From: Microvirga sp. 3-52
Lineage (GTDB): Bacteria; Pseudomonadota; Alphaproteobacteria; Rhizobiales; Beijerinckiaceae
Length of the DNA: 64,000 nt
Assembly (NCBI RefSeq): GCF_018383585.1
Contig: NZ_JAHAMK010000004.1
Span: forward strand, 76,989 to 140,988
Direction: 5' to 3'
Shown: in pieces, positions 1 through 64,000 of the stretch
How the letters are laid out: each line of letters starts with the position of its first letter
How positions within the stretch are numbered: the first letter of the stretch is position 1
Program-made: the position numbers and the translations under genes
The notes under the pieces: generated by a model
Databases searched by the model: none
What the model was told of the DNA's origin: nothing
What the model saw: only the letters and a program-made list of their open reading frames with translations

Positions 1-476
1 TCCACGAGGCGGGTAAAGTCGGCCCCCTTCACGCTCACGTGCGGCAATGCGAAGTCCGCGAAGGCGTGCTTGATCCGCCGAACCGGGTTCAGCACGCTCA
101 TGGAGCCTTGCATGATGTAGGACAGATGGCTCCAGCGAATCGCCGACAGCTCCTGCGGCGAAAGCTTGTAGATATCCCGCTCTCCATCCTTGAAATTGAA
201 CCGCACGGAACCTTCGACAACCCGGAACGGAGGACGGATGGCGCCCGCAATGGTCTTGATAAGGGAGCTCTTTCCGGAACTCGACTCGCCGGCGAGGCCA
301 TAGATTTCGTTGCGGTTGATCTTGAGGCTTACGTCGTCGACTGCCCTCACCTCGCGGTCGACGCCGAACAGCTGCGTCTTATAGTAAGCCTTTAACCGGT
401 CCACTGTGAGCAGCGGCGCAGTCTGCGGAGCCTTTAGTTCGACGGAGGGAGGAATGGGTCGGAGCTCGGTGATCAT
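1..476 (-). CDS. Peptide-type ABC transporter ATP-binding protein (partial, C-terminus outside window)
   Basis: ATPase subunit of a dipeptide/oligopeptide-class ABC importer (DppD/OppD family), expected on the cytoplasmic face of the two permeases encoded just upstream. Reading the minus strand from ATG at 476, about 158 codons are present. A Walker A motif reading GESSSGKSS is visible near residue 60, after a typical beta-rich start (LLTVDRLKAYY). It is followed by the Q-loop region (SYIMQGSMSVLNP), in which the Gln and the SMSxLNP segment typical of peptide transporters are clear. The start overlaps the stop of the upstream permease by four bases (ATGA), which indicates translational coupling. 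The rest of the gene, including Walker B and the signature motif, lies beyond position 1. Substrate is not deducible from this part. Confidence 0.93.
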   Translation of the reverse strand, partial: MITELRPIPPSVELKAPQTAPLLTVDRLKAYYKTQLFGVDREVRAVDDVSLKINRNEIYGLAGESSSGKSSLIKTIAGAIRPPFRVVEGSVRFNFKDGERDIYKLSPQELSAIRWSHLSYIMQGSMSVLNPVRRIKHAFADFALPHVSVKGADFTRLV

Positions 477-1342
477 GCCTGCCCTCCAAGACGGCTGAGA
501 CGGCTACGCGGGTCGATGTATTCATTCATCGAAATGGCGAGCAGGAACAGCCCGATAAACAGCATGATGACCAGCACGACCGGGAACGTGATCCACCACC
601 AGATGCCTGAAACCAGTGCGGTGTGCTGGTTTGCCCAGTAGATCATGCCACCGATGGTGGGAGTGTTGATGTCGGTGAAACCCAGGACCGACAGCGTTAC
701 CTCGATGCCGATCGACCAGTTGATGTTGTTCATAGTCGTCGAGAACACGATCGGCAGAACGAAGGGCAAGTGTTCCTGGAGAACGATCTTGCCGGTCCCC
801 ATGCCTGAGAACACGGCCTGGCGGGTGAATTCGCGGGTCCTCAGGCTCATGGCAATGGACCGGATCAGCCGCGCATCATAGGCCCATCCCAAAAGCGCGG
901 TGATAACCGCGAGCATCACCCAGGACATCTGGTCCCGCATGATGAAGTAGAACAGCACCAAGATGGGAAAGAGCGGGATAACGACGAAAGTATCGTTAAT
1001 CGACATCAAGACACGGTCCACCCAGCCGCCCTTGTAGCCTGAGATCAGCCCGACCGCGAGAGATATGATACGGCTGAGAACCGCCACCACTATGCCAAAC
1101 AGAAGAGTGTTTCGGATCGCAAAGGTGAGCTGCCAGAATACATCCTGCCCGCGTGAGGTCGTGCCCAGCGGATACTCCCAAGAGGGTGGCACATCGGGCG
1201 GTACGACGTAGACGTCCATCGGCGGATAGGGCGAGAAGAAGGAACAAACGGCAACTGCCAGCACGACAAGTACCAGCACAAGGCCGATGGCGAACTCACC
1301 GTTGTAGCGGAAGAGGTCACGAAGAATCTTGAGAGTGCTCAT
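473..1342 (-). CDS. ABC transporter permease, DppC/OppC type
   Basis: Inner-membrane permease of a peptide-class ABC importer, about 289 residues. The reading frame stays open upstream to 2491, but the credible start is ATG at 1342 (MSTLKILRDLF), which overlaps the TGA of the preceding permease gene by four bases. An N-terminal membrane segment (about residues 20-42) is followed by the DppC-type periplasmic stretch with HPLGTTSRGQDVF-like spacing (here YPLGTTSRGQDVFWQL). Next come the core helices and the EAA loop around MGTGKIVLQEHLPFVLP. Length is normal for DppC/OppC. It sits between the DppB-type permease and the ATPase, all coupled by ATGA overlaps, so the three products should be made in fixed proportion. 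Confidence 0.95.
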   Translation of the reverse strand: MSTLKILRDLFRYNGEFAIGLVLVLVVLAVAVCSFFSPYPPMDVYVVPPDVPPSWEYPLGTTSRGQDVFWQLTFAIRNTLLFGIVVAVLSRIISLAVGLISGYKGGWVDRVLMSINDTFVVIPLFPILVLFYFIMRDQMSWVMLAVITALLGWAYDARLIRSIAMSLRTREFTRQAVFSGMGTGKIVLQEHLPFVLPIVFSTTMNNINWSIGIEVTLSVLGFTDINTPTIGGMIYWANQHTALVSGIWWWITFPVVLVIMLFIGLFLLAISMNEYIDPRSRLSRLGGQA

Positions 1343-2346
1343 CAGCGTGCCTCCACGCGCGGGTCGATCAAGGGATAGAGGAGATCGATCAGCAGGACAG
1401 TGGCGGAGACGGCCACGATCGAGACAGTGGTGATGCCAAGAACTAGGCTGTAGTCGCCGGCATGGACCGCGCTGATCAGGAGAGACCCAACGCCTGGGTA
1501 GCCAAAGACCTGCTCGGTGATTATCGCGCCGTTGAAGATGGCACCCAGCTGCAAGGCGAGGCCAGTCACCTGGGGACCGAGGGCATTCCGCATCACGTAG
1601 GATTGCAGGATCTTGCTGCGCTTGACGCCCGCGAGTTCCGCGTAGACCACGTAGTCCTCGGTCACGATGTTGGACACGAGCGACCGCATTCCCATAAACC
1701 ACCCGCCGATACCGACGGCCATAAGGGACAGAACCGGCAGGATCGAGTGGACCGCCACGTCGAGCATGAAGGCAGGCGTGTTGGAGCGGTCCGACGCCAT
1801 TGTGGCGCCGCCGCTGATCGGCAGAACCGGCCAAAGGAAACCGAAGATGATCAGAAGGACGAAGGCGACGACGTAGTACGGGATGGGGTGGAGCCCCATG
1901 CTGAGAACGCCGAACGCCTTGAGGATCCGGCTGTTGCGGTAATAGCCCGCGAGGCCGCCAAGCAAATTGCCCAGAAACCAGGTCAGGAGCGTCGAAACCA
2001 GCAGAAGGCCGACGGTCCAGGGAAGGGCCCGCAGGATGAGCTGCGAGACCGGTGTTGGAAAGGCTGACAAGGAGGGTCCAAAGTCGCCGACCAGAACCCG
2101 TTTCCAGAACGAGACGTACTGTTCCCAGGGCGATCCCTCGAGACCATAGAGCTGGCGCAGCGACTGCCGCATCATCTCGATGGCTTCCGGACTCGTCGCC
2201 CCGTACGCAGTCGCAGCCGAGATCGACTGCTCGACCGGATTGATCGGGGTCATATGCGTCACCAGATAGGTGATGTTGATCCCGACGAAGACGACAACCG
2301 CGAACTGCACCAGCCGCTTGGACAGGTAGGTGAGGTAAGCCCTCAT
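1342..2346 (-). CDS. ABC transporter permease, DppB/OppB type
   Basis: Inner-membrane permease, 334 residues, first permease of the operon. The N-terminus (LTYLSKRLVQFAVVVFVGINITYLVTH) is the typical DppB start: a basic cytoplasmic leader and then a long hydrophobic helix. An extended periplasmic loop and five further hydrophobic segments follow. The EAA-like loop is seen at AELAGVKRSKILQSYVMRNALGP, with the conserved Gly and the Arg-Asn-Ala run used for docking to the ATPase. It starts 42 bases after the stop of the binding-protein gene, and its own stop overlaps the next permease start. Length and motif order fit the family; substrate preference cannot be read from the permease. Confidence 0.95.
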   Translation of the reverse strand: MRAYLTYLSKRLVQFAVVVFVGINITYLVTHMTPINPVEQSISAATAYGATSPEAIEMMRQSLRQLYGLEGSPWEQYVSFWKRVLVGDFGPSLSAFPTPVSQLILRALPWTVGLLLVSTLLTWFLGNLLGGLAGYYRNSRILKAFGVLSMGLHPIPYYVVAFVLLIIFGFLWPVLPISGGATMASDRSNTPAFMLDVAVHSILPVLSLMAVGIGGWFMGMRSLVSNIVTEDYVVYAELAGVKRSKILQSYVMRNALGPQVTGLALQLGAIFNGAIITEQVFGYPGVGSLLISAVHAGDYSLVLGITTVSIVAVSATVLLIDLLYPLIDPRVEAR

Positions 2347-2388
2347 GGACCGCTCCTTGTCTGAAGAAAGTAAGGAGATGTCTGCGCG

Positions 2389-4278
2389 CTACTGCTGCTT
2401 GGGCTTCAACTTCACCATCATTGAGCGGGAATTGCCCCAGTTTGGTACTGGATTGGCATAGGGATTGTCCGCAGTCGGGTATCCCGTCCAATATGTCTCA
2501 TCCATGGCCGTGAAGACATTGTATGCCATCAGTGGGATGATCGGCATTTCGCGAACAATAAGCTTGGCGTATTCACGACCAAGTTCGACAGTTCGCTTAT
2601 CGTCGAAGGAGATCCGGCGCACCTCCTCAATGATCTTGTCGAGTTCCGGATGGCTCCAGCGCTGCCAGTTGCGCGGCGATTGTGTCTTGCCTGGGGCTGC
2701 GACAAACTGAGAGTGCCAGCTGTCGAGGAAGTACGACAGGTCCGGATGGCCGCCATAGGTCTCAACGCTCCAAGAAATCAGCGTCTCGAAATCGCCAGCG
2801 TTGCGGCGGTCGAGCATCGTGCCTTGGGCGACTTCCGTCTTGGCATCAATGCCGAACTGGCGCCACTGCTGAACGATCATCGTTCCGGCGCGAGTCAGGA
2901 TCGGACGGGAATCACCCTCAACCATTAGCTTGATTGAGAATGGCTTCCCGTCCGGCGTGTGCCAGACATTGCCGCGTTTGGTATAGCCGGCCTTTTCGAG
3001 CAGCTCCGCAGCGGCCTGCGGGTTAGGCTTCCACCACCCGTAGCCGAACGCCTTCCTGATCTCCGCCGGGTCTGTCGGAATCTGCTCCTTCAATGTGGGA
3101 CGCAGCATATCAGCAATCTGATTGCCGATATTCGGATCGTACGGCTTAAACTTGCTCTTGCCAGTATCAATCTCATAGGAAGCAAGCCAATCCTGAAGCG
3201 GGATATGGTAATCGTCCGGATGAGTTCCTGTCGGCGGAATTCCAATTGGTGACAAGGTCGCAGCACCGCGATAGGACGCCATAGAAACGGCCTTGGCATC
3301 GATCAGTAGAGCCAGCGCCCACCGCACATCACGGTTCTGGAAGGCTGGGTTCTGCATGTTGAAGATCACTGACGGCAAGGTCGGATCGGGATGCGCAAAC
3401 GGGAAGTTCTTGAACCAAGTCTTTAAGCTTGGCGACTGCTTGGACAGGGTGAACATGCCCTCGGGCGCAATGTCATGCACCACATCCAAGTTGTGGTTGA
3501 GCTGCGCAATCACGCGTTTATCTGGCGGACCCGGGTCGATATAGGCCGCAAATTTTGGACCCGGCTCACCATAGCGCCCGAGCGTCGTGCGCTGCCAGTC
3601 ATCGCGTTTCTGCCAGATGTACCACTTCCCGTCAGGATCAAAGCTGTGAATCTTATAGGCGCCGAGAGACACTGGTGGATTGAAGTCGAACTTCTGAGGA
3701 TCGGCCGCCTTCTCGAAGACATGCTTCGGCATCATCCAGATAGCGTTGAACCGCACTGTAAAGAGCGAGTGGAATCGTGAGTTTGGCTTTTTGAGCTTGA
3801 ATCGGACCATCCATGGCTCTGGCGATGACACGCTCTCGACATTCAGCCCCAGCAGCGCACTCCAGCGCATCCCCGGGTTCTTGATCTGGGTCTCGACCGT
3901 GTAGATGAGATCATCGGCTGTGAACTCAACGCCGTCACTCCAGTAGATTCCAGGGCGCAGCTTTACCGTCATCTCGGTGAAGTCCGCGTTATAGATCGGC
4001 TTCTCTGCCGCTAGCGAATTTTCCCAAACTCCATCGAGGCCGCGCTCTGGATCGATGTACCAGAGCGTATCAAGGGCAAGCTGGTGCAGACCGGTGTACT
4101 GGCCGCCGGCATTGATGGTCCAGATGTTGAACCATCCAGGATTCTTAATCGTGCCTTCTGGGTTTTCGAGAATGAGCGTCTCGTTCCGGGGCACTCCCGG
4201 GACGGTCGTTTGAGCAAGTGCGGTGGTCGCGGCTAAAGCCAGACCTGTCGCAACTGTAAGCAAGCGTAGAATTCGCAT
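2389..4278 (-). CDS. Periplasmic substrate-binding protein of peptide-type ABC transporter (SBP_bac_5)
   Basis: Secreted solute receptor, 629 residues, that would deliver its ligand to the two downstream permeases. Residues 1-22 form a Sec signal peptide (MRILRLLTVATGLALAATTALA) with an Ala-x-Ala cleavage site. The mature part has family 5 hallmarks: early TLIL and WLGGQYT-like segments, the YWSDGVEFTADDLIYT motif (about residues 130-146), and a C-terminal half with repeated AAELLEKAGY and KLMVEGDSR blocks. ATG at 4278 is preceded by a strong AGGAGGAG ribosome site. The protein is longer than DppA, as is common in the group that carries opine- or sugar-type ligands. The gene is divergent from an ArsR-fold regulator. 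Ligand unknown; a peptide, opine or oligosaccharide is possible. Confidence 0.94.
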   Translation of the reverse strand: MRILRLLTVATGLALAATTALAQTTVPGVPRNETLILENPEGTIKNPGWFNIWTINAGGQYTGLHQLALDTLWYIDPERGLDGVWENSLAAEKPIYNADFTEMTVKLRPGIYWSDGVEFTADDLIYTVETQIKNPGMRWSALLGLNVESVSSPEPWMVRFKLKKPNSRFHSLFTVRFNAIWMMPKHVFEKAADPQKFDFNPPVSLGAYKIHSFDPDGKWYIWQKRDDWQRTTLGRYGEPGPKFAAYIDPGPPDKRVIAQLNHNLDVVHDIAPEGMFTLSKQSPSLKTWFKNFPFAHPDPTLPSVIFNMQNPAFQNRDVRWALALLIDAKAVSMASYRGAATLSPIGIPPTGTHPDDYHIPLQDWLASYEIDTGKSKFKPYDPNIGNQIADMLRPTLKEQIPTDPAEIRKAFGYGWWKPNPQAAAELLEKAGYTKRGNVWHTPDGKPFSIKLMVEGDSRPILTRAGTMIVQQWRQFGIDAKTEVAQGTMLDRRNAGDFETLISWSVETYGGHPDLSYFLDSWHSQFVAAPGKTQSPRNWQRWSHPELDKIIEEVRRISFDDKRTVELGREYAKLIVREMPIIPLMAYNVFTAMDETYWTGYPTADNPYANPVPNWGNSRSMMVKLKPKQQ

Positions 4279-4353
4279 CGGCGCTCCTCCTGGGTTAAAC
4301 TTTATTTTTTCTTAATTAGCCCTTAGTTTTTGGGATTGGTCAACGGGATCATT

Positions 4354-4382
4354 GATATATATCGGAACTCCCGATACATATC
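4354..4382. promoter_or_regulatory. Palindromic operator candidate between binding-protein gene and ArsR-type regulator
   Basis: An inverted repeat with 12-base arms, GATATATATCGG and CCGATACATATC, separated by five bases (AACTC); 11 of 12 positions are complementary. It sits in an AT-rich 156-base divergent spacer between the start at 4278 (minus) and the start at 4435 (plus). Its size and symmetry suit a dimeric winged-helix repressor, so the neighbouring ArsR-fold protein is the obvious ligand. The symmetry is seen in the sequence; the binding is inferred. Confidence 0.6.
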
Positions 4383-4434
4383 CTTTTCAGTTGAAGGGCC
4401 TCTGAGTAGCCCGAGATCCTAGTCGAGCGGCTAA

Positions 4435-5391
4435 ATGTCGACATTTAAAAGAAAATTTCTGACGCTTGTTGCAGAGGAAAGCTCTGAAACAATCCGAGGG
4501 ATCGCTTCACCGGGCCGGATCCGGATCCTTAAGCTCCTGCGGGCGCGAGGTCCGCTGAACGTGAATGAGATCAGCGATGCACTGGACTTGCCTCAGTCCA
4601 CGATCGCAACCCATATCCAGGTATTAGAACGCTCGGGACTGATTGAGACAGAGACGCTCAAAGCCTCTAAGGGCCAGCAGAAGGTCTGCTCAATTCGCTA
4701 CGACGAAATCATCATCCGATTCGACGATCAGGATGCACTCAAGAGCAAGGACCACGTCGAAGTGTCCATGCCTATCGGCCTCTATACAAGCTGTGATGTG
4801 AGCGCCCCCTGCGGACTCTGCTCGACAGAGAATGTTCTAGGTGTTCTTGACGTGCCGGATTTCTTTCTCGATCCCCACCGCATGAATGCATCGTTGATCT
4901 GGTTCAGGCGGGGGTTCGTCGAATACAAATTCCCTAACAACGGCAAGGTTCTCGGGGCTAAGATCGATAGACTCGAATTTGTTATGGAACTTTCGTCCGA
5001 GGTTCCGGGCACGAGCCTTGACTGGCCATCCGAGATCAGCCTCTGGGTTAACAATGTGAAAATCGGGACCTGGATCTCCCCGAGTGACTTCGGCGACAAG
5101 CGCGGTCTTTACACGCCACAGTGGTGGAAGCTGGAAGGGTCACAGTATGGCAAGCTCGTTACTTGGCAGATCTCCCGGAGTGGAGCTTCAGTAAACGACG
5201 TCCAGATATCGGACGTAACACTCGACAAGCTTGATCTTGATAAGCATCACGGGATCCGGTTGAGGATCGGGATTGACGAGACGGCCCAACACCCTGGTGG
5301 AATCAACATCTTTGGTCGCGGTTTCGGAAATTATGATCAGGATATCGTCATGCGTATCCATCTGAAAGAGCAGCCAGGCGCCTTGGTGTAA
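4435..5391 (+). CDS. ArsR-fold transcriptional regulator with large C-terminal ligand domain
   Basis: Regulator of 318 residues, far longer than classic ArsR proteins (about 100). Residues 15-85 form the winged helix-turn-helix: SPGRIRILKLLRARGPLNVNEI, then LPQSTIATHIQVLERSGLI as the recognition helix. A Cys-rich segment follows near residue 120 (CDVSAPCGLC), so a metal or redox input is conceivable. The remaining 190 or so residues include FVEYKFPN, SLWVNNVKIGTW and HPGGINIFGRGFGNY. That part looks like a beta-rich carbohydrate-binding-like domain known from long ArsR-type regulators of sugar genes in other phyla. It is divergent from the ABC operon, with a strong palindrome between, so it probably controls that operon in response to the imported ligand. 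DNA-binding assignment is firm; ligand is inference. Confidence 0.85.
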   Translation: MSTFKRKFLTLVAEESSETIRGIASPGRIRILKLLRARGPLNVNEISDALDLPQSTIATHIQVLERSGLIETETLKASKGQQKVCSIRYDEIIIRFDDQDALKSKDHVEVSMPIGLYTSCDVSAPCGLCSTENVLGVLDVPDFFLDPHRMNASLIWFRRGFVEYKFPNNGKVLGAKIDRLEFVMELSSEVPGTSLDWPSEISLWVNNVKIGTWISPSDFGDKRGLYTPQWWKLEGSQYGKLVTWQISRSGASVNDVQISDVTLDKLDLDKHHGIRLRIGIDETAQHPGGINIFGRGFGNYDQDIVMRIHLKEQPGALV

Positions 5392-6003
5392 ATGGCAAAG
5401 TCCAAAGGCCGTAAGGTCTGGAGCGGGTCAGAGAATAACCAGCAGCGAATGAAATAAAGGTCTGCTTACCGCCTCATGAACTGACCAAAGCTCCTCTTCC
5501 GCTCAATGTTATCATGGGACATTCCAACTCACACTGTTGCTCGGCCCGAACCAAATCACGGCGATACTGGGCTCTCGGCGGCATCAATGCCGCCGTTCCC
5601 TCGCAGGCCACGAGGCTCGTTGACGTCCAACCTCTCGCGACATGCCAGTCGCCGGGGAAAAGGCCGCTCTGTCGTGTCTGAGCTGGGTTGATGCCGGTCA
5701 CAGGCTTACACCAAGACTTCCGGTCGTCGGATGCAATAGGGCCCGAGCCTGAAGGCGCCGCCTAGCTTGCCGCCTCTTCGACATCAAGCTAACATGTCAG
5801 TGATCAGCTAAGGAAGACCCGCCATTTCTCCCTAACCGCCTCGGCCATTCTGCCGCCTTACAATGCCGGTGTGGGAGGACGATGCTGTCGAAGGGACGAA
5901 GAGTACGCATATCGGCTGCGCTCGCTGACGGGCAATGACACTGGCGCTGTGTCGATTGGACATGAAGGAGCCGAAGAATCGGCCACATTGGGAGGAAGCG
6001 AAG
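5392..6003. other. Gene-free stretch between regulator and TRAP operon
   Basis: No credible gene is seen in these roughly 610 bases; the short open frames lack ribosome sites and normal composition. A GGCGGC-ATCAAT-GCCGCC hairpin lies at 5577-5594 without a T tract. The last 100 bases should hold the promoter of the TRAP operon, but no convincing -35/-10 pair was identified. Confidence 0.5.
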
Positions 6004-6996
6004 ATGAGCATATTGACGAAACGTGCCTTCGTTCTGGGAACGGTCGCAGCGGGCGCCACTGTCTCGATGCCCAGCATCCTGCGCGCGCAGGCGACCGTCA
6101 TGCGTTGGGGCGAGATGCTGCCGACCACGCATCCACAGGTGCAGATGGTCGAACGCATTGCCAAGCAGGTGAAGGAGAAGACCTCCGGCCGCGTCGACAT
6201 CCAGTCCTTCCCTGCTGGTCAGCTCGGTTCAGGCAAGGACATGATGGAGTCGGTTGCCTCCGGCGCACTGACAATGACGACAGACGGCGCTGCGGCGCTC
6301 AGTTCCTTCCTGCCGCAGCTCTCGGTGGTTGAGGCGCCCTATCTGTGGCGGGACGCCGCCCATATGGCGAAAGTCGCCAAGGCGCCGGTCTTCGCGCAGA
6401 TGAACGCCGAGCTTGAGAAGAAGCGTGGCATGCGTATGGCCGCCGTTACCTATTACGGCAAACGCCACCTTACTACCGGCACCAAGCCCGTGAAGAGCGC
6501 CGCCGACGTCGTGGGCCTCAAACTGCGTGTGCCTCCGGTCGACACGTTCCGCGCCATGGTCGAAGCTTGGGGGGCCAAGGCGACGCCAGTAAACTTCAAT
6601 GAGCTTTACCTGGCGCTGAGCCAAGGTGCCGTCGACGGGCAGGAGAATCCGCTCCCGACCATTCACAGTGCCAAGCTGCAAGAGGTGCAAAAGCACCTGA
6701 TCCTGACGGGCCACATCATCACGCCCCGACTGATCATCGTGAACACCGACTTCTGGAAAAGCCTCAGCGATGCTGATCGCACCATCATCGAAGCGGCGAT
6801 CGCTGACAACGTCGCCTGGCAAGATCAGGAGCTGGCGAACCAGGAGGCGGGCTTGGTCGCGACGCTGAAGAGCGCCGGTATGAGCGTCACCGAGCCGGAC
6901 ATGGAGTCCTTCCGCAAGCCCGTGCTCGACAGTGTGCCGAAGCAGTTCGAGAGCAAGTGGGGCAAGGGTACCTGGGACGCGCTGGCGTCGCTTTAA
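6004..6996 (+). CDS. dctP: TRAP transporter substrate-binding protein (DctP family)
   Basis: Periplasmic receptor of a tripartite ATP-independent transporter, 330 residues. The frame is open further upstream, but the ATG at 6004 (MSILTKRAFVLGTVAAGATV) begins a proper signal peptide ending near SILRAQA and has a purine-rich GGGAGGAAG upstream. The mature protein shows MRWGEMLPTTHPQ, the FPAGQLGSGKDMMESVASGA segment, and LKLRVPPVDTFRAMVEAWGAKATPVNFNELYLALSQGAVDGQENP. The last of these contains the conserved Arg that salt-bridges a carboxylate ligand and the quasi-invariant Gly-Gln-Glu-Asn-Pro. An organic acid ligand is therefore expected. It is followed by the DctQ and DctM membrane subunits in the same direction. 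Confidence 0.95.
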   Translation: MSILTKRAFVLGTVAAGATVSMPSILRAQATVMRWGEMLPTTHPQVQMVERIAKQVKEKTSGRVDIQSFPAGQLGSGKDMMESVASGALTMTTDGAAALSSFLPQLSVVEAPYLWRDAAHMAKVAKAPVFAQMNAELEKKRGMRMAAVTYYGKRHLTTGTKPVKSAADVVGLKLRVPPVDTFRAMVEAWGAKATPVNFNELYLALSQGAVDGQENPLPTIHSAKLQEVQKHLILTGHIITPRLIIVNTDFWKSLSDADRTIIEAAIADNVAWQDQELANQEAGLVATLKSAGMSVTEPDMESFRKPVLDSVPKQFESKWGKGTWDALASL

Positions 6997-7111
6997 GGTG
7001 AACTATCCTTACCGCAATGGCCGACGTTCAGGCCAAGCCGCGTGAGCGCCTTGGCTTCGCCTCGGCTGGAATGATGAGCAAGCACCGCCATCTCCAAAGG
7101 GTCCGTGGAAG

Positions 7112-7609
7112 ATGAAGTCCTTCCTCTCCATCGCCGATAGACTCCTGCGCTGGAGCGCTGTCGTGCTGCTGCTGACACTGCTCGCAAGCGTGCTCGTCGG
7201 CGTGATCTCGCGCCAACTCAACGCGCCTGTCACCTGGAGTGACGAGCTCGCGCAATACCTTCTCGTCTGGACGGCGTTCGTCGGCTGGATCATCGCTAGT
7301 CGGCGGCGCTCGCATATCCGCATCACCGTCCTTGCCGACAAGCTACCTGCCCCGCTCGGCCTTGCGCTCGAGCTGCTGACGCAGGGCTTGGTTGTGCTCT
7401 TCGCACTCGTCCTGTTGCGCTACTCCTTCGGCCTCATCGACCGGACATGGGACGTGGAATCGATCGCTTTGCCGATTACGGCAGCTGCGCTCTATGCCTT
7501 CATGCCGCTGGCGGCGCTCGCGCTGATCCTGCAGGCGATTGGCGATGCCGCGCTGGCTCTGGCCGGGAGGCGCATCGCCGCTCCGGAACCGGGAGCTCAG
7601 CCGCTATGA
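7112..7609 (+). CDS. dctQ: TRAP transporter small permease (DctQ family)
   Basis: Small membrane subunit, 165 residues with four hydrophobic helices (about 14-36, 50-68, 84-106, 126-150). Between the first two helices is the family motif RQLNAPVTWSDELAQYLLVWTAFVG, with the conserved Trp and Glu near the membrane surface. It bridges the receptor and the large permease. The 115-base spacer after the binding-protein gene contains a short GCCAAG/CTTGGC hairpin (7032-7055), a common way to keep receptor levels above those of the permeases. The stop overlaps the start of the next gene. Confidence 0.92.
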   Translation: MKSFLSIADRLLRWSAVVLLLTLLASVLVGVISRQLNAPVTWSDELAQYLLVWTAFVGWIIASRRRSHIRITVLADKLPAPLGLALELLTQGLVVLFALVLLRYSFGLIDRTWDVESIALPITAAALYAFMPLAALALILQAIGDAALALAGRRIAAPEPGAQPL

Positions 7610-8892
7610 GCACGCTGATGCTGCAGATCCTGCCGGTCTGGTTTGCCGCGCTGCTGCTCGGTGTGCCGCTCTTCGTCTCGATGGGGCTGGCAGCCATCGC
7701 CTTCGCCTATTTCGGCGCTTTTCCTCTCGGCATCGTTCCGCAGAAGATTGCGCAGTCGGCATATTCCTTCCCGCTGCTCGCGGCGCCACTGTTCATCCTG
7801 ATGGGCAACATCATGAACTCGGCCGGCATCACTGACCGCATCTTCGCCTTCGCCACCGCCTGCGTCGGCTTCCTACGCGGCGGGTTATGCCATGCCAACA
7901 TCCTCGCCAGCGTGATCTTCGCCGGCATGTCCGGCTCCGCGGTGGCGGACGCAGGCGGCGTCGGCACGCTCGAGATCAAGGCGATGCGAGACGAGGGTTA
8001 CAGCCCAGAGACGGCTGCCGCCATTACCGCCGCCTCGGCGACGATCGGCCCGATCATCCCGCCTTCCCTGCCGATGGTGATCTACGGCGTCTCGGCCGAC
8101 GTCTCGATCGGTGGGCTCTTCCTCGCCGGCGTGATTCCCGGGCTGCTGATGGCCGGCGCACTCATGGCGATGGTGGTCTATGTCTCAAAGAAAAGCGACC
8201 TGCCGCGCCACCCCTTCCCTGGCTTCGCGCAGCTGTGGGTGGCCTACAAGGAAGCGCACTGGGCGCTCATGACTCCAATCATCCTGTTCGGGGGTATGAT
8301 GGCCGGGATCTTCACACCGACCGAGGCGGCCGCCGTCGCGACCGCCTATGCGCTGGTTCTGGGCCTGTTCGTCTACCGCAGCTTCTCGCTCAACGACCTG
8401 CCCGAGCTTGTCGTGCAGACGGTAGAAACGACCGGCGTGGTTCTGGCGCTGGTGATGACGGCCGCCGCGCTGGGCTGGTGCCTTTCAATCTCACGCATCC
8501 CGCAGCTCGTCGGCCCCTGGCTCGTCGACCTCGCCGGCTCGCCACTAATCTACCTCTTGATCGTCAATCTGCTGCTGCTCTTCGTCGGCTGCTTCATGGA
8601 GGCGCTCGCAGCGATGCTGATCCTGATCCCGATCCTGACGCCGGCTGCGGCACAGTTCGGGATCGATCCGATCCAGTTCGGTCTGATCTTCGTGCTCAAC
8701 CTGATGATTGGCACGATCACGCCGCCGGTGGGGGTCGTGCTCTTCGTCACTTCGAAAATCGCAAACATCAGCTTCGAAGCAATGTCGCGCGCCATCATCC
8801 CATGGTTGCTGCCGCTGATTGCAGTGCTGGTCGCGATCACGTTCTGGCCGCCGCTGACCACCTGGCTGCCGAATCTCGTGCTCGGCCGCTAG
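7606..8892 (+). CDS. dctM: TRAP transporter large permease (DctM family)
   Basis: Large membrane subunit that performs ion-coupled uptake, 428 residues. The longer open frame beginning at 7447 reads through DctQ in a wrong phase; the correct start is the ATG at 7606, overlapping the DctQ stop as ATGA. Family signatures are present: PLFVSMGLAAIAFAYFG at the start, PLFILMGNIMNSAGITDRIF, FAGMSGSAVADAGGVGTLE, the ASATIGPIIPPSLPMVIYG hairpin, GIFTPTEAAAVATAYALVLG, and GTITPPVGVVLFV near the end. About a dozen hydrophobic helices are visible. Length is exactly usual. It ends the TRAP operon just before a palindromic repeat unit. Confidence 0.95.
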   Translation: MSTLMLQILPVWFAALLLGVPLFVSMGLAAIAFAYFGAFPLGIVPQKIAQSAYSFPLLAAPLFILMGNIMNSAGITDRIFAFATACVGFLRGGLCHANILASVIFAGMSGSAVADAGGVGTLEIKAMRDEGYSPETAAAITAASATIGPIIPPSLPMVIYGVSADVSIGGLFLAGVIPGLLMAGALMAMVVYVSKKSDLPRHPFPGFAQLWVAYKEAHWALMTPIILFGGMMAGIFTPTEAAAVATAYALVLGLFVYRSFSLNDLPELVVQTVETTGVVLALVMTAAALGWCLSISRIPQLVGPWLVDLAGSPLIYLLIVNLLLLFVGCFMEALAAMLILIPILTPAAAQFGIDPIQFGLIFVLNLMIGTITPPVGVVLFVTSKIANISFEAMSRAIIPWLLPLIAVLVAITFWPPLTTWLPNLVLGR

Positions 8893-8948
8893 CATCGTTC
8901 GGAAAAGTAGACCCGGTTTTCGCTGACGCGGCCCTCTGGGTCCGATGC
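8892..8948. repeat. Extragenic palindromic repeat unit, copy 1
   Basis: A 57-base unit framed by GCATCG and CGATGC, beginning immediately after the dctM stop and ending at the stop of the opposing pseudogene. Its first 34 bases (8892-8925) closely match 42881-42915, with only a few mismatches and one single-base gap each way. Such short GGAAAAGT...GGTTTTC units are dispersed between genes in Rhizobiales genomes. A role as a convergent-gene terminator is possible. Confidence 0.6.
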
Positions 8949-8949
8949 C

Positions 8950-9744
8950 CTAGCGGACTTCCGCGGCCGTCCCGCCAATGGCCTGCTCGAGCAGTTGCAT
9001 GGCTCGGGCTCCATCGGCAATCGTGGGAATTTCAACTGGCTCACGGGTGGCACGGACGAACTCGCCCAGCAGAGCATGATATCCCTTGTGATCCTCGTTC
9101 GCCGCGGCGGTCATATTAGGCTCCCAGACCAAGGTGTCGACGCCATCCGCCAGCGTTGCGCTGCGGTCGGAGACCTTGAAGGGCGGAGCGCGGTAATAGC
9201 GGACCTCATGGACATTCCTGACCTCGACCCGGCGATGGTCGCCCATGACCTCCCACCATTCCATGGGTGTGCCGCGGGATTGATGCGTGCCCACCACGAG
9301 GGTTCCGATGGCACCACCGACGAAGCGAAAGTCAACATGGAGGAGGAGTTTGCCCGGTGCGAGCTCATGCCGCCGGGAGCTCACCGTTTCGACTTCGCCC
9401 ATCAGGTAAGGAACGAGATCGAAGTAATGCACGCAGTGGTGCAGATAAAAGCCGGTACAGTCCGGGTCCTTAGCGAAGTAGGTAGGTGCCGTCATGTACT
9501 GCCCGAGGAAGCTGGTCCGTTCGCCGAACTCGGGTGCCAGGAGGATGTTGGACGCAATCCGGTTTGCCGTCGAATAGCGCTTCATGAAGCCTATCACTAC
9601 CGGCGCGCCCTGGCGCTTCGATGCCTCGGCAAGCTGACGAGCCTGAAGCGCCGTCGGAGCCGGCGGCTTTTCCATGAAGACGGGGAGGCGCCGCTCGATG
9701 GCGGCCATTCCGATTTCGAAATGTCCCTGCGGGCCTATCGCCAC
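8950..9744 (-). pseudogene. Gfo/Idh/MocA oxidoreductase lacking its Rossmann half (truncated)
   Basis: The open frame encodes 264 residues that match the second half of a Gfo/Idh/MocA NAD(P)-dependent dehydrogenase. It begins in the strand leading to FMEKPPA, the conserved Glu-Lys-Pro motif that normally lies near residue 100. It continues through the catalytic-domain motifs VIGFMKRYSTANR and FYLHHCVHYFDLV. The N-terminal nucleotide-binding GxGxxG domain is absent, and an in-frame TGA lies two codons upstream of the only possible start (GTG at 9744). The truncation point falls beside a fragment of a thioredoxin reductase gene, so the N-terminus was probably lost by deletion. It is unlikely to be a working dehydrogenase. 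Confidence 0.75.
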
Positions 9745-9781
9745 AGGTCATTCTCATCGATTGCGGCACACTCGGTTGCCG

Positions 9782-9925
9782 ACCCTGCCCTGCAAGGCAG
9801 GCATGCAGGGCAGCCACGACCTGGGCGCCCGCCCCGACCGCGGCTGACACCCGCTTGACCGAACCAGCGCGCACGTCGCCAATGGCAAATCCCGGATAGC
9901 GGATTAGCCTGTCATCACTCCCAAC
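9782..9925 (-). pseudogene. Thioredoxin reductase (TrxB-like) C-terminal remnant
   Basis: On the minus strand a run of about 46 codons reads RYPGFAIGDVRAGSVKRVSAA and then VVAALHACLAG. This is the FAD-binding C-terminus of thioredoxin-reductase-like flavoproteins: GxFAxGDVR followed by SVKRV..AVGxG..VV. Nothing of the rest of the enzyme is present, and the open frame continues into unrelated sequence within a few codons. Its 3' edge lies about 40 bases from the broken edge of the Gfo/Idh/MocA gene. It is a gene fragment left by a deletion or recombination event. Confidence 0.65.
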
Positions 9926-10012
9926 TTCCCCTTGCTGAGGCACAACTCATCCGCATACATTGTGATTTGCACAAGAGAAGAAAATCGCCATCCTATAGCT
10001 CTGGGGGATTCA

Positions 10013-11473
10013 TTGGCCGAGTACAATCTGGTCATCAAAGGCGGGCGCGTCGCGAGCACCGAAGGTGTCGCGACGATGGATGTCGCAATCGAAGGCGGCG
10101 TGATCGCCGCACTCGGAAGAGATCTGCAGGCGCACCGCACCATCGATGGCGCAGGCAAGCTCGTCCTCCCTGGCGGTGTGGATGCTCATTGCCATATCGA
10201 GCAGCTCTCCGGTGGCGGATTGATGAATGCCGACACGTTCGAGACGGCGACCCGCTCCGCAGCATTCGGTGGCACGACGACGGTCATCTCCTTCGCAGCA
10301 CAGCATCGGGGGGATAGGCTGCGCGATGTCGTGGAGAACTACTCGCGCTTGGCGGCCGCTGGCGCAGTAACTGATTACGCCTTCCATCTCTGGATCTCCG
10401 ATCCGACCCCAGAAACCCTGGAGCAGGACCTGCCCCGGCTGATCGAAGCGGGACATAGATCGATCAAGATCTTCATGACCTATGATCGTGTCCGCTTGCT
10501 CGATGAGCAGGTCCTCGACGTGATGATGGTGGCCCGCAAATACGGAGCCCTGGTCTGTGCGCATGCCGAGAACCATGGCATGATCAAGTGGATGGCCGAC
10601 AGGCTTGTCTCGCGCGGCTACGTCGAACCGAAGTTCCATGGCATCAGTCATCCGCGAGTCTGCGAGATCGAGGCGTTTGAGCGTCTCATTCGTTTCTCTC
10701 AGCTCCTGGATCAGCCTGTCATGCTGTTTCATGTCTCCACAGCGGAGGGAGCTGCTGTCATCCGGCGAGCCCGCGGCGAGGGCATCAAGGTGTTTGCCGA
10801 AACCTGTCCGCAGTATCTGTTCCTGACGGCCCAGGATCTGGATCAGCGAGGTCTTGAGGGGGCCAAATGGATGTGCAGCCCTCCTCCTCGCACGACATTC
10901 GATCAGGACGCGTTATGGCGCGGCCTCGACCTTGGAGACCTTCAGCTCGTCTCTTCTGACCACGCACCTTACAGGTTTGATGCCAGCGGCAAGCTTGCCG
11001 CTGGCTCAAGCCCGGACTTCAAGCAGATTGCGAATGGGCTGCCCGGGCTCGAAACCCGCCTGCCGCTGCTCTTCGACGCCATGGTGAGCCAAGGAATGTC
11101 GAGCCTTGAAAAGTTCGTTGAGCTGACGGCGACGGCTCCGGCGAAGATTTACGGACTTCACCCTCGAAAGGGTGCCATAGCCGTCGGTGCCGATGCAGAC
11201 ATCGCGATATGGAACCCGGATCGAGAGGTGACGCTCACGGATGACGGATTGCATGACAATGTCGGCTACAATCCCTTTACGGGCCGCAGACTGAAAGGCT
11301 GGCCAGAGATTGTTCTGCGCCGCGGCGACATGATCATTGTCGACGGTAGGCTGCAGGCAGAACCGGGATCCGGACAACTGCAACTGCGCAGCTGTTCGGC
11401 CGTCATGCGCCCAACCGGACGGCTAAGCCCGGAATTCAACCCCGCCACCAATTTCGGCGCACAGCTCCTGTGA
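10013..11473 (+). CDS. Dihydropyrimidinase / D-hydantoinase family hydrolase
   Basis: Cytoplasmic zinc amidohydrolase predicted to open a cyclic diamide ring (hydantoin, dihydropyrimidine or similar). I chose TTG at 10013 (LAEYNLVIKGGRV), giving 486 residues, because it follows GGGGGA at good distance and puts every ligand at family positions: His59 and His61 (DAHCHIEQ), the Lys152 to be carboxylated (SIKIFMTYD), His184 (CAHAENHG), His240 (LFHVST) and Asp316 (SSDHAP). An in-frame TTG at 9932 would add 27 residues. The C-terminus carries the usual GADADIAIWNPD strand. It heads a same-strand run with two amidohydrolases and a hydantoin-racemase-like gene. The Cys between the two metal His residues is unusual but conservative. 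Confidence 0.9.
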   Translation: MAEYNLVIKGGRVASTEGVATMDVAIEGGVIAALGRDLQAHRTIDGAGKLVLPGGVDAHCHIEQLSGGGLMNADTFETATRSAAFGGTTTVISFAAQHRGDRLRDVVENYSRLAAAGAVTDYAFHLWISDPTPETLEQDLPRLIEAGHRSIKIFMTYDRVRLLDEQVLDVMMVARKYGALVCAHAENHGMIKWMADRLVSRGYVEPKFHGISHPRVCEIEAFERLIRFSQLLDQPVMLFHVSTAEGAAVIRRARGEGIKVFAETCPQYLFLTAQDLDQRGLEGAKWMCSPPPRTTFDQDALWRGLDLGDLQLVSSDHAPYRFDASGKLAAGSSPDFKQIANGLPGLETRLPLLFDAMVSQGMSSLEKFVELTATAPAKIYGLHPRKGAIAVGADADIAIWNPDREVTLTDDGLHDNVGYNPFTGRRLKGWPEIVLRRGDMIIVDGRLQAEPGSGQLQLRSCSAVMRPTGRLSPEFNPATNFGAQLL

Positions 11474-11544
11474 TCAACATCCTTGAACCCTATCGGCAAG
11501 TTGACTCACCAGCATTCAACGCAATTGCATCGGCTTGATAATTC

Positions 11545-12987
11545 ATGACTGACACAACAACAGTTGTTCGAAATGCTGCTTGGGTGATCGCGTGGGACGA
11601 CGACACCTCGCAGCACGTCTACATGCAGGACGCCGATGTGGCTTTCTCCAAAGCCGAAATCCTGTATGTGGGGCCGAGCTACCAGGGCGATGCCGATAAC
11701 GAGATTGCCGGCTCAAGCATTATGGTGATGCCCGGCCTCGTCAACATCCATTGCCATTCCGGCGACGAGCCGATTGCGAAGGGTTTGTTCGAGGACATTG
11801 GGACCACTGCCCTTTGGGGTAACGCCCTTTACGAGTATTCGGCGCTGATCGACGCTGATGAGGATGCCAAGGCCGCCTGCCAGACGGTAATGCTGAGCGA
11901 CTTGATGCGCAGCGGCGTAACTACCCATCTCGACATCGCATCGCCTGCCCCTAAATGGCTTTCTCTCGCGGCCGACAGTGGATTGCGTTCATACCTCGCA
12001 CCCGGCTTCCGCGAGGCGCAATGGCGCCTCGCCGGGAGCCACCGCCTGGACTTCGAGTGGAACAAAGCTCGGGGGCGGGAGCGCTATGCCGAAGCCCTGG
12101 CATTCGTAGCCGACGCCCGCGCGCATCCTAGTGGCCGCATCGACGGTGTCATCGCGCCATCGCAAATCGAGACATGTTCCGAAGAGCTGATTCAGGATGC
12201 TGTCGCGGAGGCCCGTAGCCGCAGGATGCGCATCACCATTCATGCTGCTCAAACTATGGCGGAGCACGAGGAATTGCTCCGGCGGACCGGAGAGACTGCG
12301 CCCGTAATGCTGGAGCGAATGGGGATCCTTGGGCCGGACCTGATCCTCGGCCACTGCATCTTTCTCGATCATCATTCCTGGACTCGGCAGCGCAGCCGGG
12401 ACGATCTCACGCGGCTCGCCAGGAGCGGCACGTCGATCGCGCATTGCCCCGTTACCTTCGCGCGCAGCGGCATGACCCTGGAAAGCCTCGGTGCCTATCG
12501 CCGAGCAGGCGTCAATGTCGGTATCGGAACCGACAGCTATCCCTTCAATATGCTTGAGGAGTTGCGAGAGGCGCTGATCTGTTCACGCGTTTCCGGCCGC
12601 AGCGTCTTTGATCTCGATACGGGCGGCCTGTTTTCCGCCGCGACCATCGGTGGGGCAAAAGCTCTCGGTCGCGACGACATCGGTCGATTGATATCCGGCG
12701 CCAAGGCGGACTTGGTCCTGGTGGATTTGAGCCATCCGGCCATGCAGCCGATCCACGATCCGCTGCGCAATCTCATTCATTGCGCCGCCGAGCGCGCCAT
12801 TCGCGACGTCTATGTGGATGGCCAAGTGGTCGTGAAGGACCGTCGCGTCGTCAAACTGGACTACGACGGTGCGGTTCGGGAATTGCAGGATGCGCAGAAG
12901 CGTGCCTGCCGGCGGGCCGAGCAGGACGATCCGCAAGGCCGTTCTCTGTCAAGTCTCGCCCCCTTCTCTCTGCCTCTTGCTCGCTGA
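11545..12987 (+). CDS. Metal-dependent amidohydrolase, TrzN/Atz-SsnA-like deaminase family (copy 1)
   Basis: Cytoplasmic amidohydrolase of 480 residues related to chlorohydrolases and cyclic-amidine deaminases. Metal ligands are visible: the HxH pair in VNIHCHSGDE (about residue 70), His in ITIHAAQT, His in LILGHCIFLDHH, and the catalytic Asp in VGIGTDSYPFN. The N-terminal beta-sandwich is RNAAWVIAWDDDTSQHVYMQDADV, and the closing strand is GAKADLVLVDLSHPAMQP. The gene is closely related to 13716-15167, which has the same start architecture and motif spacing, so the pair arose by duplication with the racemase gene between them. A substrate with an amidine or deaminable ring, coupled to the hydantoinase, is likely; the exact compound cannot be read. 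Confidence 0.88.
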   Translation: MTDTTTVVRNAAWVIAWDDDTSQHVYMQDADVAFSKAEILYVGPSYQGDADNEIAGSSIMVMPGLVNIHCHSGDEPIAKGLFEDIGTTALWGNALYEYSALIDADEDAKAACQTVMLSDLMRSGVTTHLDIASPAPKWLSLAADSGLRSYLAPGFREAQWRLAGSHRLDFEWNKARGRERYAEALAFVADARAHPSGRIDGVIAPSQIETCSEELIQDAVAEARSRRMRITIHAAQTMAEHEELLRRTGETAPVMLERMGILGPDLILGHCIFLDHHSWTRQRSRDDLTRLARSGTSIAHCPVTFARSGMTLESLGAYRRAGVNVGIGTDSYPFNMLEELREALICSRVSGRSVFDLDTGGLFSAATIGGAKALGRDDIGRLISGAKADLVLVDLSHPAMQPIHDPLRNLIHCAAERAIRDVYVDGQVVVKDRRVVKLDYDGAVRELQDAQKRACRRAEQDDPQGRSLSSLAPFSLPLAR

Positions 12988-12991
12988 GGAT

Positions 12992-13672
12992 ATGAGAATC
13001 ATGGGCTCGCCGGTCTATGTGATCAATCCGAACTCTTCTCAAACGATCACGGCGGCGATCGATAAGGCCGTGGCTCCCCTTCGCAGCGTCGACGGGCCTG
13101 ACATCGTATGCCTCTCCCTGGCCGAAGGGCCGCCCGGCATCCAATCTCAACGGGATGTCGACAGTGTCGTGATCCCTATGCTGCGTAAAGCATCTGAGTT
13201 GGAGCACAGCGCGGGCGCCTTTGTCATTGCCTGTTTCTCGGACCCAGGCCTTCATGCACTGCGTGAGCAGAGCCATCGTCGCGTCTTTGGGATCGCCGAA
13301 TGCGGGGTGCTGACGGCCCTCACTCTTGGGCAGCGCTTTGGCGTCATCGCCATCCTGCCGACGTCCATTCCGAGACATCTTCGCTATTTCGGCGCGATGG
13401 GCGTCATGGACCGCTTTGCCGCCGACCTGCCGATCGGTTTAGGCGTTGCGGAACTCGCTGACGAAGATCGAGCTCTGAACCGCATGGTCGAGGTTGGCCT
13501 CACCTTGAAAGACAGCCACGGGGCCGATGCCCTTGTGATGGGCTGCGCTGGCATGGCCAGATACCGAGCGGCTCTGGAGGAGGCTCTTGGAATCCCAGTG
13601 GTCGAGCCGACTCAGGCAGCCGTTGTCATGGCGGTCGGCCATGTCCGCCTCTCGCAGACCTCCCCTTCATGA
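12992..13672 (+). CDS. Asp/Glu/hydantoin racemase family protein
   Basis: Cofactor-independent racemase family, 226 residues from ATG at 12992 (MRIMGSPVYVINPNSSQTIT). This start lies four bases after the preceding stop with AGGA in front; the longer upstream frame overlaps that gene and is discarded. The family N-terminus xxINPNSS is present. The two catalytic cysteines are Cys81 (VIACFSDPGL) and Cys185 (VMGCAGMA), in the correct relative positions for two-base proton exchange. In hydantoin utilisation such an enzyme interconverts D and L hydantoins so that a stereospecific hydantoinase can consume both. Its place between a dihydropyrimidinase and amidohydrolases supports that role. It could also be an allantoin or maleate-type family member. 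Confidence 0.88.
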   Translation: MRIMGSPVYVINPNSSQTITAAIDKAVAPLRSVDGPDIVCLSLAEGPPGIQSQRDVDSVVIPMLRKASELEHSAGAFVIACFSDPGLHALREQSHRRVFGIAECGVLTALTLGQRFGVIAILPTSIPRHLRYFGAMGVMDRFAADLPIGLGVAELADEDRALNRMVEVGLTLKDSHGADALVMGCAGMARYRAALEEALGIPVVEPTQAAVVMAVGHVRLSQTSPS

Positions 13673-13715
13673 ATACCTTCTGACCGGCCCCTTCTCTGCT
13701 CATATGGAGTTTGAA

Positions 13716-15167
13716 ATGACCAGTGTTGTCGCCAAGACGACCCTCTTCCGGAACTGCGACTGGATCGTCGCCTGGGATGAGGCTGCTCAATCCCATGTCT
13801 ATCTCCGCAATGCGGATTTCGTAATTCGCGGTACGGATATCGTCCATGTCGGTGAAGGTTATTCCAGCTCCGTCGATGCAGAGGTCGACGCCAGCCGCAT
13901 GATGATTATCCCCGGCTTCGTGAACATTCACAGCCATCCCGGTCACGAACCGGGCTGGAAGGGTATGCTGGAGGAGCTCGGCAGCCCGCGTCTCGGACAG
14001 AGTTCTCTCTACGAGTTCATGCCGGTCTTCCAGATCGGTCCTGAATACACACGCCCGGCGCTGCGGGTTGCAGCTTCGGAGCTGCTGAGGAGCGGCGTGA
14101 CGACCATTTGCGATCTCGGCAGGCCCCGCGAGACCTGGGCCGACGAATACGCGGAAACCGGAATCCGAGCTGTGCTGTGGGGAATGTTCAGATCAGGGCC
14201 ATGGAGAACCACGAACGGTCACTCGGTTGAGTATGATCTCGATCCGGCCACGGGCGACCGATTGCTGCGCGAGGCTATCGAGATTGCCGATGCTGCCTCG
14301 AAGCATTCAAGCGGACGCATCACAGGTTTCATCGGCCCAGCGCAGATCGATACCTGTACCGAAGGCCAGATCCGCGACGCGCTCGATGCAGCTCGGGAGC
14401 GAGGCCAGCCGATCCAGATCCATGCCGCCCAGAGCATCGTGGAATTTCAGGAGATCATGCGCCGTTATGGTTCCACGCCCATCGAATGGTTGGACAGGAT
14501 CGGAGCGCTTGGACCGGATACGATCATCGGCCACTGCATCTTTCTGAATGACCATCCCTGGCTCCACTGGCCTCATGCCAACGATTTCGAACGCCTGCGC
14601 AACAGCGGTGCTCAGGTGGCCCACTGCCCCGTGGTCTTCGCGCGACGCGGAATCGCCCTCAATACCCTGAGCCGCTACGTGAAGGCGGGCATCCGCTGCG
14701 GCATCGGCACAGACAGCTTCCCCCACAACATGCTCGATGAACTCCGCATGGCCTGCTATGCTGGCCGCATCGTTGCGGGCAGCTTCACGGCCTCAACAAC
14801 GCGCGATGCGTTCATGGCCGCGACAGCGGTCGGCGCCGACATGATCCGCCGCCCCGATCTGGGACGCCTCGCACCAGGGTGCAAAGCGGATTTCTCGATC
14901 GTCGATATGAGCAATCCCTATATGCAGCCCGATTACGAACCCATTCGCAGCCTCGTCTATTCGGCGAACGACAGAGCCATAAAGGATGTCTATGTCGACG
15001 GTCGTCAGGTCGTCCGAAATGGGGAAATCTTGGACTTCGACATCGGCGAGGATCTTGAGATGCTTCGCAGAGGGCAGGCAGACGCTATTGCAGCAGCGCC
15101 GCAGCGCGACTGGGCCGGGCGTGGGCTCGAAGAATTGAGCCCACGCGTCTTTCCGATACGCAGCTGA
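13716..15167 (+). CDS. Metal-dependent amidohydrolase, TrzN/Atz-SsnA-like deaminase family (copy 2)
   Basis: Second paralogue, 483 residues. ATG at 13716 is chosen because GGAG lies seven bases upstream and because the protein then begins like copy 1 (FRNCDWIVAWDEAAQSHVYL); the frame is open much further upstream inside the racemase gene. Metal and catalytic residues are in VNIHSHPGHE, IQIHAAQS, IIGHCIFLNDHPW and CGIGTDSFPHN. C-terminal GCKADFSIVDMSNPYMQPDYEP and the VYVDGRQVV strand mirror copy 1. Residues around the first HxH differ (HCHSGDE against HSHPGHE), so the two copies may act on different substrates or successive intermediates. The gene ends at a strong terminator. Confidence 0.88.
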   Translation: MTSVVAKTTLFRNCDWIVAWDEAAQSHVYLRNADFVIRGTDIVHVGEGYSSSVDAEVDASRMMIIPGFVNIHSHPGHEPGWKGMLEELGSPRLGQSSLYEFMPVFQIGPEYTRPALRVAASELLRSGVTTICDLGRPRETWADEYAETGIRAVLWGMFRSGPWRTTNGHSVEYDLDPATGDRLLREAIEIADAASKHSSGRITGFIGPAQIDTCTEGQIRDALDAARERGQPIQIHAAQSIVEFQEIMRRYGSTPIEWLDRIGALGPDTIIGHCIFLNDHPWLHWPHANDFERLRNSGAQVAHCPVVFARRGIALNTLSRYVKAGIRCGIGTDSFPHNMLDELRMACYAGRIVAGSFTASTTRDAFMAATAVGADMIRRPDLGRLAPGCKADFSIVDMSNPYMQPDYEPIRSLVYSANDRAIKDVYVDGRQVVRNGEILDFDIGEDLEMLRRGQADAIAAAPQRDWAGRGLEELSPRVFPIRS

Positions 15168-15195
15168 CTTGCTTTGAGCAGGTTGCGCGGAATAC

Positions 15196-15226
15196 AAAAG
15201 GCCCCGAGGAAGTTCGGGGCCTTTTT
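15196..15226. terminator. Bidirectional rho-independent terminator
   Basis: A 12-base perfect stem, AAAAGGCCCCGA and TCGGGGCCTTTT, with a six-base loop (GGAAGT). A T run follows on the plus strand and an equivalent one on the minus strand. It lies between convergent genes (stops at 15167 and 15262) and should end transcription in both directions. Confidence 0.92.
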
Positions 15227-15261
15227 ACTAGTTTCAATAGCTTTGCGATGAACCGAACGGA

Positions 15262-16899
15262 TCAACGCGCTACCTCTCCATGACGATCGAAGACGACCTC
15301 TCCGCCGCGGATCGTGAGATCGCATTGGGTCTCTTGCAGGATTTCCTCTGGCGAAGCCGCGAGGAGGTCGCGAGAGAAAACCGCGACATCCGCTGCAAGA
15401 CCGGGGACAAGACGGCCCCATTCATGTTCGGACTTGTTCACATAGGCTCCGAATTCCGTGAATGCTGTGATCGCCTGTTCGATGGACACCACCTCCCGCT
15501 CATCCATAACGGTTCCATGGGATGTCTTGCGCGTCAGCATCGAGAAGAAGTTCGGGAAGGGATTGATGTCGCAGACCGGGGCGTCGCTGCCGGCTGCGGG
15601 CCTGAAGCCGAGATCGATCCAGGTCTTGAGGGGATAGGAGGGCTTCGCACGCTTCTCGCCCACAACGGAAACGTACAGATCACCGAAATCATAGATGAAC
15701 ACGGGCTGCGGCACCGGCTGAACGCCGAGGTATTTCATGCGGGCGTTCTGGTCGGCCCTTGCATAGCCCGCATGCTCGATCCTGTGGCGGCGATCCGGAT
15801 CCGGCATAGCCTCGAGCGCGCGCTCGAATGCATTGAGGGTCTGCTCGATGGCAGCATCTCCAATGGCATGAACCGCAAGCTGATAGCCTTTTGCGTGATA
15901 GTCATGAACGAGATCATTCATCTCGTTGTCGTGAAGGAGCATCAGGCCGGTGGTTCTGGGCTCTCCCACATAGGGCTCCGTCATAGCGGCGGTCCGGCCG
16001 CCGGCACTGCCGTCGGTGAAGATCTTCACCGGCCCGACACGCAACATGGAATCGCCTACGCCTGTCACGACTCCATCGGCATAGGCCTGCTCCACGATGC
16101 CTCCCGGCCCGCCGAGCAAGCACTGGGTCGTCCGCACAGGCAAGCGGCCGAGGCGCTGAGCCGTGCGATAGGCGGCGACCTCGCGGTAGCCTGCCCTCAT
16201 GCCGACACCGGCATCCATCACGCTGGTGATGCCGTACGACAGACATGCTCTACCAGCATCGCCGATGGCCTGAACGAGTTCCTGATCCGTCGGTTCCGGC
16301 AGCACGGCCTTGAGACGGTCACGTCCTGTCTCGGCAAGAAGGCCCGTCAATCGCCCGTCCCGCTGCTCGATGGCACCTCCCTGAGGAACAGGAGTCGTCT
16401 CATCAATGCCCGCAAGTTCAAGTGCCTTCGAGTTGCAGATCGTCACATGGCCGCAGGCTCTCACGATCGCAACGGGATGATCGGGTGCCGCGGCATCGAG
16501 CTCTTCACGAAGGGGGTGACGCCTGACATCAAGCTCGAACTGGTCATAGCCGCGGCCCTGGATCCACTGGCCCGGGGGCGTAACAGACGCGCGCTGCCTA
16601 ACCCTTTCGAGCAGCGCGGCAAGGGTCGGCGCGGAGGAAGCACGCACGTCCACGTGACCCATGATCACCCCATAGGGGAGAAGGTGCATATGGGAATCGC
16701 ACAATCCTGGAGTTGCAAGGCGGCCTGCAAGATCGATCACCCGCGTCCCTGGGCCGATGAGTGGCTCCATGTCGGCAGCGGATCCTGTTGCCAAGACCTG
16801 TCCTGCCCAAAGGGCGATGGCTTCGGTCACCTGTTCTGAAAGGCTACGAAAGATGCGGCCGTTTGTGAGGACGATGTCGGCTTTGGGCAGGATGGGCAT
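15262..16899 (-). CDS. Amidohydrolase family 3 (YtcJ-like) hydrolase
   Basis: Amidohydrolase of the YtcJ/N-substituted formamide deformylase type, 545 residues from ATG at 16899 (MPILPKADIVLTNGRIF); the open frame to 16995 adds an atypical Cys-rich leader and is rejected. Features in order: LATPGLCDSHMHLLPYG (HxH metal pair, about residue 70), GYDQFELDVRRHPLREELDAAAPDHPV (typical of YtcJ), the VKIFTDGSAGGRTAAM segment, HAIGDAAIEQTLNAFE, RHRIEHAGYA, and GSDAPVCDINPF near the end. Such enzymes cleave N-acyl or formamide bonds. It converges on the amidohydrolase/racemase module and is divergent from the amino-acid transporter, so it probably releases an amine or amino acid in the same nitrogen-scavenging pathway. 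Confidence 0.9.
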   Translation of the reverse strand: MPILPKADIVLTNGRIFRSLSEQVTEAIALWAGQVLATGSAADMEPLIGPGTRVIDLAGRLATPGLCDSHMHLLPYGVIMGHVDVRASSAPTLAALLERVRQRASVTPPGQWIQGRGYDQFELDVRRHPLREELDAAAPDHPVAIVRACGHVTICNSKALELAGIDETTPVPQGGAIEQRDGRLTGLLAETGRDRLKAVLPEPTDQELVQAIGDAGRACLSYGITSVMDAGVGMRAGYREVAAYRTAQRLGRLPVRTTQCLLGGPGGIVEQAYADGVVTGVGDSMLRVGPVKIFTDGSAGGRTAAMTEPYVGEPRTTGLMLLHDNEMNDLVHDYHAKGYQLAVHAIGDAAIEQTLNAFERALEAMPDPDRRHRIEHAGYARADQNARMKYLGVQPVPQPVFIYDFGDLYVSVVGEKRAKPSYPLKTWIDLGFRPAAGSDAPVCDINPFPNFFSMLTRKTSHGTVMDEREVVSIEQAITAFTEFGAYVNKSEHEWGRLVPGLAADVAVFSRDLLAASPEEILQETQCDLTIRGGEVVFDRHGEVAR

Positions 16900-17091
16900 T
16901 GGCCACTCACGCAGCAGGAAGCAGTCGCAGCATCTGCTGCAGTTGAGGAACGACGAGTTTGCATACCTTTTAGTCAGTCGCAAGGTCTCACGCACTTTAC
17001 GCTGGGAAAATCTGCCCTTGAAACTCCAGTTGTTTCGGGTCTAGCTTTAAGCGTTAGCGACCAAATAAGGCGCATGGGTAGAGGGAATGAA

Positions 17092-18129
17092 ATGATGCAA
17101 TCCAAAACTATGGCCCGCTGGCTCGCGCTGGGCCTCATCGCGGGTATCACCGCCATTTCGGCGGCACCGGCGTCTGCTCAAGCGACGCTCGACACCGTCA
17201 AGAAACGCGGAAAGATTCTCTGCGGCGTGTCGCCGGTCGCTCCCGGCTTCTCGTATGCCGACGATAAAGGTGTTCGGCGGGGCTTCGACGTCGATATCTG
17301 CCGCGCCGTGTCGGCTGCGGTCTTCGGCGATCCTGACAAAGTCGAATATGTTCCGCTCAACACCAATGTCCGCTTCCAGGCGGTTCAGTCCGGTGAAGTG
17401 GACATCCTGTCCCGCCAGAACACTTGGAGCTTCTCGCGTGACACATCCCTCGGTCTCGATTTCGGGCCAGTCGTATTCTACGACGGCCAGGGCCTGATGG
17501 CGCCGGCCAAACTCAATGTGAAGGGCGCCAGCGAGCTCGCCGATGCCGCAATCTGTCTGCTGCCCGGCACCACGACTCTCCAGAACCTTGAAGACTTCTT
17601 CCGCCCCAAGAACATCAAATATGAGTCCGTGGTGTTCGAGAACTCCGATGAGTGGCGAAATGCTTTCTTCAATGGGCGCTGCGATGCCATCACGACGGAC
17701 CGCTCGGATCTGGCATCCGTCCGCGCCATCGCCAACGATCCCTCACAATACGTAATTCTGCCCGAGACCATCTCGAAAGAACCCCTCGCTCCCACCATTC
17801 GCCAGAACGATCCGAACTGGCGCGATATTCTGAACTGGTCGGTTTATGCTCTCATTGGAGCAGAGGAGAAGGGTGTGACCCAGGCCAATGTGGATGAACA
17901 TCTCAAGAGCGAAGATCCTGAAATTCAGCGCATGCTTGGGGTGAACGGAGATTTCGGCAAGATGCTCGGCCTCGACAACAAATGGGCCTACAACATCATC
18001 AAGTCGGTCGGAAACTACGCTGAAGTCTTTGATCGCAACCTTGGCCCGAAGACCCGCCTAGGTCTGACGCGCGGTCCGAACGAGCTCTGGACCAAGGGCG
18101 GGCTGCTTTACGCACCGCCGTTCCGGTAA
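17092..18129 (+). CDS. aapJ: General L-amino acid ABC transporter substrate-binding protein
   Basis: Periplasmic receptor of the AapJ/BztA family, about 345 residues. ATG at 17092 follows GAGGGA; the upstream in-frame ATG at 17074 would add six residues. A Sec signal peptide ends at PASA/QATLD. The diagnostic start of the mature protein is present (LDTVKKRGKILCGV), followed by GFDVDICRAVSAAVFGD, TNVRFQAVQSGEVDILSRNTTW-like (here RQNTWSFSRDT) and CDAITTDRSDLASVR. In Rhizobium this family binds many L-amino acids. The two permease genes follow directly, but no AapP ATPase gene is found here. Confidence 0.92.
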   Translation: MMQSKTMARWLALGLIAGITAISAAPASAQATLDTVKKRGKILCGVSPVAPGFSYADDKGVRRGFDVDICRAVSAAVFGDPDKVEYVPLNTNVRFQAVQSGEVDILSRQNTWSFSRDTSLGLDFGPVVFYDGQGLMAPAKLNVKGASELADAAICLLPGTTTLQNLEDFFRPKNIKYESVVFENSDEWRNAFFNGRCDAITTDRSDLASVRAIANDPSQYVILPETISKEPLAPTIRQNDPNWRDILNWSVYALIGAEEKGVTQANVDEHLKSEDPEIQRMLGVNGDFGKMLGLDNKWAYNIIKSVGNYAEVFDRNLGPKTRLGLTRGPNELWTKGGLLYAPPFR

Positions 18130-18139
18130 TCTGAGATCA

Positions 18140-18163
18140 ACGGGCGGCCCTGCGGCCGCCCGT
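18140..18163 (+). promoter_or_regulatory. Intra-operon hairpin between aapJ and aapQ
   Basis: A perfect 10-base stem, ACGGGCGGCC and GGCCGCCCGT, with a four-base loop (CTGC), ten bases after the aapJ stop. Only a short TTT follows, so it is more likely a partial terminator or RNA-stabilising element. That would explain higher production of the binding protein than of the permeases, a known pattern in such operons. Confidence 0.7.
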
Positions 18164-18189
18164 TTCGCCCTTGGCAGAATCCGGAAAGG

Positions 18190-19368
18190 ATGATCATGCG
18201 CGCCGATGCGTCGAGCGGGACGAGCCTCCTTTATAATCTTCGCTTTCGGGCTGTTCTCTACCAGGTGCTCGCCGTCGGGAGCATCGTCCTTGTCGGTCTT
18301 TATCTGTTTTCAAACGTCTCACAGAAGCTGGCGGAGCAGAACATTGCCACAGGCTTCGGTTACCTGAGCCGTGAAGCCGGCTTCGTCATCAGTCAGTCCT
18401 TGATCGACTACAAGCCCACTGACACCTATGGCCGCGCTATCCTCGTCGGCATCGTCAACACCGTTTGGGTTTCGGTCTGGAGCGTGGCGCTCGCCACGCT
18501 CATCGGACTTTTCGTCGGCATCGCCCGTCTTTCCCGCAACCCGCTGCTCGCCTTCCTGGCCTTCCTCCATGTCGAAGCACTGCGCAATGTGCCTCTCCTG
18601 CTCTACCTCTTCCTCTGGTATGCCCTAATCGTTACTGGCCTACCGGCTGTGCGCGAAGCATGGGAAATTCTGCCCCACGTCTTCCTGAGCAACAGCGGCC
18701 TGACCGTACCTTCCCTAATATGGACGAGCGCCCATACGATCGTTCTTCTGGCGCTGATTCTGGGAGGAATTCTCGGAATTTTCGTGCGCCGCCGTGCAAT
18801 CGCCGAGCGCATCAGAACGGGTCAGGCGCAGGTGACCTGGCCTCTGGTTGCACTGGCTCTTCTTCTCCCACCTGTTCTCGCGGCTCTCGTCGTTCAACCC
18901 GATCTAACGCTCAGCATTCCGGAGAAAGGACGCTTTCGGTTGACGGGCGGTTCTCAGCTCACTCCGGAATTTACCGCTCTCCTCGTCGGTCTCGCACTCT
19001 CGGCCTCAGCCGGCATCGCCGAGATCGTGAGAAGCGGGATATTATCGGTGCACAAAGGGCAGCGGGAGGCTGCGCGTGCACTGGGCCTGAGGGACGGGTT
19101 GACCATGCGCCTCGTCGTTCTGCCGCAGGCGCTTCGCGTCATCATTCCTCCTCTCACCAGCAGCTATTTGAGCCTCTTCAAGAATTCGTCGCTTGCAATC
19201 GCTATCGGCTACCCGGATCTCGTCATGGTGTCGAACACGACCATGAACCAGACCGGACAGGCAATTGAGGGAATCGCGATCTTCATGCTGGTCTATCTCG
19301 GCCTGTCGATCATGATCTCCCTGTTCATGAACTGGTACAACAGCCGCGTTGCGCTGAAGGAGCGCTAG
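18190..19368 (+). CDS. aapQ: General L-amino acid ABC transporter permease
   Basis: Inner-membrane permease, 392 residues, matching AapQ/BztB in size and motif order. An N-terminal helix (RAVLYQVLAVGSIVLVGLYLFSNV) is followed by the long periplasmic insert with ATGFGYLSREAGFVISQSLI, which is diagnostic for this subfamily. Then come GRAILVGIVNTVWVSV and the EAA loop KGQREAARALGLRDGLTMRLVVLPQALRVIIPP, the contact site for the ATPase. GGAAAGG precedes two possible ATGs (18190 and 18196). The gene is followed after three bases by aapM. Confidence 0.93.
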   Translation: MIMRADASSGTSLLYNLRFRAVLYQVLAVGSIVLVGLYLFSNVSQKLAEQNIATGFGYLSREAGFVISQSLIDYKPTDTYGRAILVGIVNTVWVSVWSVALATLIGLFVGIARLSRNPLLAFLAFLHVEALRNVPLLLYLFLWYALIVTGLPAVREAWEILPHVFLSNSGLTVPSLIWTSAHTIVLLALILGGILGIFVRRRAIAERIRTGQAQVTWPLVALALLLPPVLAALVVQPDLTLSIPEKGRFRLTGGSQLTPEFTALLVGLALSASAGIAEIVRSGILSVHKGQREAARALGLRDGLTMRLVVLPQALRVIIPPLTSSYLSLFKNSSLAIAIGYPDLVMVSNTTMNQTGQAIEGIAIFMLVYLGLSIMISLFMNWYNSRVALKER

Positions 19369-19371
19369 GCC

Positions 19372-20484
19372 ATGACGACCGCGACAGACATTGCCGAAGC
19401 ACAGCTGAAGATGCCGGTTCAGCGAGAACCGAATGTGGAGCGTCGCCTGCTCCACCGCATGCTCAAGCCTCTCTTCGGGACGCCCGTCAATGCCATCGTC
19501 ACACTAGCTTGCTTGTGGATCCTGTGGCTGGGGGTCAAAGGCGCCTACGGCTGGCTCGTGACCCGAGCCGTCACGGAGGGCGGAGCCCAGGCTTGCAAGG
19601 TCGGGCATGGCGCCTGCTGGCCCTTCTACGAGGCGAAGCTTCGCTTCATGATCTTCGGCGTCTATCCCTATGACGAGCATTGGCGCGTGGCGCTCGCTAT
19701 GATCCTATTTCTGGGTGCTATGGGGATCACTATGATCCCGCGCTTCTGGAACAGAAATCTCCTCGTTCTCTGGGGCGTGACAATCGTCACGACGGCAATC
19801 CTGATTTCGGGCGGCGTGTTCGGCCTTTCCTATGTACCGACGACGCAATGGAGCGGTCTGCCCCTCTCCTTCCTGCTCTCGGCTGTCGGACTTGCTTTCG
19901 GCTTTCCTCTCGGTGTCGTTCTGGCTCTGGCACGATCCTCGAAGCTCCCCGCCATTCGTGTGATCGCTATCGTCTTCATCGAGGTAATCCGGGGGGTGCC
20001 GCTCATCAGCATTCTGTTCATGGCATCCGTCATGCTGCCGCTCTTCATGCCGAGCGGCATGACGGTGGACAAGCTGCTGCGGGCACAGATTGCCATCATC
20101 ATCTTCGCAGCGGCCTATATCGCAGAGGCAATCCGTGGTGGATTGCAGGCGATTCCACGAGGCCAGCACGAGGCTTCCAGCGCGATGGGCCTCCATTACT
20201 GGCAGGCCATGCGCCTCGTCGTTCTGCCGCAAGCCCTGAAGATCGCCATTCCGCCACTGGTGAACATTTCTATCGGCTTCTTTCAGGACACGACGCTCGT
20301 CACGATCATCGGCCTTCTGGATTTCCTCTCCACCGTTCGTACGGCGATGACCGATCCAAACTGGGTTGGCATCGCCGCGCTGGAAGGCTACGTCTTCGCG
20401 GCCGTCGTGTTCCTGGTATTTTCCTACGGGATGGGCGCCTATAGCCGGTTCCTGGAGCGTCACATGCGCCTCGGGTACGATTAG
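19372..20484 (+). CDS. aapM: General L-amino acid ABC transporter permease
   Basis: Second permease, 370 residues, AapM/BztC type. Helices begin near residue 40 (VNAIVTLACLWILWLGVKGAYGW). The subfamily segment CWPFYEAKLRFMIFGVYPYDEHWRV follows, then the core with FIEVIRGVPLISILFMASVMLPLF. The EAA loop reads PRGQHEASSAMGLHYWQAMRLVVLPQALKIAIPP. It should pair with AapQ. In most rhizobial operons the ATPase gene aapP comes next; here the following gene is on the opposite strand 20 bases on, so this transporter needs an ATPase encoded elsewhere. Confidence 0.93.
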   Translation: MTTATDIAEAQLKMPVQREPNVERRLLHRMLKPLFGTPVNAIVTLACLWILWLGVKGAYGWLVTRAVTEGGAQACKVGHGACWPFYEAKLRFMIFGVYPYDEHWRVALAMILFLGAMGITMIPRFWNRNLLVLWGVTIVTTAILISGGVFGLSYVPTTQWSGLPLSFLLSAVGLAFGFPLGVVLALARSSKLPAIRVIAIVFIEVIRGVPLISILFMASVMLPLFMPSGMTVDKLLRAQIAIIIFAAAYIAEAIRGGLQAIPRGQHEASSAMGLHYWQAMRLVVLPQALKIAIPPLVNISIGFFQDTTLVTIIGLLDFLSTVRTAMTDPNWVGIAALEGYVFAAVVFLVFSYGMGAYSRFLERHMRLGYD

Positions 20485-20504
20485 CGCATCGGCAGGGCCA
20501 TCGT

Positions 20505-21800
20505 TCAGGCAGCGCGAGCTGCCTGACGCTCCTTGGCAAGATCCATAGCTTGATAGGTCCAGTAGGTGAGCTGCGCTGCAGCAAGTCCGAAGGGACCTCC
20601 GTTCCACACGAGCCCGAAGGGTTCATAGAGGCGGTATCGGTCGCTTGCGCCGAGGATGCCTTCGGCGATGACGCGACCTCCAACAGCCGTTGTGTTCATG
20701 CCACGTCCGCCGAATCCAAAGACGTACCAGACACCCGGCTGGAGTTGCCCAATGAGCGGCATCAGGTGGCGCGCGTAGGCCATGAGTCCTGACCACGCTG
20801 TCTCCACACGAATGCCCTTGAGCTGCGGATAGGTGGAGACCATCGTCTTCTGCATCATGTCGGCAAGACGACGTGGCTCGGTTCTGCGCGTCGTGATACG
20901 GCCGCCCCAAAGAAGCCGCGCCCCCTCATCGACGAGGCGATAGTAATCGCCCGCACGACGGTTGTCGCTGATCGCCATCGGCGTACGCACGGCGTCGGCA
21001 ATCCTTTCCGGCGCCGCCTCCGTCAGAAGCACGTACGTCGCAATTGGCAGAATGCTGCGGCGCAAGCGAGGCATGAGATCGTCCGTATAGCCACCACCTG
21101 CCAAGATCACGTCGCGTGCTCTGACTTCGCCGCGTGTCGTCCTGACGACCTTTTCCGCGCCTCCGAGATCGCAACCGAGAACCCGGGAGCCCTCAAAGAT
21201 CCTACCGTTCAGGGCCTCGATTGCCCTTGCCAGGGATCGGGCATAGTTGAGGGGATGGAAGTGAAAGGAGGCAGGGTCATAGAGCGCCTGATAGTATTTC
21301 GGCGAGCGCAGGACATCTCGTACGGCATCGGTTGGTATCACTTTGAGGTCGTAATTGAACTCCCTCTTCATCATCTCGCATTGGCGGGCAAGGCCGTCGG
21401 GATCGTGATATCGGAGCACGCTCATCTTGCCGTAGACGCGCTTGTTATCGGTCATACCAAGGCTGTCGATATTCCCTTCGACGATGCTCACGCCCTCGAT
21501 CGAAAGCCGATGCAACATCTGTGCCCTCTCATGTCCCACCATGCGTGTGATATTGGCGTGACTGGTTGCGTAGCCCGGACCGACGAAGCCTCCATTGCGG
21601 CCCGACGCCCCCCACCCGACGCGCTCGGCCTCCAGAATCACTACCGAACGGCCTGCCCGCGCTAGATCGAGAGCTGCTGTTAGACCTGCAAGCCCACCAC
21701 CGACAATTGCGACATCGGCCTTCACCGTCTCATCGAGAGAAGAGCGTTGTGAAATATCCGTAAGGGTGCGGGCGTAGTAGGTGTCTCCATAACCGGTCAT
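20505..21800 (-). CDS. FAD-dependent amine/amino-acid oxidoreductase (PuuB/DAO family)
   Basis: Flavoprotein of the DAO superfamily, 431 residues from ATG at 21800 (MTGYGDTYYARTL), preceded by GGGGGA; the frame to 22007 is open but has no support. The dinucleotide-binding motif is VAIVGGGLAGLTAALDLARAG with the closing Glu in VVILEAE (about residues 29-56). The next motif, GWGASGRNGGFVGPG, is the typical flavin-contact segment of gamma-glutamylputrescine oxidase-like enzymes. LLWGGRITTRRTEP and VWYVFGFGGRGMNTTAVGGRVIAEGI complete the fold. It would oxidise an amine or imino acid with release of H2O2. It converges on the Aap permeases, so the substrate may be imported by them. Confidence 0.88.
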   Translation of the reverse strand: MTGYGDTYYARTLTDISQRSSLDETVKADVAIVGGGLAGLTAALDLARAGRSVVILEAERVGWGASGRNGGFVGPGYATSHANITRMVGHERAQMLHRLSIEGVSIVEGNIDSLGMTDNKRVYGKMSVLRYHDPDGLARQCEMMKREFNYDLKVIPTDAVRDVLRSPKYYQALYDPASFHFHPLNYARSLARAIEALNGRIFEGSRVLGCDLGGAEKVVRTTRGEVRARDVILAGGGYTDDLMPRLRRSILPIATYVLLTEAAPERIADAVRTPMAISDNRRAGDYYRLVDEGARLLWGGRITTRRTEPRRLADMMQKTMVSTYPQLKGIRVETAWSGLMAYARHLMPLIGQLQPGVWYVFGFGGRGMNTTAVGGRVIAEGILGASDRYRLYEPFGLVWNGGPFGLAAAQLTYWTYQAMDLAKERQAARAA

Positions 21801-22325
21801 GAAAATCCCCCGATCCTCGTGATCTCCGCAAAGCCTACCGCATCCTGGGAAAAAGTGGACTGCCTTTCCGAGCAGAACACTACGAGATTGAAGAAATCGA
21901 CACGCGACGTGTACGGTCGTGGCATATGGTGAGGCGGACTGGATCGGGCCTCGTTGCAGAAACTTGCATGTAACAGGTCCAGAGGGCCGATTTTGTTCAG
22001 GCGGCAAGACCGAGAAGCTTGCTCATGAGACGGATGATGTTCCACTTATGGGCTGCAAGCGCTCCTTGACGCACAGATCTTAGAGCTTCCACCCCCACTT
22101 CGATGCTTGTTAGCGTCGAAGTGAGCCATTGATGCCCCCAATATTACCCCCATGAGGCGTGCTAGGGCAGTTGTGGCGCAACGGGTAATTCCTGCTTCCA
22201 ACCGCTGAAAGCTGATCGACATCCTCTCTACGAAGAATCCTGAGCATCCCTTCCCGGGAGCCTCCTGTGCCGGAGCTGATCATCGCATGGCTCACACAGT
22301 CTGAGATGCCGTGTCCGGAGATCCT
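21801..22325. other. Gene-poor stretch with possible coding remnant and diverged repeat
   Basis: No complete gene is seen in these 525 bases. On the minus strand a frame ending at 21999 is open for about 45 codons and finishes RQGALAAHKWNIIRLMSKLL before its stop. It has no start or ribosome site and may be the tail of a lost gene, possibly a transposase, which I cannot confirm. At 21840-21869 the motif GCATCnTnnGnAAAAGTnGAC resembles the extragenic repeat seen at 8892. This stretch may also hold the promoter of the oxidase gene. Confidence 0.4.
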
Positions 22326-23414
22326 CTACGCGACGGGGGCATTGACGGTACAGACGACCCCCGTTGGCGCAAATGTAATTTCCACTTGGCCATCCAGATC
22401 ATGGGCGAGGCTGCGCTCGATAAGTCGCGATCCGAAGCCCCGTCGGCGGGGAGCGACCACGGGCGGCCCTCCGGCCTCAATCCAGCTCAAGGTCAGCTGG
22501 GGCGGCGCAGCCCCGTTTCTCACATTCCACGACACCTCGATCGTGCCGGTCTTGTTCGACAAGGCACCGTACTTCACCGCGTTGGTTGCTAATTCGTGCA
22601 GTGCCATCGCCAGAGCGAGCGACATGCGGGGAGTCACACGCACATGCGGCCCCTTGATGTGGAATCGGATCTCCCCCGAGATCTGGTACGGCTCGAGGGC
22701 CTTATCAACCACTTCAACCAGATCGGCCCCGTCCCAGCTCTCGCGGGTGAGCACATCGTGCGCCCGAGAGAGGGCGAGCAACCGCCTCTCCAGCGCATCT
22801 CGCGCACCCTCCTTCGTCTCTGCCGTACGCAGGGTCTGGGCCGAAATGGATTGCACCGTCGCAAGCGTGTTCTTCACCCGGTGATTCAGTTCGTCGATAA
22901 GCAGGCGTTGATGCTCGGCGGCGCGCTTTTCCTTATCAAGTGCAGACCGCAGACGCTCCTCGCTGCGATGCAGGTCCTCCAGCCGGGCCCGTGCCTCGTA
23001 TTGCCGCCGCCGCCCGCGCAAGGCGGACCGGGCAACACTCACCAATGTGCTGGGGTGAAAGGGGCGCTCGAGGAATATCACGTTGCCAAGAACGTCGGAG
23101 AGGCGCGCCAGGGCTGGATTGCGTTCAATTCCTCCGCCGCGAAGGGTAAGCAACACGAAAGCGAAGTCCGACCAGGGAGGCTGACCCGAGAGCCAGCAGG
23201 AGAGGCCCTTCAGATCCGCCGTACGGAAAGACTCATCCGTGACGAGCGCGAAGCCCGCACCCTGCGCGATCTCACGCACGAGCGCCGGCATGTCAGGGCA
23301 GACCTCCGCCGCGATACCCGCGCTCCGCAGAATGTCTGCGGCGATAGTTGCATCCCGTCCATGAGGCGCCAGGATGATCGCGCGCTCCGAATGCGGGTGG
23401 AGAACGTCGTTCAT
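22326..23414 (-). CDS. HWE-type sensor histidine kinase with receiver-like N-terminus
   Basis: Cytoplasmic histidine kinase, 362 residues. Residues 1-130 have the length and hydrophobic pattern of a receiver domain (AIILAPHGRDATIAADIL at the start), but no acidic phosphoacceptor pocket is apparent. A coiled linker (about 130-170, rich in Arg and Glu) leads to the phosphoacceptor box IDELNHRVKNTLATVQSIS, with His in HRVKNTL. The ATP domain shows MALHELATNAVKYGALS (N box), a Trp-x-Glu variant in LSWIEAGGPPV, and RRRGFGSRLIERSL (G box), all typical of HWE/HisKA_2 kinases. No transmembrane segment is visible. It starts two bases after the KaiC-like gene ends, so kinase and ATPase are co-produced. 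The partner regulator is not in this window. Confidence 0.9.
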   Translation of the reverse strand: MNDVLHPHSERAIILAPHGRDATIAADILRSAGIAAEVCPDMPALVREIAQGAGFALVTDESFRTADLKGLSCWLSGQPPWSDFAFVLLTLRGGGIERNPALARLSDVLGNVIFLERPFHPSTLVSVARSALRGRRRQYEARARLEDLHRSEERLRSALDKEKRAAEHQRLLIDELNHRVKNTLATVQSISAQTLRTAETKEGARDALERRLLALSRAHDVLTRESWDGADLVEVVDKALEPYQISGEIRFHIKGPHVRVTPRMSLALAMALHELATNAVKYGALSNKTGTIEVSWNVRNGAAPPQLTLSWIEAGGPPVVAPRRRGFGSRLIERSLAHDLDGQVEITFAPTGVVCTVNAPVA

Positions 23415-23416
23415 GC

Positions 23417-24913
23417 TCAGCGGTCTTTGAGCAGCTGCGCGCGGTCGCCGTCGGTAAAGACGGGGGTTCCACGCAAAATGCCCTGAAAGTTCTCCAGCGG
23501 TTCGCCGAGGGCGATGCCCCTGTTGGTGATGCGCATCTCGCGAATGGTGTTCTCATGCGAACCGAACCGCTTCTTGATGATCGAAATCGCCCGCCGAACC
23601 TGGCCGAATGCCTCGAAGTAGCGCAGCAGGATCACCGTGTCGGCCAGATAGGTGACATCGACAGGACTCTTGATGTCGCCCACAAGCCCGTGCTGAGCGA
23701 CTGTGAGGAAGGTCGAAACACCCTGCCGGTTCAGGTATTGCAGAAGCTCATGGATATGCAGGGTCAGGAATTGCTCTTCCGGCATGGCGGCCTGATAGCC
23801 GTTGAGGCCATCGATCACGACCGTCTTCACGCCAAAGCGATGGATCTTGGTGCGCACCCGGTCTGTGAATTCGCCAGGCGAGAGCTCGGCGGCGTCGACC
23901 TGCTCGATAAACAGATGGCCGGCAGCGCACAGCGCCTCCAGGTCGATGCCGATCAACTTGGCCCGGTCGATCAGGAGGCCGAGTTCCTCGTCGAAGATGA
24001 ACAGGGCTGCCTTTTCACCGCGGGCGGCCGCAGAAACGGCGAATTGCACGGTCAGGAGGGACTTGCCCGTCCCTGCCGGACCCATCACCAGCGTGCTCGA
24101 GCCCTGCTCGACACCGCCGCCGAGGAGTGCGTCGAGCTCACCGATTCCGCTCGTGAGGACATTGCGGGCAAAGCCGGTCTTGTGCTCGCCGGAGACAAGG
24201 CGTGGAAATACCTGGACGCCCCCTTCCGCAATGATGAAATCATGATACCCGCCCCGGAACGACTGGCCACGATACTTGATCACCCTCAGGCGGCGGCGCT
24301 CGGCGCCGTAGCTGGGCGTAAGCCCCTCGAGGCGAATCACGCCGTGGGCGAGGCTGTGAACGGTCTTGTCATTGGTATCCGTGGTCAGATCATCCAGCAG
24401 GAGAACCGTTGCCCCCTGCCGGGCGAAGTAGTGCTTCATCGCCAGAATCTGGCGACGGTAGCGCAGAGAGCTTTGCGCCAGAAGGCGGATCTCGGACAGG
24501 CTATCGATTACGATGCGCACTGGCTGCGTCCGGTCGATCGCCTCGAACACGGCCTTGGTGGTTTCACCGAGCTCGAGATCGGACGAGTAGAGCAGGCTCT
24601 GCTGATGCTCGTCATCGAGAAGGCTCTCGGGCGGCACGAGTTCGTACACGTGAATGCTGTCGCCGAGTGTCCAGCCATGGGACGCTGCGCCATCGCGCAG
24701 CTCCTTCTCTGTCTCGGACATGGTGATGTAGAGCCCGGTTTCTCCGGACTCGGCCCCATCGAGCAGGAACTGAAGAGCGATGGTGGTCTTGCCGGTGCCG
24801 GGATTGCCCTCCAGAAGGTAGACATGTCCGGGCGACAGGCCTCCCACGAGGATGTGGTCGAGACCTGCAACCCCGGTCCGCGCTTTCGGAGTGGTGTGAG
24901 GCTTAGCGATCAT
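23417..24913 (-). CDS. KaiC-like double RecA-domain ATPase
   Basis: Protein of 498 residues with two tandem KaiC/RecA domains, the architecture of the cyanobacterial clock ATPase. Domain 1: Walker A in LLEGNPGTGKTTIALQFLLDG (about 33-50), a catalytic Glu in YITMSETEKEL, and Walker B in RIVIDSLSEIRLLA. Domain 2: TSGIGELDALLGGGVEQGS, Walker A GPAGTGKSLLTVQF (about 277-290), FIFDEELG, and Walker B TVVIDGLNGYQ. The C-terminal linker IIKKRFGSHENTIREMRI matches other bacterial KaiC-like proteins. There is no kaiA or kaiB nearby. It overlaps the HigA-like gene by 11 bases and is followed directly by the HWE kinase, so a phosphosignalling role outside a classical clock is likely. Confidence 0.92.
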   Translation of the reverse strand: MIAKPHTTPKARTGVAGLDHILVGGLSPGHVYLLEGNPGTGKTTIALQFLLDGAESGETGLYITMSETEKELRDGAASHGWTLGDSIHVYELVPPESLLDDEHQQSLLYSSDLELGETTKAVFEAIDRTQPVRIVIDSLSEIRLLAQSSLRYRRQILAMKHYFARQGATVLLLDDLTTDTNDKTVHSLAHGVIRLEGLTPSYGAERRRLRVIKYRGQSFRGGYHDFIIAEGGVQVFPRLVSGEHKTGFARNVLTSGIGELDALLGGGVEQGSSTLVMGPAGTGKSLLTVQFAVSAAARGEKAALFIFDEELGLLIDRAKLIGIDLEALCAAGHLFIEQVDAAELSPGEFTDRVRTKIHRFGVKTVVIDGLNGYQAAMPEEQFLTLHIHELLQYLNRQGVSTFLTVAQHGLVGDIKSPVDVTYLADTVILLRYFEAFGQVRRAISIIKKRFGSHENTIREMRITNRGIALGEPLENFQGILRGTPVFTDGDRAQLLKDR

Positions 24914-25253
24914 GGGACAATCCGATCTCAGCCTGAAGAGCGGCCGGAAGCGTGTGGGTTGGGATCAGCCCGAGCAAACCTGAGAGCGCCTGCTCCGCGT
25001 GCCAGAGGTCGTGCTGCTGCTGCCGCTCCAGCCAGAAGCCGGGCGTTGTGCCTGAGAGACGGGCAAGGCGCGTTGCCATTTCCGGACTGATCGCTGCCTT
25101 GGCGGCAAGAACCCGATGAAGTGTCTGGCGGGCGATGCGAAGCTCACGGGCGGCCTGGCTGACCGACAGGCCGAGACCCGGCAAGACTCGGTCACGCAGG
25201 ATCCAACCCGGATGGGGCGGTGCCACCAGGAGAGCCTCTCGGGCGAAGGGCAT
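24903..25253 (-). CDS. HigA-family XRE-type transcriptional regulator (orphan antitoxin-like)
   Basis: DNA-binding protein of 116 residues with HigA architecture: HPGWILRDRVLPGLGLSVSQAARELRI, then ARQTLHRVLAAKAAISPEMATRLARL as the helix-turn-helix, then PGFWLERQQQHDLWHAE, the typical HigA tail. In toxin-antitoxin loci HigA neutralises the mRNA interferase HigB; no HigB gene is found on either side. Instead the gene overlaps kaiC by 11 bases and lies 22 bases downstream of a palindrome. The simplest reading is a co-opted repressor controlling the KaiC/kinase operon that it heads. The C-terminal 30 residues extend beyond the usual family end. Confidence 0.88.
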   Translation of the reverse strand: MPFAREALLVAPPHPGWILRDRVLPGLGLSVSQAARELRIARQTLHRVLAAKAAISPEMATRLARLSGTTPGFWLERQQQHDLWHAEQALSGLLGLIPTHTLPAALQAEIGLSHDR

Positions 25254-25275
25254 GATCCTACCTTGTTTAAGCCGA

Positions 25276-25296
25276 CTGTAACGTTATGGGTTACAG
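25276..25296. promoter_or_regulatory. Operator-like palindrome upstream of higA-kaiC-kinase operon
   Basis: A perfect inverted repeat CTGTAAC-N7-GTTACAG, 22 bases upstream of the HigA-like start codon. Its spacing fits an XRE dimer and resembles operators through which HigA proteins repress their own operons. The repeat is seen directly; autoregulation is inferred. Confidence 0.65.
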
Positions 25297-25464
25297 GTCA
25301 GGAATGACAAGGGCTGTAGCTGCCTTCAGCACGAATCATCAATACGATGGGTAGGTGCAGATGAGAGCCGGTTGGTCCGGTGAACGCAATTCGCGGCCGA
25401 CAATAGTCGGGCTGGCTGGCCGGAAGTCCAGAGGGTCCGGCCGACTGCGTTCACCGTGATGGTC

Positions 25465-25728
25465 TTAACCGATCTGTTCGAGGATGATTGCTCTAACTTC
25501 TTCCCGGGTGAGACTGGTTTGCTGCGGCTGCCACGTGGAGGTGGACTTGCATGGCTGCTTCTGCGGCGAAGGCCGGGAGAGCACCTTTACGGGCTTGGGG
25601 GAGGGAATTGTGTACATAGTGTCCTTGAGCGACTTCGGCGGCGAGCCGTGCCACTGTCGTTGATTGTTGATGAAGTCGAATGCGGGGCAAAACGACGGAT
25701 CCACTGCGAAGTTCCACGCAGCGACCAA
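25465..25728 (-). CDS. Small hypothetical protein
   Basis: A possible protein of 87 residues. It has balanced composition (a Pro- and Ser-rich middle, C-terminal TREEVRAIILEQIG helix) more natural than the overlapping plus-strand frame 25456-25806. A short segment, FCPAFDFINNQRQWHGSPP, could be structured, but no family is recognised. It has no operon partner: the HigA-like gene lies about 200 bases further on the same strand beyond the operator. A strong ribosome site is not evident, so I treat it as plausible rather than firm. Confidence 0.45.
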   Translation of the reverse strand: MVAAWNFAVDPSFCPAFDFINNQRQWHGSPPKSLKDTMYTIPSPKPVKVLSRPSPQKQPCKSTSTWQPQQTSLTREEVRAIILEQIG

Positions 25729-26176
25729 ACTTCAAAGGCGCGGAAAGCAGGCTCGGCGCTCAATCATGAGCTTCAGAGAGCAGGCCGAACATATCGGTTG
25801 GATTGATCCAGTATGGACTAGTTTCTTTGGAATTACAAGACAGAACGGGAAAATAATGACAAATTCATGAGATGAGAGCTATCGAGGAGCGCTCCTGACC
25901 GGCACTTCACATCCAAAATGCTCGAATCGGGCGCTCAGTTCTGGGTTATGACCACGGCTCACCTAGAAAATTACTAGGGATCATGCCTTGTATTCGCCGC
26001 AAGTGGGCGCTAGATAACCCTCTATCGACATTTGGCCGGACAATCGGGCCGTTACGCCTTGGCCTTCCAGGCGCACGTTCAGACACTCTTCCAAACATCG
26101 ACGAACCCGAGTGCGAGGTCGTGCGGCTGCACGCTCTCGGCTCACGTGCACTTCTAGCCTAACCAAGGATCTTCCC
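25729..26176. other. Non-coding stretch including long 5' leader of cspA
   Basis: No gene is supported in these roughly 450 bases. The section from about 25800 to 25980 is clearly richer in A and T than its surroundings and likely contains the cspA promoter. Cold-shock genes typically have a long structured leader that controls translation; such a leader here would run to 26176, but its start cannot be fixed by eye. Confidence 0.4.
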
Positions 26177-26386
26177 ATGATTACGGGCACCGTGAAATTC
26201 TACAACGACCAAAAGGGCTTCGGCTTCATCCAGCCGGACGATGGCAGCAAGGACGTGTTCGTCCACGCCACCGCGCTCGAGCGCGCCGGCATCCGCGGCC
26301 TGCGCGAAGGCCAGAAGGTCTCCTTCGACACCGCCGAAGACCGCCGCTCCGGAAAAGTCGCCGTCAACAATATCCAGGCTGACTAA
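26177..26386 (+). CDS. cspA: Cold-shock protein (CspA family)
   Basis: Single-stranded nucleic-acid-binding protein of 69 residues with one OB-fold cold-shock domain. RNP1 is KGFGFIQPD (residues 14-22) and RNP2 is DVFVHATAL (about 28-36); both are intact with their aromatic residues. It acts as an RNA chaperone. ATG at 26177 (MITGTVKFYNDQ) is preceded by AAGGAT; the open frame extends upstream only by chance. It is the first of a same-strand run of small genes ending with rpsU, suggesting joint induction under cold or stress. A good terminator follows about 40 bases after the stop. Confidence 0.97.
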   Translation: MITGTVKFYNDQKGFGFIQPDDGSKDVFVHATALERAGIRGLREGQKVSFDTAEDRRSGKVAVNNIQAD

Positions 26387-26422
26387 GGATGCTACGGCAC
26401 TTCTCATAAGTGCAGCCTATGG

Positions 26423-26449
26423 AGCCGCTCCCGGGTGGGGCGGCTTTTT
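26423..26449 (+). terminator. Rho-independent terminator after cspA
   Basis: Stem AGCCGCTCC paired with GGGGCGGCT (one G-T pair) around a short loop, followed by TTTTTCTTTT. It should end the cspA transcript and insulate it from the small genes downstream. Confidence 0.88.
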
Positions 26450-26494
26450 CTTTTGAATGGCCAACGACCCAATGGCCGGACTGGTGAGAAAACG

Positions 26495-26692
26495 ATGTAT
26501 ACTTTTCGAAAAGCTCCCGCCAAATCGGTGATGTTCGTAGTGGACTATGACGATGCTCGCCGAGCCTATCTCTGGATCGACAATCCAGAAAAGGCCTCCG
26601 ACACGCGCATTGTCGAAATGATGGCACGAGCCCAGCAGGAGCAGGGTACCCTTCCTGAAGGCACCATTACCAGCATCAGGCGCGTCCGATAA
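26495..26692 (+). CDS. Small hypothetical protein
   Basis: Protein of 65 residues from ATG at 26495 (MYTFRKAPAKSVMFVVDYDDARRAYLWIDNP, first half); the frame extends 20 codons upstream, but that part overlaps the cspA terminator and is rejected. GAGAAAACG precedes the start. It appears to be a small alpha/beta protein: two strands (VMFVVDYD, AYLWIDNP), a helix rich in Glu and Arg, and a final strand (GTITSIRRV). No family is recognised. It sits 46 bases upstream of the DUF6481 gene on the same strand and may be co-transcribed with it. Confidence 0.65.
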   Translation: MYTFRKAPAKSVMFVVDYDDARRAYLWIDNPEKASDTRIVEMMARAQQEQGTLPEGTITSIRRVR

Positions 26693-26738
26693 CCGGCATA
26701 GGACGGGATTGGCAGCCTCCATAAGATCGACAGGTGAC

Positions 26739-27086
26739 ATGAAGCAAAAAGAATTCGGCGAGCGCCTCCAGGCTTCTCAGAGCGCGAAGCAGGCCATGAT
26801 GGCAAAGTTCCGTGAGCGGCCTGGGTCCGACGACCCGGCTGTTTCCGAACGGCGGGCGGCCCGGGCTGCTTTGAGCGCAGCGCGCGACGTTCGCGCGGCT
26901 GAACGCGAGACCCAGCGCCTTGCGGAAGAAGCCGACCTCGCCACCCTGCGCGCAGCCCATGCCGCGGATCAGGCGGCACAAGAACAGCAAGCAGCAGCCG
27001 AAAAGGAAGCGAGCGATGCCAGGCTCGAGGCGGAGCGCAAGGCTGCCCGCGATGCTCGTTACGCCGCTCGTAAGGCACGAAAGTAA
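26739..27086 (+). CDS. DUF6481 family protein, helical and Ala/Arg-rich
   Basis: Protein of 115 residues beginning MKQKEFGERLQASQSAKQAM and consisting almost entirely of charged helix with very high Ala, Arg and Glu content (residues 40-115), predicted as one long coiled coil. The start motif FxERLxxSxxAKxAMLxKF and the length match DUF6481 proteins, which are common in Rhizobiales and of unknown function. ATG at 26739 is preceded by AGGTGA. Its neighbours are small proteins that in turn precede rpsU, hinting at a ribosome- or RNA-related stress role; that is only context. Confidence 0.8.
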   Translation: MKQKEFGERLQASQSAKQAMMAKFRERPGSDDPAVSERRAARAALSAARDVRAAERETQRLAEEADLATLRAAHAADQAAQEQQAAAEKEASDARLEAERKAARDARYAARKARK

Positions 27087-27121
27087 CGGCGTCCGATCCA
27101 GTCGCCTGAGGAGATTTACTG

Positions 27122-27316
27122 ATGTCCCATAAGTTCAAAGTCCGACAGATGGTCCGCTTGGCGCAGCCAGGGTTCTCTGACGCCCGTACAAGCGCCGCCA
27201 GCATTTACGAGGTCGTGCGACTTATGCCGGCTGACCAGAGCGGGGAGCTTTCCTATCGTATCAAATCCGGAGCGATCGAGAGAGCCGTGCGCGAGAGCGA
27301 AATTCGGAGCACATAG
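27122..27316 (+). CDS. Small conserved-type hypothetical protein
   Basis: Protein of 64 residues with a strong start signal (GGAGATTTACTG before ATG at 27122). Sequence: MSHKFKVRQMVRLAQPGFSD, then an Ala/Ser-rich link, YEVVRLMPADQSGELSYRIK, and a final ERAVRESEIRS. The pattern of strands (KVRQMVRL, IYEVVRLMP, LSYRIKS) and the closing RESEI resemble a small SH3-like barrel, as in short Rhizobiales proteins of unknown function. It is in line with the DUF6481 and rpsU genes, spaced 35 and 82 bases from them. Confidence 0.75.
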   Translation: MSHKFKVRQMVRLAQPGFSDARTSAASIYEVVRLMPADQSGELSYRIKSGAIERAVRESEIRST

Positions 27317-27398
27317 CCCCCTCTCCAGCGTATCGTTTGTCGATCCCTCGATACATCCCATGGCGGAATGACGTCATCAAATATAGAAAGGACATACC

Positions 27399-27701
27399 TT
27401 GCAAGTTCTCGTACGCGACAACAATGTCGATCAGGCCCTCAGAGTTCTCAAGAAAAAGATGCAGCGCGAAGGAATTTTTCGCGAGATGAAAGCGCGTAAG
27501 TCTTACGAGAAGCCCTCCGAGCGAAAGACTCGCGAGAAAGCCGAAGCTGTCCGCCGCAGCCGCAAACTGGCCCGCAAGCAGGCTATCCGAGAAGGGCTGA
27601 TCGCAGCTCCGAAGCCCAAGCCCCGTTTCGCCGGGCCGCGCAAGCCCGCAGCAGCTCTCAACACGAGCCCGCGCCCCGAGACTACAGAGGCGAAGGTCTA
27701 G
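27399..27701 (+). CDS. rpsU: 30S ribosomal protein S21 with extended C-terminus
   Basis: Ribosomal protein S21, 100 residues, which helps position mRNA on the 30S subunit. The start is TTG at 27399 after AGAAAGGA; the protein opens with [20 protein letters not shown] and [21 protein letters not shown], the standard S21 core (residues 1-60). The basic C-terminal tail ([15 protein letters not shown], then [15 protein letters not shown]) is longer than in E. coli S21 (71 residues), as is common in alphaproteobacteria. Its position at the end of the cspA cluster suggests an accessory or cold-induced S21; another copy elsewhere in the genome is possible. Confidence 0.95.
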
Positions 27702-27736
27702 CAGGACCAGAGCAGCAGAGCCGTTCTCCGGCTGGC

Positions 27737-27766
27737 AAGCGGCGCAACATCAATCCGGCGCCGCTT
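27737..27766 (+). terminator. Hairpin downstream of rpsU
   Basis: A perfect nine-base stem, AAGCGGCGC and GCGCCGCTT, with a 12-base loop, 35 bases after the rpsU stop. There is no T tract, so it may act as a factor-dependent terminator or a 3' stabiliser. Confidence 0.5.
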
Positions 27767-27892
27767 CATGCTCTGTGCTCAAGCTGATTGAGTACGCTCA
27801 CTCGGCAACCCGAACTACCTGCTGAAAGTACTAGGTCGGCGAGTTCTGATTCCTTATCCAAACAGCAACCCACATAAAGAAGTAGCTTTTCT

Positions 27893-28612
27893 GTGCAGCG
27901 CGTCCGTTCAACTCTGTTCGATATCCTGCTGACCGTCTGGACCGGGCTCTTCGCACCCGTTTTGGCAGTCTTGTGGCTGATTGGCTCTCCTGAGCGTGGT
28001 GTCCGGCTGACATCCCGGTTATGGGCTCGCGGTGTTCTCGCCGGCCTAAAATGGCTTGTCGGCCTGACCTACGCCGAACGGGGCCGACACAACATTCCCG
28101 ACGAACCATGCCTGATCATCGCCAACCACCAGTCGACATGGGAGACTCTGGCGTTCCTGACGCTCTTCCCGGATGTGGCGATCATTGCAAAGCAGGAATT
28201 GCTCACGATTCCCGTCTTCTCATGGTTCCTCCGCAAGTCGCCGATGATCCTGATCGATCGGGAGAGCGGCTCGAAAGCCGTTCGGAAGATGATCGACGAA
28301 AGTCAGGCGGCGCTTGCCGAAGGCCGCTCCGTTCTGATCTTTCCGGAGGGAACCCGAAAGTCGGCTTCCATGCCTATCGAATTCAAGCGTGGGGTAGAAT
28401 TGCTCTATACAAGGCTCGACCGGGTGGTTCTCCCGGTGGCTTTGAATTCAGGCCTGTTCTGGGGTCCTGATCGTGCCTACAAGCGGGCCGGCACGATTTC
28501 TGTCTCCTATCTCGATCCGATCGAGCCAGGGCTCTCGGGAAGCGAATTTACCCGCAAGGCGGAGCAGCTCCTCGAAACTGAGAGAAGACAATCGTGGTTG
28601 CAGGCAGCCTGA
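27893..28612 (+). CDS. plsC: 1-acyl-sn-glycerol-3-phosphate acyltransferase
   Basis: Membrane-bound acyltransferase, 239 residues from GTG at 27893, making phosphatidic acid in phospholipid synthesis. The N-terminal hydrophobic segment (about residues 8-30) anchors the enzyme. Acyltransferase block I is LIIANHQSTWETLAF, the HX4E variant usual in alphaproteobacterial PlsC. Block II is LIDRESGSKAVRKM and block III is VLIFPEGTRKSA (lysophosphatidate binding); the fourth block is VVLPVALNSG. Size is normal. It stands alone between the rpsU cluster and a convergent gene. A related lysophospholipid acyltransferase function, such as in ornithine-lipid synthesis, cannot be excluded. Confidence 0.92.
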   Translation: MQRVRSTLFDILLTVWTGLFAPVLAVLWLIGSPERGVRLTSRLWARGVLAGLKWLVGLTYAERGRHNIPDEPCLIIANHQSTWETLAFLTLFPDVAIIAKQELLTIPVFSWFLRKSPMILIDRESGSKAVRKMIDESQAALAEGRSVLIFPEGTRKSASMPIEFKRGVELLYTRLDRVVLPVALNSGLFWGPDRAYKRAGTISVSYLDPIEPGLSGSEFTRKAEQLLETERRQSWLQAA

Positions 28613-28628
28613 AGCAGATAACCATTCA

Positions 28629-28655
28629 GTCCGACAATCATGCGTGTTGTCGGAC
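28629..28655. terminator. Inverted repeat between convergent genes
   Basis: Nine-base perfect arms GTCCGACAA and TTGTCGGAC with a nine-base loop, 16 bases after plsC and 53 bases beyond the stop of the opposing gene. No T run follows; a bidirectional terminator is the likeliest role. Confidence 0.45.
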
Positions 28656-28707
28656 CTGCCAATGACCAGTGATGTCGACGGATTGTGAGACCTGTGCCGA
28701 TCTGGAT

Positions 28708-29448
28708 CTAACGATCAGTCACTAACTCGATGACAGGTTCAAGGCTCGTATAGGGTAGTGTGAACTTCTCGCCCCGGAAGAGCATCGGCACATCCTGCCC
28801 GCCTGCGAAACCGGGCGTCAGCTTACTACGAACCGTGAAGGTCTCGCCTGCCTTTACAGGCCCCCAGGGCTCATCAAGATGGTCGATCACGCCAAGTTCG
28901 CTCAGCTTGGCTTCCACTGTTTGCGTCCGCACATAGGAAGGCAGCTGTCGGAGGCCACTCTCGATATCATCGCGCACAGCAGCATAAGCTGGATTGCGAA
29001 CCTTGTAGCGAAGCTCCGTATCTTCGGTGAACCGCCACACGGATCCCGTGACCATCTGCTGCTGCTTCGTGGGAGACTTCTTCTCAGGAGCATCGAGTTT
29101 CTTGCCAGTCTTCGCCCGAGCAGGAGCCTCTGCCGGCTGAAGATTGGCAATCAACGCCCATTTGGTCGACCATTCGACAGCACGGTAGTCACCTCTCGTC
29201 AAACGGTCCGCAAATTCCAGAATGTCAGGGTCGATAGGGCGTTTGCTGCCGCTGGCCTCGAAATACCGCAGCCGCATCTCGTCAGGGAGAAGCAGGTAGA
29301 AATTATCACTCTTGACGTCCACGTCGAAGATCTTGGCGACCTTCACCACCTGATCACGGGTGGACGAAGCCTCTACGCCATCGCCCGTCGGGTAAACCAT
29401 CGTCCCTTTCGGAACCCGGACGTAGCCGTTCACTTGGATCTCCGACAT
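28708..29448 (-). CDS. Hypothetical protein of 246 residues
   Basis: No family recognised. The start is ATG at 29448 (MSEIQVNGYVRVPKGTMVYP); the open frame to 29526 overlaps the tmRNA terminator. The first 100 residues look folded: strands VNGYVRVPKGTMVYP and DNFYLLLPDEMRLRYF, then an acidic helix ILEFADRLTRGDYRAVEW. A basic, Lys/Pro-rich linker (residues 120-145) follows. A second region is TGSVWRFTEDTELRYKVRNP, with a helix DDIESGLRQLPSYVRTQTVEAKL and a closing strand GEKFTLPYTSLEPVIEL. It carries no signal peptide or membrane segment, so is probably cytoplasmic. It lies just downstream of ssrA on the same strand but is separated by the ssrA terminator. Confidence 0.7.
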   Translation of the reverse strand: MSEIQVNGYVRVPKGTMVYPTGDGVEASSTRDQVVKVAKIFDVDVKSDNFYLLLPDEMRLRYFEASGSKRPIDPDILEFADRLTRGDYRAVEWSTKWALIANLQPAEAPARAKTGKKLDAPEKKSPTKQQQMVTGSVWRFTEDTELRYKVRNPAYAAVRDDIESGLRQLPSYVRTQTVEAKLSELGVIDHLDEPWGPVKAGETFTVRSKLTPGFAGGQDVPMLFRGEKFTLPYTSLEPVIELVTDR

Positions 29449-29508
29449 TTTCAATTGAGTCTTTCTTTCATATGAAGTGGCGCTTCTGCAAGGAGTTGCA
29501 GGCAGCTC

Positions 29509-29540
29509 AAAAAATGGGAACGGCACCCGAAGGTGCCGTT
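29509..29540 (-). terminator. Rho-independent terminator of ssrA
   Basis: On the minus strand: AACGGCACC, tetraloop TTCG, GGTGCCGTT, then CCCATTTTTT. It is a very stable UUCG-capped nine-base stem with a six-base T run, placed where the tmRNA precursor should end. Confidence 0.85.
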
Positions 29541-29900
29541 TCTGTTGCTAGGCTATCCCGAGCCCCGGATGGTTACGCCGCGAGGCGCACCGCACCCATG
29601 TCAACGTTGTCGTTGGCATTTGTGAATTTGCACTGTTAAGGCCGTAGCTCAGCCTAATCGCAGCCTAGCCTTTATCGCGCCCAGTCGAACCCAGATCGCC
29701 CCCATCACAAACACACCAAGACGGCCTCAACGAGGGCCTGTCGCCCAAAACCCATCCTGCGGTACCTGGACGGCCGGTGTGTTTGTGGTGGAGGCGGCGG
29801 GAATCGAACCCGCGTCCTAAACGCCTATTCCACTCTGCCTCTACGATCATAGTCAGGCGAACCTGACACCCTTGATATAGGCACGATTTGACCTGATTTC
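29541..29900 (-). ncRNA. ssrA: Permuted two-piece transfer-messenger RNA (tmRNA)
   Basis: Ribosome-rescue RNA in the alphaproteobacterial permuted form. In transcript order, the acceptor piece comes first, ending at 29786 with GGACGCGGGTTCGATTCCCG, CCGCCTCC and ACCA. Next is a spacer bounded by a perfect 12-base inverted repeat (29706-29717 and 29776-29787). The coding piece begins at 29703 with GGGGGCGATCTGGGTTCGAC. GGGGGCG pairs with CGCCTCC and gives the G3-U pair that marks alanyl acceptors. The tag frame at 29617-29573 encodes ANDNVDMGAVRLAA followed by TAA, with a typical start (ANDN) and protease-recognised Leu-Ala-Ala end. The outer ends (about 29900 and 29541) are approximate because processing sites cannot be read. 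Confidence 0.95.
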
Positions 29901-30591
29901 CAGGCTTCATTGCGATTTCAGTTCTCGGAGCGTCGATAAACCGAAGCGGCCTGCAGAATCGATCATGCCATTTGCTGGCAACGATGTCGTCAGCGCAACG
30001 TGTAGAGCTAGGCTGCGACATGCCTCGCCTTGGCTCGGAAGATGCCAGTTACAGGTATGGCTGCCTTGGAATCGATGGAGAGCGGGTCTCAATCCATTGG
30101 ATGAGCCTGCCTGGTGACTTGACCGCAACGCCGAGGGCGACCCATCCTGCCCTGAGCTCTCGGGGAACGCCGGGAATGGTGTGGAAGCCGGCGCAGCCAT
30201 AGCCGCAAGATACTGCTCTAGGTCAGGGTCGCCCATGGTGAGGGCTGTGATGCGAGTAGGCCTCCGGATCGAGCTCATCTAATATCCCACAGAGATATCG
30301 CCTCCGTTCAGAAGAAGCAGAACGAAGATCAGATAGATGGAACGGGAACGGAAGCGGGATGGCCCGGTCTCCCGTATGCCCTGCGGGTGAGCCTGGAGGC
30401 TGAAGGGTGTGTTGTCCCCGCCTGGAGCGCAATGCGGATCCGGTACGCCAGGGGCCGATAAGGATACGTCCCGCTCTCAGGGCCAGTGTTGCTACAGCCC
30501 TAGCGCGTCGCATGAAGATGGGGTCGTGTTTACGTCGCTAAGACCAAAAGCGGGAAAGAGCGTGCCCTAGATACCCGCCATCTCTTTGTCG
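29901..30591. other. Gene-free stretch between ssrA and catalase remnant
   Basis: No supported gene in about 690 bases. Open frames on both strands are short and have no ribosome sites or recognisable domains. The part next to 29900 should hold the ssrA promoter. Together with the adjacent pseudogene, this looks like decaying sequence. Confidence 0.45.
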
Positions 30592-30944
30592 TCATCCGGG
30601 CTGAAGGTAGAGAGCCGCCGATGCGAGACCTCCTCCAGATATCTCTGGCATTCCGGGATGTTGCCGAGCGGGATGTTCGGCGTCGAGTCCATTGTTCACC
30701 AGTTCCACATGGCCAAGTTCCTTGGTCGTGATGGCCGCAACGAGGCTATAGAAGGGGCCCAGCTTGCTCCTGCTGCGGAAATTGAAGCTTTGGAACATGG
30801 AAGGCCCTCCTGGTAGGTAAGACCGTTGAACCTGCCATCGAACATCGATTTCATCAGCAAAGAGTTTCGGTCAAAAGCTTGGCCGCATCGCAGTGAAGTT
30901 CGATACGGGAGATGGATCCGGAACTCGGCGTTCACCGCCTGCAC
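30592..30944 (-). pseudogene. Manganese catalase remnant (frameshifted, truncated)
   Basis: On the minus strand a first frame (from 30944) ends in FDGRFNGLTYQ, and a second frame (from 30798) reads MFQSFNFRSRSKLGPFYSLV, then TKELGHVELVNNGLD. Joined, these match the N-terminal ferritin-like helices of Mn catalases: GGRFGEM..., YQSFNFRG, then EExGHIELV, which carries the Mn-binding Glu and His. The two parts are in different frames, about 10 codons between them do not fit, and nothing of the remaining roughly 200 residues follows. The gene is therefore broken by a frameshift and a large 3' deletion. Identity rests on motif recognition by eye. Confidence 0.65.
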
Positions 30945-31131
30945 GACGACCTTCAGGATGGGATACCATCACCACTCATCACGAGGTGGCGTCCGATCCG
31001 TCTGCCAAACGCTGGCCGAACGGCTCATTGAACCCCGGTGAGAACCTTGCCGACATTATCCTTTTGTCAAACTTCACTGTTCAACTCACTATGGTTGCAC
31101 GTCGACCGGCCGGAACCTTAGGGAGAATACA

Positions 31132-32082
31132 ATGAATTCGAAGCCGTGCATCGTTCTGGGCGTGCCGGTTCAGGAGGGAGCTGGCCGCCTTGGCTGCGAC
31201 ATGGGCCCAAGCGCCTTTCGGACCGCCGGCCTGCTCACCGAGCTGCGAAATCTCGGCTATGCCGTGGAGGATCGAGGCAACATCGTACCCAGGCCGCTCC
31301 GGAACCTGCAGCATCCGAATGCTTCCATCAAGGCCCTTTCGGAAACTGTCGCCTGGACCGAGGCCATCGCCGAAGCGGCCTATCGGGCAAGCGGCGACGG
31401 CATGCCGATTTTCGCCGGCGGCGATCACAGTCTCTCGGCAGGTTCGATGACCGGGCTCGCCCGCCGGGCGGCTGAAGAAGGCCGTGAGCTCTTCGTTCTG
31501 TGGCTCGACTCGCATCCGGACTTCCATACCCTGGAAACGACCACGAGCGGCAACCTGCATGGCGTGCCGATGGCCTATGCAACAGGCCGAAATGGGTTCG
31601 AAGGTTACTTTCCCGCGCTTGCGGCTCCCATCAAGCCACAGAACGTGTGCATGATGGGGATCCGCAGCGTCGATCCCGCGGAGCGTTCCGCTCTGCAGAC
31701 CGCAGGCGTGACGGTTCACGACATGAGGTCCATCGACGAGAACGGCGTCGTGTCGCTCCTTGATGCATTCCTGAAGCGCGTTGCAGCGGCACAAGGGGTT
31801 CTTCACGTGAGCTTTGACGTCGACTTCCTCGATCCCGTGATCGCGCCAGGTGTCGGCACCACGGTTCCTGGCGGCGCGACCTTCCGCGAGGCGCATCTCA
31901 TCATGGAGATCCTTCACGACAGCGGTCTCGTGAGCAGCCTGGACCTGGTCGAACTCAACCCGTTTCTGGATGAGCGCGGACGTACGGCCCTCCTCATGGT
32001 TGATCTTGTGGCAAGTCTGATGGGGCGGCGGGTGCTGGACCGCCCGACGCAGAGTTACCGCTATACCCCGAGGATCGGCTGA
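31132..32082 (+). CDS. rocF: Arginase (ureohydrolase family)
   Basis: Cytoplasmic Mn-dependent arginase, 316 residues, hydrolysing arginine to ornithine and urea. Metal-binding motifs: GGDHSLSAG (about residue 103), DSHPDFHT (about 127-134, Ser replacing the more frequent Ala) and [22 protein letters not shown] (about 228-250). The early [20 protein letters not shown] segment and [20 protein letters not shown] near the end favour true arginase over agmatinase. ATG at 31132 follows AGGGAG. A catabolic role with the cyanophycin genes in this window (arginine storage) is conceivable, although they lie 22 kb apart. No regulator adjoins. Confidence 0.93.
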
Positions 32083-32322
32083 GCCGATCGAAAAGCACTT
32101 GGCGCGGCGCCGAGGACCTGGATGATGCCTGGAAATTGCCGGTTCCCTGATCTGCCGAGCTCAGGCATTGGATCGACGGGCTTTGGCCCAGGAGGCTTCC
32201 GTACAATCCAGGGTGTGCTCCAAATTGCCCAGGTGCGAAACATGGGGACTGCCCTAATTGGGCTGCGTGGGACGTGCTGACGAAAAGCAGGCCTTCCCTA
32301 CGTAACGACAGCGAGGGCCGTT

Positions 32323-33684
32323 ATGACCGATGCAAGACCGAAGGTCGTGATCGTTGGAGCGGGATTCGGAGGGCTGACGGCGGCTCAGTCCCTGGCGCAG
32401 GTTCCTGTCGATGTGACAATCATCGACCGCCATAACTACCATTACTTCCAGCCGCTGCTCTACCAGGTCGCTACGGCGGCCCTGTCACCGGCCGATATCG
32501 CTTGGCCGATCCGGGGTATCCTCAGGCGGCAGAGGAATGCGACGGTGCTCCTGGCGAATGTCACGAGCATCGATGCGGACGCGCGTATTGTTCGGGCTGG
32601 ATCGGTGACCATCCCATACGACTATCTCGTCCTCGCGACAGGTGCCACGCACTCCTATTTCGGACATCCGGAATGGGCCTCCTCGGCGCCGGGACTGAAG
32701 CAGATCGAGGATGCGACCTCCATCCGCCGAAAGGTTCTTCTCGCCTTCGAGCATGCCGAACTGACCGACGACTATGAGGAGCAGCGCCGTCTCCTCACCT
32801 TCGTGGTCGTGGGCGGCGGTCCCACCGGCGTCGAAATGGCCGGAGCGATTGCGGAAGTGGCTCATCACGCCCTGCCAGCCGAATTCCGGCGGATCGACCC
32901 GCATGCCGCGCGGGTGATCCTGGTGGAGGCAGGACCTCGCTTGTTGCTGACCTTTCCGGAGGATCTCTCACTTTATGCCCACAAAGCCTTGGAAAGGATG
33001 GGCGTCGAGGTCAGGACGCTTGCACGGGTCACGAACTGCGACGAGGCCGGAGTGGATCTGGAAGAGACACGGATTGAGGCCGGCACGATCATATGGGCCG
33101 CGGGCGTGGTAGCCTCTCCGGCGGCCGAGTGGCTTGGCGCGGAACGCGATCGCGCCGGGCGGGTCAAGGTCGAGCCCGATCTGTCGGTTCCGGGCAAGCC
33201 GGAGATCTTCGTGATCGGCGACACCGCGTCAGCAGCCGATGCTACTGGAGGGCCGGTGCCCGGAATTGCGCCGGCGGCCAAGCAGATGGGCCGCTTCGTG
33301 GCCCACGTGATTGCCTCGAAGGTCGAAAACACGACTTCGCCCGGGCCGTTCCGGTATCGCCATCAGGGCGATCTGGCCACGATCGGGCGCAAGGCAGCCG
33401 TGGTGAAGCTCCGTGCCATTCATCTCACAGGCTTCATCGGCTGGCTGTTCTGGGGCTTCGCGCACATCTACTTCCTAATCGGCTTGCGCAACCGGACTGT
33501 CGTGGCATTCAGCTGGCTCTGGAACTACCTGACCTATCAGCGGGGAGCGCGCCTCATCACCGATAGCCCTGACATGCAGAAGATTGCCCGAGATGAAAAG
33601 ATGCATTCCCTCCACTCGGCGGCCGACGCGCGTCACGGACACGGTCGGGATCAGGCCCGTTCAGGCACAGCGGACTGGCAGTGA
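32323..33684 (+). CDS. ndh: Type II NADH dehydrogenase (NDH-2)
   Basis: Non-proton-pumping NADH:quinone oxidoreductase, 453 residues, on the inner face of the membrane. FAD-binding GAGFGGLTAAQSLAQ (residues 11-25) with the closing DRHNYHYFQPLLYQVAT; the latter is an NDH-2 hallmark. NADH-binding domain: FVVVGGGPTGVEMAGAIAEVA (about 162-182). FAD motif 2: IFVIGDTASA. The C-terminal amphipathic/hydrophobic region FIGWLFWGFAHIYFLIGLRN and SWLWNYLTYQRGARLI anchors the enzyme. ATG at 32323 was chosen, as the GAGGGCCGTT before it gives a modest ribosome site. It feeds electrons to the respiratory chain without pumping. It is not in an operon. Confidence 0.92.
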   Translation: MTDARPKVVIVGAGFGGLTAAQSLAQVPVDVTIIDRHNYHYFQPLLYQVATAALSPADIAWPIRGILRRQRNATVLLANVTSIDADARIVRAGSVTIPYDYLVLATGATHSYFGHPEWASSAPGLKQIEDATSIRRKVLLAFEHAELTDDYEEQRRLLTFVVVGGGPTGVEMAGAIAEVAHHALPAEFRRIDPHAARVILVEAGPRLLLTFPEDLSLYAHKALERMGVEVRTLARVTNCDEAGVDLEETRIEAGTIIWAAGVVASPAAEWLGAERDRAGRVKVEPDLSVPGKPEIFVIGDTASAADATGGPVPGIAPAAKQMGRFVAHVIASKVENTTSPGPFRYRHQGDLATIGRKAAVVKLRAIHLTGFIGWLFWGFAHIYFLIGLRNRTVVAFSWLWNYLTYQRGARLITDSPDMQKIARDEKMHSLHSAADARHGHGRDQARSGTADWQ

Positions 33685-33757
33685 TCCGCTTCCGAGCCGA
33701 TCGGCTTCGCTTTGGCCAGCAGCGCCTACATCTGCCCGTCGCTTGCCACGGCCGTCG

Positions 33758-34870
33758 TCAATCGTCTGCGCGAACCTTGAAGAGATCCGGATATTGCCGC
33801 GGCTGCGAGCGAAGGTACTGGTTCGGCGCCTTGACGGCAGCACCGAAATGCGCGGCCGCGTGCCAGGGCCAGCGAGGATCGTAGAGGACTGCACGGGCAA
33901 CGGCAATCAGATCAGCGTCGCCCGTGACGAGGATGGATTCCGCCTGCACAAAATCCGTGATGAGACCTACGGCAATGACAGGCATTCCGACCGGCTTCAG
34001 GGAGCGGGCGAGCGGCACTTGATAGCTCGGCCCTACCGGAATCTTCTGAGTTGGCGTCAGCCCGCCGCTCGAAACATGGATCGCGCTGCATCCGTGAGCC
34101 TTGAGCACTTTTGCGAATTCAACCGTCTCCTCGATTGTCCAACCGTCCGCTGCCCAGTCCGTGCCTGATACGCGCACCGTTACGGGACGCTCGGCCGGAA
34201 ATGCGGCGCGAACGGCGTCGAACACCTCGAGTGGAAAGCGCATCCGGTTTTCGAGAGAGCCGCCATAGGCGTCCTCCCGCCGGTTGGACGAAGGTGAGAG
34301 AAATTGGTGGAGCAGATAGCCGTGAGCCACGTGGATCTGAATGGCGTCGAGACCGAGCCTGGCGGCGCGTCCGGCTGCATCGGCGAAGGCGCTCCGCACA
34401 CGGGCAAGCCCATCCCGATCGAGCGCCGTCGGAGGAACGTCGCCGTCTTGCTGAGGGATTGCGGAAGGAGCCTCCGTCTGCCAGCCATTGACATGATCGG
34501 GCGGGATTTGCCCGCCTCCCTTCCAGGGCACCTCCGTGGAAGCCTTGCGCCCGGCATGGCTCAGCTGAATCCCGATCGGCATGTCGGACCATCGCCGAAT
34601 GCCTTCCAGGACGCGCCTCATGGCAGCTTCGCACTCGTCCGAATAGAGGCCGACATCCGCATAGCTGATCCGGCCTTCCGGCAAAACTGCCGTCGCCTCG
34701 ATGGTGAGAAGCGCTGCGCCCGAGAGCGCAAGCTGGCCCAGATGGATCATGTGCCAGTCGTTCATGCAGCCATCTTCGGCCGAGTACTGACACATCGGGG
34801 CAATGACGATGCGGTTGGCGAGTTCGAGATCTCCGACCCGGAAGGGTGTGAAGAGCTTCGCGTGCGACAT
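33758..34870 (-). CDS. Old Yellow Enzyme family NADH:flavin oxidoreductase (NamA/YqjM type)
   Basis: FMN-dependent ene-reductase, 370 residues from ATG at 34870 (MSHAKLFTPFRVGDLELANRIV); the longer open frame has an unlikely leader. Motifs: RIVIAPMCQYSAEDG with the Cys typical of the thermophilic-like YqjM class, IGIQLSHAGRKAS, the catalytic IQIHVAHGYLLHQFLSPSSNRREDAYGGSLENRMRF block (first 20: IQIHVAHGYLLHQFLSPSSN) with its His pair and Tyr, and the phosphate-binding end LIAVARAVLYDPRWPWHAA. It reduces activated C=C bonds and is often part of xenobiotic or oxidative-stress metabolism. It converges on the ndh gene. Confidence 0.93.
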   Translation of the reverse strand: MSHAKLFTPFRVGDLELANRIVIAPMCQYSAEDGCMNDWHMIHLGQLALSGAALLTIEATAVLPEGRISYADVGLYSDECEAAMRRVLEGIRRWSDMPIGIQLSHAGRKASTEVPWKGGGQIPPDHVNGWQTEAPSAIPQQDGDVPPTALDRDGLARVRSAFADAAGRAARLGLDAIQIHVAHGYLLHQFLSPSSNRREDAYGGSLENRMRFPLEVFDAVRAAFPAERPVTVRVSGTDWAADGWTIEETVEFAKVLKAHGCSAIHVSSGGLTPTQKIPVGPSYQVPLARSLKPVGMPVIAVGLITDFVQAESILVTGDADLIAVARAVLYDPRWPWHAAAHFGAAVKAPNQYLRSQPRQYPDLFKVRADD

Positions 34871-35291
34871 GGATGGCCTCTTCCATTGGAGCGTTGATTG
34901 AAGGCTTGTGAGGAGTTCGGTGGCATTGAAACGCGCCAGCCACCGGAAAGGTCTGACCCGACACGACACTCTGGCCGCCAAGCTAGAGGGTTCCTTGGTC
35001 GGCTCGGGCCGTTCGGATTGTCACGACAGATTCTTCCATGAGTTGTTCATGAGCCCGAGCGTAGCCATGGCAAATCCGTTTCCGCCCTCATCAGGTTGCG
35101 TTCCAACGAACCAGGATCGTGATTTTCTGAAACAGAACGGCTGCTCCCAAGCAGGGGCGGTTGGCCACGGGAAACTGCGCCGCTAATTCCTTTCTATTCA
35201 GGGCCGGGCGTTTCTCGAGGAGACATATTGACCGTAGGACGAGATCCTGGCCGTCAGGGTATCCTGCATGCTTTCATCGCGTACGTGAGTC
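34871..35291. other. Gene-free stretch before the secretion operon
   Basis: About 420 bases with no supported gene; the plus-strand frames are short and lack start signals. It separates the divergent/tail ends of the OYE gene (start at 34870) and the HlyD gene (stop at 35292). The OYE promoter should lie in its left part, but no clear -35/-10 pair is visible. Confidence 0.45.
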
Positions 35292-36644
35292 CTAATCCTC
35301 GCGGAAGGCACGGTTGAAGCTGTCCATCACCGGGCGCAGCATGTAGCCGGCTGCGGTGAACTTGCCGGTCTTGATCAGGACCTCCACCGGCATGCCCGCC
35401 ATCACCTCTACCCCCGGCAGCGACGACAGAGCGCCCTCGTCGAGACGGATGCGCGCCGTGTAATAGGAGCGTTCAGTGGTCTTGTCGGACATGCGATCGG
35501 CCGACACATAGGTGAGCGTTCCCGCGACCGGCGCAACGCGGCGGTGCTTGTAGGGCATGAGCCGAACCTGGGCCGGCAGTCCGGGGTGGACGACATCGAT
35601 GTCGTCAGGTCTTACCTGGGCGGTGACGATGAGGCGGTCGTGCTTCGGCACGAGATCGAGCAATGGTTGGCCTTCCGCCACGACGCCGCCAGGCGTCCGA
35701 ATCCGAAGATCGGTGACGACACCATCCTCAGGCGCACGCACCTGAGTACGGGCAAGGACGTCCGCAGCAGCTTCGGAGCGTTCGGAGAGCTGGAAGACGA
35801 GCGCCTGGACCTCGCGGAGACTCTGCGCGATCTCGGCCTCCCGATCGCTACGCAGCTTAAGGATCTGGGCATGAGCCTCGCCCACCCCCTGCTCGGCGCG
35901 CGCCATCTCTTCCTGCGCCTGACCTTGCCGTCCGTCGATCTCGGCCTGCTCTCGCTCGAGTGCCAGCTTACGCGGCTGGGCGATGACGCCTCTGGCGACG
36001 AGCGGCGCGATGGCCTCCATCTCTCTCTTGATGATCTCTGCGCGCTTCTTGGCTGCATCGACCTGATAACGCAGGCCGAACATCTGGCGCGAGATCTGCT
36101 GCTGCCGCTGCACCAGCACTGCGAACTGCGACTGGTAAAGCTGGCGACGGCTGTTGAAGATGCGCTCCTGACCAGTCAGCATCTCGGCGAGTGCCGGATC
36201 CTTTCCCGCCGCCCGGCGCAAGGGGAGCGGGAACAGGATGGTGTCGTGTCCGTCGCGTTCGGCCAGCAGCCGCGCCTCGCGGGCCTGCGCCTCGCGCAAT
36301 TGGCCCTGAAGCGCCTGTGCGGTCGCCTTGGCCCTGGTGTCATCGAGCTGGATCAGCGGCTGGCCCGCCGTCACGGCATCTCCGTCCTTCACCAGGATCC
36401 TGGCAACGATGCCGCCTTCCAGATGCTGCACCGTCTTGCGACTTGTCTCGGCCTCGACCGAGCCTAGCGCGATGGCGGCACTTTCCAGCGGTGCGGTGAC
36501 CGACCAGATGCCAAAGCCGCCGATGAATACGGTCACGAGCCCGAAGGCGATTGCCGTCAGCCACCGGATCCGCTGGAACGGCGTGGGAGGCGGCGGCGGC
36601 AGGACGTCGGACAGGTCGATGACGGGAGATGTCCTGGCCATCAC
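35292..36644 (-). CDS. Type I secretion membrane-fusion protein (HlyD/PrtE family)
   Basis: Periplasmic adaptor of a type I secretion system, 450 residues, linking the exporter ATPase with an outer-membrane TolC-like channel. A short cytoplasmic tail (residues 1-28) is followed by one transmembrane helix (about 29-52). The lipoyl half-motif GSVEAETSRKTVQHLEGGIV and KDGDAVTAGQPLIQLD come next, then a long coiled-coil stretch (about 110-290, rich in Ala, Gln, Glu and Arg). The second lipoyl half, APEDGVVTDLRIRTPGGVV, and the C-terminal beta barrel with VMAGMPVEVLIKTG complete the protein. Its start overlaps the stop of the exporter gene by four bases. No TolC gene is in the window, so the outer channel must be shared or distant. 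Confidence 0.94.
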   Translation of the reverse strand: MMARTSPVIDLSDVLPPPPPTPFQRIRWLTAIAFGLVTVFIGGFGIWSVTAPLESAAIALGSVEAETSRKTVQHLEGGIVARILVKDGDAVTAGQPLIQLDDTRAKATAQALQGQLREAQAREARLLAERDGHDTILFPLPLRRAAGKDPALAEMLTGQERIFNSRRQLYQSQFAVLVQRQQQISRQMFGLRYQVDAAKKRAEIIKREMEAIAPLVARGVIAQPRKLALEREQAEIDGRQGQAQEEMARAEQGVGEAHAQILKLRSDREAEIAQSLREVQALVFQLSERSEAAADVLARTQVRAPEDGVVTDLRIRTPGGVVAEGQPLLDLVPKHDRLIVTAQVRPDDIDVVHPGLPAQVRLMPYKHRRVAPVAGTLTYVSADRMSDKTTERSYYTARIRLDEGALSSLPGVEVMAGMPVEVLIKTGKFTAAGYMLRPVMDSFNRAFRED

Positions 36645-38449
36645 GCAGCTCCCTTGTCGGCCTGCAGACCCGGTGCAGCGATCATCGGTCCATCATTGAC
36701 CTTCGGCATACGTGCGTCCGGTTTCGACTTCGCCTGCTGAACGACCCGAATCGCGGTGCGCCCCTGTGCGATCCGCTCGGCGATCTCGCGGCGCTCGCCA
36801 TAGGCGTTGACCATGCCGTTGTCGAGCACGAGTACGCTGTCGGCGACCGACAGGATGCCGAGACGCTGAGCGATGACGATGATCGTCGCACCACGGGACT
36901 TCATCTCGTCGATGGCCCGACGCAGCGCTTCCTCGCCTTCGGGATCGAGGCTGGCATTCGGCTCGTCGAGCACAATCAGACGCGGATCGCCGAAGAACGC
37001 GCGTGCAAGCCCCAGCTTCTGGCGTTGGCCGCCGGAGAGCCGCGCCCCGCCTTCGCCGATATGGGTGTCATAGCCCCTGGGCAGTCGCATGACGGTATCG
37101 TGGAGATCCACGAGCCGGGCGGCTGCGATCACCTCCGAGGAACTCGCCTCGGACAGACGGGAGATGTTCTCCGCGACGGTACCGGCGAAGAGCTCGACGT
37201 CCTGCGGCAGGTAGCCGAAGTAACGGTGCCCGCCGGAGGCCATCCACACGCCGACATCGGCTCCGTCGAGGCGCACATGCCCTGTGGTCGGCGGCACGGT
37301 TCCGGCGATCAGGCGACCGAGCGTCGACTTGCCGGCTCCGGAGGGGCCGACCACGCCAAGTACCTTGCCGGCACAGACCATCATCGAGAGGCGGCGCACA
37401 ATAGGTTCGGTCGATCCGGGGGGCACATAGGTGAGCTGCTCCACTTCGAGGAGGCCGCTCGGCGCAGGCAGCTCCATGCCTTTCACGGGTTGCGGCGCCG
37501 CCTGCATGATGCGCCGGATGCGGTCATAAGCGAGTCGCACATTGGTGACCGCCTTCCAGGTGCCGATCGCGCCTTCGACGGGCCCGAGCGAGCGGCCGAG
37601 CAGGATCGAGGCGGCGAAAATCGCAGCCGGGCTCACATCGTGCCGGATCACGAGGAACGAGGCGGCTGCCATCACCAGCACTTGTGCGAGAAAACGGACG
37701 AAGCGGGCCGAGGCCTGAATTGCCGAGGCGCGCGCTCCCGCCGACAGCTGGGCCGCCTTGGCATGCGCCTGCTCGTCGGACAGGATGCGTGCCACGCCGG
37801 GCAGCATGCCCATGGCGGTGATCGCTTCCACGTTGCGCATCAGCGACTCGAAGCGGTGCTGGCTCTCCGAAGAGGCCGCAGCGGCACGGGCAAAGGGAGC
37901 GCGCGTCACGGTCTCGTTGAGCCAAGCGAAGCCGAACAGGATGAGGGAGGCCACGATGCCGATCGCACCCAGAACCGGATGAACCAGGGTCATGGCGAGC
38001 AGGAAGATGGGCGTCCATGGCAGGTCGAAGAGGGCCGTGCAGGCGGAGCCGCCGAAGAACTGCCGCAGGGTGCCGAGGTCACGCCATGCCTGGGCTGCTC
38101 CAGCAGGGTCGGCCCGCAACGCTGCCTGCACCGCAGCGGTAAGCACGGGAGCCTGCAGGCGCTCTTCGAGCCAGGCACCGACGCGGGCGAGCATCTCGCG
38201 CCGCAGGGCCTCGATGACTGCGTGGAGCGCCAGCGCAAAGACGACGATGAGGGTGAGCATGAAGAGCGTGTCGAGGCTCTGGCTCGACAGCACGTGATCG
38301 TAGACCTGCAGCAGGTAGAGCGGCATGGTCAGGGCGAGCAGATTGACGAAGAAGCTCAAGCCCGCGACGAGGGCCAGCGAGTAACGACAGAGCCGGAAGG
38401 CGTGCTCCACCTCGGTCTGGTGGCGGACCTTCATCCAGTTCATGGCCAT
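36641..38449 (-). CDS. Type I secretion ABC exporter (PrtD family)
   Basis: Fused permease-ATPase of 602 residues that drives one-step secretion. There is no C39 peptidase domain, so substrates carry uncleaved C-terminal signals. The membrane domain covers residues 20-290 with about six helices. The nucleotide domain has Walker A GPSGAGKST (368-376), Q-loop GYLPQDVELF, signature LSGGQRQKLGLARA (471-484) and Walker B LIVLDEPNASLD (491-502). At the switch position, where most family members have His, this protein has Gln (VIAQRLG, residue 528). It is preceded by the glycine-rich cargo gene at 38574-39938 and overlaps the HlyD gene, so the three form one cargo-exporter operon. Confidence 0.94.
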   Translation of the reverse strand: MAMNWMKVRHQTEVEHAFRLCRYSLALVAGLSFFVNLLALTMPLYLLQVYDHVLSSQSLDTLFMLTLIVVFALALHAVIEALRREMLARVGAWLEERLQAPVLTAAVQAALRADPAGAAQAWRDLGTLRQFFGGSACTALFDLPWTPIFLLAMTLVHPVLGAIGIVASLILFGFAWLNETVTRAPFARAAAASSESQHRFESLMRNVEAITAMGMLPGVARILSDEQAHAKAAQLSAGARASAIQASARFVRFLAQVLVMAAASFLVIRHDVSPAAIFAASILLGRSLGPVEGAIGTWKAVTNVRLAYDRIRRIMQAAPQPVKGMELPAPSGLLEVEQLTYVPPGSTEPIVRRLSMMVCAGKVLGVVGPSGAGKSTLGRLIAGTVPPTTGHVRLDGADVGVWMASGGHRYFGYLPQDVELFAGTVAENISRLSEASSSEVIAAARLVDLHDTVMRLPRGYDTHIGEGGARLSGGQRQKLGLARAFFGDPRLIVLDEPNASLDPEGEEALRRAIDEMKSRGATIIVIAQRLGILSVADSVLVLDNGMVNAYGERREIAERIAQGRTAIRVVQQAKSKPDARMPKVNDGPMIAAPGLQADKGAA

Positions 38450-38484
38450 ACGCGGCCTCCAGGCGCGTCAGTCAAGATCGGGCT

Positions 38485-38524
38485 GGCGCTCGCGCTGGCT
38501 GGGGGGCTGTGTTGCGCGAGCGCC
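38485..38524 (-). promoter_or_regulatory. Large hairpin between cargo gene and exporter gene
   Basis: A perfect 11-base stem, GGCGCTCGCGC and GCGCGAGCGCC, with an 18-base loop, within the 124-base gap between the glycine-rich gene and the exporter gene. No T tract. It probably limits read-through or protects the upstream message so that cargo is produced in excess over the exporter, as known for other type I operons. Confidence 0.6.
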
Positions 38525-38573
38525 GGTCCGGGGCCGCGGGTCTCCCCCTGGTCCCGGATGGTTTTTCAGGCGC

Positions 38574-39938
38574 TCAGGCGCTGAGGCCGCCTAAATCGAA
38601 GTCGCCGAAGTCGAAGTGGAAATCCACGCCCGCCTCCTGCATAGCGTCCATCACCTGCTCGACGGTCACCCCGACGTCCTGCTTCTGCTCGTTGGTCGCG
38701 TCGGAGTCGTTGTTCTGGTCGAACGCGAAGTCGCCGATGTCCTGGTCGGAGTAGGCGTGGCCACCCCCGCCCTGCTCGGTGGCGGCCACGGCGTTGCCGC
38801 CGGCAGCCGACTCGATCTGGGACATTGCGTCGTTGTCGGTCTTCGAGTCGGCATCGCCGCTCGTGTCGCCACTGTTGGCGTTGGCGTTGCCGCCGGTCGC
38901 CGCGCCGCCGGCCGAGTTTCCGCCGGTGGTGTTGCCGCCCGTGGCCGTGCCGGAAGTCGCCGCGCCGCCCGTGCTGTCGCCGACCGTGCCGGTGCCGTAG
39001 CCGCCGGCTCCGCCGGTGCCTTCACCGCCCGTGGCTTCGCCGCTCGCCGCGTCACCCGAGGTGCCCGCGCCGCCCGTGCCGGCACCCGAGGTGCCCGCGC
39101 CGGAGGTCGCCGTGCCTTCGCCGCCGTAGCCGCCGTAGCCACCGTTGGCTCCGCCGCCGGTGCCCGCTCCTCCGGTGCCTGCGCCGCCGGTGCCCTCACC
39201 GCCGGTCCCGGCTCCGCCGGTGCCCGCGCCGGACGTGCCCGCGCCGCCACCGCCGTTGCCGCCGGTGCCGTCGCCGGAATCACCGTCGCCGCCCTTGCCG
39301 AATCCGCCTTCACCGTCGCCGCCCTTGGCCCAGCCGCCTTCACCATCGCCGCCCTTGGCCCAGCCGCCGTCGCCGCCGTCGCCGCCGTCTGCGTCGGCCC
39401 ATCCGGTCTTCACGTTGCCAGAATCGCCTTCGCCGCCGGTGCCGTCGCCGCTATCGGCGTCGCCGGTGTAGGCCTTGCCGCCGTCGCCGTCGCCGCCTTC
39501 GCCGCCCTCACCCTTGGCGATGCCGCCGAAGACCGGTCCGGTCTTGGCGTCGCCGCTGTCGGTGTCGCCGCCCTTGGTGTCGCCACCGAAGTTCCAGCCG
39601 CCGGCGAGGTCGCCGGCCTTGGCAAAGCCGCCGTTCGAATCGTTGTCGGCGATGGCTTTCGAGTCGCCGTTCGAGGTGTTGGTGTTGGTCACCGTCGAGT
39701 CGTTGTCGGTATCGACGTCCGTGTACGCCTTGTTGTTGGCGCTGGCGTCGTTCGCGGCGATCTGCGTCGGCTTGTAGTCCAACTTGCTGGAGTTGTCGTT
39801 GTCTTGGTCGATGTCGGACTTCTGCTCGGCCTTGGTGTCGATATCCTGGTCTTGCCATTGGTCGAGCGAGTTCTTCACGTCGGCGTGGATGTCGAATTCG
39901 AATCCGAATTTGCTCAGGAACTCTGATAGATCTGCCAT
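38574..39938 (-). CDS. Glycine-rich acidic repeat protein, probable type I secretion cargo
   Basis: Protein of 454 residues, no recognised family. Residues 1-110 are very acidic, with repeated DQD/DND elements (DQWQDQDIDTK, KSDIDQDNDNSSK). Residues about 115-365 are low-complexity Gly/Thr/Ala/Ser repeats of two types: GGDGEGGWAKGGDGEGG-like near the middle, and GTGGAGTGG units next. Residues 365-454 are again acidic (YSDQDIGDFAFDQNNDSDA) and end HFDFGDFDLGGLSA. No Cys and no Sec signal are present, which fits export through the exporter encoded directly downstream. ATG at 39938 follows GAGGCTCGAGA. Codon-level repetition keeps several antisense frames open. A secreted matrix or surface polymer is my inference; calcium binding through Asp runs is possible. 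Confidence 0.8.
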   Translation of the reverse strand: MADLSEFLSKFGFEFDIHADVKNSLDQWQDQDIDTKAEQKSDIDQDNDNSSKLDYKPTQIAANDASANNKAYTDVDTDNDSTVTNTNTSNGDSKAIADNDSNGGFAKAGDLAGGWNFGGDTKGGDTDSGDAKTGPVFGGIAKGEGGEGGDGDGGKAYTGDADSGDGTGGEGDSGNVKTGWADADGGDGGDGGWAKGGDGEGGWAKGGDGEGGFGKGGDGDSGDGTGGNGGGGAGTSGAGTGGAGTGGEGTGGAGTGGAGTGGGANGGYGGYGGEGTATSGAGTSGAGTGGAGTSGDAASGEATGGEGTGGAGGYGTGTVGDSTGGAATSGTATGGNTTGGNSAGGAATGGNANANSGDTSGDADSKTDNDAMSQIESAAGGNAVAATEQGGGGHAYSDQDIGDFAFDQNNDSDATNEQKQDVGVTVEQVMDAMQEAGVDFHFDFGDFDLGGLSA

Positions 39939-40726
39939 TCTCGAGCCTCCTCAAATGATTGCCGCCGCCTCGTGGAGTTTTGAGGCGGTTTAGCAAAGCC
40001 TCCCGCACGCGGAGCCTGAAAGAAAGTTGCCGATTCGCATGCCGCAGAATGGGTGAGGAGAATGTTCAGGTCGCCCGTTCAGGCGATCAGCATACATCTG
40101 TAGATGTTTATTGCCTGACGGATCAGCCGAACTGGCGATTTTATTGATGCGCTAATCCTTCTGAGGTATGGGCGCCGTAGATCCTCTAACCTGATGATCG
40201 ATATCGGGAAATCTCGCCAACTCGGCGTTCCCACAGCGGGAGAATAAGGCTTACCTCACATTAGCTTCACATTCTGGCGCTCGGTTGATCCGTGTGAATG
40301 TTCAAACGGGCAAAGGATGGGAAAGCTTCCTTTCTCATCACAGGAAGGAGCCTGTTGTGACAATCGACCTATCGAGAGCGCCTTCGAGGCTCTCTGGGGT
40401 GGCATGCCAGAAGCAATAGTCTTAGCGAGGGCTTCAAGGCGTGCATGAATTGAAGCCAAGCTTAGCGGCTCTATCCCTAGAAATCGACATGAAAAACGGT
40501 TAAAAGAACCGTCTACTTATTGTAGAATAACCATCGCGTATCGTGTGCATCTTCGAAGTTAAATGCTAAGTTTTGCTGTATGGCAGATCAATGGCGGAAT
40601 AGCGCTGGTACTAGTGCCTTTCCGACCGTGGCGTCCAATCGTTGCGTGAGAACACTCGATTTAGGAAACGCAAAAATTCTTGGGAACCGATTCAACGAGA
40701 TGCGCCTCACATGAAGGAGGGTTGTA
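39939..40726. other. Long AT-rich intergenic region
   Basis: Nearly 790 bases without a credible gene, between the divergent starts of the glycine-rich cargo gene (39938, minus) and the LuxR-type regulator (40727, plus). The segment from about 40080 to 40720 is visibly richer in A and T than the rest of the window. It should contain both promoters and possible regulator sites. Small frames such as 40256-40459 (minus) lack ribosome sites. The length is unusual for this compact genome and suggests complex control or recent insertion. Confidence 0.5.
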
Positions 40727-41521
40727 ATGCATTTTTCGTATGCAACGCCCGATGGCGACTCAAATGGTATGAGCCAGGAGGCTCTCGTCATCATTGATGA
40801 CGAGCCATTCTCGCAAGAATGCCTCGTCCACGCGATAGGCAGTGCGTTCCCTGGCACGCCGGTCGTAGGATTTTCAACGGTCGAGGAATTCTCTCATGCT
40901 GCGGAGACGGCAGTTGGGCTCGTGCTGTTGAGAGCTCAGTCGCATGCACCCTCGGGAGGTCAGCTGACGAATGAAGCCAGGGGCATCCTCCAGTACCACC
41001 CCGATGTTCCGATCGTCATCCTCTCTATGTGCATGAAAGCCAAAGATGTGCAGGAAGCGATCGCCATGGGCGTACGCGGCATCATCCCGATGTCCACCTC
41101 ATTCAAAGTCGCAGTCGCCGCATTGCAGCTCGTGATGGTAGGCGGCACGTATTTTCCGCGATTCATCAATGGGGATTTGCCACTGGCCGATGGGACCAAG
41201 GATACGCGCGATTTGATGCCGGAAGATCATGAACCGCTTGTTCTGCCCCATGCCGGTCATCAACCCTACTTCGCGATCGTGGAGCAAACCGGCGACGTGC
41301 TGAAGACAGAGGCAAACGGCGCGACAGTCATCTTTACAGCACGGGAACTGGACGTGCTGGAAGCACTCCAGAAAGGCTGGTCCAACAAATGGATCGCCCA
41401 TTCCCTCAATATTTCCGAGAACACCATAAAAGTGCATATCCAGCGTATCATGCGCAAGCTGCACGCCACCAACAGGACGGAAGCGGTCTTCCGGCATCGT
41501 CAGCTCAACGGCTTGCGTTAA
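40727..41521 (+). CDS. LuxR-type regulator with degenerate receiver domain
   Basis: Transcription factor, 264 residues. The N-terminal half has a receiver-like fold: ALVIIDDEPFSQECLVHAI contains the acidic pair, but the phosphoacceptor strand reads VGLVLLRAQ, with no Asp, and the conserved Lys is missing (GIIPMSTSF), so classical phosphorylation is unlikely. The C-terminal NarL/FixJ-type helix-turn-helix is intact (ARELDVLEALQKGWSNKWIA, then SENTIKVHIQRIMRKL). AAGGAGGG precedes ATG at 40727. It is homologous in layout to 45001-45765, including the GGTYFPRFI segment. Its position between the cargo operon and the Asp/Gln-repeat gene suggests that it controls them; the signal is unknown. Confidence 0.88.
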   Translation: MHFSYATPDGDSNGMSQEALVIIDDEPFSQECLVHAIGSAFPGTPVVGFSTVEEFSHAAETAVGLVLLRAQSHAPSGGQLTNEARGILQYHPDVPIVILSMCMKAKDVQEAIAMGVRGIIPMSTSFKVAVAALQLVMVGGTYFPRFINGDLPLADGTKDTRDLMPEDHEPLVLPHAGHQPYFAIVEQTGDVLKTEANGATVIFTARELDVLEALQKGWSNKWIAHSLNISENTIKVHIQRIMRKLHATNRTEAVFRHRQLNGLR

Positions 41522-41718
41522 CGATCGTAATCCATTCAGGTGTCGCCCGTTGGGCTGGATCGGGTTGTATCGACGTCGTGACGGGTCGCCAGCATTGCCC
41601 ATGGGCCACACCATGATTGTCTGAGACAGATCGATGCCGCCTGAATGGATAACTGGCGGATCGATGCGTCCGCGCTCTAGACTGCCTTGTCCATAACGGC
41701 CGCGCGAGGTCGACGCTG

Positions 41719-42879
41719 ATGCTGCCACCCGACAGGGGAACACGCAACCTGCTCCCGCTCCTGATCGAAGAGCAGGATGAAATCGTTCAGACGGCCGACG
41801 ATGGCGGCCGAGTTCGCCAGATCTCGGATTCTGGGCTACCAACCTCCCCCTCCTCCAATCCCGTCATTGACCCTACAGCGCCGCACGTCGGGCCGATCCA
41901 TCAGGACACCGGTTCGTCACCTCAAGGGGTCACGGCTCCGGCGGCTCAGAACCCGGCTGCACATACTTCTCCGTCCTCAGTCGATCTGAACCGGGCGGAT
42001 GCAATCGGGGGCGGTCATTCAGTCATGAAGGACGATGACAGCGGGTCGGGCACATTCTCGGCGCATGTATCTCCCTCAGGGGCTCCGCATGGGGCAGGCT
42101 TTACTCCCAACGGCGTCTCGCATCACCCGGCAGACGGCGGTTCGACGAACGAAGATCAGAACGGCCCTGAATACGACCTCGAAGAGAGGGGCGCAGACAA
42201 TCCGATGTCCAACCCTGCGGCGGTCGGATTTCCGCCGGAAGGGGCCACGCCATCGGGAACACCAGTCCAAGCCGGGATCCCGATTGCGATTCCGGACAGC
42301 GACGACATCCACATCGTTCAGACCGCCTTCGTGGATCAGGACGCGGACGTTCTGCTCAACGGCTGGATGGGTGAAAGCAAGATCCGCGTCTTCATGGACA
42401 ACGATGCCGATATGGTCCAGGACGCGGACGTCCGGCTCGACATCGACGACAACAATCGCATGTTCCTGCGCCTTGACCAGTCGATGATGATCGACCAGAA
42501 CACTGAGATCGACCTCGATATCTATGAAGCCGAGGGCATCCTCTATGTCGATCTCTATCTCAAGAACGAGGTCGATATCGTGCAGGATACCGAACTCGAT
42601 TTGATGTTGGATGGCTGGAACGGCAAGAGCCAGTTCTTTGTCGCCAACGATCTCGACGTCCGCCAGAACGTCGATGTCGACGTGGACATTGACGATGAGC
42701 TTGAGGAGAAGTTCGCGATCAAGGTGGCGATCGGTGTGAAGCAGGCCATCGATGTCGATCAGGATGCGGATATCGACGTCAGCTACGCGGATGGCGGTTT
42801 CGGCGTCGATGTCGATGCCATCCAGACGGCGACGATCGATCAGGATACGACGCTCAGGATCGATTTTTCGGTCGTCTAG
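41719..42879 (+). CDS. Asp/Gln-repeat protein, probable secreted partner of the type I system
   Basis: Protein of 386 residues, no recognised family. Residues 1-190 are Pro/Ser/Gly-rich and look disordered. Residues about 195-386 hold at least seven repeats of the pattern (I/V)xQ(D/N)x(D/E)(V/I)x(L/V): VDQDADVLL, MVQDADVRL, MIDQNTEIDL, IVQDTELDL, VRQNVDVDV, VDQDADIDV and TIDQDTTLRI. Alternating hydrophobic and acidic residues suggest a beta-solenoid or stacked strands. There is no Sec signal, and the chain ends RIDFSVV: an Asp followed by hydrophobic residues at the extreme C-terminus, as in PrtD-exported proteases. DQD motifs are shared with the glycine-rich protein. ATG at 41719 has only a weak ribosome site, so the start is less sure. 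Confidence 0.78.
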   Translation: MLPPDRGTRNLLPLLIEEQDEIVQTADDGGRVRQISDSGLPTSPSSNPVIDPTAPHVGPIHQDTGSSPQGVTAPAAQNPAAHTSPSSVDLNRADAIGGGHSVMKDDDSGSGTFSAHVSPSGAPHGAGFTPNGVSHHPADGGSTNEDQNGPEYDLEERGADNPMSNPAAVGFPPEGATPSGTPVQAGIPIAIPDSDDIHIVQTAFVDQDADVLLNGWMGESKIRVFMDNDADMVQDADVRLDIDDNNRMFLRLDQSMMIDQNTEIDLDIYEAEGILYVDLYLKNEVDIVQDTELDLMLDGWNGKSQFFVANDLDVRQNVDVDVDIDDELEEKFAIKVAIGVKQAIDVDQDADIDVSYADGGFGVDVDAIQTATIDQDTTLRIDFSVV

Positions 42880-43269
42880 CGCATCGTACGGAACAGTAGA
42901 TCGGTTTTCCGCTGAGGGGACTGTCAGGTCGCCCGGACGACGTGCTGACAGGCAGCACGACCTCCCATGCCGATCATCGACTTGTGCTGAAATAGCGGGG
43001 CATCGGCACTGATCCGATCAAGCTCCCTTTTCCTCCGAGATCGATGCAAAGGCCGAGCTCGAACCCACGCCGATTGGCATAGGGTGTATGACCGAGCTCC
43101 CGATCACTGCTCTCCTGGGGGGCCTTTTAACCATCGGCCCGTCCGGATAGGGACGACCAGGCCGACGAGCCCCCTCTCTTGAAGATAAGGCTTGACCTGA
43201 CCGGTCACGGTGTTCTCCATTTGGCCGTCGACGCTGCCGCACGCCCTTCATCCTGCCTGAGGATCTGCA
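42880..43269. other. Gene-free stretch with extragenic repeat copy 2
   Basis: About 390 bases without a gene. The repeat copy begins one base after the stop of the Asp/Gln-repeat gene, at 42881-42915 (GCATCGTACGGAACAGTAGA, then TCGGTTTTCCGCTGA), and matches 8892-8925. The terminal CGATGC arm seen in the first copy is not intact here. The LysR promoter should lie near 43200. Confidence 0.5.
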
Positions 43270-44160
43270 TTGGACTGGGACAAGATCAGACTGTTCTACG
43301 AAGTCGTCAACGCCGGGAACTTCACCCGGGCCGGCGAGAAGCTCGGGGTCAACCAGTCATCCATCAGCCGGCAGATCAGCGCCCTCGAGCATGAATTGAA
43401 GATTCCGCTCTTCCACCGGCATCCCCGCGGCCTCGTGCTGACGGAGCATGGAGACGTGCTTTTCCGGGCCGCTCAGGATATCCGCGTTCGCCTAGACGAG
43501 ACACGTCAGCGCCTCACCGAGACCAGTGAGCGGCCTGCCGGTGATCTCAGGGTCACGGCAACCGTTGGAATCGGCGGCATCTGGCTTGCCCGGCGTATCA
43601 CGGAATTTCTCGACCTCTACCCTGAAGTGCGCATCCAGCTTATCCTCACCAATGATGAACTGGACCTTGCTATGCGGGAGGCGGACATCGCCATTCGCTT
43701 ACGCCTGCCGGCTCAGCCCGATCTGATCCAGCGCCGCCTCTTCACCATTCAGTATCATGCCTATGCAGCCCACACCTATATCGAGCGCTTCGGGGAGCCC
43801 GAGAGCATCGACGATCTTGATCGTCATTCCATCGTCAGCTTGGGAGGGGATCAGCCTTCCTTCATCCTCGGGCTGCACCGCCTCACGAATCTGGGACGCA
43901 ATCCCAAGGACCCTCGTCCCAGCCGTTTTGTGGTCAATGACAGCCTGGCTCTCCGCCAGGCGATCGAGAATGGGGCCGGGATCGGCATGGCTCCCGATTA
44001 CGCGATGAGTAACAATCCACGGGTCCAGCAGGTTCTGCGTGACGAGCAGATGCCGACCCTCGACAGTTATCTCGTCTATCCCGAAGAGATGCGCTCCGTG
44101 GCGCGTGTGCAAGTCTTCCGAGACTTCCTCGTCTCCAAGGCGCAGCGCTGGGATTTTTGA
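43270..44160 (+). CDS. LysR-family transcriptional regulator
   Basis: Regulator of 296 residues, start TTG at 43270 giving (M)DWDKIRLFYEVVNAGNFTRA. The helix-turn-helix is NFTRAGEKLGVNQSSISRQISALE (first 20: NFTRAGEKLGVNQSSISRQI), followed by LKIPLFHRHPRGLVLTEHGD. The effector-binding domain covers residues 90-290: GDLRVTATVGIGGIWLARRI, VRIQLILTNDELDLAMREADIAIRL, and GAGIGMAPDYAMSNNPRVQQVL. The form resembles LysR proteins acting on membrane or secretion functions, but the target is unknown. It is downstream of the repeat-protein gene on the same strand, separated by about 390 bases. Confidence 0.92.
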   Translation: MDWDKIRLFYEVVNAGNFTRAGEKLGVNQSSISRQISALEHELKIPLFHRHPRGLVLTEHGDVLFRAAQDIRVRLDETRQRLTETSERPAGDLRVTATVGIGGIWLARRITEFLDLYPEVRIQLILTNDELDLAMREADIAIRLRLPAQPDLIQRRLFTIQYHAYAAHTYIERFGEPESIDDLDRHSIVSLGGDQPSFILGLHRLTNLGRNPKDPRPSRFVVNDSLALRQAIENGAGIGMAPDYAMSNNPRVQQVLRDEQMPTLDSYLVYPEEMRSVARVQVFRDFLVSKAQRWDF

Positions 44161-44254
44161 GTGTCCTCAAAGCTGGGGTGAGGTCTCAACCTCATTTTCT
44201 CCACGATTGTTAGGCTAGTAGAATCTTTCCTCAAGCCCTTAGGGGATCACCCCG

Positions 44255-44455
44255 ATGTCACGGTCCGTTCTTGCTGTTTTAGCCATTGCCCTCGGTCTCC
44301 CCTTCCTGATCCTCCTGGCTCTCGTCTCTTCGGCTTCAGGGGTCAGCGCGAGCGTATTCACACACGCGCTCGGTCTCGTGATAATGTCGGTATTCCTGAT
44401 GCTGGTCGTTTTCGAGATCAAGCGGATCGCCGATCTGCCACCGGATGCGCACTGA
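44255..44455 (+). CDS. Small membrane protein
   Basis: Predicted 66-residue inner-membrane protein with two hydrophobic helices (about 5-26, LAVLAIALGLPFLILLALVSS, and 35-54, FTHALGLVIMSVFLMLVVFE) and a short charged tail IKRIADLPPD. AGGGGATCACCCC lies just upstream of ATG at 44255. No family is recognised. It is on the LysR strand after a 94-base gap. Confidence 0.55.
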   Translation: MSRSVLAVLAIALGLPFLILLALVSSASGVSASVFTHALGLVIMSVFLMLVVFEIKRIADLPPDAH

Positions 44456-44540
44456 GAGCCGGCATCGCTTCCAAGCGAACTTGAGGATCGAACGTCGTGA
44501 ACGCGATCCTCAAGTCCTCTACTCAAATAGAAGGGGTTGT

Positions 44541-44900
44541 TTAAGCTGCGGCGCGCGACCGTTCCGGATGCTCATCGGCCGTCGCTCTCTCCAGAGCCAG
44601 CAGCAGAACTCCGATGTCGTCATGAAGAAGATTGATGGCATTGCGAGCGTATTCGCGGTATTCCTGCTTTATGAATTCAGCCTCGCCATCCCACAGGCAA
44701 TCTTCATACTCGGCATCGTAAAATGCACGAGCAACCAGCTCTACTTGATAATCCATGTATGCCCCGCTGCACCATTCAGGTGATTTGTTATCGCTTTGAA
44801 CCTGAGGCGCAAAATACGCATTTACATCGTCAGTCAACTGATCCGCCATCAGGACAAGATCAGGCTTACAGCCGGATTCGGCTGATCCGCAACTCGCCAC
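44541..44900 (-). CDS. Hypothetical acidic protein
   Basis: Protein of up to 119 residues. GTG at 44900 is preceded by AGGGGG; an internal ATG at 44849 (MADQLTDDVNAYFAPQ) could be the start instead. The core is acidic and aromatic: YMDYQVELVARAFYDAEYED, then LWDGEAEFIKQEYREYARNAINLLHDDIG (first 20: LWDGEAEFIKQEYREYARNA), a mostly helical fold. No family is recognised. Composition and codon phase support a real gene. It is the last gene before the second degenerate-receiver regulator on the same strand. Confidence 0.65.
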   Translation of the reverse strand: MASCGSAESGCKPDLVLMADQLTDDVNAYFAPQVQSDNKSPEWCSGAYMDYQVELVARAFYDAEYEDCLWDGEAEFIKQEYREYARNAINLLHDDIGVLLLALERATADEHPERSRAAA

Positions 44901-45000
44901 ATGGGCTACCCCCTAAGAGGTAGTCCGCACATTGACGACCTGAGTCGATGAGATGACTCGCGGAATTCAGCCAAAAAGGATCAGGGGCTGGCAATCGCCC

Positions 45001-45765
45001 TCATTCGCCCGAGACAAGGGATGCGGCATTATCCTGTGAAAAGTTGAGATGGCCGGTCGCCCACATGGCTGCCTGGGTTCTATTGGAGGCCTTCACCTTC
45101 CGCAAGATGGCTTTGATATGGACCTTCACCGTTGCCTCGGCTACGCCGAGTTCCCGTGCGATTACCTTGTTCGAAGCCCCTTGCGTGAGGCAGCGGAGGA
45201 TCTGGGCTTCACGACCCGACAGCTTGCTATGCAGCACCTCAGGATCATTGGCCGGTGCGGTGGCAACGCCATGGTCGAAATGAGCTCGGCCCTGACGGAC
45301 CTGATCGAGAAGCATGAGCCCGATCGAGGCGGGAATATAGGTTTCGCCCAGGATCACGATCTCAAGCGCCTTGACCAGAGCATGCCGATCCATGCTTGTC
45401 GGGCAAAACCCGTCCATGCCGGCGCGACAGAGTTGCATGGCGGTGTCAGGTTCCATCCCATCGGCCAGAACGACCACCCGGGCGGATGAGTATTGCGCCT
45501 TCAGATGTCCGACAGTTGCCGCGTATTCTTCCGTCAGCCGACTCTCGCAGATGATGAAGAGCAGAGGAACGCTGTCGGTGAATGCAGGTAGGTTCGACAG
45601 ATCGTCACAAGGTTCCTTCGTAAGGACGAAGCGCGTTCCGGAGAGGATATGGCTGATGCCAGTGCGAAGAAGGAGATTCTGACAGATCAGGACAGTGGTG
45701 ACATTCTGGTAAGAGTCCTGAACAATGGGAAGAATCTGTTCCTTATAGACAACATCGTGTCTCAT
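45001..45765 (-). CDS. LuxR-type regulator with degenerate receiver domain (second copy)
   Basis: Transcription factor, 254 residues, similar in layout to 40727-41521. The N-terminal receiver-like half has VTTVLICQNLLLRTGISHIL in place of the acidic pocket, LLFIICESRL at the phosphoacceptor strand (Glu, not Asp) and DGFCPTSMDRH where the Lys would be. Phosphorylation is therefore not expected; a Glu at this site could mimic the active form. The linker contains ILGETYIPASIGLMLL, matching the paralogue. The helix-turn-helix is intact (LSGREAQILRCLTQGASNKV, then AEATVKVHIKAILRKVKASN). ATG at 45765. It probably takes part in the same regulatory network as the secretion genes. Confidence 0.9.
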   Translation of the reverse strand: MRHDVVYKEQILPIVQDSYQNVTTVLICQNLLLRTGISHILSGTRFVLTKEPCDDLSNLPAFTDSVPLLFIICESRLTEEYAATVGHLKAQYSSARVVVLADGMEPDTAMQLCRAGMDGFCPTSMDRHALVKALEIVILGETYIPASIGLMLLDQVRQGRAHFDHGVATAPANDPEVLHSKLSGREAQILRCLTQGASNKVIARELGVAEATVKVHIKAILRKVKASNRTQAAMWATGHLNFSQDNAASLVSGE

Positions 45766-46044
45766 GATGGCTGTGCCCCCTGATAGCGTTCAGCGATGTA
45801 TGGTGCAGGATCGTGACGCCGTTCGCACGTGATGTGAGGCGGAGAGCCTTGGTCGAAAGGTGCTGGATCCAGGAAGCCGATCCGCGTTAGGATCAGGCTT
45901 GGCGACAACAATCGGTACAGGCATTAGTTCCTCGATACCATGGATCCGAAAGGGGTAACTCTCCACCTGACGGATAGCGCAAGGGAGCGGCAGGCTTCTT
46001 TGTACAACCGAATAGTAAGCGGCATCCTCGCCACGATGCAGCGG

Positions 46045-48450
46045 TCAGCCGACTTTGAAGACCGACGGCCCACCGACGTAACATTGGTTCTCCTTTGCGG
46101 ATGGCTGCGTCAGCAACCAGGTGATCTGTTCCTGTGAGAGCGCCTTCGAGAACAGAAAGCCCTGCATCTCGTTGCAGCCCGCCGTGCGAAGAAAATTCTT
46201 CTGAACCTCCGTCTCGACGCCTTCGGCCGTCACGGTCAGGGACATGGCATGTCCGAGCGACACGATCGCCTTGATGACAGCGGCCGCCTTGGTTCCCTGC
46301 CCCAGACTCTGGGTGAAGGAGCGATCGATCTTGATCTTGTCGACCTCGAACCGGTGAAGGTAACCCAGGCTGGAATAGCCCGTACCGAAATCATCCAAAG
46401 CGACGCGGAACCCTGCGTTTCGTAAGGCTCGGAGTGCCCCGGCGGTCCCGCACTCCTCATCCAGAAGAACGCTTTCAGTCACCTCAAGCTCGATCCTTCT
46501 AGGATCGGCTCCGCATTCACGGACGATGGAGATTACATGATTGGCAAAGTCGCAGGACCTGAACTGAACCGGAGAGAGATTGACCGAAACGAACAGATCG
46601 GGCCAACGCTGCGAGGCGAGGCAGGCCTGACGCAGGACCCACTCGCCCAGCGGAACGATCAAGCCGGTCTGCTCGGCAACCGGGATGAACTGGCTTGGTG
46701 GAATGTATCCGCGCTTCGGGTGCCGCCAGCGGGCGAGAGCTTCCACGCCGACCATGGTGTTGCCGCCCATCGCAATCTGCGGCTGATAGGCGACTTCGAG
46801 CCCCTCGCCTGTTGTGAGCGCGATGCGAAGCTCCTCCTCAATGACCCTGCGCAGATTGACGGTCTCGTCCATCTCCGGCGTAAAGACGCGATAGCAATTC
46901 CGTCCTTCGGATTTGGCTCGATAAAGGGCAATATCGGCCTTCCTCAAGAGCTCACTCCGATCCGTCCCGGCTTCAGGAGCAAGCACGAGGCCGATGCTGG
47001 TTCCCACGAAGATCTGATTGCCCATGATGTCGTATGGCTCATGAACCATGGCGAGGATCCGGTCACAAAGCCCTTGGGGGTCCTCCGTCCCTGCCGTGCA
47101 GACCTGCACGATGGCGAACTCGTCTCCCCCCAGCCGGGTGATGCAGTCCTGGCCTCCGACGAGTTTGGCCAAGCGAACCGAGAAATCTCGAATGAGGCTG
47201 TCGCCGGCAGGGTGCCCGAGCGTGTCGTTGACATGCTTGAAGCGGTCGAGATCGAGCATCATCACGGCGATCTGCTCGCCGTCCTGCCTCCGTGCAATGG
47301 CGTGGTTGAGCCGGTCCTCAAACAGAGCCCGGTTCGGCAGGCCGGTCAACACGTCATGGAAAGCCAGATGATGGGCCTGAGCCTCGCTCGCCTTCAGCTC
47401 GAGAACGGTTCTTTCCAGTGCGGACATGGACTGCTTCAGACGCCGCACCAACGCGCCGAGCAGAAGGAGAATGAAGGCGGCGGCAATGGCGGTTGCCGGC
47501 CCGACATCCTTGAGAAGATGGTCCCCCGGCAGTTCCGGATTCCAGATGAAGTATCCGATGAGATCGTCCACATCGGACCGGATCGGCACCGATATCTCAC
47601 CTGATTGCGGGCTGTCGACAACGGAGAAGCGCAGCCCCTCGATCAAATTCCTGTCTGAGACCTGCTTGATGAAGTTTCCGTCGAGATAACGGATGCCGAC
47701 GAGGAGAAACTCCCTGCCATGAGGGTAAGGCACAGCGTCCGTCTCGGGGATGATCTTCATGACGCTCACGGCCGCTGGCCGGCCGAGCAGCTCCAGCAGA
47801 TGGGCGTCGTGAATAGCTCTTCCCGTTATCAGGTATGGTGCCTTGGCGTTCTCTGCAGCGTGGTCCTTGTGCGAAGAACCCGGCTCCCCACGAATGCCCG
47901 CGACAAGGCTGCTGATACTCTCCCGGATGCGTTCGAATTCGTGGTTCGAAGCGCGCGTCGCATCGATCACGGCATTGATCGGCTCATTGCGGTCATTCAG
48001 GATGTAGACTTCTTCCTGACCGAATGTTCGGCTGAGCCAAACGCCGATATTGGCGTCGATCCATCTGAGATCCATCGGGCTCTTGTTGAGCTCCACGATC
48101 GCATCATCCCAGATGGCAACCATTTCCTGCTGCTGAGCGAGCTCCTGAACGACTGCGCGGATGCTGCGGTCCGTCATGCGAAGCTGGCGCTCGGCGGAGA
48201 CATCATTGCTACTGTTGACGGCCCAGAGGATCGAAACCGCTCCGAGAGAAAGGGTTGCCGTGGCGACGAGCAGAACAGGCAGAACGACACTGCGGAAGAA
48301 AGGCGGACCCGCACGATGAATGGAAAGAATTGAAAAACCAGTCTTCAACACATCGACACCGGAGCGATACCCGACGCTGGTTAGCCGAAAAGGCCGCCGA
48401 CGGGATCGCATTAAAAGATTTCTGAGAATTGAAAACCGCCGGATTTGCAC
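46045..48450 (-). CDS. CHASE4-GGDEF-EAL cyclic-di-GMP enzyme
   Basis: Membrane sensor of up to 801 residues. TM1 about 51-77, periplasmic CHASE4-type domain about 85-310 (EMVAIWDDAIVELNKSPMDLRW start: VAIWDDAIVELN), TM2 about 317-336, GGDEF domain about 360-530 with intact active site RLGGDEFAIVQ (439-449), and EAL domain about 545-795 with VGVEALARWRHP and KIKIDRSFTQSLGQ. Both catalytic signatures look complete, so it may make and break cyclic-di-GMP, changing matrix production or motility. The start is uncertain: the first 40 residues are basic and there are later candidates. It lies close to the secretion island, so control of a secreted matrix is a reasonable guess. Confidence 0.93.
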   Translation of the reverse strand: MQIRRFSILRNLLMRSRRRPFRLTSVGYRSGVDVLKTGFSILSIHRAGPPFFRSVVLPVLLVATATLSLGAVSILWAVNSSNDVSAERQLRMTDRSIRAVVQELAQQQEMVAIWDDAIVELNKSPMDLRWIDANIGVWLSRTFGQEEVYILNDRNEPINAVIDATRASNHEFERIRESISSLVAGIRGEPGSSHKDHAAENAKAPYLITGRAIHDAHLLELLGRPAAVSVMKIIPETDAVPYPHGREFLLVGIRYLDGNFIKQVSDRNLIEGLRFSVVDSPQSGEISVPIRSDVDDLIGYFIWNPELPGDHLLKDVGPATAIAAAFILLLLGALVRRLKQSMSALERTVLELKASEAQAHHLAFHDVLTGLPNRALFEDRLNHAIARRQDGEQIAVMMLDLDRFKHVNDTLGHPAGDSLIRDFSVRLAKLVGGQDCITRLGGDEFAIVQVCTAGTEDPQGLCDRILAMVHEPYDIMGNQIFVGTSIGLVLAPEAGTDRSELLRKADIALYRAKSEGRNCYRVFTPEMDETVNLRRVIEEELRIALTTGEGLEVAYQPQIAMGGNTMVGVEALARWRHPKRGYIPPSQFIPVAEQTGLIVPLGEWVLRQACLASQRWPDLFVSVNLSPVQFRSCDFANHVISIVRECGADPRRIELEVTESVLLDEECGTAGALRALRNAGFRVALDDFGTGYSSLGYLHRFEVDKIKIDRSFTQSLGQGTKAAAVIKAIVSLGHAMSLTVTAEGVETEVQKNFLRTAGCNEMQGFLFSKALSQEQITWLLTQPSAKENQCYVGGPSVFKVG

Positions 48451-48759
48451 CGACCTGACAGGATGGCATCATGCCTTTGAGTTGCGCAATGAGCAGCCAA
48501 CAACTCAACCTGTCACAGGTATCATGCTGAGACTGTAAATTTCTACACTTGTGCCGCAAAGTCAATGATCCGGAAATTTAAACCGGATGCTTCCCATTTT
48601 ATAGTTAATGACTTTTCCGCGTACAATGATCCCGCAACAGAAAGGATGTTAACTCAACATTACTCGAGCCAATCAGTATCGACATCGAGAGTGAGCGGCC
48701 GGATTCTGTTTAGGCACCAAGCAACGGATATCGCTGTTTTTTCGGAGAACCTTCAAAAA
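48451..48759. other. Gene-free stretch upstream of the CHASE4-GGDEF-EAL gene
   Basis: About 310 bases with no supported gene, relatively AT-rich between 48530 and 48760. It should hold the promoter of the minus-strand cyclic-di-GMP gene. No terminator hairpin or operator palindrome stands out. Confidence 0.45.
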
Positions 48760-49050
48760 TCATTCCGGCTGCGCATGGTCCTCCAAAGCCTGAATAAGCT
48801 CCATGCATTTCTCGGCAACGACGGGCGGCACCTTCGGATCACCATGGTAGTAACGCATGGCCACGGCGTTCGCCTGCTCGAACAGGTCCGTTAGGTTTCC
48901 GGAGATGAAAGGACGGGAACTCGGGAACTCGAAGGACTTGGGTTCGGCGTGGGACTTCGATTTTGCGGGACGCTTCGGCTCGAACAGCGTCAGCACTTCG
49001 CACCGGTCGGCAATTTTCTTGAGATCCTTGAACGCAATGATCTCGGCCAT
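48760..49050 (-). CDS. Small hypothetical protein
   Basis: Protein of 96 residues from ATG at 49050 (MAEIIAFKDLKKIADRCEVL). A short helix and a Lys/Ser/Pro-rich middle are followed by a helical C-terminal half, NLTDLFEQANAVAMRYYHGD and ELIQALEDHA. No family is recognised. Composition differs from the alternative frame, and GGAGTAGGAC lies just before the start, which supports a real gene. Confidence 0.65.
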   Translation of the reverse strand: MAEIIAFKDLKKIADRCEVLTLFEPKRPAKSKSHAEPKSFEFPSSRPFISGNLTDLFEQANAVAMRYYHGDPKVPPVVAEKCMELIQALEDHAQPE

Positions 49051-49527
49051 GTCCTACTCCTACGCAACGAACCGGCCCTGCTTTATCCCCTTCTGAAGCA
49101 GGGGTCATGGGGCATGGATGAAAAACAATCGGTTCCTGAAAACCGTTCCAAAGAATAATCGCTGAGAGCGGGAATGTGACCCGCCTCTTTCGGGTTAGGC
49201 CGACCTTGTGGAGTACAGCCGCTCTTAAGCATCCAGCCCGAACGATCGGCGCGCCCATAAGCCGTCGCCCTGAGAACCCGACCCATCAAGGGCTAGCAGC
49301 CCCTCACGTCATCACCGGCCGTGTGCCGGTGATCCCGATTGAGTGAAGCGCCGAACCTCACAGGATCGATATGGCTGGGTACACCCAGTCATCACGGCGA
49401 GGGAAGCCGCATACTAAGCCAGCCTCTGAGGAGGTCGCGCAGCGACTGTCTCGAAAGAGGGTACGGTTCGCAACGAGTCGTTCAGGATGAAGCGCGGTTC
49501 TTCCGGGCCGCACATCGTTAATCGCGA
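49051..49527. other. Gene-free stretch
   Basis: Nearly 480 bases without a supported gene. A hairpin-forming stretch ATCACCGGC-CGTGT-GCCGGTGAT lies at about 49313-49335. The remaining short frames on both strands look like noise. Confidence 0.45.
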
Positions 49528-49947
49528 TCAGCGCTCCCAGGAATGACGTGGCCCCTTCGGTCGACTCGCACTGTCGACGCTCCAAGCGCCCGGGCCAGTG
49601 AAGACGAACAGCAGGAACACGAAGCAGTACAGAATGGCCGCGTCACCGCCGTTGAGCGCCGGATACGGGCTCTGGGGAGCATGAAACATCCAATAGGCCA
49701 CCGCCATCTCGCCGGCGAGGAGGAAGGCGACGGGTCGGGTGAACCACCCGATCAAGATCAGAAAGCCCCCGGCGAACTCGAGGATGGCCCCGATCCCGAA
49801 GAGCGAGAGGAGCGGCGGCGTTCCGCCTTCGGGAGGGGCCGGGAAGCCGAAGAGCTTCTGCGTGCCGTGCTCCATGAAGATCAGCGCCGTGACGATCCTC
49901 AGGACAGCCAGCGCATAAGGCGACCAACGATCGAGTGTAGCGGACAT
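49528..49947 (-). CDS. DoxX family membrane protein
   Basis: Inner-membrane protein of 139 residues from ATG at 49947 (MSATLDRWSPYALAVLRIV); the longer frame is discarded because it lacks a ribosome site. Four hydrophobic helices are seen, with the DoxX motif FMEHGTQKLFGFPAP between helix 1 and 2 and EFAGGFLILIGWFTRPVAFLLAGEMAVAYW (first 20: EFAGGFLILIGWFTRPVAFL) in the middle. DoxX proteins occur in oxidative-stress and sulfur-related complexes, often with no known reaction. The gene stands alone. Confidence 0.9.
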   Translation of the reverse strand: MSATLDRWSPYALAVLRIVTALIFMEHGTQKLFGFPAPPEGGTPPLLSLFGIGAILEFAGGFLILIGWFTRPVAFLLAGEMAVAYWMFHAPQSPYPALNGGDAAILYCFVFLLFVFTGPGAWSVDSASRPKGPRHSWER

Positions 49948-50208
49948 GCGAATGGGAACCTTCTGCTTGTGATCTGCACTCCGAGGCGGACTCAGGTCTC
50001 TGCCATCCAGGTTATAAGGCACATGGAGAGGACGGCCAACGTTGCCGCGCCCGATGGCCCCTCACTGTGCCCGAGCACCCCTCCCATGTGTTAGTGGGTT
50101 ACATTGCCCTCACGCTAAATTGAGGCACACGGCGCGACACTTGAGACGATCTAACCTTGCCCGCCGGGAGATTCGTGTCAGCTTCTCTGGAAATGAATGG
50201 AGGTCGGG

Positions 50209-51006
50209 ATGGATGTCAGGCGTCTCAGCATGGTCACGGCTCTCATGGCAGCGTCGCTCTGGCTCCCTGTCCTCGACGCGAGGGCGGAAACCGAAGTTGA
50301 CGTTGCGCTCGTCCTGGCGGTGGATGTCTCGCGCTCCATGGATCCGGACGAGCAGGAACTCCAGCGCCAGGGCTTCATCGACGCCTTCCGCTCACCCCAG
50401 GTGCATGATGCGATCCGCAGCGGCATGCTGGGCCGGATCATCGTCACCTATTTCGAATGGTCGGGTGTCGATTACCAGAATGTCATCGTTCCCTGGACCA
50501 TCATCGACGGCCCGGAGGCTGCGATGAAATTCGCGGACGGCCTGCACGACAACCCGATCGGCCGCCTGCGGCGGACATCGATCTCGGGTGCCATCGACTT
50601 CGGGGTAAAGCTTTTGGATCAGACCGGCGTCGAGCCCATCCGCCGCGTGATCGACATTTCGGGCGATGGGCCCAACAGCAGCGGACGGGGCGTCGTCGCA
50701 GCCCGCGACGAGGCCATTGCGAAGGACATCACCATCAACGGTCTTCCCATCATGCTCAAGCGCCCGAGCGGCTTCGGCGATATGGAAAACCTCGATCTCT
50801 ATTACAAAGGCTGCGTCATCGGCGGAGAAGGTGCATTTCTCATCCCCGTGCGCGAGCGCCAGCAATTTGCCGACGCCATCCGCACGAAGATCATTCGTGA
50901 GATTGCGGCACTGCCAGCAAATCCCCTGATCCAGACGATTCAGGCGGATGCGCCCGTCAACTGCTTCGAAGGCGATCGCGGGGTGTATCGTTGGGACCGC
51001 AACTGA
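50209..51006 (+). CDS. DUF1194 von Willebrand factor A-like secreted protein
   Basis: Protein of 265 residues from ATG at 50209, just after GGAGGTCGGG; the in-frame ATG at 50197 is inside this ribosome site. A Sec signal peptide ends near LDARAETEV. The mature part is a VWA-like domain: VALVLAVDVSRSMDPDEQEL carries the DxSxS metal-site motif (about residues 38-44), followed by VIDISGDGPNSSGRGV and the late CVIGGEGAFLIPV segment. DUF1194 proteins are frequent in Rhizobiales; function is unknown but metal-dependent adhesion is typical of the fold. It converges on the TctC-type gene. Confidence 0.9.
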   Translation: MDVRRLSMVTALMAASLWLPVLDARAETEVDVALVLAVDVSRSMDPDEQELQRQGFIDAFRSPQVHDAIRSGMLGRIIVTYFEWSGVDYQNVIVPWTIIDGPEAAMKFADGLHDNPIGRLRRTSISGAIDFGVKLLDQTGVEPIRRVIDISGDGPNSSGRGVVAARDEAIAKDITINGLPIMLKRPSGFGDMENLDLYYKGCVIGGEGAFLIPVRERQQFADAIRTKIIREIAALPANPLIQTIQADAPVNCFEGDRGVYRWDRN

Positions 51007-51030
51007 CCCGGACCGCGCCCTGGGCAACGG

Positions 51031-52017
51031 TCATTCCAGAGTGATGCCCGCCGTCCTGATGACCTTCTCCCACTTGGCACCTTCTTCCTGCATGTAGGCC
51101 GCCATCTCGGACGGGGAGCTTTGGAGCACATCGATGCCGGCCCCGGTCAGCTTGGCGCGGATCTCCGCATTGCCGATCACGCGGCGATAAGTGTCGTTGA
51201 GCTTGTTGACGATGTCGGATGGGGTATTCGCCGGTGCGACGAAACCCTGCCAAGCCCAGGCCTCGAACCCCGGATGATCGGCCGCCACCGGCGGCACGCC
51301 GGGAAGCCACGAGAATTCCTGCGGCGATGCGACCGCGATGGCCTGAATCGGGCCTGAGAGCTGCGAGCGGGCTGTAGCGAAGTCGATGAACATAATATCC
51401 ACCTGCCCCGCCACCAGATCCTGCACGGCGGGAGCGGCACCTCGATAGGGCACATGGGTCAGCTTGATCCCGGCTCCTTGAGAGAGCAGTTCCGTGGCAA
51501 GGTGGAACGGGCTGCCCAAGCCCGGCGTCGCATAATTGATGCGGCCCGGATTCTTCTTCGCCTCGGCCACGAGTTCCTGAACGGATTTCACCGGCAGCTT
51601 GTTCGTGTTGACGAGGAGTACGAGGGCAAAGCGCCCTGTCAGCGAAACGGGGGTGAAATCCTTGTAGGGATCGTAGGACAGCTTGCGATAGAGCGTGCGG
51701 TTCGTCGCGAAGGTCGCGGTATCGCCTAAAAGGAGCGTATAGCCATCAGGCTCCGCGCGCGCCGCCGCGTCGGCTCCGATATTGGTGCCTGCTCCAGGCT
51801 TGTTCTCGATAATGAATTGCTGGCCGAGCTGTTCGCCCATGGCGCCGAAGACGAGGCGGGCGAAAAAGTCCGTTCCGCCGCCGGCAGCATAGGGAACGAT
51901 GACCCGGATGGGTCGGGTGGGGTAAGCGGACTGCGCGAAAGCCGTCCATGGTGACAGGGCTGAGGAGGCGGAGGCAGCAGCCAGGGTCTTGAGGATGCTG
52001 CGGCGTGTCGGACTCAT
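51031..52017 (-). CDS. Tripartite tricarboxylate transporter binding protein (TctC/Bug family)
   Basis: Periplasmic solute receptor, 328 residues from ATG at 52017. A twin-arginine-type leader (MSPTRRSILKTLAAASASSA) precedes YPTRPIRVIVPYAAGGGTDFFARLVF, the first ligand loop of this family. PGAGTNIGADAAARAEPDGYTLLLGDTATFATN (first 20: PGAGTNIGADAAARAEPDGY) and YRGAAPAVQDLVAGQVDIMF complete the ligand site. The family binds carboxylates and many other small acids. No tctA or tctB membrane genes adjoin, so it is an orphan receptor, common in this family. Confidence 0.92.
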   Translation of the reverse strand: MSPTRRSILKTLAAASASSALSPWTAFAQSAYPTRPIRVIVPYAAGGGTDFFARLVFGAMGEQLGQQFIIENKPGAGTNIGADAAARAEPDGYTLLLGDTATFATNRTLYRKLSYDPYKDFTPVSLTGRFALVLLVNTNKLPVKSVQELVAEAKKNPGRINYATPGLGSPFHLATELLSQGAGIKLTHVPYRGAAPAVQDLVAGQVDIMFIDFATARSQLSGPIQAIAVASPQEFSWLPGVPPVAADHPGFEAWAWQGFVAPANTPSDIVNKLNDTYRRVIGNAEIRAKLTGAGIDVLQSSPSEMAAYMQEEGAKWEKVIRTAGITLE

Positions 52018-52228
52018 GGCGTTCTCCCGAATAACGGTCCCATTATGGTTCAGGTGCCCGGCTGCAGATAGTGGGGCAACCTGCGACGACCAGGGCCGCA
52101 CCGAGTCGATGATCGTCTTTCAAGGGATGGGACCGCGTTCAGTTTTTTACCGCCCCGCCTGAACATGGCGACGCTCCCTGCATTCTCTCCTTGAGCGACG
52201 GAAAGCTTCAGAAAACAGGAGATGGCCT

Positions 52229-52486
52229 ATGGGCGTGAAAAAAGAAGAAGACGACCTGGTCGATGCCGGCTCGGAGTATTCGTTCCCGGCCAGCGATCCG
52301 CCCTCCTATATGGGCGGCTCAGCCGTTGCCGGTCCGCCGCCGCAAGAGGAGCCCGCGCGGGAGCCTGTCACCAAAGCGGTGTCCAACCCCGACGAGGTGA
52401 AGCCGGCCGGTGATGCTCCCCAGGGAACGGATCCTGCCCAGGCCGGCCATGAGCCCAAGCGGCCGTCCGGCGGCAACAATCCGTAA
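52229..52486 (+). CDS. Small Pro-rich hypothetical protein
   Basis: Protein of 85 residues, start ATG at 52229 after GGAGATGGCCT. Composition is low complexity (Pro, Gly, Glu, Ala), with the short motif EYSFPASDPPSYMGGSAVAG, which I know from many Rhizobiales small hypothetical proteins. The C-terminal GNDxP-like tail (PSGGNNP) is typical too. It is likely disordered and possibly stress-related. It is followed 40 bases later by an alpha/beta hydrolase gene. Confidence 0.7.
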   Translation: MGVKKEEDDLVDAGSEYSFPASDPPSYMGGSAVAGPPPQEEPAREPVTKAVSNPDEVKPAGDAPQGTDPAQAGHEPKRPSGGNNP

Positions 52487-52525
52487 TGCCATCCATCATG
52501 CAGGTTACGAACAGCAGCCAGTGTC

Positions 52526-53185
52526 ATGTCACACATGCTCCGGCACTCAGCGATCACCCTGCAGGATATCATACACCTGCCAGAGAGTGAGACATCGGAG
52601 CGCCTTCAACTCGTGACGTCCGAGGGCGCTCTCCCCTGCCGCTATCACCCGGCTGAAGGCGAACACGCCGTTCTTTGGGTGTTCGGCGCCGGAGGCGGAC
52701 TTGGCGGCCCAGCGGGTGGTCTCTACACGCGCCTTGGCGGCCGATTTCGGGAGAGTGGAACAGCATCGCTCGAGCTGGACTACCGCCATCCCGGATATCT
52801 GGAAGATTGCATTCTCGATGTGCTGATCGGGCTCGCCTGCCTGGAAAGCCTCGGCAAGCGCCGGATCGTCCTTGTGGGGCATTCTTTCGGGGGAGCTGTT
52901 GTCATCAACGCAGGCCTCAGCAGTGACGCCGTCATCGCCGTCGCGGCACTCAGCAGTCAGACGGCGGGCATTGACGTCGTCGGCAAGCTCAGCCCCAAGC
53001 TTGTCATCTTCATCCATGGCGAGAAGGATGAAATTCTGCCGCCGGCCTGCTCACAAGATCTCTACGCTCGTGCACGCGAGCCCAAGGAGTTGATCCTTTA
53101 TCCCGGCTGCTCTCACGGCCTTGATCAATGTCAAGAAGCCCTCGACCGGGATCTGTCCCGATGGATTCGTGACGTAATCGCCTGA
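52526..53185 (+). CDS. Alpha/beta hydrolase
   Basis: Probable serine hydrolase of 219 residues. The nucleophile elbow is VLVGHSFGGAVVINAG (GHSFGG, about residues 117-122), with the acid in IHGEKDEILPP and His in CSHGLDQC; all three sit at normal spacing. The oxyanion segment is VFGAGGGLGGPAG. No signal peptide. The substrate cannot be predicted; small dienelactone-hydrolase-like or carboxylesterase activity is typical. Its TGA at 53183-53185 directly abuts the stop of the convergent cyanophycinase gene. Confidence 0.87.
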   Translation: MSHMLRHSAITLQDIIHLPESETSERLQLVTSEGALPCRYHPAEGEHAVLWVFGAGGGLGGPAGGLYTRLGGRFRESGTASLELDYRHPGYLEDCILDVLIGLACLESLGKRRIVLVGHSFGGAVVINAGLSSDAVIAVAALSSQTAGIDVVGKLSPKLVIFIHGEKDEILPPACSQDLYARAREPKELILYPGCSHGLDQCQEALDRDLSRWIRDVIA

Positions 53186-54040
53186 TTAGCCCGCCGACTG
53201 CGCCTCGATAGCGTGGCTCTTCTTGACGTCCGGCACTTCGGTCGGGCGGCGCTTTGCCAGGTCGAAGGCGTCGCCGGAGCTCAGCACATGCATGCGGATG
53301 TCATACATGGACAGGGACCGCTCGGGCTCGGCCTCGGCAATGTTCGAATGGGTGACGCCGGCCCCGTCGACCACATAGACACAGCCGCTGCCGATCACCT
53401 CGAAACATTCCCCTTCAAGGATCAGTGCCGTGTCCTCGTCAATTCCGATCCCAAGTTCGCGTGGATTATGCGCCACGGCACCAAACAAGCGTCCGAACCG
53501 TCCTCGTTCGGCAAAATGCTGGTCGATGATGACATTGCGCACAAGACCAAGACCCGGTGCCATGTGCAGGTCGCCGATTTTGTAGGACTCGCCGCTGGTG
53601 CCCTTTACCAACATGGTCTCGCTCATGACCGATGCGCCGGCCGATGTTCCGGCAAGGACGCCGCCGCGCTCGTGAAGATCCCGCACGCGCTGCTCTATGG
53701 GTGTGTCGCCAATCTGGCTCGAGATGCGCAACTGGTCACCTCCGGAAAAGAAAACGCCGGCGGCTCCGTCGAAGACGCGCAGCTTTTCCGGATCGAGCGT
53801 CTCGGATCGGTCTTTGACGTAGATTTCCACGAGATCCGTCACACCGAGATCGCTGAAAGCTCTCTGGTAGGCCTCAAAGTAGCCTTCCGGCTCATGGGAT
53901 GCGACAGTTGCAATGACGAGCTTTCCTCCGCCCAATCGTCTCGCAACCTCGCGCAGGATAGTGCGCACGCCTTCCTTGTCCTCACCACCGCCTATGATGA
54001 TGAGCGGCCCCTTCGATTTCTTCGTCGTCCGTTCCTGCAT
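53186..54040 (-). CDS. cphB: Cyanophycinase
   Basis: Serine exopeptidase of the S51 family, 284 residues, that releases beta-Asp-Arg dipeptides from cyanophycin. The nucleophile motif is GVLAGTSAGASVMSE (Ser near residue 132), and the early GPLIIIGGGEDKEG and the VFFSGGDQLRI segments are family marks. DTALILEGECFEVIGSGCVYVVDG (first 20: DTALILEGECFEVIGSGCVY) is a C-terminal hallmark. It lies 86 bases downstream of the cyanophycin synthetase on the same strand, so the polymer can be made and mobilised from one operon. ATG at 54040 was chosen as the first start. Confidence 0.94.
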   Translation of the reverse strand: MQERTTKKSKGPLIIIGGGEDKEGVRTILREVARRLGGGKLVIATVASHEPEGYFEAYQRAFSDLGVTDLVEIYVKDRSETLDPEKLRVFDGAAGVFFSGGDQLRISSQIGDTPIEQRVRDLHERGGVLAGTSAGASVMSETMLVKGTSGESYKIGDLHMAPGLGLVRNVIIDQHFAERGRFGRLFGAVAHNPRELGIGIDEDTALILEGECFEVIGSGCVYVVDGAGVTHSNIAEAEPERSLSMYDIRMHVLSSGDAFDLAKRRPTEVPDVKKSHAIEAQSAG

Positions 54041-54126
54041 GGCCGCACCGGGCTCCGTTCAAACAGCCCCCACCCCAAATCCAGGGGCGGTTCGCGCCGT
54101 TGTCCTGACATTGTCCTTGCTGTCGA

Positions 54127-56961
54127 TCAGGCGCTCCTGCGCCAGCCTCCGACCGGCTCTGCCATTCGATCGACCTCCACATCAAAGGATATGGAAGGAG
54201 CAGCCCGGAATTCGAGCACCTGCTGCCACATGGCTTCCACATCGGTCGGGGTGAGGACAACAAGGTCCCCGGGCTGCGCCCTTCTAAGGCACAGATCGGC
54301 AGCTTCATCCTCGTCGAGAATCCGGCGGATACGCTCCTCCGGAAATCCCGCCGCAAGTGCTCCCTCCGCCAGCAGGGCGATGATCTCGCCGGGTTTGCGT
54401 CCGCGTCGGGCTGGATCCTCCCGGAAAATGATCTCGTCGAAATAGCGTGTCGCGAGCGCTCCCATCTCCCGCATGTCCTCATCGCGGCGGTCGCCAGGAA
54501 TATTGATCATGCCAATGATCCGGCGGTGGCGCGGGCGCATCTTGAGGATCAGGTCGCCGAGAGCCTGAAGACCCGCCGGATTGTGGGCATAGTCCAAAAT
54601 GACCCGGAAACCATGTCCATCGAACACGTTGAGGCGTCCGGGACTTTGTTCGAACGAGGTCGTGAAGGTCGACAGAGCCATGCGAATGACATTGACGGGA
54701 ACGCCCTGGGCATAGGCCATGGCCACGGCACCCAGCGCGTTTTGCACATTGAACTCGGCAAGACCATCAAGGGTCGCCGGGATCTCGGCTGCACGCATCA
54801 GATGGATGCTGTCGCCGTCGTCATGGATCACGATCTCGCCACCGTCGACCAGTCCTGGCTCGCGCACGACGGCAAATCCGCCGTCCTCGATGTGCTCGCG
54901 CAGGAAGTCGGGCATGTCCGTACCTCCACGAAGGGAGAAGTATCCCAGCCGGCCGCCGGCCCGCCGCCGCACACTGACCACCATCGGATCATCGGCATTG
55001 AGGATGCTGGTTCCATTGCGGTGCACCGCCTCCACGACGACGGACTTCACCCACGCGAGGTCCTCGATGGTGTCGATCCCTTTCAACCCGAGATGATCGG
55101 GCTGGATATTCGTAATCAGGCCTACGTCGCATTCCGAGAAGCCGAGCCCCTCCCGCAGGATGCCGCCGCGGGCCGTTTCCAAAACCGCCACATCCACGGT
55201 CGGATCGCGGAGTACCACGCGAGCGCTCCAGGGCCCCGAAGCATCCGCCTCCACAATCCTGTCGCCGTTCACATAGATGCCGGTCGTCGACGTCAGCCCG
55301 ACATTGAGGCCCTGAGCGCGCAGGATATGTCCGACCATGCGTGAGGTGGTGGACTTGCCGTTGGTGCCCGTGATGGCAAGGATCGGGATGCGCGTCGGCG
55401 TGCCGCGAGGAAAGAGCATATCCATTACAGGACGAGCCACGTTGCGGGCGCGCCCCTCCGAAGGCTGCAGGTGCATGCGGAAGCCTGGTGCGGCATTGAC
55501 CTCGATGATCCCGCCCCCGGTCTCATGAACCGAGCGCGTGATGTCGGGTGCGATAAAGTCGATGCCCGCCACATCCAAGCCGATGGCGCGTGCCGCCCGA
55601 CGGGCAATGAGGGCGTTGTCGGGGTGGATGTCGTCGGTGCGATCGACAGCCGTGCCGCCGGTCGAAAGATTGGCCGTATCGCACAGATAGACCACCTGCC
55701 CGATAGCTGGAACGCTATCCGCATCAAGACCTGCCTTTGCCAGGACGCCGAGAGCGTGATCGTCGATCTTGATCCGGGTCATGACATTCTCATGACCTTC
55801 GCCACGGCGCGGATCCTTATTCACTCCTTCGACCAAAGCGGTGATGCTGCGCTCGCCATCGCCCACGACGTGGGCAGGGATACGCTCGGCCACCGCTACC
55901 ACCTCCCCGTTCACCACGAGGATCCGGTGATCCCGGCCCTTGAAGCAGCTCTCGACGATGACGCGCCGGCTGTGCTGACTGGCCTCCTCAAAGGCCCGGG
56001 TTACCTCTTCTGCCGTCGAGAGATCGATGCTGACGCCGCGCCCGTGATTGCCGTCGAGCGGCTTGACCACGACCGGGTAACCAATCCGTGCGGCGGCACG
56101 CATCGCATCTTCTGCACGGCGGACCACATCACCCCGCGGGACCGGCAGTCCTGCGTCGGCCAGGAGGCTCTTCGTGAGATCCTTGTCGCCGGCTGCATCA
56201 GTGGCGATCTGCGAGGTCAGGCTCGTGATGCTGGCCCGGATTCTCTTCTGATGCCGTCCGGTGCCCAATTGCACGAGGCTTTGGTCATCCAGGCGCAGGA
56301 CCGGTATACCTCTCCGCTCGGCCTCCTGAACGAGGGACATGGTCGTCGGGCCAAGCGCCCTGCGCCGGTGAACGTATCGGAGAGCCTTGAGGGATGCATC
56401 GAGATCGAAGGGGCCTTCGAAATCAGGTTCCTCCTCGTCCCTGTAGATGCGATCAAGGCCTTCGATGCCTTGCAGCTCTGGCGGGAGGAGCGTGTTCACG
56501 AACTGGAGCGCCAAACGTCCTGCCAGAAGGCCTACCTGCTCTTCCCGATAGGAAAACATCACATTGTAGACGCCGGTTTCTCCCTTGACAGAGCGGGTCT
56601 TGCCCCGGGTGACGCGAGCTCCAATCAGTGATTGGAGTTCAAGGGCGATGTGCTCGGCAACATGGCCCAGCCACGTGCCCTCCTCAAGGCGGCGGGCGAA
56701 GCCTCCGCGCTCATGAAAGCTGCAGCCATGCTCATGCAGCCCCGGCAGCAGAGCCAAGAGGCGCTCGGTAAAGCCCGCCAGGCGATTGGACGGCCATTCC
56801 TCCAGTGTGCCGAGGTCAAGCTTGATGCGGATCATTGGCGTGAGGCTGTAGAGATGAGGCCCGCGGTAAACACCGCGGTCGATCACACGCATCGGGCTCG
56901 TCGCCACCTCGTCAAAGGCTCGCGCATCAATGCTACGGTTATGATCCGGCGGCTGACTCAT
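54127..56961 (-). CDS. cphA: Cyanophycin synthetase
   Basis: Large cytoplasmic ligase, 944 residues from ATG at 56961, preceded by GGAGAAGCC; an in-frame start at 57003 has weaker support. It joins Asp and Arg into the nitrogen store cyanophycin. An N-terminal domain (1-180) is followed by an ATP-grasp domain (about 215-480, with YPVVVKPLDGNHGRGVSIDL and GGGIIEVNAAPGFRMHL) and a Mur-ligase-like domain (about 490-900). The P-loop is ILAITGTNGKSTTSRMVGHI, and FRVILDYAHNPAGLQAL is the family's late motif. Length and domain order match CphA. The same operon carries the degrading enzyme. Confidence 0.96.
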   Translation of the reverse strand: MSQPPDHNRSIDARAFDEVATSPMRVIDRGVYRGPHLYSLTPMIRIKLDLGTLEEWPSNRLAGFTERLLALLPGLHEHGCSFHERGGFARRLEEGTWLGHVAEHIALELQSLIGARVTRGKTRSVKGETGVYNVMFSYREEQVGLLAGRLALQFVNTLLPPELQGIEGLDRIYRDEEEPDFEGPFDLDASLKALRYVHRRRALGPTTMSLVQEAERRGIPVLRLDDQSLVQLGTGRHQKRIRASITSLTSQIATDAAGDKDLTKSLLADAGLPVPRGDVVRRAEDAMRAAARIGYPVVVKPLDGNHGRGVSIDLSTAEEVTRAFEEASQHSRRVIVESCFKGRDHRILVVNGEVVAVAERIPAHVVGDGERSITALVEGVNKDPRRGEGHENVMTRIKIDDHALGVLAKAGLDADSVPAIGQVVYLCDTANLSTGGTAVDRTDDIHPDNALIARRAARAIGLDVAGIDFIAPDITRSVHETGGGIIEVNAAPGFRMHLQPSEGRARNVARPVMDMLFPRGTPTRIPILAITGTNGKSTTSRMVGHILRAQGLNVGLTSTTGIYVNGDRIVEADASGPWSARVVLRDPTVDVAVLETARGGILREGLGFSECDVGLITNIQPDHLGLKGIDTIEDLAWVKSVVVEAVHRNGTSILNADDPMVVSVRRRAGGRLGYFSLRGGTDMPDFLREHIEDGGFAVVREPGLVDGGEIVIHDDGDSIHLMRAAEIPATLDGLAEFNVQNALGAVAMAYAQGVPVNVIRMALSTFTTSFEQSPGRLNVFDGHGFRVILDYAHNPAGLQALGDLILKMRPRHRRIIGMINIPGDRRDEDMREMGALATRYFDEIIFREDPARRGRKPGEIIALLAEGALAAGFPEERIRRILDEDEAADLCLRRAQPGDLVVLTPTDVEAMWQQVLEFRAAPSISFDVEVDRMAEPVGGWRRSA

Positions 56962-59126
<2,165 letters not shown>

Positions 59127-59132
59127 AGCAGT

Positions 59133-59546
59133 TCAATAGATTTCCCAGAGCCCCGGCGTCGCCAGCTCGAGAAGGTGACCGTCGGGGTCGCGAAAATAGA
59201 CACTGGTCCCGCCACGGGACCAGGTGGTCCTGCTCTCGATGGGGATCCCACGCTCCTGAAGCCGCCCCTCCCATGCGGCCAGTTCGCTCGCTGAAATCGC
59301 AAAGCCGACATGGAGCGGTCCCTGCCCGTCATGGGGCGGGATCGTCCCGCCGGGCGTGGGCATCGGCTCGTTCGAGCCGCCGCGCAGGAACAGGAGCAGC
59401 ACGCTTCTCGCGCCCACGTCGAAAGCGCACATGCGCTGGTTGCTGAAAAGCAGTCTCAGACCGAGATCGTCTTCGTAGAAGGCACGGGCGCGCGGCAGGT
59501 CGTCGACATAGAGCGCGGTCTCGAGAACGGCATTCAGCTTGGGCAT
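59133..59546 (-). CDS. VOC (glyoxalase/bleomycin-resistance) family protein
   Basis: Small metal-binding-fold protein, 137 residues from ATG at 59546 (MPKLNAVLETALYVDDLPRA), with GAGG seven bases upstream; ATG at 59564 is an alternative. A tandem beta-alpha-beta-beta-beta arrangement is visible: LETALYVDDLPRARAFYEDD for the first half and GPLHVGFAISASELAAWEGRL with TSVYFRDPDGHLLELATPG for the second. The metal site residues His and Glu are present (HVGF, ELAT). The reaction is not predictable; dioxygenase-like or resistance roles occur in this superfamily. It converges on pgm. Confidence 0.9.
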   Translation of the reverse strand: MPKLNAVLETALYVDDLPRARAFYEDDLGLRLLFSNQRMCAFDVGARSVLLLFLRGGSNEPMPTPGGTIPPHDGQGPLHVGFAISASELAAWEGRLQERGIPIESRTTWSRGGTSVYFRDPDGHLLELATPGLWEIY

Positions 59547-59894
59547 CGTGGACCTCATGGACATCCTGTCTGCCTCTATTTTGACCTCCGCTACCCTCGT
59601 CATGTCCAGCTGTCCTTGAAATGCAGGCTTTCGAGAGCGGCGAAAAATTGGGCAACGATGCTGACCTTTTGATCTTGAAACAGGCTGGCATACCCCTTAA
59701 TTATTGCAATGCAACACGGCGATTGGCGTCGCAGCGTTGCTGCCCTTCTTGGGCGTTTCCTCCCTAAACTTCGGGCCGTTGGCAACAACGGCCTTTTTTC
59801 TTGCCTGAAGACGGCAGGATTCCGGGGCGGCTTCAGGACCGGAACCTCGTGTAACTCCAATGGTTTTTCCCTCAGCGGAAGCCGGGAGAGTACG
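59547..59894. other. Gene-free stretch
   Basis: About 350 bases between the divergent VOC and small membrane protein genes. No gene is supported. A GGGCCGTTGGCAACAACGGCC hairpin-forming segment sits at about 59776-59793 (GGCCGTTG with CAACGGCC), followed by TTTTTTC, which resembles a terminator on the plus strand with no gene before it. Confidence 0.45.
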
Positions 59895-60275
59895 ATGTCC
59901 ACTCGTTCAGACCACCCTCATCACGCCGACATTCCTCCGACGCATACGGTCAAGCCGATGGACGCGCCCCCCCTGACCGAGGGCTCGACCACGGCACAGC
60001 TGAAGGGCGATATCGACAGCGGCCGCACTGGTGACAAGAACGCGGTGTTCGATCCTGGTCTGTCTCCCCTGGGCACCGACGATGAGGCCGGCGGCACCTC
60101 CCCGACACCGGAGCAGGTCGACCAGGCCCGTCATCAGGAATCGTCCGTACGCTGGAAGAACCGCGCCGAGAAGGACAGCTATGCCCACCAAAACTCGCAT
60201 AAGGCACTCTATGCCTATGTGGGCTTCATCGGCCTGGTGCTCGTCCTGTTCGTCGGCGCCTTCTCGATCCTCTGA
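59895..60275 (+). CDS. Small tail-anchored hypothetical protein
   Basis: Protein of 126 residues from ATG at 59895 (MSTRSDHPHHADIPPTHTVK), after GGGAGAGTACG. Most of the chain is polar, rich in His, Asp, Thr and Pro. The C-terminal hydrophobic helix ALYAYVGFIGLVLVLFVGAF (about 105-124) ends at the last residue, which suggests a tail-anchored inner-membrane protein. No family recognised. It converges on the LacI gene with four bases between stops. Confidence 0.7.
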   Translation: MSTRSDHPHHADIPPTHTVKPMDAPPLTEGSTTAQLKGDIDSGRTGDKNAVFDPGLSPLGTDDEAGGTSPTPEQVDQARHQESSVRWKNRAEKDSYAHQNSHKALYAYVGFIGLVLVLFVGAFSIL

Positions 60276-60279
60276 TGCA

Positions 60280-61338
60280 TCAGAGCGCTGCCACACTGTC
60301 CCGGATCACCAGTTCCGTCTCCAGCCGGATGAGCTTGGGCGACGGCCGCCCCTGCAGAAGATCGATCAGGACCGATGCCGCGGCCTGTCCCAATTCCCGC
60401 CGAGGCTGATGCATTGTGGTCAGCGGCGGCTCGGCTACGGCGGCGAACTCGATATCGTCGAACCCGGCCACGGATATGTCCTCGGGTACTCTGAGCCCAG
60501 CGGAAAAGAGGGTGCGCATCAAGCCAATGGCCATCTCGTCGCTAGTGCAGAACACGGCTGTCGGACGGGTGGATCGTGCCACCAGTTCACGCCCTGCCCT
60601 CACGCCCGCCTCGATGGTGTAATCCCCCGGAAGCACCAGGGCCGGATCGAACGGCAGACCCGCCGTCTCCAATCCATCCTTGAACCCCTGGAATCGATCG
60701 CGCTCGAGGCTATTGCTGGCGGGACCGCTCACATAGGCGATTCTGCGATGCCCCAGGGAGGCCAGGTGCTGCGTCATGCGGCAGGCTGCGGTGCGGTTGT
60801 CGATCTCGATCTGCGGAATGTCGGCGGCTGGGATCGCTTCGCAGAGCGCCACGAGGGGTATCGTGATCCGGGCCGGCTGCCCCTCCCCTTCACGGCTCTG
60901 CCCGAACAGGTGGCCGTTGAGGAGAATGGCGCCGTCCACCCGGCCTGCCGCCGTGAAGGCCGCGAAATGCGCCTCCTTCTCGGGAGAACCGTCGAGATCG
61001 CTGATGATCATGCCGTAGCCGGCCTCGAAAAGAGTCTCCTCGATGCCGCGCAGAATCTTGGAGAAGAAGGTATTCGAGAGATCCGGCAGAACGACCAGCA
61101 CCATGTAGGTCTTCTGCGAGCGCAGGGTGCGCGCGGCGGGGTTGGGCACATAGCCGGTCTTGGCGATAGCCTCCAGCACCCGCGCCCGAGCTTCGGGCGA
61201 GACTCGCTCCGGCGTTGCAAGGGCCCGGCTGACCGTCGCAGTCGAGACATCGGCAAGCTTCGCGACATCTTGGATCCGCGCTGCGCGGATCGTGATGCCC
61301 CCGTGCTCCGGCCCGTCCTTCTGCCCTACGTCGTCCAT
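60280..61338 (-). CDS. LacI-family transcriptional regulator
   Basis: Sugar-responsive repressor, 352 residues from ATG at 61338. The helix-turn-helix is RIQDVAKLADVSTATVSRALATPERVS (first 20: RIQDVAKLADVSTATVSRAL, residues 21-40), followed by the hinge GYVPNPAARTLRSQKTYMVL. A periplasmic-binding-protein-like effector domain covers residues 70-340, including FDDIEFAAVAEPPLTTMHQPR. It is divergent from a sugar ABC transporter, and a perfect LacI-type palindrome lies between them. The regulator likely represses the transporter until the sugar is present. The gene start overlaps no other. Confidence 0.94.
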   Translation of the reverse strand: MDDVGQKDGPEHGGITIRAARIQDVAKLADVSTATVSRALATPERVSPEARARVLEAIAKTGYVPNPAARTLRSQKTYMVLVVLPDLSNTFFSKILRGIEETLFEAGYGMIISDLDGSPEKEAHFAAFTAAGRVDGAILLNGHLFGQSREGEGQPARITIPLVALCEAIPAADIPQIEIDNRTAACRMTQHLASLGHRRIAYVSGPASNSLERDRFQGFKDGLETAGLPFDPALVLPGDYTIEAGVRAGRELVARSTRPTAVFCTSDEMAIGLMRTLFSAGLRVPEDISVAGFDDIEFAAVAEPPLTTMHQPRRELGQAAASVLIDLLQGRPSPKLIRLETELVIRDSVAAL

Positions 61339-61363
61339 GAACCTCCCCCTACCATGGTTCTGT

Positions 61364-61391
61364 TTGACAGATGCCGTCGTTTCGGTAAAGT
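61364..61391 (+). promoter_or_regulatory. Promoter of the sugar ABC operon
   Basis: TTGACA at 61364-61369 and TAAAGT at 61386-61391, separated by 16 bases; the first is a consensus -35, the second matches four of six -10 positions. It reads toward the transporter genes, and the operator just downstream would block it. Confidence 0.6.
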
Positions 61392-61394
61392 TTG

Positions 61395-61410
61395 ATGTAA
61401 TCGATTACAT
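61395..61410. promoter_or_regulatory. LacI-type operator
   Basis: A perfect 16-base palindrome, ATGTAATCGATTACAT, with a central CG as in LacI-family operators. It begins four bases after the -10 element of the operon promoter, so a bound repressor would block transcription of the transporter genes. Confidence 0.88.
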
Positions 61411-61492
61411 AGGTCCGTTGTCAGGCCCTTTGATAGCTCTAGATCGTCAAATGTCCCGCTAGAGGACGAGCCGATAAACCAGGAGGAACCAA

Positions 61493-61519
61493 ATGCCAGC
61501 TCACGCGCCGTCCAGCTGA
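61493..61519 (+). other. Eight-codon open frame with strong ribosome site
   Basis: AGGAGG lies five bases before ATG at 61493, and the frame MPAHAPSS ends with TGA at 61519, about 70 bases upstream of the ATPase gene. It is the best ribosome site in the area. It may be a leader peptide, or the stump of a deleted binding-protein gene. Confidence 0.4.
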
Positions 61520-61591
61520 TCCTCACCGCACAGCCTTTGACGCCTATCTTCCCTAGCGGAAGCGAGCGATCCCGCTCATTCGGAGCAGTTT

Positions 61592-63112
61592 ATGGATTCC
61601 GTTCTTCGCGCCGAGAACATCTCGAAATCCTTCGGGCCTATTGAGGTCCTGAGCGGCATTTCGCTGGATCTGAAGCCCGGCGAGGTTCATGCCGTCATCG
61701 GCGAGAACGGGGCCGGCAAGTCGACGCTGATGCGCATCCTGTCGGGCCATATCGCGCCGACGAAAGGCAGCCTGCATCTGAACGGCCAGCCGATCACTTT
61801 CTCCGGGCCTGTCGATGCCGAGGCTCACGGCATCGTTCTCGTGCATCAGGAGATCCTCCTCGCGCCGGACCTGACGGTGGCGCAGAACCTCTTCCTCGGC
61901 CGCGAGATCAGGCGCTTCGGCTTCGTCGACGACAAGGCCATGCGCGAGCGGACGCGGGGGATCCTGCGGGAGCTCGGCACGAGCATCGATCCCGACCGGG
62001 AAGTCAGCCGCTTGTCCATCGCCGACCGGCAGCTGGTACAGATCGCCCGCGCGCTGCTCGTGCCGCACAAGGTCGTGGCCTTCGACGAGCCGACGGCGGT
62101 TCTCACCCCCATCGAGGCTGAGAGCCTGTTCGAGATCATCCGCAAGCTGCGCTCCCAGGGCGTGGCGGTGCTCTATATTTCCCATCGCCTCAACGAGGTG
62201 AAGGCCGTGGCCGATCGCGTCACGGTGCTGCGCGACGGGCGCCACATCGCGACCCGCGACATCGAGGGGTTGGAGCCGCTGGAGATGGCGCGCCTCATGG
62301 TCGGCCGCGACATGTCCAAGCTCTATCCCGAAAAGCCGGAGACCGCTTCCGACCAGACCGTTCTGGCGGTTCGCGACATGGCCGTGCCGGGCTTCGTGGA
62401 GAATGCGTCCTTTACCCTCCGCCGCGGCGAGATCCTCGGCTTCGGCGGCCTGATCGGCGCCGGACGCACAGAGCTGTTCGAAGCGCTGGTAGGCCTTCGC
62501 CCGGGACACAGCACGATCACCCTCGACGGCAGGCAGGTTCATTTCCGCAATGCCCGCGACGCAATGGCGGCCGGCATCGTCTATCTCTCTGAGGACCGCA
62601 AGGGCAAAGGCCTTCTGCTGCAGCAGAACCTGCGCATCAATCTCTCGCTCGCGGCACTGGACAAGTTCAGCCGAGGCTCCTTCATCGACGGCGCCGCCGA
62701 GGAGACGGCGCTCGATCAGGCAATCAAGGATTTCGACATCCGCACCCGGCGGCGCGACCTTCTTGCCGGCCAATTATCTGGCGGCAACCAGCAGAAGCTG
62801 CTGCTCGCCAAGATGATGCTCCTGGAGCCGCGCATCGTCATCATTGACGAGCCGACGCGCGGCGTCGACATAGGCACCAAGGAGCAGATCTACCGCTTCA
62901 TCGCCTCGCTTGCCGCCGAGGGCAAGGCTGTCGTCGTCATCTCGTCGGAGATGCAGGAGCTGATCGGCCTGTGCCATCGGGTCGTCGTAATGCGCAACGG
63001 GCGCGTCGCGGGCGAGGTGGCGCAAGCGGACCTGTCGGAAGATTCCATCGTTTACCTCGCCACTGGCGTTCACGAAGAAAGGGCGGCGGAAATCGCCGCA
63101 GGCCACGCATGA
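61592..63112 (+). CDS. Sugar ABC transporter ATPase (RbsA/MglA family)
   Basis: Double-domain ATPase of 506 residues for monosaccharide import. Domain 1: Walker A VIGENGAGKSTLMRILSGH (residues 33-51), signature LSIADRQLVQIARALLV and Walker B VVAFDEPTAVL. Domain 2: GRGEILGFGGLIGAGRTELF-like P-loop (LIGAGRTELFEALVG), LSGGNQQKLLLAKM, IVIIDEPTRGVDIG. Degenerate second P-loops are usual in this family. The stop overlaps the start of the permease gene by four bases. No binding-protein gene lies between promoter and ATPase, so the receptor is probably downstream of the permease. Confidence 0.96.
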   Translation: MDSVLRAENISKSFGPIEVLSGISLDLKPGEVHAVIGENGAGKSTLMRILSGHIAPTKGSLHLNGQPITFSGPVDAEAHGIVLVHQEILLAPDLTVAQNLFLGREIRRFGFVDDKAMRERTRGILRELGTSIDPDREVSRLSIADRQLVQIARALLVPHKVVAFDEPTAVLTPIEAESLFEIIRKLRSQGVAVLYISHRLNEVKAVADRVTVLRDGRHIATRDIEGLEPLEMARLMVGRDMSKLYPEKPETASDQTVLAVRDMAVPGFVENASFTLRRGEILGFGGLIGAGRTELFEALVGLRPGHSTITLDGRQVHFRNARDAMAAGIVYLSEDRKGKGLLLQQNLRINLSLAALDKFSRGSFIDGAAEETALDQAIKDFDIRTRRRDLLAGQLSGGNQQKLLLAKMMLLEPRIVIIDEPTRGVDIGTKEQIYRFIASLAAEGKAVVVISSEMQELIGLCHRVVVMRNGRVAGEVAQADLSEDSIVYLATGVHEERAAEIAAGHA

Positions 63113-64000
63113 CCGAAACCGTGCTTCGCACCGGCACCGAGAAGCGCCGGTTCAATGTCGACATGCGGGCTCTCTCGCCCTTCATCGCGCTCATCGTGCT
63201 CATCATCGCAGGCGCGCTAATCAACCCGGATTTCCTGACCGCATCGAACCTGCTCAATGTGGTGACGCGCTCGGCCTTCATCGCGATCATCGCGGTCGGC
63301 GCCACCTTCGTGATCGCCGGCGGCGGGCTTGATCTCTCCGTCGGCTCCATGGCGGCGCTGACGGCCGGCGTCATGATCCTGACGCTGAACAATCTCGGCG
63401 GGGGCGATGTGGGCACGCTGGCGCTCGGCATGCTCGCCGCCATTGCATTGAGCGCAGCCTGCGGCCTGGCGAACGGGCTCATCGTCACCTTCGGTCGGAT
63501 CGAACCCTTCATCGTGACGCTGGGCACCATGGGCATCTTCCGCTCGCTGGTGATCTGGTTGGCTGCGGGCGGCACTATCACCATGCGCAATTTCGATCTG
63601 CGCGAGCTCTACCGACCAGTCTATTTCGACAGCATTCTCGGCGTTCCGATTCCGATCATCGCCTTCATGGTCGTGGCCGCCATCGGCGCGCTGATCCTCT
63701 ACCGGACCTCCTTCGGCCGCCATGTGGTGGCGCTCGGCTCCAACGAGGATGTGGCGCGCTATTCGGGCGTGCCGATCTGGCGGGTGCGCACGCTCACCTA
63801 CATCATCCAGGGCATCTGCGTCGGCATCGCCGTGCTGGTCTATGTGCCGCGCCTCGGCTCGGCCACACCGACCACGGGCCTTCTGTGGGAATTGCAAGCC
63901 ATCACGGCCGTCGTCATCGGCGGCACGGCCCTCAAAGGCGGCATCGGCCGCGTCTGGGGCACGGTGGTCGGCGCTGTGATCCTCGAACTCGTCGCCAACA
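63109..64000 (+). CDS. Sugar ABC transporter permease (RbsC family, partial)
   Basis: Inner-membrane permease; 297 codons are present and the gene continues past the window end. Start ATG at 63109 overlaps the ATPase stop. Hydrophobic helices begin near residue 22 (LSPFIALIVLIIAGALINPD). Then come ATFVIAGGGLDLSVGSMAAL, with the RbsC signature GGxDLSVGS, and ERIEPFIVTLGTMGI-like segments, and RTSFGRHVVALGSNEDVARYSGV (first 20: RTSFGRHVVALGSNEDVARY), which is the EAA-type loop. It pairs with the ATPase above for ribose-, xylose- or other pentose-like sugar uptake. Confidence 0.95.
   Translation, partial: MTETVLRTGTEKRRFNVDMRALSPFIALIVLIIAGALINPDFLTASNLLNVVTRSAFIAIIAVGATFVIAGGGLDLSVGSMAALTAGVMILTLNNLGGGDVGTLALGMLAAIALSAACGLANGLIVTFGRIEPFIVTLGTMGIFRSLVIWLAAGGTITMRNFDLRELYRPVYFDSILGVPIPIIAFMVVAAIGALILYRTSFGRHVVALGSNEDVARYSGVPIWRVRTLTYIIQGICVGIAVLVYVPRLGSATPTTGLLWELQAITAVVIGGTALKGGIGRVWGTVVGAVILELVAN

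Follow-up and report, generated by a model that had tools for sequence, protein, structure and literature searches.

A 64,000-nucleotide stretch of DNA from the soil bacterium Microvirga sp. 3-52, here called the window, probably carries a cassette for a dedicated type I secretion system (T1SS) of the PrtD type, under LuxR-type regulation, that exports two proteins, GLY and DQD, as partners in building a surface matrix. Gene linkage and homology are observed, and export and assembly are predicted from them. Judged by sequence, the cassette very probably exports two strongly acidic repeat proteins through its own pump. The first-pass annotation had proposed an undescribed secretion system, which does not hold, since the exporter class is already known (PrtD-type T1SS, with TIGR01842 above its cut-off). 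What is new at the locus is the class of cargo, while the secretion machine itself is of a known type.

The features are collected in Table 1. GLY is followed on the same strand, after a gap of 124 nt, by the exporter gene, which the start of the adaptor gene overlaps by 4 nt. The earlier description of a 454-residue Gly/Asp gene with exporter and adaptor downstream was thus borne out by the ORF call, the common strand and the matches to TIGR01842 and TIGR01843, but the stretch assigned to this system (38574-42879) contains GLY and DQD and leaves the exporter and adaptor outside. A second repeat protein had been placed about 1.8 kb upstream; its ending, RIDFSVV, and its distance (1.78 kb, 386 aa) were confirmed, but it lies on the opposite strand, where LuxR1 and DQD form a divergent unit. 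The LuxR-type regulator, situated between the two cargo genes, was absent from that annotation. Long antisense ORFs overlap GLY, and the DNA there is a repeat with a 15-nt period. GLY and DQD are coding genes because substitutions between orthologues concentrate at third codon positions in frame: at positions 1/2/3, two orthologue comparisons each gave 73/51/156 and 84/60/162 for GLY, and 39/29/81 and 122/117/193 for DQD. Promoter and terminator scans gave results at chance level.

Table 1. Features of the cassette (positions in the window)
Feature	Position	Strand	Description
HlyD-type periplasmic adaptor	35292..36644	(-)	450 aa; TIGR01843 361.6 bits, cut-off 208.65
PrtD-type ABC permease/ATPase	36641..38449	(-)	602 aa; TIGR01842 621 bits, cut-off 510.15
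GLY	38574..39938	(-)	Small-cargo gene, Gly-rich form, 454 aa, charge -57, pI 4.05; ORF call
C-terminal module of GLY, residues 395-454 + stop	38574..38756	(-)	51.9 bits; 1000 shuffles gave at most 18.4
N-terminal module of GLY, residues 1-60	39759..39938	(-)	62.0 bits against profile; best of 1000 shuffles 21.6
LuxR1, LuxR-type regulator	40727..41521	(+)	264 aa; GerE 70.2 bits; degenerate receiver domain
DQD, large cargo	41719..42879	(+)	386 aa, charge -55; ORF call
Conserved N-terminal motif of DQD, MLPPDRGTRNLLPL	41719..41760	(+)	Alignment of relatives
DQD repeat domain	42286..42879	(+)	Seven units; ends IDFSVV; alignment of 19 relatives

The closest solved relative of the PrtD protein is 5l22 (E 1.1e-115). 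One TolC-type gene in the genome scores over its cut-off, on contig C55 and outside the cassette. By its ABC and HlyD subunits, together with this TolC-type gene, the locus belongs to PrtD-type type I secretion. The receiver domain of LuxR1 reaches 19.1 bits against Pfam Response_reg, under the cut-off of 30.2, and has Arg at the position expected for the phosphoacceptor Asp, a residue missing from 16 of the 17 LuxR regulators compared.

DQD is present in 14/48 Microvirga genomes and in five records of Phyllobacterium, Aminobacter, Pseudaminobacter, Ensifer and Mesorhizobium; the 19 DQD loci compared are the window, 13 other Microvirga loci and these five records of related genera. It was not matched in the other 34 of the 48 Microvirga genomes, so DQD is dispensable. 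PrtD and HlyD genes lie near the DQD homologue at 19/19 loci, and orthologues regularly found without any type I exporter, the finding named beforehand as contrary to the proposal, were not seen for DQD. The expected co-occurrence with the exporter was likewise found: PrtD proteins of at least 68% identity occur in exactly the same 14/48 Microvirga genomes and in no others, the next best being 50% identical, in a search at E <= 1e-150 that scored 27 candidates in each genome. The small and large cargo genes occur together at all 19 loci (the small gene is broken in one), a LuxR relative at 18, and a third protein, X, at eight. The LuxR regulator and, at those eight loci, X belong to the cassette. 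None of the eight X proteins has a DF ending; among seven X proteins scanned, Pfam placed ChapFlgA_N in two (best E 1.9e-5) and two other families in one X each. In a wider search, a profile of the DQD repeat domain matched only the window's own genome among 397 genomes of the order, as did PrtD at E 1e-165 among 385 genomes of the class (1/385), where three candidates were scored per genome and misses are weak evidence. Plasmids searched with the DQD domain and with X, with the low-complexity filter on, gave no match.

Both cargo proteins have a pI of 4.05, and they are the only two with a charge of -30 or below among 42 window ORFs (a greedy, non-overlapping set of at least 150 aa, some of which are not genes). 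In neither was a Sec-like signal found, nor any hydrophobic stretch comparable with membrane-protein controls. The export signal of PrtD-type cargo is uncleaved and C-terminal, with an acidic residue followed by hydrophobic ones. The last 12 residues contain DF in 19/19 large and 19/19 small cargoes (one small cargo is a fragment), and in 3/42 window ORFs. Counting against the export reading, the [FLI][VAI] terminus described in RTX proteins (PMC8861453) fits no more than eight of the 19 large and four of the 19 small cargoes, and K or R stands within those 12 residues in 15/19 large ones. Published work describes a basic substrate path in PrtD and a tendency of T1SS substrates towards acidic composition (PMC8277102; PMC9223453). 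On sequence grounds it is supported that GLY and DQD have type I cargo traits, being strongly acidic, without a hydrophobic N-terminus, with a DF tail and of no known family.

Profile searches of both proteins agreed with the earlier statement that neither belongs to a recognised family. GLY had no Pfam family up to E 1 and no NCBIfam family above cut-off; its sole NCBIfam entries, fliE (E 0.11) and ClfB (E 0.35), were rejected as far under cut-off. The profile behind the N-terminal score in Table 1 was built from eight small Asp-rich cargoes, and in the comparison of GLY with the small Asp-rich cargo at both ends 20/20 modules scored above every shuffle (1000 shuffles each; 999 in two cases). 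GLY, homologous to that cargo at its two ends, is a variant form of it in which the middle is rich in Gly. Its C-terminal module carries DFGDF, a candidate export signal.

DQD likewise had no Pfam family up to E 1 and no NCBIfam family above cut-off; among 15 relatives Pfam gave one weak, unrelated match in a single protein (E 0.079), and a profile search of solved structures returned just one ribosomal chain (E 0.064). In its N-terminal motif D5, R9 and L11 are invariant in 15/15 aligned relatives, and G7, L12 and P13 are kept in at least 90%. The seven repeat units have their central Q at residues 207, 234, 260, 289, 316, 348 and 375, a spacing of 26-32. Structure prediction of the repeats, which the first-pass annotation had recommended, yielded models of low confidence: the full-length AlphaFold model, built with 14 sequences (mean pLDDT 44.7, the repeat domain mostly 50-70 per block), shows seven long strands matching the seven repeats, and the repeat domain alone with 19 sequences reached a mean pLDDT of 40.1. 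The agreement of strands and repeats is no more than a hint.

Regulation, export, cation dependence, co-assembly and a function in adhesion or matrix are inferred as follows. The LuxR-type regulator would control the cassette, probably without phosphorylation because its receiver lacks the phosphoacceptor Asp. GLY and DQD would be synthesised in soluble form, strongly acidic and for the most part unfolded, and their uncleaved C-terminal tails, ..IDFSVV and ..FDFGDFDL.., would be recognised by an acidic residue followed by hydrophobic ones. The route out would lead from PrtD through HlyD to a TolC-like channel whose gene lies at another place in the genome. Outside the cell, cations such as Ca2+ would probably neutralise the carboxylates, and alternating D-x-D-x strands could pass into beta-sheet. 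The two proteins would then assemble into a fibre or matrix at the surface, with the Gly-rich central part of GLY perhaps serving as a spacer or elastic element.

It is rather unlikely that the proteins leave the cell as free acidic polymers without any ordered matrix, acting in the sequestration of Ca2+ or other cations, as anti-adhesive material or in protection against desiccation. The Asp share of the small cargoes (31-46% in seven of them, at L024, L025, L027, L054, L055, L057 and L058; 22% at L059), the low complexity of the Gly-rich middle and the low confidence of the models would fit such polymers. However, the DQD repeat has 28 invariant columns in the alignment of 19 relatives and evenly placed Q residues, an order for which a plain polyanion would have no use, and the small and large genes are kept together at every DQD locus.

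It is also unlikely that only GLY is exported, with DQD as a cytoplasmic or envelope-bound partner of the exporter, such as a chaperone, an anchor or a regulator-linked protein. Pointing that way are the divergent unit that DQD shares with the regulator in the window, its conserved N-terminal motif, and the charged K or R near the C-terminus in 15/19 large versus 0/19 small cargoes. So does the comparison of the two window proteins. The first-pass annotation had linked them by shared DQD motifs, a claim that was not sustained: GLY contains QD 5 times and DQD 7 times, a modest excess that 125 and 85, respectively, of 5000 shuffles of the same composition also reach, and local alignment of the GLY end modules with DQD stays within composition shuffles (z 1.1; 49/300 as good). 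GLY scores z 1.5 against a large cargo of the unrelated TQ class, so it matches no better with its own DQD. Motif sharing was therefore rejected as evidence of a partnership. Against export of GLY alone, DQD is as acidic as GLY, has neither a membrane segment nor a Sec-like signal, bears the DF-type tail in all 19 homologues, and, in the five non-Microvirga records, is encoded after HlyD and on its strand.

The sister cassettes also argue against this alternative, since repeats are plainly common to their large and small proteins. With DQD, such sharing is evident only for the Asp-rich GLY of other genomes (z 6.7-6.8; 0/300 shuffles as good). More distant cassettes of the same plan occur in Microvirga, Rhizobium, Sinorhizobium and Bradyrhizobium, with a class-specific repeat common to both cargoes (z 6.6-15.2 in the TQ class, 12.8-16.2 in Bradyrhizobium and 5.8 at G171). 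At least three repeat classes can be told apart (DQD, TQ and SDHD), and two Microvirga assemblies hold both DQD and TQ cassettes. Not all PrtD exporters follow this plan: of four plasmid PrtD loci examined, the one in Rhodospirillum rubrum lacks such a cargo pair and lies near a gene annotated as RTX-type, and no pair is evident at the one in Indioceanicola.

A secreted effector pair, antibacterial or host-directed, in place of structural material is very unlikely. Type I systems do export toxins and bacteriocins, and the top foldseek matches of the weak DQD model are the long beta-hairpins of pore-forming proteins. However, none of these matches reaches significance (the best has E 0.063, and the model is of low confidence), and they were rejected as a by-product of long hairpins, and Pfam and NCBIfam found no catalytic, toxin or immunity domain in the scanned cassette proteins. 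Finally, chance or artefact, with low-complexity ORFs of high-GC DNA lying near an ordinary exporter, is hardly credible: the antisense ORFs and the 15-nt period would suit it, but the third-position excess, homologues with the same neighbours in many genomes and end modules conserved beyond composition stand against it.

Beyond the preferred reading of an exported, matrix-building pair, the locus may, more tentatively, represent an unrecognised class of alphaproteobacterial type I cassettes composed of LuxR, PrtD and HlyD, in which a small and a large cargo co-polymerise through a class-specific, Gln-bearing repeat and form a matrix by the logic of curli but by the type I route. The sister rhizobial cassettes with other repeat proteins suggest that a secreted matrix or surface material of this kind has gone unrecognised. 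The usual picture of type I cargo is one of RTX toxins, proteases, lipases and adhesins. No description of such a cassette was found among the listed titles and abstract openings of openly available journal papers on T1SS cargo. As a recurring cassette in soil bacteria associated with plants, non-RTX repeat cargo in pairs would amount to a new kind of secreted surface material, served by an exporter and a regulator of its own. Of the four predicted systems reported for R. leguminosarum 3841, two have no known substrate closer than 10 kb (PMC2275737); if the reading is true, the cassette suggests where substrates of orphan rhizobial exporters may be sought. GLY- and DQD-like sequences could also serve as simple material for studying how acidic chains stay unfolded inside the cell and become ordered outside.

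Among known systems, the PrtD-type T1SSs (PrtD of Aquifex and Dickeya, AprD of Pseudomonas, PrsD of rhizobia) have exporters and adaptors of the same subfamilies, TIGR01842 and TIGR01843, a cargo gene upstream of the exporter gene, and a channel encoded in the genome outside the cassette. The window differs in that its cargo is non-RTX, consists of Asp/Gln or Gly repeats, is paired and is linked to a LuxR regulator. At least 13 dissimilar proteins from diverse regions are reported as substrates of the R. leguminosarum PrsDE system (PMC2275737), whereas in the window the cargo is linked to the exporter. Curli also comprise two secreted partners, CsgA and CsgB, with Q/N-bearing repeats and a LuxR-type regulator, CsgD, alongside, and their exporter is CsgG. 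The likeness is one of working principle only (two partners, Q-bearing repeats, a LuxR-type regulator beside them), with export here predicted. Curli membership was rejected: GLY and DQD have no curlin repeat match in Pfam to E 1, the exporter is a T1SS and not CsgG, and LuxR1 scores 55.8 bits against the CsgD family, over its DNA-binding part only and far under the cut-off of 250.

RTX proteins are likewise acidic, Gly/Asp-rich type I cargo. GGxGxD occurs twice in GLY (shuffle mean 1.26) and once in DQD (mean 0.03), and GGxGxDxx[hydrophobic] once in GLY and not in DQD; there is no GGxGxD array and no Pfam RTX match, and membership by GGxGxDxUx nonapeptide repeats was rejected. The PE-PGRS proteins, with a PE domain before a Gly-rich part, were rejected too, as Pfam gave no match for GLY or for a Sinorhizobium protein so named. 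The name of the TQ-class proteins reflects composition only, because that Sinorhizobium protein has no Pfam match. These 'PE-PGRS family protein' loci, on Rhizobium and Sinorhizobium plasmids, differ from the window in their repeat motif and in exporters about 45% identical to its own, but they have the same five-gene plan: LuxR, PrtD, HlyD, a small Gly-rich cargo and a large repeat cargo.

Open reading frames in this region of the window were read on both strands and assigned to families with Pfam and NCBIfam. The gene for GLY, the Gly/Asp protein, lies 124 nt from the PrtD-type exporter gene, which overlaps the HlyD-type adaptor gene by 4 nt, an operon-like spacing for all three. Neither GLY nor DQD, the Asp/Gln-repeat protein, has a Pfam family; in NCBIfam, no family was found for DQD, and GLY gave only fliE (E 0.11) and ClfB (E 0.35), both far under cut-off. 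The Gly-rich part of GLY is a 15-nt-period DNA array. Substitutions between orthologues at codon positions 1/2/3 number 73/51/156 for GLY, 39/29/81 for DQD and 9/2/86 for PrtD, the third-position excess being weaker for a distant DQD pair (122/117/193). This excess, together with a GAGGAGG directly 5' of the GLY ATG, indicates that the reading frames are genes and more than GC-rich repeat DNA.

Features of the cassette in the window and of related loci (L, fetched locus; other positions refer to the window)
Feature	Position	Strand	Remark
HlyD-type adaptor	35292-36644	-	passes NCBIfam cut-off for HlyD type
PrtD-type exporter	36641-38449	-	passes NCBIfam cut-off for PrtD type
GLY	38574-39938	-	454 aa, ORF
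LuxR1, LuxR-type regulator	40727-41521	+	Pfam
DQD	41719-42879	+	386 aa, ORF
LysR gene	43270-44160	+	Pfam
Second LuxR-type gene	45001-45765	-	Pfam
CHASE4-GGDEF-EAL gene	46045-48450	-	Pfam
SDHD cassette cargo, Microvirga G171	L080:6030-6907 and 10345-11601
Repeat protein and PrtD region, Rhodospirillaceae MAG	L060:76-3444
PrtD region, Rhodospirillum rubrum plasmid	L088:2320-4812
Large cargo, Bradyrhizobium	L096:11395-12807, L097:11596-13020
TQ and HlyD pieces, Rhizobium sp. CC1099	L098:9001-10336

Loci for the linkage test were picked by DQD alone. PrtD was found within ~5 kb and HlyD within ~7 kb of DQD at all 13 loci of other Microvirga and all five of other genera (19/19 with the window), and a relative of LuxR1, the cassette's LuxR-type regulator, was seen in the sequence read for 18 of these 19 loci, being absent from L057 and split in genome G167. 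In the reverse search of 48 Microvirga genomes with PrtD, in which 27 candidates were scored per genome, the genomes with proteins 68-100% identical were precisely the 14 that have DQD, and the matches in the other genomes (E <= 1e-150) were never more than 50% identical. This co-occurrence is in part due to the genes being inherited together as a block.

The close relatives found by the genome-contig scan are from Microvirga, the closest locus having a PrtD 98% identical. Within this genus DQD was matched in 14/48 genomes (11/42 among those of good quality). It was present in 6/298 genomes of a family-level sample, all Microvirga, and in 1/397 of an order-level sample, the one being the window's own, so the family is patchy. 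When named genomes were scanned, further matches came from Phyllobacterium endophyticum, Aminobacter, Pseudaminobacter arsenicus, Ensifer adhaerens and Mesorhizobium alhagi, with 30-32% identity over the aligned protein, and a distant one from a Rhodospirillaceae MAG. The cassette block is kept across families with altered gene order, DQD being divergent in the window and, outside Microvirga, following HlyD directly on the same strand. The PrtD of the MAG is 57% identical to that of the window; directly before it lies a repeat protein of 1122 aa, with EQDAEVEQDSETEIEVEDS-like units and the ending SFNFG. The cassette of G167 (L020, L085) may be decaying: LuxR1 is split there and GLY lacks any long open frame, while the frames of DQD and PrtD are open (the end of locus L020 cuts HlyD).

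The gene slot before PrtD holds an Asp-rich protein at ten loci, namely, the five most divergent of Microvirga and those of the other genera. At eight of them the protein is small (125-254 aa as called, Asp 22-46%) and of the style DFDIDIDADIDQDLDQDQDQDVDVD...DIDIDFDFDFA; intermediates at L023 (401 aa) and L026 (378 aa) are Asp-rich with a Gly-rich middle. Profiles built from the ends of the eight small proteins were applied to eight GLY proteins, a set without the broken GLY of G167, and scored 40.8-62.0 bits at the N ends and 46.6-51.9 bits at the C ends, compared with 61.4-77.2 bits for the intermediates; no composition-preserving shuffle matched these scores in 20/20 tests. On these end-module scores, sequence comparison identifies GLY as the small Asp-rich cargo carrying a Gly-rich middle. 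Where this middle is missing, the small cargo is preceded by an Asp-rich gene, X (215-277 aa as called), present as full-length matches in 3/14 Microvirga genomes and at 5/5 loci of other genera (L024, L025, L084, L054, L055, L057-L059 in all). None of the 19 DQD loci combines X with the Gly-rich middle: 8 have the former and 11 the latter. Aligned by hhalign, the X profile and the DQD repeat domain give E 4.6e-9, a value to which composition may contribute.

The first-pass annotation had proposed that GLY and DQD are both exported by the linked PrtD-type exporter, perhaps to form a matrix, sheath or surface layer. Both have a pI of 4.05, with charges of -57 and -55, and they alone reach a charge <= -30 among 42 non-overlapping window ORFs >= 150 aa chosen by greedy selection. 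An RTX array was sought in both and none was found, and neither has a hydrophobic stretch (best 15-residue Kyte-Doolittle mean 0.45 for GLY and 1.27 for DQD versus 2.77 for PrtD and 2.24 for HlyD). In published work, the entry path in the structure of PrtD is basic, a suggested fit for acidic substrates (PMC8277102), and such transporters tend to have negatively charged substrates, export being blocked by cationic stretches (PMC9223453). DF occurs within the last 12 residues of 19/19 large and 19/19 small cargoes, counting the G167 fragment among the latter, versus 3/42 window ORFs. Two observations count against export, however: K or R lies within the last 12 residues of 15/19 large cargoes, and the [FLI][VAI] ending, described for RTX proteins (PMC8861453), is found in just 8/19 large and 4/19 small cargoes. 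One TolC-type gene over the cut-off lies elsewhere in the genome. Judged from these traits, export of GLY and DQD by the linked exporter is likely.

DQD begins with a conserved segment, in which D5, R9 and L11 are invariant among 15 relatives; after it come a variable linker of ~180 residues and a seven-unit repeat domain with an alternating hydrophobic/acidic pattern. Each unit of the window protein has a central Q-[DN], with Q at 207, 234, 260, 289, 316, 348 and 375 (spacing 26-32), and the C-terminal end is IDF[ST]V[VI] in nine near relatives. An AlphaFold model shows seven strands of 18-26 residues each in the repeat domain at a mean pLDDT of only 44.7, confidence was lower still when this domain was modeled alone, and a fold search with the model gave no significant match. 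The units are likely, and no more than likely, to be β-strand repeats.

In LuxR1, a LuxR-type DNA-binding domain is combined with a receiver-like part that scores under the Pfam cut-off. Among 17 aligned locus-linked regulators, the position expected to hold the phosphoacceptor Asp, just past the LVLL-type strand, carries R, K or N in 13/13 from DQD loci; in the four from other cassettes it is S or K in three, with D kept in Sinorhizobium. The residue was read by eye from the motif, and gap placement by the aligner moves the marked column by one. This pattern suggests that LuxR1 might exert control without phosphorylation.

Four more Microvirga PrtD genes (44-50% identical), as well as plasmid matches in Rhizobium and Sinorhizobium, have neighbors of the same plan with other cargo. 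The TQ class pairs a small cargo of 152-304 aa, which two records call a "PE-PGRS family protein", with a partner of 356-474 aa, and both bear TQxNxxxxDQxAxQxAGxGGxGGxGN-like units. The SDHD class, from the single genome G171, has tandem 80- and 87-aa proteins before a PrtD that is 50% identical to the window's, and a 418-aa partner sharing the motif; the 87- and 418-aa proteins gave no Pfam match. Such pairs are not general at PrtD loci: among four plasmid loci fetched, none was found in Rhodospirillum rubrum and none was evident at Indioceanicola. The R. rubrum plasmid has a PrtD 43% identical, with genes annotated as hemolysin-type calcium-binding and DUF6447 nearby.

Small cargoes (end modules if >150 aa) were scored against six large cargoes with 300 shuffles, and the scores form a block pattern by class. 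TQ pairs reach z 6.6-15.2 with 0/300 shuffles as good; Asp-rich small cargoes reach 6.7-6.8 with DQD partners, partly from a strict D-x alternation that shuffling destroys; the SDHD pair reaches 5.8, versus 2.8-5.0 with TQ; and the remaining cross-class pairs lie between -1.6 and 1.6. GLY of the window breaks the pattern (z 2.7 with the Aminobacter DQD), and the sequence sharing with its own DQD that had been claimed for it did not hold up, z being 1.1 versus 1.5 for one TQ partner. Members of the TQ class also include Bradyrhizobium sp. 195 and 186 (annotated gene order large, small, ABC, HlyD, regulator), since their small-large z is 12.8-16.2, and that with two TQ partners from other genera is 8.1-10.0, versus -0.6 to -0.1 with DQD and SDHD. 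Their large cargo (~470 aa) apparently contains a unit of roughly 90-100 aa four times in tandem, and the adjoining 152-aa protein carries the same unit.

The TQ large partner occurs in 6/48 Microvirga genomes, adjoined in 6/6 by PrtD, HlyD, small cargo and a LuxR relative, with PrtD split across two frames in G122. G162 and G188 have both DQD and TQ cassettes, at an estimated contamination of 7% and 9%. Among 17 plasmid records with this partner, PrtD adjoins by coordinates in 8; the others except H25 and H26 were fetched, and 5/7 of these have PrtD, the two without it (L093, L098) having a broken or truncated large gene. In L098, a 158-aa TQ large-cargo piece directly precedes an HlyD piece, and PrtD and small cargo were not found, a pattern as after deletion. 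Downstream in the window, the second LuxR-type and CHASE4-GGDEF-EAL genes, which adjoin the cassette in L017 too, may or may not be part of it. In Sinorhizobium B11 and Rhizobium BT04, too, cyclase genes adjoin the TQ cassette, and a c-di-GMP link is possible.

By sequence, the cassette comprises a regulator, an exporter with its adaptor, and two repeat proteins of acidic character. The linked exporter would likely pass the cargo out, recognizing the C-terminal tails; external cations would then neutralize the Asp ladders, the repeats would order into β-sheet, and the small and large partners might co-assemble into a matrix, fiber or coat. The secretion machine is an already known one, a PrtD-type T1SS. 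The cargo proteins scanned have no Pfam family, and nothing on them was found in the open-access literature at title/abstract level. Only tentatively can the cassettes be proposed as a class of matrix-forming type I systems with partner repeats. Curli likewise have two partners with shared repeats and a LuxR-type regulator, CsgD. The cassette is no member of that system, since it has no curlin match and its regulator is far under the CsgD cut-off, and the two are alike in logic only, each combining two partners with a LuxR-type regulator.
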